Positions 1-64,000 of a stretch of DNA of 64,000 nt are shown here, piece after piece. The translations under genes were made by a program, and so were the position numbers. Under the pieces are notes generated by a model, which saw nothing but the letters and a program-made list of their open reading frames with translations, did not search any database and was not told where the DNA came from. Origin of the DNA: Diphasiastrum complanatum (Eukaryota > Streptophyta > Lycopodiopsida > Lycopodiales > Lycopodiaceae); contig CM055096.1 of assembly GCA_029204225.1 (NCBI GenBank), positions 42,590,901-42,654,900 on the forward strand. Reading direction: 5' to 3'. Within the stretch, counting starts at the first letter, position 1, and each line of letters opens with the position of its first letter.

Positions 1-518
1 TTATGTCCATGACCAGTAAGTAGGATTCAATATACTCCTAGTCTTGGATACACGGTACTCCAGTAAATCAAGTTGTTAGTTATGCCACGTCATACTGGAT
101 GTGACCTGAAAGTAACTAATATCCTTGTGAGGCCCGGAACACACTAATTGGAGTTTAGACAAGGTATGAGAGAGTGTATGCATGTGTAGAGTTATCAATA
201 GCAATTCTATGAATTTGTGCTCCATGCTAGGACTCTATTCTAGGTGAATCTATGTATAGGGAACTTAGGGCTATGCATGGCTATGTGCCCAGGTTGCTTT
301 TGGCTCTATATATTGAGGCCAAACTCTCCCTACTCCTCATTGTGAACATTGATTCATTTCTAGGATTTCACTCTACATTCATGCTTCTTATTCCTTGGCT
401 TGGGGTTCAAGCTTCTAGAGTTGATTGGTTGCTTCTACTTGGTTGGGTGGTTGCTCCATGGTGTGTTTTCCATTGTGTATTGTCTTGTAAGCAGGATCTT
501 AGGGAGCTTCCCTTATAG
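1..518 (+). mobile_element. 3' part of a copia-type LTR
   Basis: The stretch ends directly against a plant Met-tRNA primer-binding site at 519, which is how a 5' LTR ends. A TATATA box lies near 306 and is followed by a C/T-rich stretch typical of an R/U5 region. The last bases (TTATA) lack the expected CA, so the end is decayed. The upstream end of the LTR is outside the window, and no second copy was found inside it. Short reading frames here are not protein-like. Confidence 0.45.
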
Positions 519-530
519 TGGTATCAGAGC
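519..530 (+). other. Primer-binding site (initiator Met-tRNA)
   Basis: TGGTATCAGAGC is the complement of the 3' end of plant initiator Met-tRNA, the usual minus-strand primer of Ty1-copia elements. It sits one base after the LTR-like end at 518. Confidence 0.65.
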
Positions 531-3500
531 AAGGCTTACGAAGATTGGAGAACATGGAGAAGGACTACCTTTCATCGAAATTTTGGATGGATCCATGGGA
601 ACTCTCTTCCAAGGTGGATAGCAAGGGTGCAAGTGGGTGTACTATCCCAGTTTCAATTTGCATGTTGCTAAGATCCATAACTCTTGGGATTCTTTGTGGT
701 TTTATGGAGAATTGTCCTTGAAGGCCAATTTGTGATGTTTTTTTGGAGCTTTTTCTTGTGTAGATCAAATCTTTGACAGATTTGAATTTTCCAGCAAGTG
801 TACTTTTGTTTTAGGGTTTATTAATGACGAAATTAAAGATGCATGCCGGTTCTCTCCAATGATTTATGATTCTAGGCTATATTTTGGTCAAAATTGTTTG
901 GCACAAAATAGATAGTAAGAACCAAAATCCAGGAAGCTCAGATCAATTAGATGGTTGTAATTTTGTAAATTGGTTTGCATGTGTTAGAGAAAGAGTTGTA
1001 TGTCATGAATTTTCACTTTATGGTGATGAAAAAATCGGAAAATAGCCAAAAATCTTCATTTTTGCTTGTTTTTTCATAAAGTTGGATAGTGGGTGGCTGT
1101 AAAACATCATGTAGAGCTTGTAAAGATGTGTACCAATGTCTTTTGAAGCTTTCCCTGTAGCTAGAACCAAGAATTCCAGGAATTGAACTTGTAGAAAGTC
1201 AAAAAAGTTCAAAAAATGACCATTTTTGGTGATTTTTGGGGGATGGATCTCTCCAAATCCATAAGGAGATCATTCTGGAATTAGTTACAGAATGATTAAT
1301 ATTCCTTTTTACCTTCCCAGCAAGCTATCAGACCTGTGAATTGATGGCCGATGGCTTATGCACCATCTCCATCAAGTTTGAAGCTATTTTGACTTCTACA
1401 AATCAAGAAATCTTCGTTCTCAGCCGATATTGCATCTGAGGATCAGTATGAATGCTTCATGAAAGTCTAATTAACTGTTCAAGACTGTTGGTAGCATCAA
1501 TGTTGGGCTAGGATGGGTGTTTGCATGTGTTTGTATGATTCCTTCTTGTGGAAGTGCGCCCTACTATAGTTTTCTGGCAGCTCTGATCTCACATGTGTGA
1601 AGCCTAGGTGGCAAGCTAACATGGAAAGCATCTTGTTCACTTGGTCTCCCTCTGTACTGAGCTTTACAGCACCCAATTTGGTGTCCTGTAGCCAAAGTTA
1701 TGATCATATGAAGTTTTGCAGTTTTGTGAGTAAAATTGGCAAAATTTGGAATTGTTCTGATTGCATGCCAGTCATTTCTCTGATTTGTAGTACTATGATT
1801 GCATGGATTAGTTGCATGCTGATTCTTGGAGTAATTATGACATGCATGAGAAATTTAGAATCGATTTGAGTGGTCATACGCATGTGCTTTGACAGTTGGG
1901 TCACAAATCTGTGTTAATGGTTGACAAATTTCGTAAAACTGAAGTTTACGTGAAAAATTCCGTAATGACGTTTATGACTGATGTAGTGTGCTTTGCATGC
2001 CAGTTTGACATTGGGTTAGTAACATTAGGAATCGGACAGTGTTTCAATTTTTTTGACTTCGATTGTCTTTTGTACTAATAGAATTTTTGAATTACGTAAA
2101 ATAATACAAAAATTGAGTTTTCCGAAAAAATTGAAATTCATTGGAATCAGTTTAGATTATTGAATTGATTAAATTGAGTTTATCAATCATAATTGATCAC
2201 AGTGTTTTCACTAAGTCTAAATTATTTTTCGGTGATAGATAAGTTAAAATTGACAGAAGGAACCGCAATGAATTGCCGACCGTTTTTACTGTGTTGTCAT
2301 TTTTTTAACTTTGCAGTTGGGAATTCCCAGATTAAAAGTTAAAATTTGAATTTTTCTTTTTGTTGAGTTTCAATTTGGTAAAAATTGGAAATCAGTTACT
2401 TCTCTGATAAGTTTTCTATTTGATGTTGTTCGATAGAAATCAGTCAAGTAAACGTTTGTCCAAGATACTCGTTAAATTTGAATTAAAATCGTCAAACAAT
2501 ATGAAATAACCAAATTGGATGAGTGGCAATAGTATTTTTTATCTAATCAGTAGATTTGATAGGATACGGTTTAAGAATTACTAAATTCCTATGGGTGGGA
2601 TTTCTATTCATGTAATTTCATATTCTACGTTTGGATAGGTTTTGTCAATATTAAAGGAGTAATGTCAAACCAGTCAATAAAAAAAAAACAATCCAATTTT
2701 ATTGGGAAATTTGTAATATTAGGAATTACATAATTGATTTCATTTCCAATAAAATCCTATGGTGAATTATATTCACCAGGTATAGGACAGAATTGAAATT
2801 GTTTTGGACTTTTTCCTATATTAGTTAATTTTTTTAAACATTTACTAATGTCGTTACATCTTCTGGGTACCTTAGCTGAAAGATTTTCAGGAAACTGAAA
2901 ATTTTAAGGAGGGAGGAAGAGTGGACATCAGAGGTAGTAAGTGTGATTGGGAAGGGTATTTTGCAATTAGGATTTTGGTAATCCCTGTAAATAATTGCTT
3001 AATACTAGTTATTTTCTAGTTAGAATTCATTCCGTTGAATTCATAACTGATATCTTTGTAACCATTGAGTTATCCGCAGTTTTGGATGTCAATTGTGATG
3101 TTTAGAAGTGGAATCTAATACGTGGATTACATTGGATTTGTTAGTTGATAGAAGCTTGTCCCTAGATTTGATGCATTAGTAAGGTTTTGAAGCTTATCAT
3201 TAATTAGAAAGGATCAGGATGTAATATTGAACCATTTTAATTCTTCTATTTAAGTCACATAATTGGATGTGGATTTTGGGTATCCATCTGATAGGCATGC
3301 CAGTCATCCAAGTAAAAGGATTCTCAAGTGTCTGGAAACAAGAGATAATTTCCCATAGTGATTGTAGGACAACTAGATGATCAATGGATCTCTAGAATAT
3401 CTGATAAGGCGGTTAAGGGTTTTCTGAAAGGAAAAGTTGATGGTATGGGACGTCAGTAATTTTGGAAAGGAAATTCTAGGACTGTAAAGATCTGATGATC

Positions 3501-4391
3501 AATGGTGTGTTTAGTACCTAGTCGCGATATGGGAAAGAAGAAAACCATTCGATCAAATATGGGATATTTTGGAAAATTTTGAGGTTTATTTAGATCCCAA
3601 TGTGGTATCTCATTATTTACAAAATCAGAGGCCCTCAAATCTATTTCTCGCTTTCTTGATTAATCTTTTACTTCTTAGTGATTTCTCGAATATAAGACAT
3701 CAGACTAGTTTATATGAATTCTTTCCAACATGAAGTTATTCTTCTAAAAGGCTGTTATGTCATATAAATCACTACTTGTGTGAATGGCCTTGGAATTCAG
3801 ATAAATTCTAAAGTCAAAATATTTCAATATTTTAAACTTAGAATGTCTTTATTGCATAAATGGATTTTGATGGAATAGTAGTTTCTATCACTCACAGTGA
3901 AAATATTTGAAGGAGAAGTCTTGTGTGTAATAGGGTGAATCCTTTAGTGGAAGTACTTATTATTGACTTTTCTTGGATTTAGATATTTTCATATATCATC
4001 TTTCCAGTTATCTTTTATGGAAATTTATAATTGCTTTAAAAGGATGGGTGAAGTGGTGGGATAAAATTCTATCTGGGAATCTGTGGTTTGCGTAGTTTTT
4101 GAAAAAGAACCAACTGTGGTATAGAAATGAGATGTGGTCTAAAAGTAATTTTGGATAGTTTCAGAGTAAGATGCCTAATTGGAACTTTTTGAATATGAGA
4201 AATTCTCTAGAAATTGTGTGGACAATTTGGATCTAGAACAAGTTTAATATTTGAATCATTATTTATAAGTAGTACAGTAAAAGGTCAAAAGTTATTGATT
4301 TCATTTTGATTGGAATAGAACACTCTTGTATTCGCCTACTATTGTTGTAGTGCACGCACCGAGGATTCATCTCCCCCATCGAGTCCCGACA
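531..4391. other. Non-coding stretch ending in a second LTR end
   Basis: No convincing gene. AT-rich sequence with scattered stops in all frames; reading frames up to 90 codons have no recognisable motif. The first part may be leader of the element primed at 519. The right end (CCCGACA at 4385-4391) abuts another Met-tRNA primer site and so looks like the 3' end of a different LTR. The start of that LTR could not be placed because no second copy lies in the window. Confidence 0.4.
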
Positions 4392-4403
4392 TGGTATCAG
4401 AGC
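4392..4403 (+). other. Primer-binding site (initiator Met-tRNA)
   Basis: Second TGGTATCAGAGC, immediately after a CA-ending LTR terminus. It is followed after 200 bp by a copia gag start, so it belongs to that element. Confidence 0.75.
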
Positions 4404-4602
4404 TATTCGGATTCCTTCAACTGATACCTACAATGTATCAGAAGTAGTTTTATATCAGAGCTATTTTCATAGTTTGATAAGCTTCCCACAGAACCTGATT
4501 CTATCAACTGATAGAATAATTACTTTATTGTTCTATAAATAGCATTAGATTTTTACTCTTAAGTCACTGATAGTTATCACTATCACCTAGACTAACTTCC
4601 AC

Positions 4603-4895
4603 ATGGATTTCCAAGGGAAAGGCAGTCCCATCGTGGACAAGCTCGATAGATCCAATTACCATCTGTGGAAATTTAAGATGAAAATTGTACTAATGGCTAA
4701 GGAGTTGTATGATGTTGTCATAGGTGCAGAGACGAGACCCGAAATAGACGATGTTGCAATCTCCCAATGGAAGCTGAAGGATGGAAAGGCTTTCGCGTGA
4801 TAATCCGCAACATCTCAGACACACAAATTGGCCACGGGTCTGAAGCTCAGATCTCGAAGAAAGTTTGGAACATCTTGAGCACCATGTGTGAAGTT
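4603..4895 (+). pseudogene. Ty1-copia gag fragment, frameshifted
   Basis: The ATG at 4603 opens a typical copia gag N terminus: a conserved NYxxWKFKM block near residues 17-25, then KELYDVVIGAE and WKLKDGKAFA. After about residue 65 (4797) the frame ends in TGA, but the +2 frame continues the same protein (ISDTQIGH, then EAQISKKVW), so a single-base indel broke it. The minus-strand fragment at 14262-14616 is the same family and shows the unbroken order of blocks. Homology ends near 4895, before any zinc knuckle or protease, so this is only the 5' end of an element. The protein would form the capsid-like particle around element RNA in the cytoplasm. Confidence 0.75.
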
Positions 4896-6623
4896 GGCAA
4901 TAAGCCCAATTCAAACATTATATACCAACTCACCACACACCTTGGGAAAAGAATGGGATTGCTCTTTGTAAAGTGCTTTAGGCAACATATATACATGCTT
5001 CTAATTACTTCAAACTTGGCTCATTGAGAACTTTAAGGAAGGGTGTGAGCATTGAAATTTGGCATGACATCAATTTGCTTTTTGATTATGAATTTGGAAT
5101 TCCACAAATTTTTTCATAGGTAGATGTAGCCCATAAAAAGTCAAGAAATCAGCCTCACAAATAGATGTGAATGGCAAGCTTGTTAATTTTAAATAATGGT
5201 GCCAACCAATGGCCTTTACATAACGTGATAATTTGGCTCTAAGAGCAAGAAAGTCTAGTAAAAATGTATCAAATATGACTATCACATTGGGTTACTTAAA
5301 ATACTCTGCCAAAAATGGATGGTCCAAATTGTCCAAGAGCACTGGCCTATTATGTTATATTGAAACAAGCTTACACAAAATATCTAAGCAATGTTTGGGT
5401 GTCGAGGATTTTTAACAAAATTTCTATTTCAGTAAGATATTTTTCAGCTCAAATTCACTTAGAAAAACCATGCCACTTTTGATAAAATCATCACCAACAA
5501 ATGCGACAAAGCTGATTCGAGCCTTGAAATCACAACAAGAAGTATGATAGTGAGGGAATAATTCTAATATTAATAAATAATACAAAAGATTAATAAAATG
5601 ATTTAAGACAAGGTGATGTGAAATATTATAATAAATTTTGTTGTGTGAGATATAGTTAAAAAATGAAGAAACAATGATAATAAGTACTTTCGTGGTTTGA
5701 ACCGTGTGATTAGGGCTCGCTCAACAACCTCCCAATTTGAAACCCTATGATGATTTGCCCTATGATTTGTGACCGGACTCCATAGCCCAATGGATGAGGC
5801 ACTGGAATTTTAAATGATGATTGAAAAGAAACTAAGTTGCTAATTGTGATCTGATTGTGTTACAGTATTATCAAGCCTTGTATGCACGCTAGATCTGAGA
5901 TGTTCTTCTTCATGAAGATCTGATGCTAATTGGAACCCTTTTGGGTCGGCCTAGGATGCTATTGGCCGGTCCAGGGGGGTAATCTGTTGCTGCTTATCTT
6001 GAAGACATGTTGTTGTATGGCTATTGGGTCAGTCTAGAATGCTATTGGCTGGTCCATTGGTCTTGTTGTAACCAGAGATGCTGAGTTCGACGAATGGGGA
6101 CCATTATTTACCCGTGAAGGTCGCCACTGTTTGCGAGGAGTAAGACCCCTTTTTGCAAGTTATTTTTGACGAAAAATCATCGCCGTGCACTATTACGCCA
6201 ATGCGGAACTGCTTAAAATGACGCATAAATGGTCCGTAATGGCCGGTTGCACTGCTATTAAAATACTGTTCATTTGCTAATTTACGTTGTATGAAAATTC
6301 CACTTATGCGGCCTATGCCCCTAGTTTCTAGGTCTGTCGGGAGTAGGAGGTGCCAAGTATTTTTGTAATACAGTTTTAGTAAATAAAAACTTGGCCGTGA
6401 GCCCATAAAAACTGAAACCGTAAATAGGGCCCAACTTGAGTTTGAAATTGCAAGTTGAGGCCAAGTTAGGTGTTAAAACGAATTTGGGCCAGTGCCCTAT
6501 TTTTAGAGACAGTTTTTTGAAAAGCCATAAGGAGGTGTCCCATTTCTTGAAGGGGTGCACCTCCAGCCCATTGAGCCCCTACGTATGACTAGGGAGGGGT
6601 GTGGGACAGCATTCTCATTGTCA
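4896..6623. other. No gene recognised; one local 36-bp duplication
   Basis: No coding signal. The only structure seen is an imperfect direct repeat: 5938-5973 and 6021-6056 share about 36 bp (core GGATGCTATTGGCCGGTCCA versus GAATGCTATTGGCTGGTCCA), 83 bp apart. Reading frames on the minus strand at 6104-6560 have no family features. Confidence 0.4.
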
Positions 6624-6639
6624 TTTTTTTTTTTTTTTT

Positions 6640-6702
<63 letters not shown>
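6624..6702. repeat. T19 tract and (GA)30 microsatellite
   Basis: Nineteen T residues (6624-6642) are followed directly by thirty GA units (6643-6702). The apparent Arg-Glu and Leu-Ser reading frames across it are products of the repeat. Confidence 0.97.
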
Positions 6703-6704
<2 letters not shown>

Positions 6705-7500
6705 TAGGTGCAAAGGAGAAAGAAAGAGGGAAGGAGAAGAAGCAAGGCTGTTTGAGCCCTGCTCGGTGCCTCCCATTTCTGTGTCTCTCACTCTACTCTC
6801 AGCCTTTCTCATTTTGTTGTCCATCATTATACACTGCTCACTTTGGAAGGGAGGAGGAAAGGAGAAGAGGCTGATCTACCTGGTGCCTTCCACTCTAACT
6901 TCTTTGTTGGTCTTTGCTGTAAACTGCTTATATTTCATTGCTATTGATTCACTGCTTTCATTTCTAGCACTATGTTATCACCATTTCTTTTATTGGATCA
7001 GATTTGGTGTTATCTTTTGTTGTCTCTAACCTTGTGATTGCAGCTCTTGGCTTTCGGGATTTCCATAATTCCGAATTTTGTTAAAACTTTATGTTATCCT
7101 CATGGTCTAATTGCAGATCATACTACCACTAATAACAAGTATTCTCGAAGCCTATGCAAATGGTTTTCGGCAATGGTTTTGTCGTCCTCTGTCAGAAACT
7201 TGGTAAAGTATTTGGCATCATAGCTGGTGCCTTGCCATGGATTGTCTCTCCGAGATTAGGGAAGCCAATGCTCTGGAGATCTCCCAGAGAGACGTTGATG
7301 ATAGTATAACTGCCACTCTTAGATGTAAGCCTGAAAGTTTGGAATTCATCCGAATAGGTGGAGTAGGCCGCTCGGATGAGGCTCTCACTCTGCTAGTCCC
7401 GGAAAAGAGTCAGATCAAAGCCAAGGCTTATGAGGATATCCTTTGCCAGGGTGAGCTGCTCGGCGTAATTCTTGATATAGATCATAAGGATATCCCCTGA
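6703..7500 (+). other. Unassigned stretch with one 87-codon open frame (7237-7500)
   Basis: 6703-7236 has no gene signal. The ATG at 7237 opens 87 codons that I do not recognise. The product would be acidic with no membrane segment, and its start lacks a strong context. The opposite strand of the same stretch also reads open in places. It may be chance, or part of a decayed element next to G1. No function is proposed. Confidence 0.2.
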
Positions 7501-8251
7501 ATAAGAACGAGGGGGTTTACGTCGATGCAAACTAAGCGAGGAATCATGGGAGGCCTTGATAGCAGTGATTTTAGATTGCTCTGAAAATTTCGAAAAAATT
7601 TGGCATGAACTCGAGAGCAACAATCTAAAATGAATTTGTGGAGAGAAGGGTGGAGGCCTATATATAGACTTTTTTTGGCAGGAATTCGCAACTTCACTCA
7701 GAAATCGTCCTTAGTTTCCATGATTTGGTAATGATGGTCGCAAATTTTGAGGCAACATTCTGAGGGTCCGTGAATTCTAATAAGTGATTTTTTTATGCCA
7801 AAAGAGAAAAAAAATGTCAGACAGTGCAAAAATTTGTCTGATCAAAATTTGCAGAGATAGTAGAGAAATTGTGAGAATCATTTGAAGCTCTAGCGAATTA
7901 TCTGCGAATTCTGAAAGTGGATATCTAATGAAAAAAACTACCTTTTTTTATTTTTAGAATTTTTTTTGTCTCTGAGACAGAATTCGCGAAGGCCAAAAAT
8001 GAATCGTGCACTGTAAAAAAGAGGTCAGGTGAATTCTATTTGAGATGGTGTGAAATAATTCTTTTGAAACTAATGGCTTTGGCGGTTTTCTCAGAGAAGA
8101 CTGTTGGTATACCTGATCTGATAGTATCTTGATGGTTTGAACAAGAAAGCACAGCAAAAATTTTGTTGAAAAGGCGGGCATGCAATAAAAAAAATAAAGA
8201 AAAACAGTAGGAAAGAAAACAACTAATACATATCGAGATAAAAACATGGTT
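7501..8251 (-). mobile_element. 3' flank, probably LTR-containing, of minus-strand gypsy G1
   Basis: It lies just beyond the end of G1 pol, where the polypurine tract and 3' LTR are expected. A palindromic TATATATA at 7659-7666 could be the LTR promoter. The stretch next to the pol stop (about 8100-8230) resembles the sequence after pol in the gypsy at 60.6 kb (both encode a Phe/Leu-rich tail ending near CMPAF or ACLF), so it is shared 3' non-coding sequence. LTR ends could not be fixed. Confidence 0.35.
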
Positions 8252-9370
8252 CATTGTACTTTCTCAGTCGGCTCCCATTGACCACAGTGTCGAGGATATT
8301 GCCTTGAAGGGTTTGGAGTTGTACATATCCAAAGGCAAAGATTTTTTTGATGACATAAGGTCCTTGGCCAGAAGATTTCAATTTGCCTTTGAAGGCTTTG
8401 GCCTGGTATAGTAGGACTTTATCTCCAACCTAGAAGTCTCTAAGTTTCAATGATCGATCATGCCATGCCTTTTGTCGTCATTTGTGGACTTGTTGAGCAT
8501 GGATGTTGATCCGTCATGTTTCATAGAGTTGCTCCAGATGGAATAACCTGTTTGCTAGATTCTGGTGAGTATCAAGCTCAAGGTTATAGGCCACTCGAAG
8601 GGAGGGGATATGGAATTCCACAAGCATAACGGCTTCTTGGCCATATGTTAGCTAGAAAGGGGTTAAGCATGTGGCTCGCTTCGGGGTGGTGCGATAAGCC
8701 CAGAGAGCAGAATGGAGTTTGAGTTCCCAATCAGATCGGCTGGATTCAATGGTTTTGGTGAGAATTCCACATAGGATTTTATTGGTGGATTCTGCCTGAC
8801 TATTGCATCGTGGATAGTATGGAAAACTTTTGCGATGTACCACAAATTTTTTTGAAAGTATATCTGCTATGACATAGTTAAGGAAATGTGTATCCCTATC
8901 ACTAATAAGCTCTAGAGGACATCCGAAACGAACAGTAACTTGTTCATAGAGAAATTTTGCGGTAGAATGAGCGTCAGCATTTTGAACAGCTCTTGCTTCA
9001 ACCCATTTGGTGCAATAGTCTGTAGCTACTATGATGTAACGAGATTGTGTATGTCGAGCAGTAGGACTAATAGGTCTGACATAATCAATGTCCCATTTCT
9101 GGAAAGCTTGATCAGTGGTTATAGGGTGCAAAGGCATGTAGTCTGTCTTTGAAAGTGTTTTGTGCATTGGCAGACATTGCAAACCTTAGTGTAATTGTGC
9201 GTATCCTTGAAGGGTGTTGGCCACCAAAACCCGACCAAGAGGATTTTCTTAGCAGTTGTTTCAGAAGAGAAATGGCCTACACCAATACCTTCATGAGTGA
9301 GAAAAATTACAGAGTTATTTCACCTTCAGTAAGACATCGTCGGATAACTCCATCTAACCGTTGCTTGTAG
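8252..9370 (-). pseudogene. G1 integrase, frameshifted
   Basis: The N-terminal zinc region is in 9370-9150 with broken frames. The core at 9182-8652 shows WDIDYV (first Asp), SDRDTHF (second Asp) and NSQAEST (Glu), so the DDE triad is visible. The C-terminal part (8651-8252) has a basic block matching AWHDR and a VLLY..KAFKGKLK stretch as in the relative at 60.7-60.9 kb, ending in a VVNGSRL-like motif. The enzyme would insert element cDNA into chromosomes. The frame breaks near 8652 and again in the C-terminal part. Confidence 0.8.
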
Positions 9371-9639
9371 AGTTGTCCTGCAATTAACGTATAAGGTTTA
9401 GTTTTGAGGACCAACGCACGTTGTTCAGGTTTAGAGAAGGAAGGATCCATCTGCCTCGAAGTTAAATATTTAGTAATTTTCTTAGCCCATACAGGTGTAG
9501 AGTCAACTTGGAAAAGGATTGCATTTGGTAAATCATCGTTGACGCCTTGATCAGGGGTAGGAAGGTTAGGGATTTGAGATAGATGGTCTACTAGAAAATG
9601 CTAAACTCCCTTACAAACCACAATCCTAAACTCAAATTC

Positions 9640-10869
9640 TCGCAGTAATAGGATCTATCTAGTAATACGGCCTGTGGTGCAAGTCTTGTTGATGAGATAC
9701 AACAATGCTTGATGATCAGTGAAGAACGCAAAAACTTTTCCTAGAAGTTAATGGCGAAACTTCTGAACCGCATATACCATGGCCAAGGCTTCACGTTCGA
9801 TAGTGGTATAATTCACTTCAGCAGATATCAATTGTCGACTAAGAAAATGGATTAGGTATCCTTTTTGAATTCTCCTGGTTGGGTGAGCATTGCTCCAATG
9901 GCATACTTGGATGCATCGGTATGCACATGGAATTCTTTAGAATAATCAGGAGCCCGGAGGATGGGTGCATTGGTAAGGGCTTCTTTGATTTGATTAAATG
10001 CAACGCGTTGTTCATCCGTCCATTTGGGCACCACAACTACTTTGCAAATTAAGCGTGCTTTGTTAGCGAAATAAAAAATAAAGCACCGATAGTAGTTGGC
10101 GTGGCCAAGGAAAGAGTAAACTTCACGTATCATATGCGGTTCTAATAGGTTTTGAATGATAAGGATCTTTTTAGGGTCAGTGGCAATGCCATTTTGTGAA
10201 ATAATATGTCCTAACACAATACCATGGGTTACCCAAATCTGACATTTTTTAGGATTAAGAGAGATGCCGAAGTGTTGACAATGGATTAAAAAAAATTCGA
10301 GACAGACAGATGGCGTGTTTCTTCGAAATGTGCTCCTAAATCGTCCAAGTAAACCTCTAAGGTATCGCCCATCTGCTGAGAAAAGGCCACTTGCATAACA
10401 TGTTGGAAGGTGCTAGGAGCATTACAGAGACCAAAGGGCATGACTTTCCAACAGAAGGTTTCCCATTCTTGGCAAAAGCGGTTTTATGTTGATCTTCTTC
10501 GGCGATTTGGATCATATTGTATCCGCTAAAGCCATCTAAGAAGGAGTAAGACTCATCTCCTATGATATTTTTCTAAGATGGATTCTTCGAAAGGTAATGG
10601 AAAATGATCACGTTCGGTGACGGCGTTAAGTTTCTTAAAGTCAACACAGATTCAAAGTTTTCCATTTTTCTTGGGAACAATGACAATTGGGGAGACCCAC
10701 TCAATGTGCTCGATTTCATAGATAATTCTGCATCTAAGAGGCGTTGTAATTCTTCTTTGATATTGGCCTTATAGATGGGATTGCATTTGTATAAACGACT
10801 AGCAATGGGCCTCGCACCCAGTTTAAGAGGGATACGATGCACAACTACTTGGGGTGAGACGCCTTTCAT
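9640..10869 (-). pseudogene. G1 reverse transcriptase and RNase H, frameshifted
   Basis: RT begins near 10869 with a PLKLGARPI..R block and a palm start, then frames break several times. The frame at 10217-9852 gives MLGHIISQNGI, a NYYR block and HVHTDASKYAIGAML, which are the RT thumb and the start of RNase H with its first catalytic Asp (TDAS). RNase H continues in other frames to about 9640. A YxDD catalytic box is not intact in any single frame. The enzyme would copy element RNA into DNA. Confidence 0.75.
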
Positions 10870-11903
10870 GTCTTTATAGGTCCAGGCAAAGACATGTCAA
10901 TATTTTCGCAGGAGCTTTTCAAGTTGTCTGTGTTGTTCGCGATTGAGATGAGCTCCGACGTGGACAAGTTTCGTTGGTTTCATTTGGCTCACTTAGAGAA
11001 AGGGTTATAGTTTGTGTAGGGCCTTCGTAGGGTAAATTACCAGTTGGCTCACGTTGAGCTTGGGGTAGTTGGATTGTGACATCCTCGATCGTATAGTCCT
11101 TAAAGTATGCAGGAACATCATAGGCTAGAGATTCAAGGGGGGCCTTGCCTTTCGCTTGCAAAGACGGTGATTGGGAATGTTTGGGGGCTGATGTAGGAAC
11201 AGAGGCAGTCTCAAGAACTTCCCTAACAATTGTGAGGTCACCAGGTGTTAAATTTGAAGCGGTTTTTTCATTTTCTCTTTCATAGTATGACCACGTGGAT
11301 GAGGCTTTGGTGGTGGAGAGGTGTGTGGATGAGGGACGGTTGGTACGTCATGGAGGATCTCATCATCAATTTGAAAGATGGTCTCCTCCTCATAGAGATC
11401 CCATGGATAGTGTGGGCATTTAGGACGGTAGAATTTTGTCTCAGGCTTTTCAATTGCAACCTTGGCAACTGGTTCCACCTTGGACGCATGTTGCAGATAT
11501 GTCCTAAGTGGGAGTGCCTCCATATAATTGAGGTCTGAATATCAGAAATGTCCAAATATTTTGGGCAATTCTGAATTTGTAAGACATTCTCGTCATCGAT
11601 GAATAAATCATCTGATTCATTAGTAGGTAGTCATGCAACATTTAGTAGCTCATCATGGTGTGGAAGAATATCAATAAAATTGATATTGATGATAGGTATA
11701 TCTAGATCAGGTAATTGGTCATGATCAATCGGGAGTGGAGAGGTACAATGGTCTTGATGCTGAGCATAGTAATCGGCATTCACACAATCAATGGTAGCTA
11801 GACTGTGACTCCAGTTTATGATATCAATAGATTTAACATAATGACCTTTTCGTGGCTGGACTGGTATGGCTCAAAAACTGAGTTGGTGGTTAAGGACCCT
11901 TCA
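10870..11903 (-). pseudogene. G1 protease-RT linker, decayed
   Basis: Between the protease and RT blocks the minus strand reads open in patches (11161-10919, 11523-11248) rich in Pro, Glu and Thr with no enzyme motif. This is typical of the variable linker of plant gypsies. Confidence 0.4.
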
Positions 11904-12155
11904 TCATGGATGCATGCAGGCAGGCTTGAGTTTACCTGTTGAATCAATGGTGACAGAACTGTCACGATTTTCAAAATTGACTCGGCCTTTGCTCCAGTCA
12001 TGAACTACCTGTGCATTGGTGAGCCACGGACGACCTAGTAGTAATTCATAAGAATAGACATTATTGGGAATATCAAGTACTACGAGATCGACAGAAAACT
12101 TGAGACCTCCTAGTTTGACCAGCACCAGCTTGGTTTGGATTGTAAGCTTGGGCAT
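11904..12155 (-). pseudogene. G1 aspartic protease remnant
   Basis: The frame at 12155-11904 contains VDLVVLDIP and LLGRPWLTNA; the latter is the conserved flap-to-C-terminal block (LGRxWL) of retroviral-type proteases. The catalytic DSGA box should lie upstream, but the frame has shifted there and it is not seen. The enzyme would process the polyprotein. Confidence 0.6.
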
Positions 12156-13007
12156 TGGGATCCACTATTTGAGCATTAGAATCGTAGGTATAATAAACAA
12201 CCGTTTCAGTAGAGTATTGCGGTTGAGTATTGTCTTCCACATAGTAGGTGGCCGGATCGATGGTATTTGGATCAAGATAATGGACAACATTTTGTGGGGC
12301 AGGTTGGTTAACGACAAACTGTTGAAGTGGGGATGGGTATTGATTTGGTGTAGTTGGTCGTGGTTGGTAGACCCCTGGTCGTGGCACAGGCTGTTGTGGA
12401 GGGTAAGGGTGGTAAGCTCAATAGATGGTGGGTCCGGTGACTATTGGAAAATGATTTCGCAATTGATGGCATTCATTAGCAGTGTGATGTTGTGAGCAGA
12501 TTGGACACCAGACATTTTCCCTTGCTGGAAAGGATTTTTCAGCAATCTATTTCATGGCGGTTTGGAAATCGGCAGTGAGTTTATCCATATGAGATTGTTG
12601 AGCTTTTTGCCAGGTTTCCATTTGATGTAGAAGTTCAAAAGATTGGGCAATATTGCCAGACTTCGGGTGATTAGGACGATCCGGATTCTTAGATTTCTTT
12701 TCACGATGGTCAAAGTCATCATCGGAACCTTCGTCTTCCTCATGGATAGCATCGATCATCACATCTTTAAGCTAATCATAAAGGTCAACTAGTTTGAGTT
12801 CACGGCGAATGTTTCTAGGCAATCCAACTAATAACAGTTTTATGGCCATACGTTCGGTGATGTTTTCATCAACACATTCTACTTTGAGGCGTTTTAAAAT
12901 GCTCAATGTAGTTTTGAACAGACTCTTCGTGACGCATCTTGATATGGATAATTTGAATGAACGGGCTTTGAGTCAGTTTGGATGGTTTGAAATGCTTGAT
13001 GAGAGTG
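12073..13007 (-). pseudogene. G1 gag, 5' truncated and frameshifted
   Basis: From 13007 the minus strand gives the capsid end (IKMRHEESVQNYIEHF in broken frames), then DAIHEEDEGSDDD (near 12740) and a Gln/Met-rich helix, both also seen in the gag at 32.7 kb. Near 12480-12530 comes a zinc motif WCPICSQHHTANEC (C-X2-C-X3-H-X4-C), then a Pro/Gln/Tyr-rich tail (12387-12073). The N-terminal capsid half is absent because the sequence stops at the LTR boundary 13007/13008. Confidence 0.75.
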
Positions 13008-13728
13008 TGTTGGAGGGTTTGCGGATCTCAAGGCAACCCTAACCCTAGCTAATAAGTGAGAGGAATTTGGCACCCTACGTGTGTAAGTCCAACTCGATGA
13101 TCACACAGTTATTTGATTGATTAGTTAAAAGTTAATAAAAGTGACTTTAGGCCTTTTTGCGGGACTTTTAATGTCATAGGACTAAATGTCAAGTTAGTGA
13201 ATAAAGGTGGATTTCCCTCCAATTTTGATGGTTCCCACATTTTTTTAAATTTGAATAAAAAGAGAGGCAAGACTAGACCAATAGGATTCAGAGGCCAAGG
13301 TCCTCCTCTCTACTATAAGAAGGGACCAACTCGAGTTGCTCCTCATGTTCATTTCCTCATTTCAATAAAGCAGATTGGATCTCTTCAAAAATGGATTGAT
13401 GAATGTCCTTGCTCTCTATTACTTTTCCTCCATCTCTCATGCTTATTTGGATTTTACTAATTGTTGGATCTGAGTGTTATTGAGATTGTATGTTATTATA
13501 CTTTTTATGAGAGAGAAAGAGTAAACTATCTCTGTTGTGGATGTGTAGTGTCAAAGAGTAGGGTTAATGGATGTAGAGATAGATGTGAATCCTCCATTCA
13601 TGTTGAAATCTGAACTAAACTATCGCTCTAATGGGAACGAACCTACGCGTGACAACTAACTTTGTCTCTTTGATGCTAGATTGACTAGATCTGGGATTCA
13701 GGTTAGGCAAGGAAAGAAACCTACTACA
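13008..13728 (+). mobile_element. Complete gypsy LTR, same family as 46267
   Basis: It begins TGTTGGAGGG and ends CTACTACA, followed by a gypsy-type primer site. About 525 bp of it match 46267-46793 closely (for example GCGGATCTCAAGGCAACCCT in both). It interrupts G1 gag in the opposite orientation. The 5' part carries CCCTAACCCTAG, a chance telomere-like run, and the 3' part a GAGAGAGAAAGAG tract. After its primer site and about 100 bp, the rest of its element is missing. Confidence 0.85.
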
Positions 13729-13730
13729 AT

Positions 13731-13750
13731 TTTGGCACTATTGCCGAGGA
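13731..13750 (+). other. Gypsy-type primer-binding site
   Basis: TTTGGCACTATTGCCGAGGA follows the LTR end by two bases. It is a diverged form of the TTTGGCGCCGTTGCCGGGGA site common in plant gypsies. It shows that the LTR at 13008 was a 5' LTR rather than a solo LTR. Confidence 0.6.
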
Positions 13751-13839
13751 GCTATGCCAATTTTTTAATTTGCAGCATGATTGTTGGATGGTTAGCTTGC
13801 ATTAGGCATCTTGTTGTGGCATGAATAGTGTTAGATCTG

Positions 13840-14013
13840 CATGATAATGAAGGATTGTTGTACTGACTTTGAATAAACGTTGCAATCAGCAGTGCTTGGT
13901 TTAAATCCTTGTTCAATGAGGAATGTGGTGATCCTCTAAAACCAAGCTCTGGCAGACTGTTTCAAGCCATACAATGCTTTATGGAGTTTACAGACATGAT
14001 TCTTCATGCCTTC
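13840..14013 (-). pseudogene. Copia C2 reverse transcriptase fragment
   Basis: The minus strand gives MKNHVCKLHKALYGLKQSAR, then W, one stop, ITTFLIEQGFKPSTADCNVYSK. This is the conserved LYGLKQ..RAW region of copia RT and the segment after it. The catalytic YVDD box would follow but the fragment ends near 13840. Together with the gag piece and LTR to the right it is one internally deleted element. Confidence 0.8.
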
Positions 14014-14261
14014 CAGAACATGTACAAGGCATGAGAATCAACTGAGGAACTTGATGATTCATTTCTTTGTGTGTCTTCCTGCAACAACATAGTGATGACT
14101 CTTGAAAGAGTCAACTCTAGATGAGTCGTGATGATCATCACCCACCTGTCGTAAGAACCTAACAAGCTTGTAAGCAGTTGCATCACTGCGTTTTAATCGT
14201 CTATGACAGATCCAACAGCGGCCATTTGCCTTAGTAGGTTCTTGAATTGATTAATGTGATT
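14014..14261 (-). other. C2 interior between RT and gag pieces
   Basis: Reading frames here are broken; it probably belongs to the same deleted copia, but no motif could be matched. Confidence 0.3.
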
Positions 14262-14616
14262 CTACAGAGAATCACCATTCGTCATCTTGAGGGAGTAGAA
14301 TTTCTTCTTGAGATGTAGCTTAGAAGCTACATCACGCACTTCATATAGCGTGCTCAAGATGTCCCAGACTTCTTTCGATGTCTGAGCCTCAGATAAATGG
14401 CTAATCTGTGTATTCGTGATGTTGAGGATGATCAGCGCAAAAGCTTTTCCATCCTTCAGCTTCCATCTGGCGATTGCCATGTCATTCGCTTCGGGTTTCC
14501 CTTCTGCACCTATGACAACGTCGTACAATTCTTTTGCCATTAGTACAGTCTTCATCTTGGTAATTGGCCCCATCAAGCTTGTCCATGAGAGGACTGGCTT
14601 TCCCTTGGGAATCCAT
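14262..14616 (-). pseudogene. Copia C2 gag fragment
   Basis: It starts at the ATG at 14616. The frame gives KELYDVVIGAE, WKLKDGKAFA, ITNTQISHLSEAQTSKEVW and KLHLKKKFYSLKM, the N-terminal half of copia gag. It matches the fragment at 4603, including about 40 bp of leader before the ATG, so both are one family with different LTRs. A small deletion removes the NYxxWK block near 14580. The zinc knuckle and protease are absent. Confidence 0.8.
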
Positions 14617-14761
14617 GTGGAGGAATTAGTCTAAGTGATAGGTGAAACTATCAGTGACTTACGTATGAAAATTTGATACTGAAAAATACAGAACAAGAAA
14701 ACAATTACTCTATCGGCTAGTAGAGTCTTGTACTGTGGGAGCTAATCGAGCTATAAAGATT

Positions 14762-14773
14762 GCTCTGATACCA
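14762..14773 (-). other. C2 primer-binding site
   Basis: GCTCTGATACCA on the plus strand is the complement of TGGTATCAGAGC and touches the LTR end at 14774. Confidence 0.85.
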
Positions 14774-15761
14774 TGTTGGGAGAGAGAGAAAGGAAGAATA
14801 AATGATGAACACGAACGAGAAACAAACTTGAACAAGAAATGAACGAGAAGCGAACTAGAACATAAAATGTTCTACGCAGCGGAATGAATTATTCGATTCT
14901 CTCTGTAAGCATGACTACACCTATCAGAATGAACAAAATTTTAGTGATAGAAATCACAATCATTCTAGATTACGTAGCCAAACATTTAAATGGATGAAGC
15001 GCTAGATGAATAATTTGTCGTGAATTGCAAGACAAATTATCTATCGCGAATGATTCACGAAGAGCTAGACTGTGCTCGACTGATAATTAGCCCGAATTAT
15101 TTGCGAAAGACAAGACTAAAAGTCAATCATCTATTACCAGAAAGAGCAACAAGAAAGATCAAACAGAATGAAGAATAAGCATAGCAATATTGATAGATCT
15201 AAAACGTAGAACAAATGAACTATGTCAAATTAAGTATATCAAGTATACAAGTCAATAATGCGGTAGAGCACAAGACTGTAGTGGACAAAACCACGTGCCC
15301 TACAAAGCTTATTTTTGTCTGTAATGAGGAATGAAACCTCTTCTCTTAGTCTCTTCTTCACTCACTTGATCATTTGATCATCATTATCATCGAATATGCA
15401 GATGATATCCAATATATATACATAATATTACAGGTGCGCAGATGCAAAAGTACAGAGTGGATGTGTTGTTTGTAGGAGATCGTGGATGGCTGCAATCATT
15501 GTCCAATCTGTTAGCGCAACTGCATGGAGTGAGCATAAAAAGGGTGCGACGTCAGCCAGTATTGAAGTGAACGTTGGTGATGATGTGAAAAGTACGTCAC
15601 TCTTACGAATGGCCTTAGGATAAGATTTACAGGGTGCCTTATCTGTTAGGGCACCTTTGGCATTCAGTAAGGTAGTGTCTCCTTTTCGCCTGTCACTATG
15701 ACCTGTGTAAAAACACAGTGTCGCGATTCATTCGCCTAGAGTAAGAGGAGTAAATCCAACA
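14774..15761 (-). mobile_element. C2 5' LTR (988 bp)
   Basis: The LTR is bounded by TGTTGG at 14774 and CCAACA at 15761, a perfect six-base terminal inversion, with the primer site on its inner side. ATTAT directly after it (15762-15766) also occurs at the matching place of the uninterrupted LTR at 36002, so it may be one copy of a 5-bp target duplication. The partner is lost because the left half of C2 is deleted. A TATATATA stretch lies at 15414-15421. Confidence 0.85.
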
Positions 15762-16609
15762 ATTATTTCACTTGTAATTTGTGAAATGTGAAAATTCCAC
15801 TAGGATGTCACTTAAGGAGATCTCTTGCTTATTTAAGAGACTCCCTCTTTGTGAAGAGGAGCTTTTTGTGAAATGTAGCTGAAATGAGAAGAGCCTCCAC
15901 GATTTTGGGTGCATCCATTGAGCTCCTTGATCATGCTTGTTTCTTGAGTGAATGCATTCATGATCTTGCCCTTCTCTCCTATGAGTGTGGTTGTGGATTG
16001 TAGAGTGGATTAGTTTTCCTATTTTTCTAGAGTGGATTAGTTTTCATTTCTTGTTTGTGGATTGATGTAGGAATCAGCATTCAAGTAAACTAAATAGGCT
16101 ATAAATGTGGTGAAGATCTTGCATATTCTTGACATTCTAGTTCTTGACGTTCGTGGGATGTCCAAGAATCAAAAGACTGGTTGGTTTCTTGATTTTTGGT
16201 CCTCTAAAATGTTGTAGATTAATTTCTTGTTTCAGCTTTGTGGATTAATCCAGGTGTAGCTCAGTTTAAGTAATGTGTAGGATCTGATTCAGTTCATTTT
16301 TAGAGTAGGTAGCTATAGAAACTATTGAATGTTCATTTGGGCTGCATGCTGATCTGTAAATGAATGTTCATGGCTTGCATCTCTGTTTGAATGTGAGTGT
16401 TTTAAAGAGAGAACGACCCTGAGTTATCCCATGACAGGGCAGGACAAAATTACTACAATGTCAATCCATCCATTTTGTCCGGTTTGGGCATTCTAATATC
16501 AAAAACACATCTAATGAATGCCATGAAGCCTGGTAACAGGCAGAAACCATTCTGCAGAAGAAGCAAAAAATCAACCAACAGATCCTCTGGAGCAAGGGAT
16601 CTATCAACA
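15762..16609 (+). mobile_element. G2 5' LTR, missing its first 290 bp
   Basis: It is colinear with 36002-36861, with scattered mismatches and one 11-bp gap. It ends ATCAACA, as the 3' LTR ends GTCAACA. C2 sits at its left edge, so the LTR start was lost with the rearrangement there. It is followed by a degenerate gypsy primer site. Confidence 0.85.
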
Positions 16610-16627
16610 TTTGTCGCTCATTACCCC
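16610..16627 (+). other. G2 primer-binding site, degenerate
   Basis: TTTGTCGCTCATTACCCC lies exactly at the LTR end and keeps the skeleton of the gypsy site TTTGGCGCC..TTGCC. It is assigned by position more than by match. Confidence 0.4.
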
Positions 16628-17036
16628 TTGAACTCCAATGCATTGTAAATCCATAAGCGCTTCAACATTGTCCCCACTCAGATCCCTGCAAACAACTTCC
16701 CAATCTCTCGACACATCTGAGTTTTTACAAACTGGACAGAGCCACATATGTGGCTACATCATTGTCCGTATCCATCGACTGATACACTTGCAAATCCGTT
16801 GGCTTCCTCATTGTTAGAAAACGCACTAACAGAGCTAAAATTCCTTCAACGCAAGCACACTCTCCTCCCGTCCCCTCACGCTCCTTCCGTATCCTCACGC
16901 TTCCATTCTCAACCGGAGCCCCTCAGTGAATCTCGATCGGAGTGCTCGTTCAGACCTCAACCCCCACGATCACTGAAATTTTGACCGACCTGAACAACCT
17001 CTTCAGAAAACACTCGATTGGACAGCCAGCCATTCC
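16628..17036 (+). other. G2 leader, non-coding
   Basis: A C/T-rich leader without a recognisable gene. Open frames at 16748-17403 have no stops mainly because of the repeats that follow. Confidence 0.4.
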
Positions 17037-17290
17037 CTTCAAATCTCAACCGACGCATTCCCATCAAATCTCAACCGACGCATTCCCATCAAATCTCAAC
17101 GGACGGCCTATGTCAAATCTCAACCGACGACCTGTGTCAAATCTCAACCGACGGTCGCCTGTGTCAAATCTCAACCGACGGTCGCTTGTGTCAAATCTCA
17201 ACCGATGGCCTGTGTCAACTCTCAACCGATGGTCTCTGTCAAATCTCAACCGACGGCCTGCTTCAAATCTCAACCGACGGACTCCTATTA
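17037..17290 (+). repeat. Minisatellite, 21-25 bp unit CAAATCTCAACCGACGG
   Basis: About eleven imperfect head-to-tail copies share a TCAAATCTCAACCGACG core with a variable GGTCGCCTGTG-like tail. All frames stay open and encode Asn-Leu-Asn-Arg-Arg or Ile-Ser-Thr-Asp-Gly repeats, but these follow from the repeat and are not evidence for a protein. The same core in inverted form occurs at 59300-59560 and 60270-60380. Confidence 0.9.
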
Positions 17291-17339
17291 ATTCTCGACC
17301 AAATCACTCTTTCAAATCTCGACCGGAGCAACCGGAGCC

Positions 17340-18151
17340 GCGAGTTTCATTTTTCAATACTTTTGAATTTTTCGATATTCATAATTTTTTTCGATACTTT
17401 TGATTTTTTCAATACTCCTTATTTTTTGATTGTCCTTATTTTTCGATACTCCTTATTTGTTTGATACTCCTTAATTTTTCGATACTACTCTATTTTTTGA
17501 TATTACTTATTTTTCGATACCCATTATTTTTTGATACTCCGTATTTTTTGATACTGTAGATTTTCGATACTTTTTTCAAGTCATATAAAATTTCGATCCA
17601 CAACTTTTTGATATACTTTTTTCGAGTCACTTACCTACTTTTTCGATACTTTTTTCGAGTCATATAAAATTTTGATCCACCATTTTTCGATATACTTTTT
17701 TCGAGTCACTTACCTACTTTTTTGATACTGTTTTTTTCGAGTCACCTAGATAATTTTCGGTACAATTTTTTTGAGTCACTAGCATAGATTTTTTAATTCA
17801 TTTTTTTGAGTCACCAACATAATTTTTTGGTACAATTTTTTTGAGCCTTCTATTTTTCAAGTTACCTGTTTTTTCGAGTCCTATATTTTTTCGATACACT
17901 TTTTTGAGTCACCAGCACAGTTCGATACACTTTTTTTGAGTCACTTACCTACTTTTTTGATACTTTTTTTGAGTCATATAAAATTTCGATCCACCATTTT
18001 TCGATATACTTTTTTCGAGTCACCTACATAATTTTTCGATACATGAGTCACCAGCATAATTTTTCGAAACAATTTTTTCGATTCACCAACACAGATTTTC
18101 GATACACTTTTTCGAGTCACCTACACAATTTTTTGATAATTTTTTTCGAGC
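17340..18151 (+). repeat. Minisatellite-like array of TTTTTTCGATAC / TTTTTTCGAGTCAC
   Basis: T-rich units alternating CGATAC and CGAGTCAC tails, 25-40 bp apart, continue for about 800 bp. The same array in the same orientation resumes at 31787-31920, right after the inverted repeat at 31780. It is therefore one array split by the 13.6 kb insertion. Confidence 0.85.
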
Positions 18152-18186
18152 CATTAGAGGAGTTCTCAATATCAAAAAGACCCTTT
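18152..18186 (+). repeat. Left terminal inverted repeat
   Basis: CATTAGAGGAGTTCTCAATA is the start. The 35-bp stretch is the inverse complement of 31746-31780 with three mismatches. Similarity stops abruptly outside it. Confidence 0.85.
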
Positions 18187-18617
18187 GTAAAAATACTTTT
18201 ATTTTTTTTCTTTAGTTTCGATTATCACCAGGCCCAATCAAAATGCACAGATTTGAAATCCACGTAACGTAGTTCAAATTAACTAAAAAATAAAAATGCA
18301 ATATAGAAAACTTTGAAATTTGTGTCCGGGCAGCATGGATGTATCCTATTGATTTCTTCTTCCTGTCTGACACGTGCTAATCTGTCCGATGTCAATACCT
18401 CAAGTTAAATTTACTTTACTATGCTAGTTAGTATCATGAAATTTTCTAACTATACTAGTTACAGTTACAGAAATATAGTATGTACAATTACATAAAATAT
18501 GGTATACGAAGTAACTGTGACTATGTTGGCATTCACATTAGATTAAATGTGATACAAAAAATTAAAAATAAGTAACATATCAGAGAGATTTTTGGCGCCC
18601 AAGCTTTGAAAATAGCA
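18187..18617. other. Subterminal region, no gene
   Basis: AT-rich with short repeats of ACTAGTTA and ATATAGTATG type at 18420-18500. It probably contains the promoter of gene A. No coding signal. Confidence 0.4.
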
Positions 18618-19976
18618 ATGGCAAGGAGACCCAGATCTACAATCGATTCTGTGATTCTTTGCAATGAGAAAGATGAAGTTGATAACTGGAAGCCAACAAA
18701 ATATACGAAGAACTCATGGGTATTGCTGCATCCATCGTCAAAGAGCAATTTTTGACAAAAGAAAAGAGCAAAAATGACTTACAAATCTTTTTGGAAAGCA
18801 AAAATTTTGGAGTTTAAGACTACCCCGGGAGGTCAATCGATATCAGAAGTCTTAGTGCAACATGTATATATGCATTCAGAAATCAAAGTACATGATATCA
18901 ATCCTCATGATCATAAAAACTGTAATTGTAAGTATATCAAAACATATGCACTCTACAGCAATCATAGGTAATTTCCTTTATTGATGCTCTTCAAAATTTT
19001 AAAATTGTTTTTTTCTTTCAGATTTATATCCATTATGCATAAGTGAATGGGAGCCCGCGCAATCACTTGCAGGAATATTAGACGTGATTCACTCTGATGT
19101 TGGAAAGCTGCAATACAGAGGAAGAAGTCCAAAGGAACTTGCAGATTGTGGTATCTATTTTTATGAATCTTTATATACGCCACAAACAGATGGAGGTTTT
19201 GGCAAGCTCGAAGCAATTCCATTGTCTAGTTTTCAAAGTGATGAGTGGCCTACTCCTGACAGCATTGTTTCTGAATCCTTGAGATGCAAGCTACTCATTG
19301 ATATTAGAAATGCTATGAAGATAAGCACAGGCTCGAAAATTGTTCGCCTAAGTTGGTTTATCTCATTGCATACATTTGTTGATTTTTTCTCGAGTGCTAG
19401 TGTTCGTAGGACACCAACTTTATTTGTTTGCAAGGATTTATCATATGAGACTTTGTCAGATCTCATGGATCAAGGCTGAGATAGGAAAACAAATAATGAC
19501 ATAGAATGTAGGATTAAAAAGTCCTCAATGATCTTTCGTTATCATATCGAAAAGCAAATGCTCAGTCTCACATTTAGCTACCAGAGATACAAGAAAATTG
19601 AAGGTACATGGCTAACACTAGATCAAGACTTTGAACTAAATGGTCACACAAACCGAATGTAGATAAGCATTATCTACAATGAGGAATATTTGACTATGGT
19701 TGAGGTGGAAGAGCACTGGAAGCTTGATTTTATCAAAACAGAGCTCATGCTATTACAAACCAATCTACCAACATATTTCAGATTTATCATCAACGGAAGA
19801 CTCGTAAGTATTTTATGTTTATTGCCATTTCAAAATAGAACAAAATAATAAAAACGTCATCATTTACAATTGCACATTCAATAATATTTGCCATGTCACA
19901 GATGCAAAAAAGACAAGAGCTGATAATGTGCTGCAAAGATGTACCTACAACAATCACCATTGTGGGAAAAAAATAG
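18618..19976 (+). pseudogene. Gene A of the TIR element, unknown, decayed
   Basis: The start is the ATG at 18618 (context AGCAATGGC). The first frame gives a basic start and ILCNEKDEVD. After a one-base shift near 18665 a helical stretch IYEELMGIAASIVKEQFLTK follows. A long frame from about 19024 to 19810 holds RSPKELADCGIYFYESLYT, RLSWFISLH, LTFSYQRYKKIEGTW and EEHWKLDFIKTEL, interrupted by TGA near 19477 and TAG near 19660. A GTAAGT donor follows near 19805 and a CACAG acceptor near 19902, then a short last exon (MQKRQELIMCCKD) to a stop near 19976. I do not recognise the family. The continuous phase across the stops shows it was once a real gene. It converges on gene B, 195 bp away. Confidence 0.55.
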
Positions 19977-20170
19977 TTTCAAATAAACTTTAGTAAAAAT
20001 CTATGTATACACTCTTTCATTCATTAATGAAAGCCCAAGTTGGACATCTGTACATGTATTTTGTGCTCCCAAATTCATAAACTGGAGCAACATTTGATAT
20101 ATCAATGTATATTATCCTATGAAGTCTATACATGTATTTTTGTTCTATGCTATCTATATTTTTTCTGATC
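19977..20170. other. Spacer between convergent genes A and B
   Basis: 3' untranslated and intergenic sequence; ATGTATATTTTTGTT-like runs could hold poly(A) signals for both genes. No gene. Confidence 0.4.
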
Positions 20171-21931
20171 TTAATTTAGTACAACTACATCATCCTTTGC
20201 ACCATCATCAATAACGGGAGGCTGAAGCCTTGCCCTAACCAGTATACTCAGGATAATTTTTTGTCTAAATCTGTACACCTGGCTTGATGTGTACTCAGGA
20301 AGTGTAAACTGCAAAATAGAACATTCATGTATTAGTAATGGCCAATAACATCACCAGAATAGAAAACTAATCATGATTTCAAAATAAGAATAAATAGAAT
20401 TTATTACCTTAGAAATATCAACATCTTGTTGAAGATTGAACCACTCAAAAAACAACTTGGCATTGTACAATGTGTACCACCCACAGCTGAATGAATCATT
20501 TTGCTGGGGTGACTGCAAAATAATTCAGCACACAAGAAGTCAATTATGAAACATAATGAATTAGATTGAAAATATTTCATTAGAATACTAATTTCAAAAT
20601 GCTATTAAGAAAGACAGAGTTTACCTCCAAGTTGACGATCTGCCAGTCCACGGAATGGGGAACGTCTGTAGGAATATATTTACTTAGATATGGAATGTAT
20701 ATATCTACATCCTTATGCGTATTTCTCGTTGAATTCATCTTGACACAAAAACATTTAATAATATTATTTACAAATCTCCTAATAGAGATCAGGTTTAAAC
20801 TCGAATGGTCACTGCAGAATAAGATTGAAATTTCTTTAGTTGCAATTCTGAGAGCTATTTTCATTGACAATGCCAATGTTAATGCATAAAATAGCAAGAA
20901 GCATTTAATATAACTTACTTTGTATGATAAGGTATGAGCAGATACTTTGTTGCTGGTGTGAATCCACTTGTCAGACACTGTGACAATGTGTCATTGTTCT
21001 CCTTGAAGGCCTGAAGCAGGAAGCTACTCTGCACCATCAACTCATTTGATAAATCTCTTGCAATGTCATATTGCAAGAGTGTAAGCCCGGACTCTATCAC
21101 AAGATCACTGATAGAAGCCCGTCTGTCTTTGAGATCCAGGAAATCTAGAACTCTTAAATTAATACTAAAATCAAGTTCATCTAGTTTAAAACAAAAAGGA
21201 GTACCAATTGTATCTATAGCATCCGATATGTCTTTTTCAAATTTAAGATAATCATCCGAATCTAAATATGTATAAAAATTGGGACGAGGAGGAGGTGGTG
21301 GATGTGTAGTATCTACAGCAATTATAGGAGTATCCAAAACAAAGGTAGCTATATTTACAGCATTATCAACAACAACATTATCTACAATGGATTCTGGGAT
21401 AGGCTTCACAGAATCTGAAGGGTTAGGCTTCACTTTCTTAGGAACACGCTTGGGGGCTGTCTTCTTCCTAGGACGCTTCGTAGGAAGATTAGTCCTATCT
21501 ACAGGAATTGGTCTAGGAGCAGCATGCTGAGATACATGTAACCTATAGTACCTATCCCTCATTCTCATCAGAAGCTGAAAATACTTGGGCATTATGGTAA
21601 CCCTCTTGGTATGGATGGCAAGCAAAAACGAATCCTCAAAAAAAAAGCTAATATAGTCTTCAACAGCCTCCTGAAGGCACTAAAGAGCACTCGATGTGAA
21701 TCTAACGTGCTGTCCGAGATCATTTCTTGTTATGTTCCGGACAACACGGTAGAATGGAGCTCTTGGGATCAACAGAGCTCTTGACCTCTGATACTTGCGT
21801 ATCTCAGAGAGCCACCTGCTGTGGTTGCGTGTTCTAGGTCTAGCAGGTGGTGTGATGGCAACCGCAGGAGATGAGGATGAGCCAGGAGATAAGAAGTCCC
21901 TCCTTGTTTGCTTTCTCCTATCCATGGGCAT
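20171..21931 (-). pseudogene. Gene B: CENH3-like histone H3 fold fused to Ulp1/C48 protease
   Basis: Four exons with GT-AG introns: 21931-20919, 20811-20625, 20512-20408 and 20308-20171. Together they are 1443 nt, 480 residues in one phase, broken only by TAG at codon 84 (21682-21680). Residues 1-38 form a basic tail. Residues 40-129 read as an H3 fold: LSEIRKYQRS (41-50) and LLIP.APF before the first core helix, LQEAVEDY (86-93), AIHTKRVTIMPK (105-116, almost the canonical H3 block) and a final helix. Loop 1 is one residue longer than in canonical H3, and LLIP replaces LLIRKLPF; both are CENH3 traits. A Lys/Arg/Pro linker (about 145-170) leads to the C-terminal domain: LLIPYHT at the exon 1 end, His340, NS at 364-365 where Ulp1 has DS, and PQQNDSFSCG (402-411) carrying Gln404 and Cys410. 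The Trp after the His is lost. The expected role would be nucleosome binding plus SUMO-type peptidase; activity is doubtful. Confidence 0.75.
21682..21931 (-). other. N-terminal half of the H3 histone fold in gene B, up to the TAG
   Basis: Tail plus the alpha-N and alpha-1 region. The order RWLSEIRKYQRSRALLIP, APFYRVVRNI, RFTSSAL follows H3 block by block. The TAG at codon 84 falls between two conserved H3 blocks, at a position where H3 relatives carry a variable residue, so a simple nonsense change explains it. The fold resumes in the same frame on its far side. Confidence 0.75.
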
Positions 21932-22758
21932 GTACTATGTGATAGCGGACTTGTGCGTGAAGGTTAGGATGAGAAGGGAGGGATGATAAAGAACTCGTAG
22001 AGGACCGCTATGTACGGACAGAATGTATGGTATATCGGACCTGTGCGAGCCGAATATTAGAGAGAACAATTAGATTTGAGGAAAGACGCACAAGTGCGAT
22101 ATGGGATGACACGTAGGCAGACATATCGGACCTATGCGCATGGAAGGTAGTAAGAGGAATTTCGATTGTGAAGGGCGCGCACAAATGTGATATGCGGAGC
22201 GAAAAAAAAAAGTGAAAAAAATTCATCGAAATTTGTGATTTTATATTGAAGTTTGCACGTGCGAAAGAACGTCCTGTCACACGTGTGGGCATTGTACGGA
22301 CAAATGCGAGAGCAACACGTGTCACCTTGTCACATTACACATGTGGGATTTCTACGATCGAATGTGAGAGCGACACGTGTTTCTGAGCAATCGAATGAAC
22401 ACGTGACACATGTCCAGGTGTCATTTCACATGTGTGCAGGTGTCATCTCACACGTGCCTGTGCCAGTTGTCCAATTGAAAGTAGACACGTGTCCTAAGTC
22501 TGGTGACCACACGTGCAAAATTTTAGTATAAATGGCACAAAAATTGATTAATTTTTTACCTTTTCAGTTCTCAAAATTCGCGACATATCGCTTTTGTGCG
22601 CGCTCATTGCTGTCCGTTTGCTTGCAACTATACCTACTCGCGCACAAGTGCAATATTTAGTATCTGTCTGCCGTACATATCCATCTTCTGCGCCATTTTG
22701 ATAGTTAGTTTGGGTTCAATTCTCCCACGCGCACAAGTGCAATATTCACGTTACTGCC
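21932..22758. promoter_or_regulatory. Divergent promoter of genes B and C with eight CACGTG boxes
   Basis: CACGTG (G-box/E-box, bound by plant bZIP and bHLH factors) occurs at 22256, 22280, 22316, 22374, 22400, 22451, 22486 and 22510, with three CACATGT variants between. A second motif, GCGCACAAGTGC followed by RATAT, recurs in both orientations near 21945, 22033, 22086, 22125, 22175, 22585, 22638 and 22729. A TATA-like AGTATAAATGGC lies near 22525 for the plus direction. B starts at 21931 and C at 22759, so the region serves both. Confidence 0.6.
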
Positions 22759-23140
22759 ATGGCCTCTTCCTCATCATCCTCACAAGAATCAGGCTTGAGT
22801 TCATTTCTGAGTGAATTTGGGATTATTGAAAACCTAGACTACTTCCACAGTCTATTCAGGCCATATCTACATGTTTTTAGGACTGCACAACCAGATTCTG
22901 ACATATTTTATGAACATAATGTTAGATTCAGAGATATATTTAGCAAGCATGTTTTCTCCATAGGTCCACTCTAGTACATGCATTATACTAATCTTGTTCA
23001 TTTCTTCCCAACTTTTAGACATAGACTGGATAGAATGTTCACCAAATTGTTTGATCTTTTCAAAAGTAGTTCAATGTGTCCGTATTGCAACAAGAAATGT
23101 CGATTGGTTGAATATCAGAGTGGTTTCGTACTTTTTCTGT

Positions 23141-23822
23141 TGTAAAAATTACAGGAAATAAGGATCCTAAAACACTTGAAATGATGAGGGAAACAATAGA
23201 TTATGATTTCATAAGATTAGCACAAGTTGAACCATCAAAATCCATCAAAAATCTATGCTTGAACCTCACTAAATGGCCCAAATCCTTGAAGAAGGCTTCA
23301 CACGTGTGAAAGTACGGCCTCCCACAGTCTGAGTACTGTACACCAGACCTACATTCAATCCTATAATCATTAGTAATCACAAGTACTCAAACAATTATGA
23401 ACATAGAGAGCAATTGCACCATTATGAGAGAAAAATCATGAAATTGCTTGATTGATTTTGGTGAGATATCATCACCTATATATACATGATCCATCATGGT
23501 TTTGGGCAGGTATGAGTAGCCCTAAACCTATCCCTAATGCTAATTTTGGTGGATCTTTCATCCCTACCAAGTTAGGGTTGGAATCTTGGAGATCCCTCAG
23601 CAATGCAAAAATTACCAAAAATAGCTCCTATTTTTTCTCCCTTGTATCTAAGCATAATTTGGACTCATTCCAAAGGTTCTAACACTTAGGTCTACTTGAG
23701 AACATCCTTATGAATGGAATCCTATGCTATTTGGCATGTGTGACAAGCCACATCATGACCATCTAACTATTTACAAGTCATATGACCAAAACTAGTCAAG
23801 CTAGAATTGTGGATTTTTAACA
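23141..23822 (-). mobile_element. C3 3' LTR
   Basis: TGTAAAAATTACAG at its left edge and TTTTTAACA at its right. It pairs with 28617-29298. The polypurine tract touches its inner edge. Confidence 0.95.
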
Positions 23823-23834
23823 CTCCTCCTCACT
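23823..23834 (-). other. C3 polypurine tract
   Basis: On the minus strand GTGAGGAGGAG abuts the 3' LTR start (TGTTAAAAATCC), the plus-strand primer of reverse transcription. Confidence 0.85.
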
Positions 23835-23836
23835 AT

Positions 23837-26800
23837 CTAGCTTGGTTCAGTCATTGCTTTACTAATCACTCCAAGTGATGATCTGAACTTCATAAAAGGT
23901 GTCTTTTGAAGTGGTTTAGTAAGTAGATCAGCTACACATTCATTTCTTGGAACATGCTCCAAAGCAATCTCCTTGGCTTGCACCATTTCTCTCACAAAGT
24001 GATGACATATCTCAATGTGCTTAGATCTTGCATGGAAGATTGGGTTAGATGCAAGGTGTTGGGCTGATATATTGTCATTGTAAATGATTGGTGCCTCCTC
24101 TGAATCCATGATCTTTAGTTCCACCAATAATCTCTTGATCCAAAGTACCTCCTTTGTAGTGGTTGTCAAAGCTTTGTACTCGGCCTCGGTTGAAGATAGA
24201 GATATAGTTTCTTGCTTTTTTGAAAGCCATGAAACCACACCTTCTCCTATGAAAGTTGAATAGGCACTTGTTGATTTCCTATCCCTCTTGTCCCCTGCAA
24301 AATCTGAATGACTAAATGCATGAAGGTTAATCACATCTCCTCTATATAGAATCCCAAAATCCAATGTACCCAAGATGTATCTTAGAATCCTCTTAGCCTT
24401 TTTCCAATGGATATTCAATGGCTTTTGCATGGATTGGCTCAACCTACATACACTAAAGCTAAGATCTGGTCTAGTTATAGTGATCCACATTAAGGAGCCT
24501 ATAAGTTGCCTAAACAAAGTGATGTCCATGAAGGATCTTTCATCATCTTCATTTGGCACTTTTACATCTTGCTCCATTGGTGTGTCAACACTTTTTCATA
24601 CTTCCATCTTAAACTTCTTCAAAAGACTTCGAGCATAGTTTACTTGACTTATAAAGATAAAATCAGACCCTCTAAGTACTTCTATGCCTAAGATGAAGTG
24701 AAGACACCCTAGATCTACCATCTTGAACTCTAAGGATAGATCTATCTTGATTTTTTCAATACCATCAACACTATTTCCACTAATGATGATGTCATCTACA
24801 TAAATGAGTAAAAGTACAATACCAACATCATCAAACTTAATGTAAAGAGTGGGATCATAATCACTTTGAACAAAAGAAAGTGAAATAAGATAGCAATGTA
24901 GTCTTGAATTCCAAGATCTCGAGGCTTGCTTCAAGCCATAGATGCTTCTTTGGAGATGGCATACTTTGTTCTCCATTCCATGCTTGATGAACCCTTGTGG
25001 CTGCTCCATATAGATATCCTCTTCCAAAAAACCATTCAAGAAAGCATTAGAGACATCCATTTCACATAGAATCCATCCAAAATGTGATGCAAGTGCAATA
25101 ATTAGTCTTATTGTGACCATCTTGGCCACGGGTGCAAAAGTTTCCTCATAGTCTATCCCTCTCTCTTGAGCATAACCTTTTGCAACTAATCTTGCTTTAT
25201 GTTTGTTAACACTCCCATTTGCATTCAACTTAAGCTTGAAGACCCACTTGCATCCTATTACATTCCTTTGAGGTCTCTCAACAAGCAACCAAGTTTCATT
25301 CTCAATCAAGGCATCATACTCATCCAACATAGCTTTATACCATTCTTTGGAGTTCAATGCATCTTCAACATTAGACGGTTCTTCAAAACTAGATAAAGCA
25401 TAAGAAGTGGATGAGATACCCTCAACTTGCTGTCCTTTTCCTTGATATGTGAGCCTTGATGGCTCCACTTTTGCCCTTGAAGATCTCCTTGGTGTGATAG
25501 GTGGGTTTGGAGCTTGCTCCTCCATGAGCTCCTCCTCAAAACCAAGATCTTGCTCCTCGGCCATCTTCTTCTTGATTGTTGGAGCACTTGAGCCTTCTTC
25601 AAGCATATGCATATGATGTTCATCAAAGATGACATCCCTTGAAACAACAAATTTGTTCAAGGATGGGAGATAGACTTTGTAGCCCTTGCTTGAGCTTGCA
25701 TATCCAAGCATGATCCCTCTTGTGGAAGATGGATCCTCCTTGGTTCTTGTTTCCAATGGCACATGCACATAACATATACACCCAAAAACTTTCAAGTGAT
25801 TAAGATTGGGTTTCTTTCCATACAACATCTCATAAGGAGTTTTGCCTTCAATTGCTTTGCAAGACACCCTATTCATCAAGTAGTTTGCACATACAAGAGA
25901 CTCACCCCAAAAGGATTTGGGCAAACAAGCATCTAATCTTAAAGCCTTAGAACATTCATATAATGTTCCATTCCTTTTTTCAGCAACTCCATTTTGTTGA
26001 GGAGTGTAAGGACAAGAAGTCTCTTTCTTGATCCCTTCCTCCTCACAAAAGGCCTTGAACTCATTGGAGATGAATTCTCCACCATTGTCACTTCTAAGAA
26101 TCTTGATGCTATGATTATGATGCTTTTCCACAAACAACTTGAACTTTACAAAAGTATCAAATACTTGAGACTTGAAGGAAAGTAAGAACACGCAACAATA
26201 TCTTGAGTAGTCATCAATGAAGGTTAAAAACATGGATGAACCTCCATTAGATTTGGTGCTAGCAATGTGCACATCCGAGTGTATGAGTTCAAGAGGATGA
26301 GATGACTTTGTGATGGAGTTAGGAAACACCTTCTTATGTGCCTTGGATAAGGCACAAGCTTCACAAACCTTGTCTTCCTTCCCAATAGACCTTGGTAGGC
26401 CTAAAGCATACTCCTCCTTGATCGTAGACTCCATGGAACCCGAGTTGACATGTCCAAGTCTTTTGTGCCATAAAGTAAAGGTAGATATCTTGCTCTTCTC
26501 GGCCAACATGACAACATTAGTATCCACAAATGCATCCAGCTTATAAAGTTTGCCAAGTCTAGTGCCCTTAGCCACTATCTTACCCTTCTTCTTGATGAAA
26601 CATTCATTTGAAGAAAAGTCAACATTGAAACCATTGTGTACCATTTGGCCAACACTTAGTAGATTCTTTGTTATTGTAGGAATGTACAAAACACCTTCTA
26701 TGTTGATCTTTTTGGAAGATCCTAAGCAAAGGGGAATGCTACCAACTCCTTCAATCTTACAAGCTTCATCATTTGCTGTATAGATAGACTTTATAGGTCC

Positions 26801-27805
26801 ATCATAAGATAAGAGAGAAGAGAAAAACTCCCTTTTACTAGTCATGTGTGAACTAGCACCCGAGTAGATCCACCAAGGATCTTCTCCTTTGAAGCTTGTT
26901 GAAGAAAATATGGACATCATGAGAGAGTCCTCATGTGAACTCTCCTTCTCCTCCTCTTTGCTCATGTTGGCTTGGCTTTGATCTTGCTTCCTCTTGAAGC
27001 ATTCCGAGGCATAATGCCCCATCTTGCTACAATAGTAGCACTTCACCTTTGATTTGTCCTTCTTGACTTTGGTGGTTGATGGAGATGCCTTTGGGGGTCC
27101 TTCTTGATCCTCAAGCTTTGTAGACTTCTTGAATGTTGATCCTTTGCCTTTGGACTTGCCTTTGTCTTTGGTAAAGAGAGCTTGGTCATCTCCACCTTGG
27201 ATGGAAAGCCTATCCATCCTCTCTTTCATTTGGCTCCTTCTTGATTCCTCGGCCATGAGTGTGCCTTGGAGTTCTTCAAGTATGGGTAGCTTACCCATAA
27301 TTGCATATCCCTGAACCAAATTATCAAATTCAAAGCCTAGTCCATTCAATATGAGTTGAACAAGCTCTTCATCCTTGATAGGGTCACCTATAAAGGCTAG
27401 CTCTTTGTTCAATTCCTTTACTCTTAGGACAAAAGTATGTGCACTCTCTCCTTTCTTTTGATAGCTTCTATAGATTTGATTCTTCAAAGCTAACATTCTA
27501 GTTTGGTTCTTGGATTCATAGACCTTTTGCAAAGTCTCCGAAGCATCTTGAGCTGAAGTGCAATCTCCTACCTCTCTTAAGAGTTCATTTGCAACATTCA
27601 TTTTTATGCAATGTAGTGCAACATTGCACCTCTTGATGTATTTGGCTTTTTCTTGAGGATGAATAGGTTCACCCTCCTTACCATTTACAATTTCCATCAG
27701 ATCTTGCATGATCATGATAGATTCCATTCTAACTTTCCATATGGAATAGTTAGTTTTGTTGAGCCTTTCATTAGTATCCAAAAGATATGCATTTATAGAT
27801 GCCAT
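23837..27805 (-). pseudogene. C3 copia polyprotein (gag-PR-IN-RT-RH), one internal stop
   Basis: A single frame of 1322 residues from the ATG at 27805 to the stop at 23837, broken only by TGA at codon 1070 (24598-24596). Gag residues 1-250; zinc knuckle CYYCSKMGHYASEC near 255-268; protease near 312 reads WIYSGASSHM where active copia has DSGAS, so the catalytic Asp is lost. Integrase has the H..H..CEAC zinc site and Asp, Asp, Glu in HSDV/FIDDYSR, RSDNGGEF and NGVAEKRN. RT has LYGLKQ-type SIYGLKQASRSW and the catalytic YVDD. RNase H has DFAGDKRDRKSTS and SSTEAEY. Length and order match Ty1-copia. The stop lies between RT and RNase H, at the usual C of the KxC/SVDTPM block. Two lesions (Asp to Tyr and TGA) mean it could move only with proteins from another copy. 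Confidence 0.95.
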
Positions 27806-28604
27806 CTAGTCTCCTAATCAAGGACTTGACACAAATGAAGGTTACTTCTATTGATTTGATTGAAGGTCTACCTTATCCCACTTCTTAGGGACCTGAAAAG
27901 ATCAGTAATAGACTTTCTATAAATATCTAAGAATGATCTCTAACAAAATCAAATCATAGAATACTAGAAACAATGCACTTGCTTAATTGAAGTAGACAAT
28001 ACTAGTAGAATTGCCCCTCTTTCTATAAAGAACATTAAAGCTTCCAAATGATCTGATCAAGAGTGAATTTCAGAAACCTAATATACTTCCAAAATCACTT
28101 GTAAAAGATCTAAATGGAACTTAATGAGGATGCAACACAATCTACTATCCAATCACAAGCAAAAAATGATCAAAATTGATGAAAAATTGATCTAATTTGG
28201 TGCATAAGTCAAGCAATGGTTGGACTGGACCTAAATCACTTTAGGAGGTGTCTACTACACCTTAGAACAGTCTTGAAGAGTCCCCAAAACTCTGATCTTC
28301 CGTCTCCTTGAATGCTAGAAAGCCTCCTCTATGAAATCACCTCCAAAACTTACTTAGAAATCAATGCTTGGAGCAAGCAAAACTTGCTATCTTGGTAATG
28401 TGAATTGAATTCAACTTTGCCTCTGGCTTTAGACACCTAAACAACTGCAAATGAAGTCACACAACACCAATCTCCAATGTATTTGACTCACTTTGAGTTC
28501 TAGAATCAATACTAGATGCTAAGATCCAATCTACACAAGATTTAGATCAAAAATTGTGATAAAATTGAATGAAAACCAAGGATTTAGCTCATTTCAGCCT
28601 TTAG
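27806..28604 (-). other. C3 untranslated leader
   Basis: 800 bp between primer site and gag ATG. No other gene; it would hold packaging signals. Confidence 0.7.
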
Positions 28605-28616
28605 GCTCTGATACCA
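28605..28616 (-). other. C3 primer-binding site
   Basis: GCTCTGATACCA on the plus strand is the complement of TGGTATCAGAGC and touches the 5' LTR. Confidence 0.95.
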
Positions 28617-29298
28617 TGTAAAAATTACAGCAAATAAGGATCCTAAAACACTTGAAATGATCAGGAAAACAATAGATTATGATTTCATAATATTAGCACA
28701 AGTTGAACCATCAAAATCCATCAAAAATCTATGCTTGAACCTCACTAAATGGCCCAAATCCTTGAAGAAGGCTTCACACGTGTGAAAGTACGGCCTCCCA
28801 CAGTCTGAGTACTGTACACCAGACCTACATTCAATCCTATAATCATTATTAATCACAAGTACTCAAACAATTATGAACATAGAGAGCAATTGCACCATTA
28901 TGAGAGAAAAATCATGAAATTGCTTGATTGATTTTGGTGAGATATCATCACCTATATATACATGATCCATCATGGTTTTGGGCAGGTATGAGTAGCCCTA
29001 AACCTATCCCTAATGATAATTTTGGTGGATCTTTCATCCCTACCAAGTTAGGGTTGGAATCTTGGAGATCCCTCAACAATGCAAAAATTACCAAAAATAG
29101 CTCCTATTTTTTCTCCCTTGTATCTAAGCATAATTTGGACTCATTCCAAAGGTACTAACACTTAGTTCTACTTGAGAACATCCTTATGAATGGAATCCTA
29201 TGCTATTTGGCACATGTGACAAGCCACATCATGACCATCTAACTATTTACAAGTCATATGACCAAAACTAGTCAAGCTAGAATTGTGAATTTTTAACA
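28617..29298 (-). mobile_element. C3 5' LTR
   Basis: 682 bp, nearly identical to 23141-23822. TATATATACATG near its inner third, read on either strand, is the best promoter candidate. Confidence 0.95.
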
Positions 29299-30094
29299 TT
29301 TGTTAGTTCAGATCCCAGATGATGATGAAGTTCCTGTTGCTGACCCTCCTTTTGCACTCTCCTTTGTTCAGTCAGCCATTAAGGATATCAGTCACTTTCT
29401 TATCGACACTCATGATAAAGAAAGTGACTTCATTGATATAAATACTGATGTTCTCCGAGATTCTTTCGTTGGCCAAAATACATCTGATGATGAATCCAAA
29501 TCTATGGAGGATTCGAAATGTCTTTTCAATTTGCTTGTGTATTATATTAATGACGATGTATATTTCACTACTGCTGATTTATGTAAATTTTTTGACTATC
29601 GTGAGGACGAGGTTCTATGTTTATTATCCGGCACAATTTTCGAATTCTTCGACTTTGTAGATTTTGAGACAGATGACCTTGTTGCTGGTATTGATTTTGA
29701 TGATGAGGAGGGTCTTATGATCGGTGAAGAATGCCTGAATAAGACTTTATCAAATATAGCTGAGGATGGGCAAGGCAGACCATCCGATGAAGAATTCACG
29801 GCATTTCAATCCCAGATGGGCTTCTCTTGTCCATCATTAATGCACTTCACTAATGATTCCACTTCACTACGTGGTCATTATATTGATCATCCTGATCTGG
29901 TTGTTGCTGATGATGAAGAATGTGTAAGTGTTTAATCTTCCTTGCATTTGAATGTTTTCAATCACTGAATGTGTTTTTGCTAACATATTTCCTATTACAG
30001 GATGCTCTCATAATAGATGATTTTGTTGTGAGACGAGGTGATTTCAGACAACACGCATCCTCATTCCAGAGGGATAGTGGACTGGGCCACTATC

Positions 30095-31254
30095 TTAGGC
30101 ATTTTCTGAAGAATGAGATCTGTATTGCTCATTCCAAGCTGAGCCCATACATTTCAATGTTTTCAAATCACCTGCTAAGTGCCATTCAACATTGAAGTCT
30201 CCAACTCCTGGAACATTGAGAAGTCCTCCATCCATATGGTCCTTGATAATCCTAGGATAAGATCTCCTTGAGAATATCCATGATAATATATTATGATCCT
30301 CTTTCAGCACCTATCCAAAGAATTAATCAGACTTAGTTTACAATGTATTAATACTATTCAATGAATGTAATGTAATAATGAGGCTAGTTACCTAAAACGC
30401 TGCCAACCACCATATATCATTTTCTGATTGGACACTGAATCTGAAATCTTCTTGGTTCTCTGTTTGTGATAGAGCACCATTCATGAGAGTTATACTAACC
30501 CTTTCCATCTTCTGCCCTTTCACAATTTCTGACTCATCTAACTTAAATACTATGATTATTTTGCCATTCACCTTTTTATAGGTTATATCATAGAATGTGA
30601 TGATGTATCTCAACAAGTAACTTAGATCAACAAATAAATTGTTTGATGAATTATAGAATATCGATTTTTTGAAAGCGTTTGAATATCCTTGCAACTTTGT
30701 CACTTTCGCTTCTTACTTTCAGCCTTCTTCTTTGCCAAATCCACATCATTCAGTGATTGTAAGTTTTCAATACAAATAGATTGTAAGACTGATTGCATTT
30801 GCTCTAGTTTTGATTTGATATTGATTGTTATCTTCTGTAATGATTCATTATTTTTTTTAAGTTGTTCATTTTTTTCTAACGTCTTTTGGAGATGACAATC
30901 TCTATTTTGACAATAAGAGGATATCTGAATTAACTCACCTTCTAAAAAGTGAACTTCATTCATATAAAGTTGTTTTTCATGGTTTTGCAATCTTTCACAA
31001 TATCCTAGTAATCCACTATGCCCATTGCATATCCATGTAACTAAATGAGTTATTGAAGGGAATGGGGGATGTGTCAAAGTGCTTGGATCTTGTGGATATA
31101 ATGTTCCATCTGTCCACAAATCCAAGTTTTTCTTTCCTTCTGTCCTATAACAAGAACAATCTTCGACAGATATTTGAACTCCTTTGCCTCCTCTTCTCTG
31201 CAAAGGTGCCAAATCAATAGGGATATCCACATGTAGATGATATAATGTCATCAT
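30095..31254 (-). pseudogene. Gene D of the TIR element, unknown, coiled coil
   Basis: The first frame starts at an ATG pair at 31254 and gives about 184 residues: a Cys/His-rich part (SVEDCSCYRTEG, WICNGHSGLLGYC) and a long coiled coil from about residue 115 (LQKTLEKNEQLKKNNESLQK), ending KKRK. A one-base overlap (ATGA at 30703) passes to a second frame (30703-30392) with YDITYKKVNGKIIIVFKLDE and an in-frame TAG exactly at a GTAACT donor. After an 81-bp intron (30311-30391) the phase continues at 30310 into RRSYPRIIKDHMDGG and FNVEWHLAGDLKTLKCMG, then degrades near 30150. The GDLKT block resembles acidic motifs of some transposase cores, but this is unverified. The 3' end looks cut off where it meets gene C. 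Confidence 0.5.
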
Positions 31255-31745
31255 AAAAAAAATAATAGAGTAATCAGTTGCATCAAAGTACTATGACCAG
31301 ATTCTATGAAGCAAAACAAAATACTCATCTTTGATTATATTATATACTATGTACGATCAATCCAATCTCCATGCTTGTATGCTTGATTCAAATTTGGAAA
31401 TGCCGCTCATTTTTTCATTCCAATAGGTAGTTGGCGCTCATATTTCCATTCTCGTGGAAGGAATGCATATGTAAACATTTTGCAATTTTTTCTGATTCGA
31501 ATTTAGGGATGGCGGTCATATTCTAGATCCAGTGAAAATATTGCCCTTTTCGTAACCAATGGAGGGAATATTTTTGAATTTAGTCAAGTTATACTGCAAA
31601 CTGTTAACAGTTCTTAACTGTGACTATAGACAATGTGGTTAGATCATTGGGAGTTGGAGAGGCCTTGGGAGTGGTGTGGGCAAGCAAATAAACAATATTG
31701 TTTTTTTTATTTTGATATTTTTGTATATCCTACATGGCATTTCTT
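31255..31745. other. Right subterminal region, no gene
   Basis: It would hold the promoter of gene D. TAACTGTGACTAT occurs here near 31615 and in the left subterminal region near 18515 in the same orientation. Otherwise nothing is recognised. Confidence 0.35.
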
Positions 31746-31780
31746 AAAGGGTCTTTTTAATATTGAAAACTCTTCTAATG
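31746..31780 (+). repeat. Right terminal inverted repeat
   Basis: Partner of 18152-18186, ending CTAATG. Minisatellite sequence resumes at once on its right. Confidence 0.85.
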
Positions 31781-32189
31781 CTTCTATTTTTTGAGTCATC
31801 TGTTTTTTTCAGTCCTCTATTTTTTCGATACAATTTTTCAAGCCTTCTATTTTTTTGAGCCTTCAATTTTTTGAGTCATCTGTTTTTTCGAGTCCTCTGT
31901 TTTTTGATACTTTATTTTTTCACATTTGACCCCATACAAAAAAAAAATTCAAAAAATCACAAAAACAAAATCTTATCAAATGGACCCACATTCCGGTTTT
32001 TGAAATACCAAAACATTATCCATACGAGATCAAGCCTCCTACAGCTGAACAAATCAGACGTCATAGGTTCTGCCGAATGCGGTCCCAACCCCGCAAGCCA
32101 TCTACAAACTCATTTAAGAGACAAGAATCTGATAGAGCCGAGTCTTCACGAGCATGAGCCCATTCTTTTGGTGATGAACCCTCCCAGGT
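31781..32189 (+). other. Resumed T-rich array and rest of the G2 leader
   Basis: 31787-31920 repeats the GAGTCATCTGTTTTTTCGAG-type units seen at 17340-18151. The remainder to the gag block is leader without a clear start codon. Confidence 0.5.
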
Positions 32190-33400
32190 CCAAACCAACT
32201 TTAATGGTACTTCTGCCACTCATGGAGCTCATTTAGAGAGACGTACACCCAAGCTAGATCTACCAAAGTTTGACGGTACTTCGGACCCTCAAAGATTTTT
32301 GCAAATCTTTGAGAATGCATGTGATGTGTATGGCGAAACATCTCCCGATGCTATGGTCCAACTGTTTTCGATGACCATGATTGCTAAAGCACGTGATTAG
32401 TTTTTCAACCTTGACCGTGAAGATAAGACAGACTGGTCAGTTTTGAAAGAGTCCTTTATCAAGCGTTTTAAGCCCTTTTGCTTCATTGAGAGTCTTTTTG
32501 TCAAATTGAGTAACATCAAGATGGCAAAAGACGAACATGTATGAGACTATATCGAACGTTTCAAACGCCTCAAAAGTCAAGTACAAGAACAGCCTACCGA
32601 ACAGATGCTCATCATTTGGTTTTTAGTCGGTCTTGCAAGATGGATTAGATGCGAGATTAAATCCAATGATAAATATATGAGCCTAAAGTTAGTTATGTCT
32701 GATGCCATCAAGGAGGAAGATGAAGGATCAGATGTTGATGAATCCAAAGAAAAAAGAACGCCACGTGCTCATGTCCATGAGTCGAAGCCGATCGAGGATA
32801 CCCAAGATTAGCTTTGGAAATCCCAGTTGGAGTTGCTTAAAAAGCAACGTCAACTACAAATGGAGAAACTCACCAATGAGTTTCAAGCTACCCTGACGTC
32901 TATCCAAAGCAGTTTGCCTGGTCAGCCATTCTCTGCACAGGTACCTTATAGACGAAAACCAATATGGTGCCCACACTGTCGGGCTACGCATCCTGCTAAT
33001 GCTTGTCCTTCATATCAGCCTATCCAAGCACATACAGTCCAACGATATGAAGAACAACCATCATAATCTGGACATTCCTTGCATTATCATGAATACCCAC
33101 CAAAAAATCTAGAACAATTAACCATACAAGATGGCTAAGCCGTTATACAAGGGCCATTGAATAACAGATGTTTCATCTGTGGTGAAACCGGCCATTTCAT
33201 GGTTGATTGTCCAATCAAGACCAAGTACCATGCTAAGTGTCCCGACTGTGTCCAAAAACACAGTTTCAAAGACTGTCCAAAACAACCCAACAAGATCCTA
33301 CCTACCCGACATGTTAGTTATGACTCCCGATAGGATCATCACGACAACACAACACGAGCACTACATCACCTAACCGCACAACCCGCTGCTCACCCGAGAG
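32190..33400 (+). pseudogene. G2 Ty3-gypsy gag
   Basis: The frame RRTPKLDLPKFDGTSDPQRF opens the capsid domain, followed by a KESFIKRFKPF block, RFKRLKSQV and AIKEEDEGSDVDE. Next a variant zinc motif WCPHCRATHPANAC (C-X2-C-X3-H-X4-C) near 32970 and a canonical knuckle CFICGETGHFMVDC near 33175-33216. In-frame stops lie at 32398, 32542, about 32810 and about 33064, so it is dead although nearly colinear. It is the most complete gag of its family in the window and serves to identify the fragments at 12 kb, 37-38 kb and 49.8 kb. Confidence 0.85.
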
Positions 33401-35699
33401 GTTTTTACATTACCACGCAATTCCCCAGCTCCAGACTGCAAAAAGACACTAATATGACATGGGTCCTTGTAGGAGGAAAGCAAAATCGATATTCTGTCAT
33501 CTGCTACAATGTCCAACCAAGAGCAACCTCCACAAAGAATTGACAGTTTTTCTCCTCTTCTGCAACCTCAAATCTATTTGTCTTTTCACATGCTAATAAG
33601 ATTTCCAATGCGCCAATACACAATAAATCTAGAAATTGGAAATCCACATAGATATTCGGTTCTGAATCTCTTGCTCAGAGAGGTCCTCAAGACATGGTAC
33701 CTCAACCATCACTGCATTTCAAGCTATATCTTACAACATCTACTATCAACGATGGTAAATTCAGTGTCACTATTCCTGCCTTGTTTTTGACAAGGGCTTA
33801 TGAGAGTTCTTTCCTTACTCTAAAAGATCAATAGAAACATGAAATTGTCCAGGTGAATTATACATGTTGATGAATGACTTCTTGTTTGACAAGTCCTCTA
33901 CGGCTTTCATTCTCTGTCACATTAGTATCTTTCTTATTTATTTATTTATCAATTTTTGATTTCGTAATTTCTTCTAATTGCATATCTTTTTCTAATTTGT
34001 TTTTAGTTCATCAAGGTCGATACCATTGAACAAGAGACATCATGTAGCGTATCTTAAGAATAACTTGTCATTCCTCTCTCAATCTTCAAATCACCTTATA
34101 CAGAGTTTCGGATTTTTGAGCATATTCCAAATATGCGAAGTACAGATCACATTAGAATTAATTCCTGCATCTCATTGCCAAATTCATTTTTGAGTCAACT
34201 ACAACAAGATCAAAACAAATTTAGTTAAAATTTGTTCAATCTTTAGTCTAGTCACATGTTCAACGTGTTTTCAACTACGTGTTCCACACGCCGATCAAAT
34301 CTTGAGCATGAATAGTTACCAGCAACAACATCCCCACCAACAGATTTTTTGGGGAGGAGAGAGTGGATTTGCTTGGATCCACTGGAGCAGTTACACTGCC
34401 AGCAACAACATCAGCAAGATTGACAGCCAAGGTCACAAGTCAAATATGAAAAGGACAAGGCTAAGAGGACAGATGGGCAATCCAAAGCGACTTAATCAGA
34501 AGAAGTATTCCAATCACGACGAAGATCCTTCAGAAAAGATGAACACAAACATTGGAAAATCAGTCTCCTTCTTCAACCGGCCTCCTGCTATACTTCTGCA
34601 CCCATCCTCATGCCTATCGTCCACACCATCTACCAATGTCACCACCTCCACCCTACCTTCCATCTGTCTATTTATTATCAGTTCACTGTTCTTCTAAGAA
34701 ATCCCCAGTTTTTGATAGTCTTACCGAAGCAGTTGATAGATCATTGCAAGTGTCTTGCGGAGACTAACTAACTGCCACCTACAATGGATGATCAGCCAAA
34801 TGAAGATCTAAGAAGCAAGCGAAACAGCTAGAAGACATAAGAAATTAAACAAAGAAGCTGAGGAGGAAAGGACAAAACTTAAGCAACAGTTTAGTCAGAT
34901 CGATCTTGATCAAAAGAAACTCTCTGGAACAATGATAGTTGATTCTCCTCCTATGAAGCCCAAAGAGATCCAAAAGTAACTATGAACCAACAGATCAAAA
35001 GAAAGAGCTGTAGAAAAAGAAAGATGAAGACAACCATGAACCTGCAAAATAAAATGAGCTCCTCACCCAACAAGTGGTGGTCGAAGCTCGACATTGCAAG
35101 CATCCAAGACTGTGACAGTAGAACTATCAGTTCCTCACCCTTCCATCAAGTCCCTACCGTTACCTACCCATCTATCCAAATATGTTTCTACCACTATTTG
35201 ATGATGAGTCCATCCCCTTGAGACTGATAACCAAAGTTTGTACAACCTACCAAATCGAAAGTTCTTCCTCTTCTCATCAAGGCAAGAGCATCGACAAGAC
35301 TGGAACTTAGACTGAGAGAAGAACCAACACCCAGAAGCAAATGGAGGATACAGACCTCCCAGAAGTTAGAATCTACCAAGAAACCAAAGATGAAACCGTC
35401 AATGGCAGATACAAGTGGCAAAACAAAGAGACACATGGAAAGCACTCGAGCATGCAAGTTGTGAAGCTGTTGAGAGCTCTCCAATTTTGAGAATGTCAAC
35501 CACTTGTAGTAATAAGACATTCTGATCACATTGCGACAAATTGCGAAAAGCAGTTTTTTGATAAAGACTAACACAATAAGCACTTGGTTTTACGCAAGTG
35601 ACCAAGGATCTATGCTTTTCCAAGTGACGATTGAAGACACCAACGCAAAAGCGGAGCGACATTGTCCAATATGAGTTGCAGTGGGTCCTGCAACACATT
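33401..35699 (+). other. Decayed G2 interior, pol missing
   Basis: No RT, RNase H or integrase is seen. Patches read like low-complexity element protein: a Gln/His-rich piece at 34302-34370, PHHLPMSPPPPYLPS near 34630, and a charged helical piece (KKLNKEAEEERTKLKQQF) near 34845. They resemble the coiled-coil part of the accessory proteins at 44.8 kb only in composition. Pol was probably deleted. Confidence 0.4.
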
Positions 35700-35709
35700 A
35701 GGGGTGGGA
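35699..35709 (+). other. G2 polypurine tract
   Basis: TAGGGGTGGGA precedes the 3' LTR by three bases. The same AGGGGTGG occurs at the minus-strand LTR at 56751. Confidence 0.7.
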
Positions 35710-35712
35710 TGA

Positions 35713-36861
35713 TGTTGGCTGATTCTGACGAATCCCCAAGATACTCGGATAGAACTACCCAAGAGCACCTCTCACCTTAGACCGAGGAGGTCTCTAAGAA
35801 GATGAGACGAACAAAGACTGAGAGCCGAGGAATACTAGTATTCATGACAAGCAAGAACTATGTAAGCCTCATGGTGAATCTTGAAAGATGGAATGGCCAT
35901 GTAGAAACTAGTATTTCTAGGCAAATGTAATAAATGCAAGTAGACCCTTCTTAAAGAAAGTAGAGTGAGCCACCTTTTGATGGTGACCTCTAGTGGACAG
36001 CATTATTCCACTTGTAATTTGTGAAATGTGAAAATTCCACTAGGATGCCACCTAAGGAGCTCTCTTGCTTATTAAAGAGACTCCTTCTTTGTGAAGAGGA
36101 GCTTGTTGTGAAATGTACCTACTCCATACTGAAATGAGAAGAGCCTCCACGAGATTTGGTGCATCCATTGAGCTCCTTGATCATGCTTGTTTCTTGAGTG
36201 AATGCATTCATGATCTTGCCCTTCCCTCCTATGAGTGTGGTTGTGAATTGTAGAGTGGATTAGTTTTCCTGTTTTTCCGGAGTGGATTAGTTTTCATTTC
36301 TTGTTTGTGGATTAATGTAGGAATCAGCATTCAAGTAAACTAAATAGGCTTGAAATGTGGTGAAAATCCTGCATATTCTTGACATTCTAGTTCTTGATGT
36401 TCTTGGGATGTCCAAGAATCAAAAGATTGGTTGGTTTCTTGCTTCTTGGACCTCTAAAATGCTGTAGATTAATTTCTTGTTTCAGCTTTGTGGATTAATC
36501 CAGGTGTAGCTCAGTTTAAGTAATGTGTAGGATCTAATTCAGTTTGTTTTTAGAGTATGTAGCTATAGAAACTATTGAATGTTCATTTGGGCTGCATGCT
36601 GATCTGTAAAATGAATGTTCATGGCTTGCATCTCTGTTTGAATGTGAGTGCTTTTAAGAGAGAACGACTCTGAGTTGTCCTTTGATAGGCATAGGACAAA
36701 ATTACTACAACGTCAATCCGTCCATTCTGTCCGGTTTGGGCATTCTAATATCAAGAACACATCTAATGAATGCCATGAAGCTTGGTAACAGGCAGAAACA
36801 GTTCTAAAGAAGAAGCAAAGAAGTAACCAACAGATCCTCTAGAGCAGGGGATCTGTCAACA
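35713..36861 (+). mobile_element. G2 3' LTR (1149 bp)
   Basis: It starts TGTTGGCTGATTC and ends GATCTGTCAACA. Its last 860 bp match 15762-16609. Its first 300 bp match 56751-56400 inverted, including GACCGAGGAGGTCTC, showing that G5 is of the same LTR family. Confidence 0.85.
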
Positions 36862-37112
36862 CTTGGTAAGGCTTGGCCAACAGTAGTTTTAGTGGTGGGA
36901 CCCACTAATCTATTCTTGTATAGAAAATACCCACAACAGGGTCTTCAGCCCAACGTAATACCAGTCCCTCGGCACTATGCCTACATTTGTCATGGAGGAG
37001 CGTTGTTGTCGGTTCATTTATTGCTAGGACATGGATACTTAAGGAAAAGCGTGGATATAATCTGCTTACATTAAACCTGAGGCTTTATTTGATGATGGTG
37101 AGCAGCAAGAAC
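36862..37112. other. No gene recognised
   Basis: Probably a continuation of the minus-strand gag tail to the right, with all frames broken. Confidence 0.3.
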
Positions 37113-38095
37113 TTAGACTTGACAATAATACCCATAAGGGTCTGGTGGCCATTCCGGATAACCTTGTTCATTGACAATTGGGTAGTTGAGACATTCCATC
37201 AGAGTATCCCAAGATAAAACTTGTTGATATTGCTCCTCAAAGATTGGCGCAATTGGTCCCAATGTCCTAGACTCTCCCAATTCTTGATGTGGATACGACG
37301 TGATTGTTTGACTACTTTGTTTATCCAGGTATTCGTGGTATGCTTGAACCTGAATACTCTCCTCCGCAGCCAATCTTAAAAATTGAGGACAAGATTTTGT
37401 CGTTGTGAGCGCTAGTGCTTGTTGGACTAGAAGCCTATTTGGGCTTGGATTCTTTGGATTTGGCCTTTGAAGAATGGATATACCCCAAATTGGCATTGAT
37501 TTGGGGGTTTGTTGAATCGTGCAACAATTAGACTTTGGTTGAATCTTGCTCATTGAAGGGCAATTATCAACTTTAGTATTCCTTGGTCATTGTACTTCCC
37601 ATCTGAATGCTGCGTGATTGCACTTGTCTGTGGACCTTGTGCTGAATTGCCTTCAAGTTGCCCTATTGATGCTAATCCCCTTTGTAATTCATCACTAATA
37701 AATTTAGACATTGAGTGCGCCAAGAGTCTTGATAGAATCTGCCAAAATTCCTTGGTTGCCAATTTCTTGACTTCCTCAGCTATCATTGGCTTGATAGATT
37801 CTACCAGCTTTGTCTTCTGTGATGGTGTTACTTGTTTGCCCTAGGGTATCTCTGCGTACTTGGGGACCTTTGTCAGATTGTTTCCTTTCTCACTTGTTTC
37901 ATAACCTGGTGGCACTAGGATTTTTCTTTTATAGTGCATTCTATTGAGAGGTGGAAGAGTCACCACAGGTGCATGCCGGTCTACATAGGCCAAATGCCTC
38001 CTAGTTAATTGTGAATTTTTCATCGGGCAATCTTGGCATGGATGATTAACTCTGCATAATTGTCCACAATAGGGTTCGAATGTTAATGGATCCCC
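37113..38095 (-). pseudogene. Gypsy gag C-terminal half (minus strand)
   Basis: The minus strand gives YCGQLCRVNHPCQDC, a diverged zinc motif at about 38085-38040, then RRHLAYVDRHAPVVTLPP, a helical part (EEVKKLATKEFWQILSRLL, 37786-37715) and a Pro/Gln/Tyr-rich tail (37553-37113, ending WPPDPYGYYCQV). The order zinc motif then Tyr/Gln/Pro-rich tail is that of G1 gag. Frameshifts occur between the three open pieces. No pol follows. Confidence 0.55.
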
Positions 38096-38098
38096 TCG

Positions 38099-38297
38099 AT
38101 GTGGACGTTCGGTTCTAATCCGGCTCCTCCACGACTAGAACGAAGAATTCCACGTATCGATGCACCAAAGTACGATGGCGAATCTGACCTAGTCCGATTT
38201 CTCCCGGACTTTGATAATGCATGCCGTTTTTATAGAGATACCTTTGAAACTGAAAAGCTTCACCTATTTTCCATGGTACTCTATGGTGTCAAAACTC
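38099..38297 (+). pseudogene. Gypsy gag N-terminal fragment (plus strand)
   Basis: RRIPRIDAPKYDGESDLVRF and FDNACRFY align with RRTPKLDLPKFDGTSDPQRF and FENACDVY of G2 gag. The fragment ends near 38297, where chromovirus leader begins. It lies back to back with the minus-strand gag piece, less than 10 bp away. It may be the 5' part of G3, whose accessory ORF lies beyond the chromovirus. Confidence 0.65.
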
Positions 38298-38788
38298 ATT
38301 TCTGATTTGCAAGATTTGCAGAAGCTTAGGCATCAACTTTTCTTGCCACAGATCAGCGAGCAGGGTGCCATCGAAAATCCAGATTTTGGAATGGTTTTTT
38401 GGCTTCAAACTTGTTTTTTTTTGGACCAACTCAGATGCTGTCAGATCAGCGAGGGTAGGCAGCTTTCAATTTCAGAAAGTTTTATAATTTTTAAGGTCCT
38501 TTGCCTCACTTTTTGGAGCCCCATGTCTGCAATCAGAGCAGTGTGAAACTCTACTCAAGAAACCGAAAATCTTGGTGTTATTTTGGAGCCATAAACGGGG
38601 ATTTTCTGAGACAGCAGGTCTGAAATTTTGGGTGGAAGAGCTAAGAGGGTTCCTCTTCATAATTTCTTTGGAAGTACAGTCCTCAGAAACAGCTAAGTCA
38701 TCTTTATTTTTCCTTGTATAGTTGTAAATTAGTCTTTTAGACTTTTTTTTCTTTCAGAAGTTAAGGTAGCTCTCTTTCAGTTTCCAAG
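38298..38788 (+). other. Chromovirus leader, partial
   Basis: Non-coding, T-rich, with two copies of CAGATCAGCGAG (38349 and 38441). The primer site and LTR are absent. The leader at 46794-47258 (inverted) shows no overlap with it by eye, so both could be halves of one leader. Confidence 0.5.
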
Positions 38789-39760
38789 ATGACCACTCCT
38801 CAGGGACCTGATATACCCCCGGAGAGAGGCTTCGATGAACTTGAAACAGAAGCCTTGGCTTATAGAAAAGGGAAGGAACGAATGGAATTGGAAGAATAGG
38901 AACAGTTCGCCGAAAAACTCGACGAACTGGTTACCAAGGAGCAGTTTTTCCAGTTGGTAACAGAAGTGGATGAACTGAAGTTGGCATTAGCCAATTTCAA
39001 GTCCAATGTGGACGATTCGTTCGCTGAACTCAAAAGCTTGATTTTGAGTTCCGTGAAAGGAAGCCTTCCCTTCACTTCTCAGTTATCCCCTTCTCCACTT
39101 CCATCAATTTCGGGTGAGACTTACGGTCTCACCCCAGTGTTTTTAAAGATTTAAAGCCTCCTACTTTTAATGGGGAAGATAAGGATAGAAATGCAGACAT
39201 CTAGTCATGGAAAACTTTTGAAGAACCTTTCCTAAGAGAATTTCTACCAGAAAATGAAGTTGATAGAGCTTGGGAAGCCTGGGAAAGAACAGTAATGGAC
39301 AAGTCCCTCATCCAATATATCTCGCAGTATCAAGAAGCAATTTTAAAGATTAAAAATATGGATGATTATCAGAAAATCAGGGGATTTGTCCGTGGCCTTA
39401 AAAATGAATATAAAGTAGAGGTCCAGAGAAACTCGCTTACTACCCTTGAGAAAGCTCTCAGATATGCTCAAATCTATGATGATTCAGTGGGTAGGAAGAG
39501 GGCGAGACAGCAGCCACTTTCTGAGCAGCCTCCTCAGAAAGACTTTCAATTTAAAAAGAAATTTTTAAAAGAAAGAATCAAGATAAATTTAAAGGTGAAG
39601 CTCCTCGGAAACGCCCTTCACTCATACAGCCCTCAAAACCAGATGATTTTGAGAAAGCCAAACAAGAACGTTTGTGCTTTGTGTGTATGGGCAAGGGACA
39701 CGCAATCAGACACTATCCCAAGGGGCCTTTCACTAAAAAAGATAAGAAACAAGTTCATCT
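38789..39760 (+). pseudogene. Chromovirus gag
   Basis: The ATG at 38789 (CAAGATGACC) opens a frame with TAG near 38897. A coiled-coil-like N part (LVTKEQFFQLVTEVDELKLA) leads to the capsid (WKTFEEPFLREFLPENE, KIRGFVRGLKNEYK). The knuckle near 39672 reads CFVCMGKGHAIRHYP, with the last Cys changed to Tyr. A TAG near 39203 and frameshifts near 39150 and 39640 also break it. Confidence 0.8.
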
Positions 39761-40391
39761 TGTTCAGACGGTATGTTTCCCCAGTGACTCGGCACCTTTC
39801 GAGATCAAAGTGTATCATGAAGATCATGAACACTGTTGCCAGCTAACCTTTGCAATGCTAGCGAGACCCTTCAGTTTTGGGCCGCATGACCTAGTACGTA
39901 TGCATGGGAAAGCGGGTAACCAATCAGTAAGAGTTATGGTTGATGATGGGGCAACCCATAATTTCATCAACTACACCCTGGTTAAAAAGCTTAAACTGCC
40001 AGAAGTACCTAGTCAGCATAGGTACATAGTTTCATTAGCCAAAGGTGAAGATAAAAAAATATGGGAAACTATGGTAAGTAATTTGAATCTTGGTATTCAT
40101 GGGTACCAAGATGAAATAAACTTTCAGATAATGCACCTGGATCGTACAGACATTGTTCTCGGGAGAGATTGGCTCTACAGTTTAGGACCTTCCCCCCACA
40201 GAAACTATCAGGAGAACACCCTCAGCTTTCAGCATAAAGGCCAAGAGATCCAGTTGCATGGGAAGCATGATGTTCCCAACAGTCCTATGGTCTGCAGTTC
40301 AGAGCTCTGTCAGCTAATCGGAGACGACGACCATCAGGTATTTTATGTGACTTTCAGTTTATTTCAGAAGTTTCTATTTCCAGTTCTTTAG
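39761..40391 (+). pseudogene. Chromovirus protease
   Basis: VMVDDGATHNFIN near 39934 is the active-site region (family DSGATHNF, so Asp is kept and Ser is Asp here), followed by VLGRDWLYSLGP near 40157. The frame from 39672 runs open through it to 40391, where it ends before RT. Confidence 0.8.
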
Positions 40392-41236
40392 AGCAGAAAA
40401 TCAGTAAATTAAAAACTTTGTTGTCTAAATTTAAAGATGTTTTTAGGTAGATCATGTAATAGACCTAGTACCAAGTACAACACCTGTTTCTAAACCTCCG
40501 TATCGGGTCAGCCGAACAGAGGATGAAGAAATAACTAGGTAGCTAATAGATTATCTTGAGAAAGGCCAAATTCAGACCAGTAGTTCACCATGGGCCTCAC
40601 CAGTCCTATTGGTGAAAAAGAAAGAGGGGTCTATGCGTCTTTGCGTAGATTATAGAGCCCTCAATAAAGACACAATTAAGAATAAATACCCTATGCCTTG
40701 GGCAGACGAGTTGTTTAACCAACTCGACGGGGCTAAGTTTTTCAGCAAAATAGACCTCATATCGAGATATCATTAAGTCCGTATAAAATCGGAAGATGTC
40801 TCAAAAATAGCTTTTAGGACTCGTTACGGTCATTATGAGTTTAAGGTGATGCCAGTTGGGCTCACAAATGCTCCAGCTTCCTTTATGACCTTGATGAACA
40901 GTGTTCTCAGACCATACTTGGGTAAGTTTGTAGTCGTATTCTTAGGTGACATCCTCATCTATAGCAAAATGAGGAAGGAGCATCTAAAACACCTCATAAA
41001 GGTGTTTCGACTGCTCAGAAAGCATAAGCTTTATGCTAAACAATCCAAGTGTGAATTTTTCGTTGAAGAAGTAGCATATATGGGTCACATTATCTCTTTA
41101 GATGGGATTAAGATGGACCCAAATAAGGTTAAAGTCATACTCAGTTGGCTGAGACCTCAGAATATTTTGGAACTTTCTTGGTTTGGCGGGATATTACAGA
41201 TGATTTGTCAAGGAATATGGTCAGATAGCAGTTCCC
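40392..41236 (+). pseudogene. Chromovirus reverse transcriptase
   Basis: [31 protein letters not shown] and [19 protein letters not shown] lead the palm. Stops lie at about 40444, 40540 and 40776. The catalytic box reads VVFLGDILIYS instead of FxDD, so one Asp is Gly. The thumb YMGHIISLDGI follows, and then the frame shifts near 41165. Confidence 0.85.
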
Positions 41237-41560
41237 ATGACAAATCTTCTTAAGGGGAAGGGAAAGGAGTTCATTTGGGAGTCCGTACAGCAGGAGAGCT
41301 TTGATGCTCTCGAAACAGCCTTAGCTACAGCACCAGTTTTAAAGGTCGTCGAATCCAATCAGCCATTTGTGGTCAAAACAGATGCTAGCGACTTTGCAGT
41401 AGGTGTTGTGCTAACTCAGGGTGGACGACCAGTTGCGTTCGAGAGTAAAAAACTCAAGCCAGATCAGACTAGGTACAGGGCCTATGAAAAGGAACTATTT
41501 TCTATAGTTCATGCCCTTAAGACTTGGAGGCATTATTTGCCACTTCCCGGGGCTGGTGCT
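41237..41560 (+). pseudogene. Chromovirus RNase H, partly deleted
   Basis: VKTDASDFAVGVVLTQ (first Asp), FESKKLKPDQTRY and YEKELFSIVHALKTWRHYL are typical. The usual distal part after RHYL is missing and an acidic stretch (SVEDDDEYEYTSSDDVD) follows directly, so the C-terminal third is deleted. Confidence 0.8.
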
Positions 41561-42890
41561 AGTTCATCCAAGAATACGGCAGCTTCCGTTGAGGATGATG
41601 ATGAGTATGAGTATACGTCGTCAGATGACGTTGATATTTCAAAGCCTGTATTACACAAGCAAACCCCAGTGGTTGAGGGTCAGTTGACTCAAGGATTCAA
41701 ATGGGAACAATATTCCATTCAAGATGAGTACTTGCTCTATAGAGATAGATTATGTGTCCCCAATTCAGAGGATTATAGCCAGCAGGTCCTATATGAATGT
41801 CATGACAATCCTAGTGCGGGACACCCAGGCATACAGAAGACCTATGAGCTTCTTCGAAGGCAATTTTTCTGGCCCAGTATGAAAAAGGACGTCCACTAGT
41901 ATGTAACCAGTTGCCAGAAATGTCAAGTAAACAAATCAGAGCATTTAAAGACAAGAGGGCTGTTGCATCTCTTAGAAATACCAGCTGGTAAATGGGAGAG
42001 TATCTCTATGGATTTTATAGTAGGCCTGCCTAAAACCCAAAAGGGTAATGACGCTATATGGGTCACAGTTGACCGTCTGACCAAAATGGCTCATTTCATT
42101 CCGACCAAAACAACCGTTAGAGCTCCAGAGTTAGCGAGGTTGTTTGTAGACGGGCTATTTAAATTGTACGGTCTACCTTCCGGCATAGTCAGCAACCGGG
42201 ATAGTAAGTGTACTGGAAGTTTTTTGAGGGTAGTATTCCATCATCTCCATAAGTAAACTTAATATGAGTACCACTGACCATCCACAGACGGAGGGTCAAA
42301 CAGAGTGGGTAAATCAAGTGTTGGAGGATATGCTTCGTGCATACGTCAGCAAGAAGCAGACTAATTGGGGGGAGTATCTCTCGATATTAGAGTTTGCTTA
42401 CAACAGTAAAAAACATTCAGCTATGGGATACAGCCCATTTATGCTGATGTACGGTTTTCAGTCACGCTCACCCACAGCTGTAGGGTTTAAACAAGAAAAA
42501 GTTGAAGCAGCCAAAAACTATTTAGAGGACCTAAACCAGATGATAGAACATGCTAAGCGTAGCATTAGGCAGTCCCAGGATCGAGCCAGACATTATGCAG
42601 ATCCACACAGACGGGATGTGCAGTTCTCCATTGGTGAGAAAGTCTACTTGAGAGTCTCAGTCGACTCTAAAACCCTCAAATCAGGAGTGTGTGCTAAGTT
42701 GTCTCCAAGGTATTCTGGTCCCTTTACCATCAGTAGGAGACTAGGCGAGGTCACCTATGAACTAGAACTCCCACACAGCAGTAAGGTTTTTCCAGTCTTT
42801 CATGTAAGTCAGTTACAAAAAGCCTTAACCAGATCAGACAATCTGGTAGGGGACAGTGTTCTAGTTTTCCCATTGGATCCTCAGCAACAT
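41561..42890 (+). pseudogene. Chromovirus integrase
   Basis: The zinc domain has HDNPSAGHPG (His, His) and CQKCQ. The core has SMDFIVGLP (Asp), IVSNRDSKC (family SDRD, the Asp is Asn) and TEGQTEWVNQ (Glu). The C-terminal part has KLSPRYSGPF and FHVSQL, the GPY/F-type module. Stops lie near 41899 and 42254 and the frame shifts near 42256. Confidence 0.85.
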
Positions 42891-43094
42891 CCACATGAAC
42901 CAGAGGAGATTCTTGATAGTAGAGAGACGCAGACTCGTCATACTCTATACCGAGAATATCTGGTTAAGTGGAATGATCAGCCTGTTGAGAATGCCACTTG
43001 GGAAAGAGGCAGCGTCCTTCGCAAGATTTTTTCAGACTTTGTCTTAGAAGACCAAGACGGTTCTTTAGGGGGAGGGAGTGTTACAAGCTCATAA
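42891..43094 (+). pseudogene. Chromovirus C-terminal chromodomain
   Basis: EPEEILDSRE, a charged gap, YLVKWNDQPVENATWE is a classical chromodomain pattern (aromatic Y, W, W). It is fused to integrase and in relatives steers insertion to marked chromatin. This final frame (42264-43094) is intact. Confidence 0.85.
43066..43078 (+). other. Chromovirus polypurine tract
   Basis: AGGGGGAGGGAG ends exactly at the 3' LTR start and overlaps the last codons of pol. Confidence 0.85.
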
Positions 43095-43436
43095 CCAGTG
43101 CCGAACCCTAGGGGACACAGATAGGTCAGATACCACAGTCAGGGTTGTGTCTAGCATACATGACCAACAGGGCAAGACAGTGTGAGTAGTGTGCCCCAGC
43201 ACAGTCCATAGCCATGGCGGGCCTAACACAACCTAGGGACCCTGTTAGCAGGATAGGGCCCCCAGTTGGGTCCCGACGTGCAGTCGGCCACGTCAGTGCC
43301 ACGTGGTCGACACTTGGCAGTTGCATGCTGCTAGTCCTCACACTGGGCTAGGAGGGGCTTATTCTATATCAGGGAGTAGGCAAGGTTGGGTGGATTAGTT
43401 AGTGTTTGTCCTACTGTGGTGTTAGGATCTATTATA
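43079..43436 (+). mobile_element. Chromovirus 3' LTR (358 bp)
   Basis: TGTTACAAGCTC to GATCTATTATA. It matches 47629-47273 inverted with about twenty-odd differences (roughly 6 percent by eye). The end TATA replaces TACA. Confidence 0.9.
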
Positions 43437-46090
43437 CGCTGCTCACTGCAATGGGTATTCATGAGAGAGCCTTTTCGGGTCGCATCAATATGGATTTCAT
43501 CTCTCTTGCCTTCAGTACGTGGAAGGAAGAGAAATCCAAATTTTATATCACTTTCCAAGGAGCCACACATAAGGTGCGTGTCACTGATGCCACCCTTGTA
43601 GCTATAGGTATAGCATCTGGCACGCAGGCCTCACCCAATCATAAGCACGCCAAACAGACCATCAAGCCATACATTGACCTCACCAACGATCTGCACTGGA
43701 CCAATGACGACTACCTTCTGGAAGCCATCACTGAGCCTCCAATCCATGTTGCTGCCCAGCTACTGAACAACTTCCTGATGGTTGGCAACCTCAAGAAAGA
43801 CCACATCGCATCACAGATCCTCCATAGGAAAGTGGAGTCCCACACCAAGTTAGCCAAACCCCCTCTTGAACCGTATAATTGGCTCAATACTATTTCTGGT
43901 GAGCTCAAACAAGCTATTAAGGCCAATACTAAGCAGCAGTTCGCTGCCAGCTCTTTATTGTCCCTTTTAGTCACTTGTCACTTAGAAAACAGAATCCATG
44001 GCTTCCACTTGGATTCTGTGCTTTCAGCCTACGAAGAAGCACCGGCCGAGTCATCTCACCAGGCCTCGAGTTCTCATAGTCGTCATCGTCCATGCAGCGA
44101 GATCGTTATTCCTGACTCGCCTTCCACGTCACGACATCGCACTAGGCATATCTCGTCAACTGCGCTTCCACCCCTTGCTGCTGATCGGACTGAACTTCCC
44201 ATTCTCCCAATCTCTGATGCTTCTCTCACCTCTGCTTCCATTCAAGAACAGTCTGTGACCATTGGGCCTACCATTTCCATCACAGTTGTCCAGGCCACCT
44301 CACCCCCACACACCGAAGCCACCTCACCAAACACACAATTTTTCATGGATATGTTCGATGATTCTGATCCCCTTGGGGCCACCGAACCTTTGAACTCCAA
44401 TCCCCTGGAAGAGAATTCGGACATATCCATGAATCTACTGTTGGTGTTGAAGATGTCAGCCAGCAACCTCCTACGGAAGATAGTCCAGCCGCACTTCAGG
44501 TCGACAAAGCTGTAAAATCACCAGAACAGTTCAATGCCACAGTGCCTGAAGGGTTTGAAGAGGAAGACCATTTTGAAGAAGAAGACGTAGTGGCACCTAT
44601 TCCACTCCAACCAAGGACAGCTCCATCAGGTCCTCTTGCTGCTGCCGCCTCCACAACCGTCGATTCTGGGGATGCTCTAGGTTTGGTTTCAAGCCTTGCG
44701 CAAGTAATCCAATCGATGCTGGATAAGAAGAAGGAAATGAAACAGAGAATCTCTGATCTGGGGTCTGAAAACACTCTGATCAGCTAGAAACTTGTCCAGC
44801 TGGATCGAGAGTTGAAGATTGCCAAAGAACACGAAGACAAGGCTGAAGCCAAAAAGAAATTGGCCCAGCAACAAGCTGATCACTTGGAAGAATACATCAG
44901 CTCCTTGCAAAACGCCCTGACAACCGCACATGGTCAGGTGGATAAGGCCGTGCAGGATGCAAAGCAACAGGTGCAGCTGCTAAAGAGGCAATTACAAATG
45001 GCTGAACAAGATCGCACGCGGCTTCAAGTTGAATTGGATGCGACGACCCTTGAACGTGATGCATATCTTCAAACACAAATACTAGATCATCCAGTCACAC
45101 TGACGGAGATTGCATATTTGTTCAAAAAAGTGGAGACATACAAAATGGCCCTTCAGGGATTTCAAGGCTGCTTTGATATGTTCAAAGGAGCAGTTTCAAC
45201 CGAGTTGGCAAAGGCTAAAGAGACCATCACCGCCTATGAAAAAGTAGCCGCTTGAGTGTTGGAAGCCGGACCACAAATCCTCGTACCGGTCATGCCGCAA
45301 TTCTCCTCTCCGCGCCAAGAAACCGTACCAATGGATACAGGGGTTGATTCGAGCATGGACCAAGGGGGAGCTCCAGATATAGCAGACCCAACTGCCAACT
45401 ATACCAGTAGTACAAGCGGGTCCATCTTCATCAAGGACAACACCTCTATTCAGAAGGCCCATCAGCGTTGAGGACCAGATCCAGACCTTCTTAAAGCAAC
45501 ATTCGCATGAGTCCTCGCGTGGTGGATGGGTTCTGAAGTTTAAGACCTTCGAGATCAAGGCCGACAAAGAGTTGGACTAAATACCTACATTGGGAGAGCA
45601 GCTGGCATGGAGAATCATGATTTTTGAGAAAACTCTGGAATCAATTAGGAGTTACGTCTCCAGCCCTCGCCTATTGTGGATAGATCCCTATTATGTGCCA
45701 ATGCTGCGAAGAAATAAATGGAAAGATTTGGGATTGGCGATGGACAAGATCACCATCCATATGCCCAATTGGCCAATCATCCATCAGCCTTACACCTGGA
45801 CCATCTCAGTGGATTTCCACCGCGCCTTACAAGCCTATCAACGAGAGTATGTCCACTCTCCAGATCCAACGGTGTAACAATTGGCAATGTTTGCTAAAGA
45901 TCTAACTCTCTTGGCGTCAGTGGCAACTAGATGGGATGATTGCCTCCCTCCTCTGGCATTCGATCCAAATAAGCCGATGGCCTCAAAGCAAATTAAAGAT
46001 CAGTTGCCGGTTGCTCGTTTATATTTTCGTGCGGCAATGATGGGAGACTCCTGGGAATCACGCTTCACATCATGGACAACCTCCAAGTAG
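43437..46090 (+). pseudogene. G3 accessory (third) ORF downstream of pol
   Basis: A long protein in three phases: 43437-44440, then one-base shift, 44440-45475 with stops at 44785 and 45253, then shift, 45590-46090 with a stop at 45875. N-terminal globular part with YITFQGATHKVRVTDATLVAIG and EPYNWLNTISGELKQAIK; a Ser/Pro/His-rich middle (44040-44340); an acidic patch (EEEDHFEEEDVV); a long coiled coil (LAQQQADHLEEYISSLQNAL to about 45090); and a C-terminal part with WKDLGLAMDKITI and VARLYFRAAMMGDSW. It has no signal peptide or membrane segment, so it is not an envelope-like ORF. It resembles the 57-59 kb protein in plan and in two short blocks. Function unknown. Confidence 0.65.
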
Positions 46091-46266
46091 ATTTCCGGAT
46101 CCCACCGTTGTTTTCTACCACACAATTTGGATTTTAATACTGCACGCCTCGATTTTATGGAGGTGCAGCATCATTTAATCAAGATTCAACGCGGAGCCAA
46201 TAAAAGTCTCCAATAACTGCATATTGCAGGTGTTGTGGGACCGCCACCAATTTTGGTAGGGGATAC
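46091..46266 (+). other. G3 3' untranslated end with polypurine tract
   Basis: Short decayed tail of the accessory ORF. GGTAGGGGA at 46255-46263 lies three bases before the LTR and is the plus-strand primer. Confidence 0.6.
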
Positions 46267-46793
46267 TGTTGGAGGGTTTGCGGATCTCAAGGCAACCCTA
46301 ACCCTAGTTAATAAGTGAGAGGGATTTGGCACCATGCGTGTGTAAGTCCAACCCGATGATCACACAGTTATTTGATTGATTAGTTAAAAGTTAATAAAAG
46401 GACTTTAGGCCTTTTTGCGGGACTTTTAATGTCGTAGGGCCCAAATGTCAAGTTAGTGAATAAAGTTGGGTTTCCCTCCAATTTTGATGGTTCTCACATT
46501 TTTTTAAATTTGAATAAAAAGAGAGGCAAGACTGGACCAATAGGATTCAGAGGCCAGGGTCCTCCTCTCTATCATAAAAAAGGACCAACTCGAGTTGCTC
46601 CTCATGTTCATTTTCTCATTTCAATAAAGCAGATTGGATCTCTTCAGAAATGGATTGATGAATGTCCTTGCTCTTATTACTTTTCCCCCATCTCTCATGC
46701 TTATTTGGATTTTGCTAATTGTTGGATCTGAGTGTTATTGGGATTGTATGTTATTATACTTTTTATGAGAGAGAAAGAGTAAGCTATCTCTGT
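46267..46793 (+). mobile_element. G3 3' LTR, truncated
   Basis: TGTTGGAGGGTTTGCGG start, colinear with 13008-13535. Homology stops in CTATCTCTGT, where inverted chromovirus leader starts. About 195 bp of its 3' end are missing. Confidence 0.85.
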
Positions 46794-47258
46794 CTTCCCT
46801 GTCCAGCATTGGACCTGCTACTACTTTTTGATTAGAATTTATTCTAATCTACTCAAAACTTGCTACAATTTTCAAAAAAAAAAGGCTAGCTATACAACGA
46901 TGGATCTGCCATCCTTTTCCCTTAAAATTCCGCTCAGACTCACAAAGATTTTACTAGAAAATCAGAAGGAGGTCGCTGATTTCACAGTGATGGATCTGCT
47001 TACTGATTATTACAGTAATTCCATTCTGAAATCCGAGAAAGACGTCCACAAAATCAGAGAGGAAAGCTGATCTAACAGCGCTGAAGCTGTACCAGACAAT
47101 TCTCCTCCAAAAACTTGTAAGTTCTACCAAATTGAAAGATTTTAAAGCTAGTCCTACAGCGATTTTCCTCCTCTATTCCTTTCTGAGAATCTGAGAAATA
47201 TTTCCTATCTTCTGATAGCTTTCTCTACTGCTGCTCCTGAACTCCCTAGGATGGAGAT
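46794..47258 (-). other. Inverted chromovirus leader
   Basis: It lies between the primer site at 47259 and the LTR break at 46793. Non-coding; short frames have no motif. Confidence 0.55.
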
Positions 47259-47271
47259 GGCTCTGATACTA
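47259..47271 (-). other. Primer-binding site of the inverted chromovirus
   Basis: GGCTCTGATACTA on the plus strand is the complement of TAGTATCAGAGCC, a one-base variant of the Met-tRNA site, at the inner edge of the LTR. Confidence 0.75.
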
Positions 47272-47272
47272 G

Positions 47273-47629
47273 TGTAATAGATCCTAACACCACATTAGGG
47301 CAAACATTAACTGATCCACCCAACTTTGCCTACTCTCTGATATAGAGTAAGCCCCTCCTAGCCCAGTGTGAGGATTGGTAGCATGCAACTGCCAAGTGTC
47401 GGCCACGTGGCACTGACGTGGCCAACTGCACGTCGGGACCCAACTGGGGCCCTATCCTGCTGACAAGGTCCCTAGGCTGTGTTAGGCCCACCATGGCTAT
47501 GGACCGTGCTGGGGCACACTACTCACACTGTCTTGCCCTGTTGGTCATGTAGGCTGGACACGACCCTGACTGTGGTATCTGACCTATCTGTGTTCTCTAG
47601 GGTTCGGCACTGGTTACGAGCTCGTAACA
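47273..47629 (-). mobile_element. Inverted chromovirus 5' LTR (357 bp)
   Basis: TGTAATAGATCC at the left and CTCGTAACA at the right edge. Same family as 43079-43436, opposite orientation. Confidence 0.9.
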
Positions 47630-48565
47630 CAGCGGCTCCGCAAGGGTCATCCACTGAGTGACCATGCTTGTGCTAGGAAGAATCATGATGTCCATTGCAG
47701 ATGGGACATCACAATGGATAGTATAGCGCAGAGATTGGGAAGTATTTGTAGAAGACATGATCAGAAAAGAAATATAAAACGTGTAAAAGTGTATTAGAAA
47801 ACAATGCAGGAATTTTGGAAGGCTTTAGTAGCAAGAAAAATTCGCAAGAGCTTCGCTAGCACAGTTGAGGAATGAATCGAATTCAGTCAACTTATAGGTG
47901 AATTTGGTGGATCCATTGCACTGAATACTAGTTTGGCTGATTAGTTCTGAACAAAAATTTGCAGGCATGTACAATACTGTGAAAATAGGCTATAAAAATC
48001 TTGGCGAAGGTTTCTGGGGATTTGAACCTATCAGGCAAATGTTTTCCAGGTCTGGCGAAGGATGAACCTTCGCCCAGGTACTGTCATGAATGCATTTATT
48101 CACAATCTGAATCTATGGTCAACCTAATTTTAACATTTTAAGATCATCTAGCAGGTCAACAAAGGTTCATAATGAGGTTAAGATGCTCGGCGAAGGTTCC
48201 CAAAATGGCATATCAATGATACTCGCCTAACTCAAAAACTAGGTGGTCTCTTGACAGAAACCTTCGCCCACCTCAAAGTAGATAAATCTAGAGTGGATGT
48301 ACAATTTGAGAGCTCAACGAAGGTTTTTGGTACTGTATAGGCCAAATCTGACCAAACCAGTGATTTCCTAAGTCTTTTTTCATCAAAAAATTATTGTGCT
48401 TTCTTTTTCCTATGTTGATGACTTTCTGACTTTTGCTCATCAGTCTTTTCTTATTTCTTGCTTTACTTTTTTTTTTTTTACTGTCTTTTTCCAAAAATCT
48501 CTGCAAATTAAGTACTAAAAACAGAAAATTGAAAAACAATTAAAAAAATTTTAAAAAAAATATTG
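47630..48565 (-). mobile_element. 3' flank or LTR of the minus-strand gypsy at 48.6-50 kb
   Basis: It follows pol of that element, where LTR sequence is expected. It has six copies of a GGCGAAGGTT motif (48003, 48054, 48067 inverted, 48189, 48260 inverted, 48317). Two form a hairpin GGCGAAGG-ATGAA-CCTTCGCC at 48054-48074. LTR ends could not be set. No gene. Confidence 0.35.
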
Positions 48566-49690
48566 AGATCAGGCTTGCTGAACTGGCGGAGCAGGCTGCC
48601 AAAACTTGCATAATCGGCTGTCATTCACCCGAGTATCAAATCATTTTCCATCCAAGTGCTCAAGAATTACTGCACCATAGTTCAAGATTTCCTTCACTCT
48701 ATACGGGCCTTCCTATAAACTTCAACTTTCCCTTGATCAGCTTGGTTTTGTACATCAATGGCAGATCTCCTGCTTTCAGATCTTTTTTGTGTAATCGACG
48801 ATCGTGCCATGTCTTGCGGCGTGCTTTCTCTGCTGCTAAGGCATGAACTACCATCAATCGGGTTTCACATAATTTGTGCAATGCTTCATGATGGAGTTGT
48901 AAAGACTTATCATCATTTAATCGTTCTGTTGCTGCTATGCGTAAGGATGGGATTAAAAATTCAATCGGCATGACAACATCTTGACCATAAAACAGTTGAA
49001 AAGGTGTTTGATTTGTACTATTTTTGTAAGCGGTTCTGAATGGCCATAATGCTGCATACAGTTTATGTTCCCAATCAAACCGACTCGCTTCAACTGTCTT
49101 TGTCATAATGGTGCAGAGAATCTTATTGGAAGATTCAGCTTGGCCATTCCCTCTGGGATAGTAGGGAGTACTAAATCTGTGTATAATAAAAAAATCTTCC
49201 AGTGAACACTTTATTGTTTGATTAACAAAGTGTTTACCCCGGAAACTGACAAACTCGATCGGACATCCAAATCTGATTATAATATTTTCATATAGAAATT
49301 TGGCCGTAGATTTCGCATCAGCAGCTTTGACAGCTTTGGCGTCAACCCACTTGGTCATATAATCAGTTGCGACGATAATGTATCGGGCCTGAGATCCTTG
49401 TGCGGCAGGGTGAATAGGTCCAACATAATCCAGTCCCCATTTTCAAACGGTGCTTGCGAGAAAACTGGATGCAAGAGTTCATAGTTCTGTCGAGTAGGTC
49501 ATCGTGCTCGCTGGCAAACATCACATGTCTGAATAAAATTTTCTGTGTCCTTGTGAAGCGTAGGCCACCAACAACCTGATTGTAAAAGTTTGCGAACAGT
49601 AATATCTGTAGAGAAGTGTCCTCCACCCATGCCATCATGTGAAAACATGATTAAATTTGGTAGCTCATGCGGTAAAACACACCTTTGTAA
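48566..49690 (-). pseudogene. Integrase of the deleted gypsy
   Basis: The zinc domain has HDGMGGGHFS and CDVCQRAR (49620-49500). The frame shifts near 49440. The core frame at 49358-48699 shows KWVDAKAVKAADAKSTAKFL, FVSFRGKHFVN (family SDRGTHFLN, so the second Asp is Phe) and GNGQAESSNK (Glu). The C-terminal part has TWHDRRLHKKDLKAGD and, in a shifted frame, RVNDSRLCKFW. It could not catalyse insertion. Confidence 0.8.
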
Positions 49691-49719
49691 AGTAACGGTT
49701 GATGATCCGCTCCTCATCT

Positions 49720-49967
49720 GAATCTTCATCCTCCTCCCGAATTGCATCGTCCATAGCATTTTGCAAGAGTGCATGCTCATTATGGCGTTTCAACTCACGT
49801 CTGATCCGTTTAGGTAGACCTGACAAAAACCACATAATCATGGCATTTTCGTTAATCAGCTCAGGTTCGCATTCAGATCTAAGACGTTTCACCCATTCAA
49901 TGTAATCTCCAACCGTTTCCCGCTTTCCCATTTTAATTTTACTTAAAAGTAGGAAAGGGTCTTCCAT
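49720..49967 (-). pseudogene. Gag fragment of the deleted gypsy
   Basis: The capsid C-terminal part starts abruptly at 49967 and ends in the acidic EEDEDSDEE stretch that precedes the zinc motif in relatives. Here integrase sequence follows instead. Confidence 0.75.
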
Positions 49968-50061
49968 ATAAAATAATAGTAAATAAAACTAAAAATTAAA
50001 ACATAGTTTAATGCTCAAAGTCATGTAGGAGCAACAACTCATCTTTTAAAAAATCAAAACA
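49968..50061. other. AT-rich junction
   Basis: No feature; the edge of the deleted gypsy against host DNA. Confidence 0.3.
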
Positions 50062-50245
50062 ATAGATTACTACTATGACGACAAAGCTAAAAAATAGTTA
50101 GCTGCGCAATGACACTTAAATCTAATTGATTATTGCTACGACGACGAAGCTATTAATAGTTTGCTACTCAATGACAAAAAAATTCATAGATTATTTGTAC
50201 AACGACAAACCCAAAATATAATTTGCTAATGAAATGACGCATTAG
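50062..50245. repeat. Three tandem copies of a 60-bp unit
   Basis: Units start at 50062, 50125 and 50186. Each runs ATAGATTATT..TACGACGACAAAGC..AATAGTTTGCT..CAATGACA with about a quarter of positions changed. They lie 160-340 bp upstream of the HSP20 TATA box. Confidence 0.7.
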
Positions 50246-50405
50246 ATTTAATCATATGAATTCATAGCTTTTGATGAGAACACCTTACCACTTAGTGGCA
50301 AAGCTAGAAAATCAATAAAGAAACCCAAGTGAAAAAGAGAATAAACCCAAGGGAAAAAGTGAGCACCAAAAAGACCCACCCATCCTATAGAAAGAAAAAG
50401 AATAT

Positions 50406-50434
50406 TATATATATCTTTTCCTTCTCGAAAGTTC
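50406..50434 (+). promoter_or_regulatory. HSP20 promoter: TATA and heat-shock element
   Basis: A TATATATAT box at 50406-50414 and a perfect three-unit heat-shock element TTCTCGAAAGTTC at 50422-50434 (TTC-nn-GAA-nn-TTC), extended by another TTC at 50438. The element lies just downstream of this TATA rather than upstream, so the real start site may differ. Confidence 0.6.
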
Positions 50435-50662
50435 TTCTTCCTCCAGTATCGGGAATTGGTTACTATTTAGGAGAAGAAATGATAGCAGCAGTTACAGGAT
50501 CCTCGTCTCTTCTGATCTCGCGCATTTCTGGCCTGCATTCGACTCCCAATTCACTGATTTTTATAGCTGTTTGGATCGATCTTCTGTTTACTTAGCGTAA
50601 AAATCTTCAAATCACTCTCTGTAGTTCTGTATGTTTTGAGTTACTGATCACGATCCTGCATT

Positions 50663-50768
50663 GTAAGTTGAATTATGGTAAAGTAGCAGACGGCAAGTTC
50701 TTAGATAGCCCAATGTTTTGACTTCTAATTTGAGTGGATTGGGGATGATGGATCATCGCTTATTGCAG
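50663..50768 (+). other. Possible 5' UTR intron of HSP20
   Basis: GTAAGTTG donor at 50663 and TTATTGCAG acceptor ending at 50768, 106 bp, both strong. It would place the ATG 45 bp into the second exon. Confidence 0.45.
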
Positions 50769-50812
50769 GTGTTTTGTGGACCTTATCGAGAAGCGCTAAA
50801 CGTTGAGCTTTC

Positions 50813-52073
50813 ATGGCTTTGACACCTTTTTTCGGGAGGCGAAGCGGCAGTGTCTTTGATCCCTTATCGCTCGACAATGCATGGGATCCTTTCCATAATC
50901 TCAGGCTGTGGGATCCATTTGAAGAATATTCGAGCCTGGGTTTGACTCCTTCCAGACAATTCGCCCAGGACGTAGCTGCTGTAGCTAACACTCAAGTGGA
51001 CTGGCTTGAGACTCCGGATGCTCACGTCTTTAAGGTCAATCTGCCTGGTAACTGCCTCGGCTTGCAGTGTACAAGCTTCAATTTGTCACTAGGAATCTTT
51101 TCTAATTGCAGTTATTTCGGTAGTACATGGCGACCGCCAAGCACCTCTAAATATTTGCTGCATCTTATAAACTTCTGATGGTCATTCACACTGTCGTGAA
51201 TTGTTTGCCATGTCTGTTTTTTTAACGCTGAAGCATATAATCCATAGAAACACTTTAGATTAGATGATGACATTAGATTCATGGCATGATATGTCTCTCT
51301 GATATTTTGGAAGCTTTAAAATGGAAAACGAGCAATTTTTGGATAGTTCTAAATATCAGAAAAATTGAAATTATGCTACCAGAAAACCTTGTGATCTCCC
51401 AAGAATTTCAGGATAATCGTTAATCTTGATTCTTAAGTTCTTATTGGGTTATTTTACTAACCTGAAAGAGGTCTCAAATGAGGTCCTCCGTAGTATTATA
51501 CAGAGAGATTCGTTCTTTCGGATTATTGTTTGTTATATAAAGTATTAAAATCTAGAAATATTTGTATACATAATAAACGCAACGTTTGAAGCTTTTTAGT
51601 ATCTACCATTCTACTTTTCCCTCACCAATAAAATTCTCGAATTTCGAAATTCCGTTCTGTTCTGAACTTTAATTAAAGGTCCTTTCTATGTGATTTCGAA
51701 TTCTTATGTTCTTCCATTACGCTAGAAATAAGAATGTAAAGCTGGTGTGCGGAAATTTAAAAGAGAAGGTAAAATGTAACTTATTCTTGATCTTGACTTG
51801 GCAGGATTGAGGAAAGAGGAAATTAAAGTGCAGGTAGTGGATAACAACGTTCTGCAGATCAGTGGAGCGCGTAAAAAAGAGAACGTGGAGCAAACGGATC
51901 GCTGGCACCGTGTGGAAAGAGCAAGCGGCAGCTTTTTCCGAAGTTTTCGACTTCCAGCACATGCACAGGTGAACGATCTCAAAGCTCAAGTTGAAAATGG
52001 AGTATTAACCATAAATGTTCCGAAATTGCCACAGCCCACCAGTGCTAATGTGAAGAGCATCACCATATCTTAA
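50813..52073 (+). CDS. Class I small heat-shock protein (HSP20), two coding exons
   Basis: Exons 50813-51047 and 51805-52073, GT-AG intron of 757 bp; 504 nt give 167 residues, the usual length for plant class I cytosolic sHSPs. The start MALTPFFGRRSGSVFDPLSL is the class I N terminus (family MSLIPSFFG..SNVFDPFSL). The alpha-crystallin domain begins near residue 60. The intron falls in the LPG of consensus II (VNLPG|LRKEEIKVQV). The domain continues with RWHRVERASGSFFRSFRLP and ends GVLTINVPK; the C-terminal SITIS supplies the I-x-I motif for oligomer assembly. It acts in the cytosol as an ATP-independent holdase that keeps heat-unfolded proteins soluble. No lesion is seen. A heat-shock element lies upstream. 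Most angiosperm class I genes lack introns, so the coding intron is notable. Its Ala-Leu-Thr start is a minor variant. Confidence 0.95.
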
Positions 52074-54820
52074 AGCAATTCATAATCTGCCTTCATAGTC
52101 AAAACTATCACGCCGAAACCTGCATATACTAGTACTAGGACAGGGATCGCACTATAGTTGCAGCTACACAGAATCACTCTTACTTAAGCTACTAGCCTCA
52201 GGAACAGCAAATTTGCAGCGCATAAGTGATACTACAATAAGTAAACGTGTGCATATACTATTGGCTGACATGATCTTATAGTACAAAGCTTGGTGTGCAA
52301 ATTAGTTTCTAAGTACTAATAGTAAATCAAAAGCTTTGAGATTATTCTTTCTGTTGAGTTTCTGTAGTAAATTAACGTTCTTCAGTGTCAACGGCTGCAT
52401 GAATTACTGTATCCAACATACAGCAGTACTATATCAGCTATATCGCTTGCACAAAATAGTAGTCCGTTTGTTCCTGAATTGATCACCGAGGAGTAAAAGA
52501 AAACTAAACGATAGTGCGAGAATGGTACATTGGAATCTGTCCTGGGTCGATCTATCCAACCTAACTTTTTTTTTCCCTTGGGGACACAACCCATGTTTAA
52601 ACTTGGGTGATTGATCTCACACCACAACACAATAATATTCAAGTAGCAACTTATTTTGAGTAAAAGGACATTTGTAACTCTACAAACAAGGTGCATGTCC
52701 TATCCTCCCAAGTTCCATGGTGGTGAGATATCTAATTTTTGTATTTTATAATAATGGGCCGGCTGAGACTATGGGCAAGGTCGGAATCCAACGTCTCGGT
52801 CGGATTCCGACGTCTGTAAACACAGAATGATGTCAAAATTTCACCAACGGAGTGGGTTCTACTTAAGGAGTGCACTGCAGGGGCACCTACAGTGTTGGCC
52901 CCACTCCATCCAATGGTGATGAATGGGGATAAGGGAGAAAAAATTTCTCTCCCCTGGGATGTGGGACATGTGCACGAGTTGCACTACAGGTGCACCACTT
53001 AATGAGAGCCCTCTTGGTGAGCCTCATAGGGAGAGCCATGAAAGATGCACTATGGGCCTTCGGTTTTATCCATATCATTAGTGGTAATTATTTTTGTAGT
53101 ACGTTTCATAGATAGTATTTATATCATAATAATAGCTTTATTGAGTGAATAATGAGGAATCAAATACATAATGGAGAGCAACAAATTGTCCTACATGTTG
53201 GGGATTATTATACCTTTTTAACTTTGGAATATATAAGCCAAACCTATCATCAATGCTCACATGATGAAAGAGGTGAGCTAGGTCTCTCCCATTGTAAGAG
53301 AGTTAAGAAATCTGAATTGGTACACAAGATGGAGTCAAAGAGCTATCCATCACCCTTGGATAGCACCTTGGACCTTTAGTTATGGTTGGAAACACGCTTC
53401 CTTGTTGATTGTGCATTCAGTTGTGCCTAACAACCCAATGGGCGAGGGCGAGGGCGAGCTACAAGGGTAAGGGTTATTCAGTTTCGATACCAAGCAAGAA
53501 AGTGGGGGAGGGGAAAATAAATATAATAAGTGTGTGCTCGAGTCACCCACAATTTACCCAAGTATATATTTTCTCTCTCACTTGTGGAGTGAATTGACTC
53601 TAGCAAAGCAAAAGAAATTGTAAACAACTCACTACTTAGTTGAAAATTTTTATGATTTGTGTTGGTGGTTGTTTAGAATATTAATATTTGTTGCATGACA
53701 TTAGAATGCAACCACTTCAAAGTGCAATAACGACTCTTGCACTAGTAGAAGAGCAATCATTTTCTATAAATTTATAACATACTAGGTTCACAATGTTGAA
53801 TTGCACACATTCATGCCACAAGTTACCATTGTGTCCTCAATATCATTTCCAATGAAAACTAGACGTATCTTGTATTTACAATTGTCTACACTTTTTAAGT
53901 CAAGTCTAGATAACAAAGGGAGAAGCTTTAGACGAAGCAATCTTTCACCCATTTTACCTCACAAGAGGACACTGAAAAATTGGAGATTTGATGTGATATG
54001 AGAAGCATGATAAATTGGCAACAAAATAAAAGATGATGACCAAGCATGCAAAACATTTTTAGCATATCTAACTTGGTTCCTTTAGAAAGCAATCATGTTA
54101 CCTGAATAAAGTGATTGCAAAACCAAGAACTTCAAATAAACATTTAAAATCATCAACATAGCTTAGTTGGTTAGCTTGGCATCCAAAGTTTTTTTGATCT
54201 CATGTTCAAGTCCCCATGGAAACCAAGATGCATATACACATTTCAACCATCTCTGAAACTCAAATGAAATCCTCAATTTTAATAAGAGAACAATGGTGTT
54301 ACTTTATACCATCTGCAATTGAGGGGCTATGGGGGGCTATGCGCAAACTCCTAAGGCAAAATGATTGAATTGTTATGGATAAACCCAATCTTAGAATTCT
54401 ACAATCATAATGTATGCGGTTTTCTTTAATACTAAATGATATAAATTATCCTCATATGCTTCTGCTAGATTTTTACCTTGCGGGTGTTTTCTATAGATGA
54501 ATCTATGTCCTTGTGTGCATGTTGTTAAATGATATTTTTTTCTTGCATTTTTCAGATCTTGGTTTAGTGTTGTTTTTCTCTAAGTATGTTATTCTTCAGA
54601 TTGGGAGTTGACAATTATGAAAGATCAACTCATAGAAAGATGAATAGGGAGACTGACAAAATTAAAGTCTTGACGTGGGGCATGCAAATGGACAAGAAAG
54701 CATATCAAATATTGTAAGAATTTTTTAGCATGAATGCTTTCTATACTATACATGCATGCTTGTTGTAGTTTACATGGTTGTAAACACAGACCTTCTAGTT
54801 CCAAATTAGAAGGGTCATTT
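52074..54820. other. No gene recognised
   Basis: HSP20 3' region then AT-rich DNA. Small structures: a GGTCGGAATCCAACGTCT / GGTCGGATTCCGACGTCT repeat at 52779-52815, a direct repeat of GCACTGCAGGGGCACC-type at 52870 and 52980, and GGGCGAGGGCGAGGGCGAG at 53440. A 75-codon frame at 53152 has no recognisable features. Confidence 0.4.
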
Positions 54821-55790
54821 AATCCAATGACATTTGTTTTGGGACTTTGACCTAAAAAAGAGTAACCTTTTTTGGAAATCTTAAAAGTACCTAATTTTAG
54901 CCTAAAGTCATATTTTTTATGAGTAGTTTCCAAATTATTTTTAAAAAAAAATGTTTTTTCACAATAGATTATGATAAAAAAAATATATGTATTTGCCAAC
55001 TTCATAAAACCATCATAATGAAAAGTGGAACAACACACGATTTTTGAAAATCCAAACACCACATAAATACAAGAGGGCTTGAAATAGTCTTAGATATTTA
55101 TTTTTTAAACTACATTTTCTAAAGAATTTGCACTGATGTCTCTTAATTCAAAACTTGACAGATTCTTAGCACTCTCATTTTCTATTGATAAAGTTGAAGA
55201 TCCATCTTCCTCATTAGAGTTGACTGGCATATTTTCTTCTAAAACAACATCTAATATTATATTGATAGAAAATCTTGTATATCAGCTTTTGTCCATTGAA
55301 CACGATGACATTTGTTTTGGGACTCTGACCTAAAAAAGAGTAACCTTTTTCGGTATTTTTTAATGGTCCTAGTTTTAGGCCAAAATCATGGTTTTTTAAG
55401 GATTCTCTAGCTTGCAATAAAATAAAAGTGTCTATTTTTTAAGAAGCACTGTAGGTTTTTTTTTTGCAAATTTCATAAAACCATCATAATTACATACTGC
55501 ATAATTTTTCAAGACAACACATGATTTTTGGAAGTCCAAACGCCATTCAAACACAAAAGGGCTTATATTATACTATGTATATATTTTTTCAGAGTACATT
55601 TTCTAAGGAATTTTCACTGATGCCTCTCAATTTAGAACTTGACATATTTTGACCACTCGTTTCAACCGATGAGCTGGAAGATCCATGTTTTTCATCAGAG
55701 TCAACTAGCATACCGTCTTCAGAATCCGTGTCCAAAATTGATAAAATACCTTGTAAGTCACCTTTTCTTTGTTGCTGACGAGTTGATGAC
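54821..55790 (-). repeat. Tandem duplication of a ~480-bp unit
   Basis: 54821-55306 and 55307-55790 are colinear: each begins TGACATTTGTTTTGGGACT, passes through CATAAAACCATCATAAT and ends in a coding block on the minus strand with two SENSLENV-like tails (SANSLENVV in the left copy, SENSLENVL in the right). Sequence between copies differs by roughly a quarter, so the event is old. Confidence 0.65.
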
Positions 55791-56135
55791 AGTCTCATTA
55801 TTCCAAGTTGTTCATTCAGTATGGCTATAGTTGACTTTTGTAGATAATTGGTCATTGTTAACTCAAAATTAAAGGCCAAAACGTCTACATCTTGTAAATT
55901 CAAATCATCAATCTTCGGTTGGTTCTATCGTTTTCTCTTGCCCTTTGGATCTACTTGCAACATTTCAAATTCGTACCTTCCCAAAAAAGCATTCGTTGAA
56001 GAAGTGTGCAACCAATGGACACGTAGTACTTTTGTATGATTGCTATTTGAATGAAACCAAGTACTTTGACAATCCAAGATGGATGTCCTCCATTGTTTTC
56101 TGAAGCTAGAAGTGCAACAAGTCTTCCAAACTACA
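55589..56135 (-). pseudogene. Remnant of an unknown nuclear-type gene with duplicated 3' end
   Basis: On the minus strand, LVALLASENNGGHPSWIVKVLG passes by a one-base shift into VLRVHWLHTSSTNAFLGRYEF, then KGKRKR, a TAG, and IDDLNLQDVDVLAFNFELTM, ending in a Ser/Asp/Glu-rich tail (SEDGMLVDSDEK) at the stop at 55589. The block W(I)xKVL..KVLRVHW has the look of the small beta-barrel modules (BAH or Tudor-like) found in chromatin proteins and some DNA transposons; this is a guess. The upstream part is lost in LTR sequence. Confidence 0.4.
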
Positions 56136-56751
56136 TAAACAAGAAACAAGAAGACTAAATTACATCTACATTCCACATTACAAGAAAGAAAGCATGAAAT
56201 CTAGATTATTCCACAACCACAACAAAGAAATCAAAGCATGTTTATAGGAATTTCACTCAAGACAATAGCCATGAACAAAGAGCTTCCAAATTGCCAATAA
56301 CTTGTGGATGATCTTCTTGATTCTAAGAGAAATGACAATACAATAAAAGCTCCCTCACAAGAGAGGGGGGATCTTAATTAAACAAGAGGGCCACCCATGT
56401 GGAGCCTAAGTGGCAATTCCACTAGTTTAAAAATTACAAGTGGAAATAGCTCTTCCACTAGAGGTCACCATGAAAAGGTGGCTCACTCTACTTTATTTAA
56501 GAGGGGTCTACATTTATTTACATTGCCTAGGAATGTCACTAACTCCTACATGGTCGTTCCTTCTCTAGGATTCACCATATAGGCTCACATAGAAATAACC
56601 TGTAATCCTAGCTAGTAATCTTCGGCTCTCATGCTTGGCTCTTAGTTTCTTCCTGCTCTCCTCCTTCTGAGACCTCCTCGGTCTTGGGTGAGAGATACGT
56701 TGTGTTTCAGCTTGGCTCGGCATCTGGGGGATTCTCTGGAATCTGCTAACA
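56136..56751 (-). mobile_element. G5 3' LTR, at least its first 350 bp
   Basis: The minus strand starts TGTTAGCAGATTCC at 56751 and matches the start of the G2 3' LTR (35713-36020), including the GACCGAGGAGGTCTC block and a CCACTAGAGGTCACC stretch. Beyond about 56400 similarity fades, so the far end is not fixed. Confidence 0.65.
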
Positions 56752-56764
56752 TTATCCACCCCTA
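56752..56764 (-). other. G5 polypurine tract
   Basis: The minus strand reads TAGGGGTGGATAA up to the LTR start, as in G2. Confidence 0.7.
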
Positions 56765-56974
56765 ATCTGTTGCAGAACCCACTACAATACATGTCAGATG
56801 ATGTCGTTCCACTTGGCACTTGGAAAAAGCGTGAATTTTTTTGCGCTTCCGTAAAACCATGTGCCTATTGGACGCAAAAATCGTTCCACAAAATTGGAGA
56901 TCTCTCAATGACCTCTACCTCCCAGCCCGCTTGAGAACCTCCTATGAGTCCCACTCGCCGTGTCGTCTTACCAT

Positions 56975-59096
56975 CTATTTTCGCTCACTCATTTTTCTCA
57001 CTAGGGCTTTGAATACTTGAAAATGGAGCTTAATTCCATAATTTAGCGGCCCTAGGTATTCACGTATCTTCTCGATGAAGCCCATTTCTTGCCAGTCCTC
57101 TATCATGGTGACATACCGAGATGACATGAAGGCCACCCTATAGTAAAGTCGGGCCATCATTTCATGGTCTTTATCAGACTAGAGGGCCACGTTGGAATTG
57201 ATCCTTATTGGAATCAAGCCGTAATCCCAAAAATATTCTTGGTTTATCATGAAGGCCATTGATCAGATGGACCGGGGGAACTGAGCTGTTGTAGGAACTC
57301 GTTCATCTGGTGCTTCAATTGTTACTGGACCTCTTATAATTTTATCTTTTGCCCGGCCATCACGGATCTTATTTCTTCCACCTCTTTTTCTTTTTCTTTG
57401 ACCAACTTTTGTTGATGTGCGATCTCTTGGTTCTGGTACTGGACTTTATTTTCGAACATTTGGTGTTGGCTTACCAACCAATGCATATGGTAGCTCGTTT
57501 CGGATAGGCTGGTCATTGAGTGCTTAGCTGCTTCACAGAGCTTTTCAGGGTCGGTGATGGTTGGGTTTATCGGGGGTATGAGTTGGTGATGTTAGTCCAA
57601 AGAATAGACATTGTGGAGGGAATGAGGGTGGGAGTGGAGGGAGTGGAGAGACAATGTTAGTAGAAACAGTGGTGGCGGTGGTGGTGGTTAGTGGAGGGGT
57701 CATACTTCCTCCTGTGACTGATCCGCTTCCTTTGCTTCATCATCACTGCTTTCCATCAGGTCTGCAGCATCAAAGTATTGTGATGTGTCTGTGAGAGTAT
57801 GGATTTGTTGGGCCTGTGGTTGTTGAGCTGCTCCCGTGTCTTGGGGAATGGTACTCCCCACTCCCCCCCCCCCAAACATTGTGCCTTTGGTGAGCTTGGC
57901 GGCGTCGGCGTTGTAATCAAGATAGGGGGAGTTGTTGCTTGATTTGGTGGCACAGTTGTGGTATCTGTGCCTGTGTCTGCTACCAAAGAAGAGGTTGCTC
58001 CATCACTACCGTCGATTGTTTGTAAGGGTGAGGAGTGTTGTCGGGCTATCGTGCTTGATCTGGAGCTGCCATCTGGGGAGCCCGTCGAGCTTGATGATGT
58101 TGAATGAGATGGTGTGGCCTGGCTCATGTGGCGTGGTTTCCTTGTGAGTGGTTCTCTCTCAGACTCTAACTCTTGTGAATTTGTGGCATCTGGCGATCTT
58201 TTCTTTGCCATGAGCTTTATTCTTCTCTTCTACTGGCATGCTTTGGGCAGTTTTGCCTTGGAGCTATCGGCCTCTTTTGCTGCTGAAGATCCTTCTACTG
58301 CTGGATCTTGTTGGGAGGCTGTTGGTGTTGCCTGTTTCATCCCCAGCTTGATGATGCTTGTATTCGGCCTTTTTAGTGCTGGTCGTTGTGGTGACGATAT
58401 GTGAATACGGGACCGCTTGGACTTCTTGGATTGGATTGGAATGTCGCAAGCTTTGTTGGCCACCTGCAACATCTTCTTGAGTTTAGGTCCATTTTGTACT
58501 TGTCGGATCGTGAGATCTGTCATGAGGTATCCTAGCAAGGTGGATGGTTGCTTGTTCTTGATGCACTCATGGAGGCAATTCAAAACAAACTGGGCCCAAT
58601 CATAAAGATTTTGGCCGTGCAGTCGTGAATCTGCCAACATGTGGAACATGGACATTGGGATCTACATGATCTTCGACTTGTACCGTTGTGTGTACTTGGT
58701 CAAGTAAGCACAAGCAGCATCCAGAGCTGGATCGTTGATGGCATCGAAACGATACCCATCCTTAGTCTTCCACTTTTCAACAGAGGGATCGATGAACTTG
58801 AAATAAGTTGTTGTTTCGATCTTTTGTAATGTTCTGGTGACTACATTCGGTCCTCGAGAGAAGCCAAAGTTATGAAGGTCTACTCCAGAAAGAAAGACGT
58901 TGTATATATAATTTTTCACTGGAGAGATGATGAAATTGCATGACCTTGCGGTGGCGTTGTAAGAGGCATAGGTCATGTGCAACAGATATGGACTTTGGTA
59001 CCCAGATAGAAGAGAAATCTGGAAGTCAAGTTGAGTCAGGAACGTGCTTGCTTGCTGGTACCAAGTTGTCATCTCTGCCATATTCAGCTTACCCAT
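56975..59096 (-). pseudogene. G5 accessory (third) ORF downstream of pol
   Basis: One phase runs from 59096 to 57756 (447 codons) with only two stops (58664-58662 and 58232-58230), then shifted frames at 57516-57334 and 57160-56975. Order: globular N part (MGKLNMAEMTTWYQQASTFL, YRFDAINDPALDAACAYL), LYDWAQFVLNCLHECIKNKQ (near 58590), a basic stretch (KSKKSKRSRIH), a Ser/Thr/Pro-rich middle (58150-57900), a coiled coil (HQQKLVKEKEKEVEEIRSVM) and a C part with MARLYYRVAFMSSRYV. The plan and the LYDW and ARLYYR blocks mirror G3 (PYNW and ARLYFR). No membrane segment. Poly-C at 57867-57876 is a likely slip site. Function unknown. Confidence 0.6.
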
Positions 59097-59165
59097 CTAG
59101 ATATCGATTTTATTTGCATCTGGATCATCTAAACTTGAGGATTGGTGGGAAGACATGTTTGGAAA

Positions 59166-59288
<123 letters not shown>

Positions 59289-59299
59289 TGGAAAAATGA

Positions 59300-60380
59300 A
59301 CGTGGTTGAGATTTGAGATAGAAGTAACAGAGGTAACCGAGGCGCGGCGCGGGTGAGATTGTGATGGGTGGACTCGGTCGAGGTGGTGAAGTAAGGACGT
59401 GGTTGAGAAGTGAAGAAAAGACACGGTTGAGAAGTGAAGATAGGACGCGGTTGAGAATTGAAAAAAAGACACAGTTGAGAAGTGAAGAAAGGACGCGGTT
59501 GAGAAATGAAGAAAGGACACGGTTGAGAAGTGAATGAGATGACGCAGTTGAGGAGGTGGGGTAACTTGGTCGAAATAGAACTGAGAATGTGTGGAAAGTG
59601 GAGGTGTTGTGTGGGTAAGGATAGAACTCAATAAAGTGAGGTTGTATTTGGAGAGGAGATACTGTGAAGTAGAATGGCTCAAAAAGACAAGGATATATAG
59701 ATGTCGGTGAAGTGTGCAAAGGTTGCAAAGATGGAAATGATGGATGACTATGGAAACAGAATGTGCAAGTAGTGAAGGAAAGTTTGTAGAGGCGGAATGG
59801 ATTAGCTATGGTGAGAGGATGGTGGCTGAGATGAGGATGAAGTTAGAAGAGAAGGAGTATGGAATGGTGATGGTTTTGAAAATGATGTTTCACAATAGTG
59901 AAACTAGAGCATGATTCGTGCTCCAGCTGCACTACCCCTCAGCGCTTCGATGTGCAAGAGTTGGAGATGAAAAAGTTTTACCTTGTGGAGATATTAGGTT
60001 TTTGATATTTGTGGTGATGGCACTCAAACTCGTGGCAGGATGGTATCGCGTGATCGTCAAGGAACGGAATGTCTGAAGTATGAGTGATCGATGGAGTGGA
60101 TGAGTGCCAGAAGTGAGGATGTGTGCAAGAAAATTGCCAAAAAGTTGTCGCATAAAAGTTCCAAAGTTCGCACGTCGCTGAGGTAAGAATGTGTTCATTC
60201 TTGACATATTTATGGTCACTCGTTGGTCGAGATTTTTGTAAAGTGCCCAACCTGGTCGACATCGTAACAAGAAGACGTGGTCGAGATTTCAAACATCTTG
60301 AGGAACGATGTTGTCGTGGCCCAATCAAGATTTGAAGGTTGAGTCATCGGTCAAGACTGTAAGTAGGGTACACGGTTGAG
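59300..60380 (-). repeat. G5 spacer with CGGTTGAGAAGTGAAGAAAGGA minisatellite
   Basis: 59390-59560 holds about six units of 28-30 bp (GACGCGGTTGAGAAGTGAAG). Single copies of the core CGTGGTTGAGATTT recur at 59301, 60273 and 60370. Inverted, the core is AAATCTCAACCG, the unit of the array at 17037-17290. No gene seen in the spacer; the minus-strand Leu/Ser-rich frames follow the repeat. Confidence 0.75.
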
Positions 60381-60657
60381 ATTTTCACGAAGGAGCACCT
60401 CAACACTAGACCTAAAATATGACAGATCTTATTCCTATGGTGTAGAGTAGGAGTTGTTGACCTATAATTCTCTCTTAGAATGAATATGGATGAGGGAAAA
60501 AGAGTATGAAAAATAAAGATGCACCAAAAATACACAGATGTAGTGAACAAGAATAATAACAACAACAAGATTCAAAAATAGGCATGCTGAATAAGAAAAA
60601 GAAAACAGAAAAAAAGAAGAAGAAATTGTAACATAAATATATACAATAGATGTGGAG
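60381..60657 (-). other. Non-coding sequence after G5 pol
   Basis: T-rich on the minus strand, similar to the tail after G1 pol. No gene. Confidence 0.35.
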
Positions 60658-61930
60658 TTAAATTGGATCAACAAAAGACAACTCTTCATAGTACCTTTGT
60701 AGACGACCACCATTGACGACAATGTCTAGGAGTACTCCGTCAAGTGTTTGCAGTTGGAATGCTCCATTAGGGAAGATGTTATTGATAACAAAAGGTCCTT
60801 TACTTCTGAATTTCAGTTTTCCTGGATGCTTCTTAGATGTGTAAAGAAGCACTTGATCACCTAAGTGTAAATCTTTAGAACGCAGATGACGATCGTGCCA
60901 GGCCTTTGGCAACATTTGTTAACCAATTGTGCGTGATACGATATAAGTCGGGTCTCACACAATTGGGCTAACGTAAAGAGCCTGGTTTTTACTTGTTGTT
61001 CAATGGTAGCTTTCTCACATAGGTCCGTGGAGAAGGCTTGCATAATTCTCAAGGATGGTACCAGGAATTTAACAGGCATTACTGCCTCTTGACCATATAC
61101 GAGATGGAATGGGGTAATCCATCCAGTGGCCTTCTTGGGAGTTGCGCGGTATGCCCAGATAGTAGATAAGAGTTTGATTTCCCAATCTGATCGGCTTGTT
61201 TTTACTATCTTGGTTAAGATCTTACAAATCGTCTTGTTGGTGGATTTTGCCTGGCCATTACATCTAGGATAGTACGGAGTACTTTTGCGGTGAACAACAA
61301 GATAATGACAGAAGAGATTAACGATCACTTCATTTAAGAAGTGAGTTCCTCGATCACTAACAAGTTCTATTGGACAACCAAAGCACGTAATAATGTTTTC
61401 ATAAAGAAAACATGCTACGATCTTCGTAGTGGCGTCCTTTGTTGTACGTGCCTCAACCCATTTAGTGGCATAATCTATTGCTATTAGGATATAATGGGCT
61501 TGAGTGTTTTTTGTTGTTGGACTGATGGGTCCAACAAAGTCGATACCCCACTCATGGAAAGCTTCGCCTTCTATAATGATTGTCAACGGTGTGAAGTCGG
61601 CTTTTGTATTTTTCTTGGCTCTTGGCAGACATCACATGTTTTAATGATAACAAAGGTATCCTTAAATAGGAATGGCCACCATAAGCCCGCTCGAAGGATG
61701 AATTTAGCAGTCGCTTCAGCCGAGAAGTGACCACCGCCAATGCCTTCATGAGCCTGAGATATGATAGGATGTATCTCAGATTTATAAACACACCTGCGTA
61801 TAATATCGTCAGCGCCCCTTTTGTATAACGATCCTGTTATGAGTTGAAAGGGTGCTGCTTTTAGCAAAAAATTTCTTTTTGCCACCGTACTCATGCCTTC
61901 TTTGAGTCTGCATGTGGTTAGCACTGAGTG
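60658..61930 (-). pseudogene. G5 integrase
   Basis: The zinc domain has HEGIGGGHFSAEATAKFILRAG and CDVCQEPRK (61740-61615). The core frame at 61586-60861 shows WGIDFVGPISPTTKN (Asp), LVSDRGTHFLN (Asp) and CNGQAKSTNK, where the catalytic Glu is Lys. KWVEARTTKDATTKI marks the Tat/Athila-like type. After a shift, the frame at 60915-60658 has AWHDRHLRSKDLHLGDQVLLY, KGPFVINNI and VVNGGRLQRYYEE, the C-terminal DNA-binding part. Confidence 0.85.
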
Positions 61931-61941
61931 ATTTCCTCAGC

Positions 61942-62640
61942 TCACAAGGGTATTGCATCAATCTGAAAAAGGCATGCATCAGGAAGATCGTCGTTGACTG
62001 ATGCATCTGTCTTTTCAGCACTAGGAAGTTGGGAAAGATGATCGGCCATGAAATGTTGTTTTCGTTTCCTGACGACTACTCGGAAATTGAATTCCTCGAG
62101 TATTAACAGCCATCGAGCTATACGTCCCGTTTTACAGGATTTATTAACAATATATAGTAGGGCTTGACGGTCTGTGTAGAAGGCAAAGGTCTGGCCTAAT
62201 AAATAATGTCTTAGTTGTTGTACAACGTAGACCATGGCCAATGCTTCTCTCTCTGTTGTTGTATAGTTTACTTCAACAGGCACCAGTTGCCTGTTCAAGA
62301 AACAGATTAGAAAATCTTTTCCATATTCGTCCGATTGTGCATTACTTGCGTCGGTATGCACATGGAATTCCTTCGTGTAGTCTAGGGAACGAAGTACGGG
62401 GATTGTTGTGAGCCTTGTTTTTAATTCCTCAAAAGCTTTGATGCGCTCCTCGGTCCATCTAGGGTCTACCACAACTAAATAAACGAGTCGTGCCTTGCCG
62501 GCATAATCAATTATGAAGATGCGATAATAATTAGTGTGACCTAGGAAAATATAAACTTCCTTCACTATTGCAGGTAAGGGCATTTCAACTATGACCTTGA
62601 TCTTTGAAGGATCGGTAGAAATACCATTTTTCCTCTGTTT
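61942..62640 (-). pseudogene. G5 RT C-terminal part and RNase H
   Basis: YIFLGHTNYYRIF and ARLVYLVVVDPRWTEE are the RT thumb; FHVHTDASNAQS, YTTTEREALAMVYVVQQLRHYLLGQTFAFYTDRQALLYI and ARWLLILEEFNF carry the RNase H acidic residues (Asp of TDAS, Glu of REALA, Asp of TDRQAL). The usual A-G-ML after TDAS is altered. One frame, 213 codons, ends at 61942. Confidence 0.85.
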
Positions 62641-62817
62641 TGTGGGAATATATTAGTTTAATGATAGGCCCACACATCCATATGCTCAAAACATACAAAT
62701 CACAAGCAAAAGATGCATAAATCTCTTTACAAAATAGCCACTAAAAACTAATGACTAGTCTCTACAACAAAAGCAATTAAAAGAAGTGAAAAACAATAAA
62801 TGTTGGCAAGCATTTGG
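62641..62817 (-). other. G5 leader next to internal deletion
   Basis: No gene; gag and the 5' half of pol should lie here and are gone. Confidence 0.4.
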
Positions 62818-62837
62818 CTCTCCAGCAAAGACACCAA
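62818..62837 (-). other. Gypsy-type primer-binding site, diverged
   Basis: The minus strand reads TTGGTGTCTTTGCTGGAGAG, keeping the frame of TTGGCGCCGTTGCCGGGGAG, at the inner edge of an LTR ending GACAACA. Confidence 0.5.

Positions 62838-64000
<1,163 letters not shown>

Follow-up and report, generated by a model that had tools for sequence, protein, structure and literature searches.

A histone H3 fold fused to a C48 (Ulp1/SENP-type) protease encoded by a clubmoss DNA transposon

We have analyzed a window of 64,000 bp (C5:42590901-42654900) of the 1.74 Gb genome of the clubmoss Diphasiastrum complanatum. A whole DNA transposon, one copy of the repeat group that we call family A, occupies positions 18152..31780 of this window and is bordered by paired terminal inverted repeats. 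Its left boundary (18151/18152) is common to the copies L034, L035 and L037 and to the ends of L040 and L041. The left terminal repeat (35 bp, 18152..18186, plus strand) matches exactly the one that L040 and L041 carry at their two ends (CATTAGAGGAGTTCTCAATATCAAAAAGACCCTTT), and the right terminal repeat (31746..31780, minus strand) differs from its left partner by three mismatches. The family A element is a DNA transposon of ~9.4 kb with 35-bp terminal inverted repeats, as can be seen in the intact-ended copies L040 (9451 bp) and L041 (9371 bp), where the repeat is free of mismatches at both ends. When the genome was searched for it, allowing up to three mismatches, 2378 matches (1154 + 1224) were found, vs. 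none for the reversed control.

The element carries four genes. Gene 1 (approximately 18618..19851, plus strand), recognized from its open reading frames, is broken in this copy and has relatives in two of the other element families described below, B (L048, 34–36% identity in the alignment) and C (L039, 48%). The pieces of gene 1 that we scanned gave no Pfam match above the cut-off, and the structure model obtained for it was very poor (pLDDT 36). Gene 2, on the minus strand, is the subject of this work. Gene 3, on the plus strand, contains the motif CPYCNKKC in its first part (22759..23140), is cut there by a Ty1/copia retrotransposon (23141..29298, minus strand, with 682-bp LTRs that are 98.2% identical and gag-pol ORFs) and resumes at 29301-30147. 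Gene 4 (30146..31290, minus strand) is a remnant with the N-terminal side of a transposase; compared with L035 and L038 together, it lacks ~1.4 kb at its 3' side and a further ~0.5 kb higher up. The repeat family, the terminal inverted repeats and the transposase gene of its own bear out the suggestion of the initial annotation of this DNA that gene 2 codes for a mobile-element protein. Rfam gave no match anywhere in the 64-kb window, and the NCBIfam search provided nothing of use.

Gene 2 (21931-20171, minus strand) has four exons, 21931-20919 (1013 nt), 20811-20625 (187 nt), 20512-20408 (105 nt) and 20308-20171 (138 nt), and the three introns in between are all of the GT..AG type. As had been claimed, the exons join in one phase (1443 nt in total, 480 residues with an X at an internal stop). 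The initial annotation had read an H3 fold in the N-terminal part and the active-site regions of C48 peptidases in the C-terminal part, and both were recovered above the curated Pfam cut-offs in the joined protein: Histone (PF00125) at residues 23-125 with an E-value of 6.3e-28, and Peptidase_C48 (PF02902) at residues 327-452 with 1.2e-6. The top PDB sequence match was a plant H3.1 (3.3e-21). Exon 1, counted from its second ATG (20919..21925), codes for an H3-like tail with K4, the histone fold, a Lys/Pro-rich linker and the N-terminal part of the C48 domain. Exon 2 (20625..20811) holds the catalytic His (20807-20805) and the probable catalytic Asn (20735-20733), exon 3 (20408..20512) the Gln (20503-20501) and the Cys (20485-20483), and exon 4 (20171..20308) the C-terminus and a TAA stop codon (20173-20171). 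There can be little doubt that an H3-type tail, an H3 fold, a basic, Pro-rich linker and a C48 (Ulp1/SENP) protease domain lie on one chain.

The natural start of gene 2 is probably the second ATG (21925, MDRRKQT...), because eight of nine other family A copies read at this point lack the ATG two codons upstream, L035 being the exception. The gene had been described as having a single TAG; there is indeed one TAG in frame, but the gene ends with the TAA given above. The TAG (21680..21682, minus strand) lies inside the histone domain, at a site where 21 of 24 aligned copies have a Gln codon and three have a stop. CAG to TAG is the change that would be expected from a methylated plant cytosine. 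Besides, a Ser (20804-20802) replaces the Trp of the catalytic HW motif, a site that is W in 19 copies, a stop in four and S in one. The window copy of gene 2 is dead. Since many copies are broken and the amber codon arose at a CAG site, as expected of methylated, silenced copies, family A may be largely silenced at present.

A search of the genome with the 480-residue protein gave at least 89 matches, the window included, with 72–100% identity over 309–425 residues (89 of 14,138 first-look candidates were scored, so that the counts are lower bounds). The fact that all 89 scored places match over such lengths excludes chance. Eleven of the 89 were listed as free of stops, and some of the listed stops fall just beyond exon 1; L053 and L055 were listed with a stop and yet are open once spliced. 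With the Pfam Histone profile at least 153 matches were detected in the genome (150 of 6325 candidates scored). Those listed comprise 13 canonical H3 (about 164–165 bits) and, for the rest, H3-like matches of 83–110 bits, of which 17 were read as loci (L017-L033) in addition to the window. The Peptidase_C48 profile found at least three matches among those listed (150 of 520 candidates scored), probably so few because the domain is split over exons.

We have aligned 24 family A copies: the window, L026, L034-L037 (stop-free, with flanks) and 18 more from the 89 matches, picked so as to cover the range of identities and to have stop-free copies among them, i.e., the sample is not random. Seven of them (L034, L035, L036, L053, L055, L064 and L067) are fully open through the four exons with GT..AG introns, in agreement with the initial reading of one spliced gene. 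The catalytic Cys is lost in two of these open copies, L036 and L055. L034 and L035 matched Histone with 8e-22 and 1e-25 and Peptidase_C48 with 3e-9 and 5e-10, or, in bits for the latter profile, 37.5 and 40 vs. 29 for the window (cut-off 20.7). L040 and L041 are complete elements but their fusion genes are broken, and among the copies read none was intact in both ends and gene.

Nucleotide change ratios were estimated for 15 of the 24 copies, nine being left out for frame breaks, changes in exon length or truncation. Over the 105 pairs dN/dS was 0.28 (histone), 0.32 and 0.30 (the two C48 parts), 0.36 (tail) and 0.77 (linker). For the 40 pairs with dS > 0.2 we obtained 0.17 (histone), 0.32 and 0.25 (C48 parts), 0.30 (tail) and 0.64 (linker), with 5–95% ranges from resampled codons of 0.11–0.27 for the histone and 0.44–1.01 for the linker. 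An earlier run on six copies gave the same pattern. These ratios indicate that the histone and C48 domains have been under purifying selection during the spread of the element. The active lineage was probably under stronger constraint than the measured values imply, because averages over copies include the decay that follows insertion.

Four element families (A–D) retain an H3-like gene. In e36 (L036+L039) a second, divergent element, which we call family C, adjoins a family A element; its transposase is ~68% identical to that of family A at the DNA level where aligned, and it carries relatives of gene 1 and gene 3 as well as an H3-C48 gene whose parts follow each other as in family A. The family C fusion protein, pieced together with X at frame breaks, aligns end-to-end with the L035 protein (29% identity, 478 columns, E 6e-54). 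The presence of the same fusion at this level of identity is most simply explained if the fusion predates the split between A and C. A hypothetical protein of Diphasiastrum complanatum (O6H91_14G014700, P0086) belongs to family C. In family B (L017-L020, L022-L025, L028, L029, L032 and L033) a long Gln/Pro-rich protein has the H3 fold at its C-terminal end. The ORFs checked 3' of the histone ORF in L048 contained no C48. Family D is a single broken locus (L021).

The histone tails are peculiar. Family A proteins start with MDRRKQTRRD vs. MARTKQTARK in H3. K4 is kept in 22 of the 24 copies, and position 9 is D in 20, N in two, G in one and missing in one, never K. In 21 copies K4 is the sole lysine before the fold (the other three have K4 and K36, K28 only, or none), so that the canonical tail lysines K9, K14, K18, K23, K27 and K36 are gone in 21/24. 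A tail was found in ten family B loci, eight of them with D and two with G at position 9; family C tails read MARTKQTARL or MARTKETARL, with L at position 9, and that of family D MARTKQTARE, in frame with the fold with stops in between. The 13 canonical H3 genes that we read (L004-L016) all have K9; its absence from the element histones holds for the copies read.

Within the fold we have scored positions between R49 and R129 that we take to be at the H4 interface or in contact with DNA in H3. Family A keeps R83 (21/24), H113 (23/24), K115 (24/24), R116 (23/24), T118 (24/24), D123 (22/24) and R129 (24/24). R49 is altered to Ser or Phe in all 24 copies and R63 to Pro in 22, and R69 (16/24) and R72 (14/24) are partly kept. 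The changes in many copies at these last four contact positions count against the nucleosome mechanism proposed below.

The protease part was compared with known structures. The C48 profile matched in the PDB the Ulp1-like SUMO protease 6dg4 (1.4e-5), SENP2, ULP1 and SENP8, with E-values from 1.4e-5 to 0.013. The SENP2 alignment begins in the part encoded by exon 1, which indicates that the C48 domain starts in the histone exon. The clubmoss domain shares the HW, Gln and Cys of ULP1/SENP proteases and differs from them in that Asn replaces the probable catalytic Asp and that a histone is present at the N-terminus. The active-site His is present in 24/24 copies, the Gln in 23/23 with a codon there and the Cys in 19/23. 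At the site where the Asp is likely to belong 23/24 copies have Asn, with an alignment that is ambiguous at that position. Family C has the same four residues (His, Asn, Gln, Cys), and its piece scanned alone gave 15.6 bits with Peptidase_C48, below the 20.7 cut-off. An H-N-C triad occurs in some related proteases. Judging from these residues, protease activity is possible, although the replacement of Asp by Asn makes it uncertain.

Between the histone-protease gene and gene 3 there is a divergent promoter region (21932..22760) with eight copies of GCACAAGTGCGATAT (up to three mismatches, in both orientations), plus ACACGTGT repeats. The mean for shuffled sequences was 0.01, and L034 has eight copies and L041 nine. 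Elsewhere in the element (6260 bp in 18152-21931 plus 29301-31780, the copia insertion not being counted) GCACAAGTGCGATAT was found zero times, and likewise zero times in the 50,371 bp of the window that lie beyond the element. Family C also has an array in the corresponding region, though of another motif, the best 15-mer of which is present in five copies vs. one or two for the best in shuffled sequences. In two family B loci no motif array rose above the shuffles; a family that has the histone, with no C48 seen and no array in these loci, speaks against the mechanism.

This arrangement resembles that of the VANDAL/KIU elements, likewise multigene DNA transposons with one gene that carries a C48/Ulp1 domain and with motif arrays in non-coding DNA. 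The VANC protein, an anti-silencing factor that the element itself encodes, binds short motifs repeated in the non-coding DNA of VANDAL and causes DNA methylation to be lost there (PMC5735166), and some VANC genes carry a Ulp1 domain of unknown role according to a review (PMC13317346). There are also differences. The VANDAL/KIU elements are Mutator-like whereas the clubmoss transposase, judging from a relative, is of the RAG1/Transib fold type, and the partner of the clubmoss C48 is a histone H3 fold, unlike in VANDAL/KIU (Kaonashi genes with Ulp1). Neither a Mutator Pfam domain nor the VANC domains DUF1985 and DUF287 (PMC5735166) appeared in the gene pieces scanned. Escape from silencing has been shown for VANC and is here proposed for the clubmoss element.

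Regarding the class of the transposase, the predicted structure of a relative of gene 4 matched in a fold search RAG1/Transib, with an RNase-H-like fold. On the basis of this model, the gene 4 relatives fold like RAG1/Transib, at an identity of ~12%. Pfam RAG1 was not found above the cut-off in the relatives scanned: of eight, P0079 matched PF12940 with 16.8 bits, below the 25-bit cut-off, and the other seven were unmatched. When the transposase alignment was used for a PDB sequence-profile search, the one match was at chance level (E 0.85), and only the search by fold was informative. Transib elements end in CACAGTG, and RAG1/Transib target-site duplications are of 5 bp. The clubmoss elements begin instead with CATTAG. 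We examined five pairs of family A ends (the window, L040, L041, L042/L043 and L044/L045; L046/L047 was left out because two inverted copies had each contributed the same end), and a 5-bp duplication was seen in 0/5 and a 3-bp match in one (L040). An affinity of the transposase with CACTA/CMC is possible; we know of no solved structure of a CACTA/CMC transposase. Relatives of the transposase occur in ferns and in the alga Klebsormidium. A search of the open-access literature for RAG1/Transib-like transposases in plants or algae gave nothing plainly on them among the matches listed.

Transposon silencing in plants acts through the methylation of histone H3, with H3K9me2 and H3K27me3 as the marks. 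We propose that the histone-protease protein may be an anti-silencing factor, a reading to which we assign a probability of about 0.4 on the strength of sequence features and of the analogy with VANC. It is the one that fits best because an H3 devoid of the K9 and K27 methylation sites, which keeps the K4 region and most of the fold contacts, comes together with a SUMO-type protease and a promoter motif array. The fusion protein would pair with H4 and enter, or dock on, nucleosomes at the element copies; the initial annotation had also supposed that it docks on or replaces a nucleosome and strips SUMO locally. Its tail, without K9, K27 or (in most copies) other lysines, could not receive H3K9me2 or H3K27me3, K4 staying available. 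At the same place the C48 part would take SUMO, or a SUMO-like modifier, off proteins of silencing or of chromatin, and targeting might take place via the promoter motif array, to which the fusion or a different element protein would bind in the way of VANC in VANDAL. More tentative than the anti-silencing role itself is the complete picture, in which elements with a transposase of the RAG1/Transib fold would encode a core H3, fused in two families to a SUMO-type protease, and the tail stripped of lysines with K4 kept would produce "unsilenceable" nucleosomes, together with SUMO stripping, at the element's own copies. The data suggest that some transposons manipulate the packaging of host DNA with a histone of their own.

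Other readings of the fusion have to be considered. The histone could be a tether that docks on nucleosomes, H4 or chaperones and brings the transposase to chromatin that is open (K4-type), with the protease serving only to release or mature the complex. The fold with most of its H4-interface residues and the presence of a transposase gene in the element agree with this, but the promoter motif array and the loss of K9 and K27 would be superfluous, and we consider it unlikely. A soluble decoy that occupies H3K4 readers, demethylases or H3-H4 chaperones with its tail start and H3 fold, and never enters nucleosomes, seems less probable again; most family B loci retain the ARTKQTAR start, and so do P0086 (family C) and L021 (family D), whereas in family A (MDRRKQTRR) R2, K4-Q5-T6 and R8 are retained with A1, T3 and A7 replaced, and a decoy would have no need of R83, R116 and T118, presumably DNA contacts in H3, which are kept. 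That the gene is a captured host fragment without function for the element might be thought from the stops in many copies and the dead copy in the window. However, the dN/dS of 0.17–0.32 in the domains vs. 0.64 in the linker, the same fusion in family C at 29% identity and the retention of an H3-like gene in four families make a mere passenger very improbable. Hardly credible at all is a misreading of two adjacent genes as one, given that seven open copies have the histone and the N-terminal part of C48 in one uninterrupted exon and GT..AG at the three introns, and that the order of parts is the same in family C.

The initial annotation had called the histone CENH3-like, and a captured CENH3 that targets or disturbs centromeres would be a further explanation. 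Plant CENH3 has the LLIPxAPF motif and tails that start with ARTK, for which reason a CENH3 ancestor is possible. LLIPRAPF is present in family A, and family C has RW in loop 1. The one extra residue of loop 1 relative to host H3 was correctly noted for family A; the length of the loop varies by family, with +1 in A, 0 in B, +4 in C and 0 in D, i.e., it is longer in A and C and not in B and D. The label itself is not supported. In a low-resolution tree of 14 rows and 97 columns, for which the CENH3 rows were entered by hand, the element histones fall into a single group (85/93), separate from the H3 and the CENH3 rows; the best PDB match is H3.1, and we have rejected CENH3 as a name for them. 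H3-like matches are spread, among those listed, over all of C1-C23, which, at the level of whole chromosomes, also argues against centromere targeting, and we find a captured CENH3 improbable. The element histones, plant CENH3 and H3.1/H3.3 are alike in the H3 fold, most H4-interface residues and an ARTK-type tail start, and the element histones differ from both in the C48 fusion, in a tail nearly free of lysines except K4 and in being encoded by a repeat family. CENH3 tails show lysine loss too, so that the loss of tail lysines need not be an adaptation against silencing.

No transposon-encoded histone, and no protein with both H3 and C48 domains, is described in the open-access literature among the matches listed. 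A profile search of the protein database gave 711 matches, and none of the best 120 of the 711 had PF02902. The first protein search had found three H3 proteins with long N-terminal extensions. Two of them (P0001 and P0003) match the histone part, 20% of the query length, with 46–48% identity, and like family B they have an H3 tail start, a long insert and then the H3 fold. They differ from the element histones in that K9 is kept and C48 is not matched, and are unrelated H3 proteins.

If the anti-silencing reading is true, an altered H3 supplied by the element would attack plant silencing at its very substrate, a strategy absent from the sections on anti-silencing of PMC5735166 and PMC13317346. 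The element histones are in any case a natural set of H3 variants without K9 and K27. Finally, RAG1-fold transposases with relatives in ferns and Klebsormidium bear on the question of where RAG-like transposases occur.

We have found histone H3-like genes in two further element families of the Diphasiastrum complanatum genome. Family B, a second abundant one, codes for a protein with a MARTKQTARD... start, followed by a long Gln/Pro-rich insert and then a C-terminal H3 fold. No C48 domain was seen in this family, which comprises locus L018 together with L017, L019, L020, L022-L025, L028, L029, L032 and L033. In the third family, C (locus L039, 5228-7200, and the protein P0086), the H3 fold has a loop 1 longer by four residues and is fused to C48 in the same way as in family A. 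One intact histone part of family C carries the annotation O6H91_14G014700 (P0086). The family C element at L039 adjoins a related element of family A, L036, perhaps as a nested insertion; the pair L036/L039 lies at C6:36347000-36364999.

Both fusion-bearing families, A and C, have short, family-specific motif arrays in their divergent promoters. That of family A is built on the GCACAAGTGCGATAT motif (window 21932-22760; copies L034, 3700-4516, and L041, 3820-4650) and that of family C on a CACGTGC-type motif (L039, 4420-5227). These arrays resemble those targeted by VANC, the anti-silencing protein of VANDAL transposons.

The RAG1/Transib-fold transposase has database relatives (P0004-P0079) that include proteins from Klebsormidium and ferns. 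Two proteins from ENA records, P0001 and P0003, combine an H3 fold with an H3 tail start that retains K9, and are longer by about 250 residues.

Within the window, gene 3 of the transposon, divergent from the fusion gene, is interrupted by a Ty1/copia element (23141-29298), probably young since its 682-bp LTRs are 98.2% identical. Tandem-like arrays directly adjoin the transposon left end, of CAAATCTCAACCGACG units (17012-17310) and then TTTTTCGATAC units (17368-18157). Reading frames judged by eye to be retrotransposon reverse transcriptase/integrase-like lie at 8652-10412, 39205-43094, 48699-49442 and 60861-62652.
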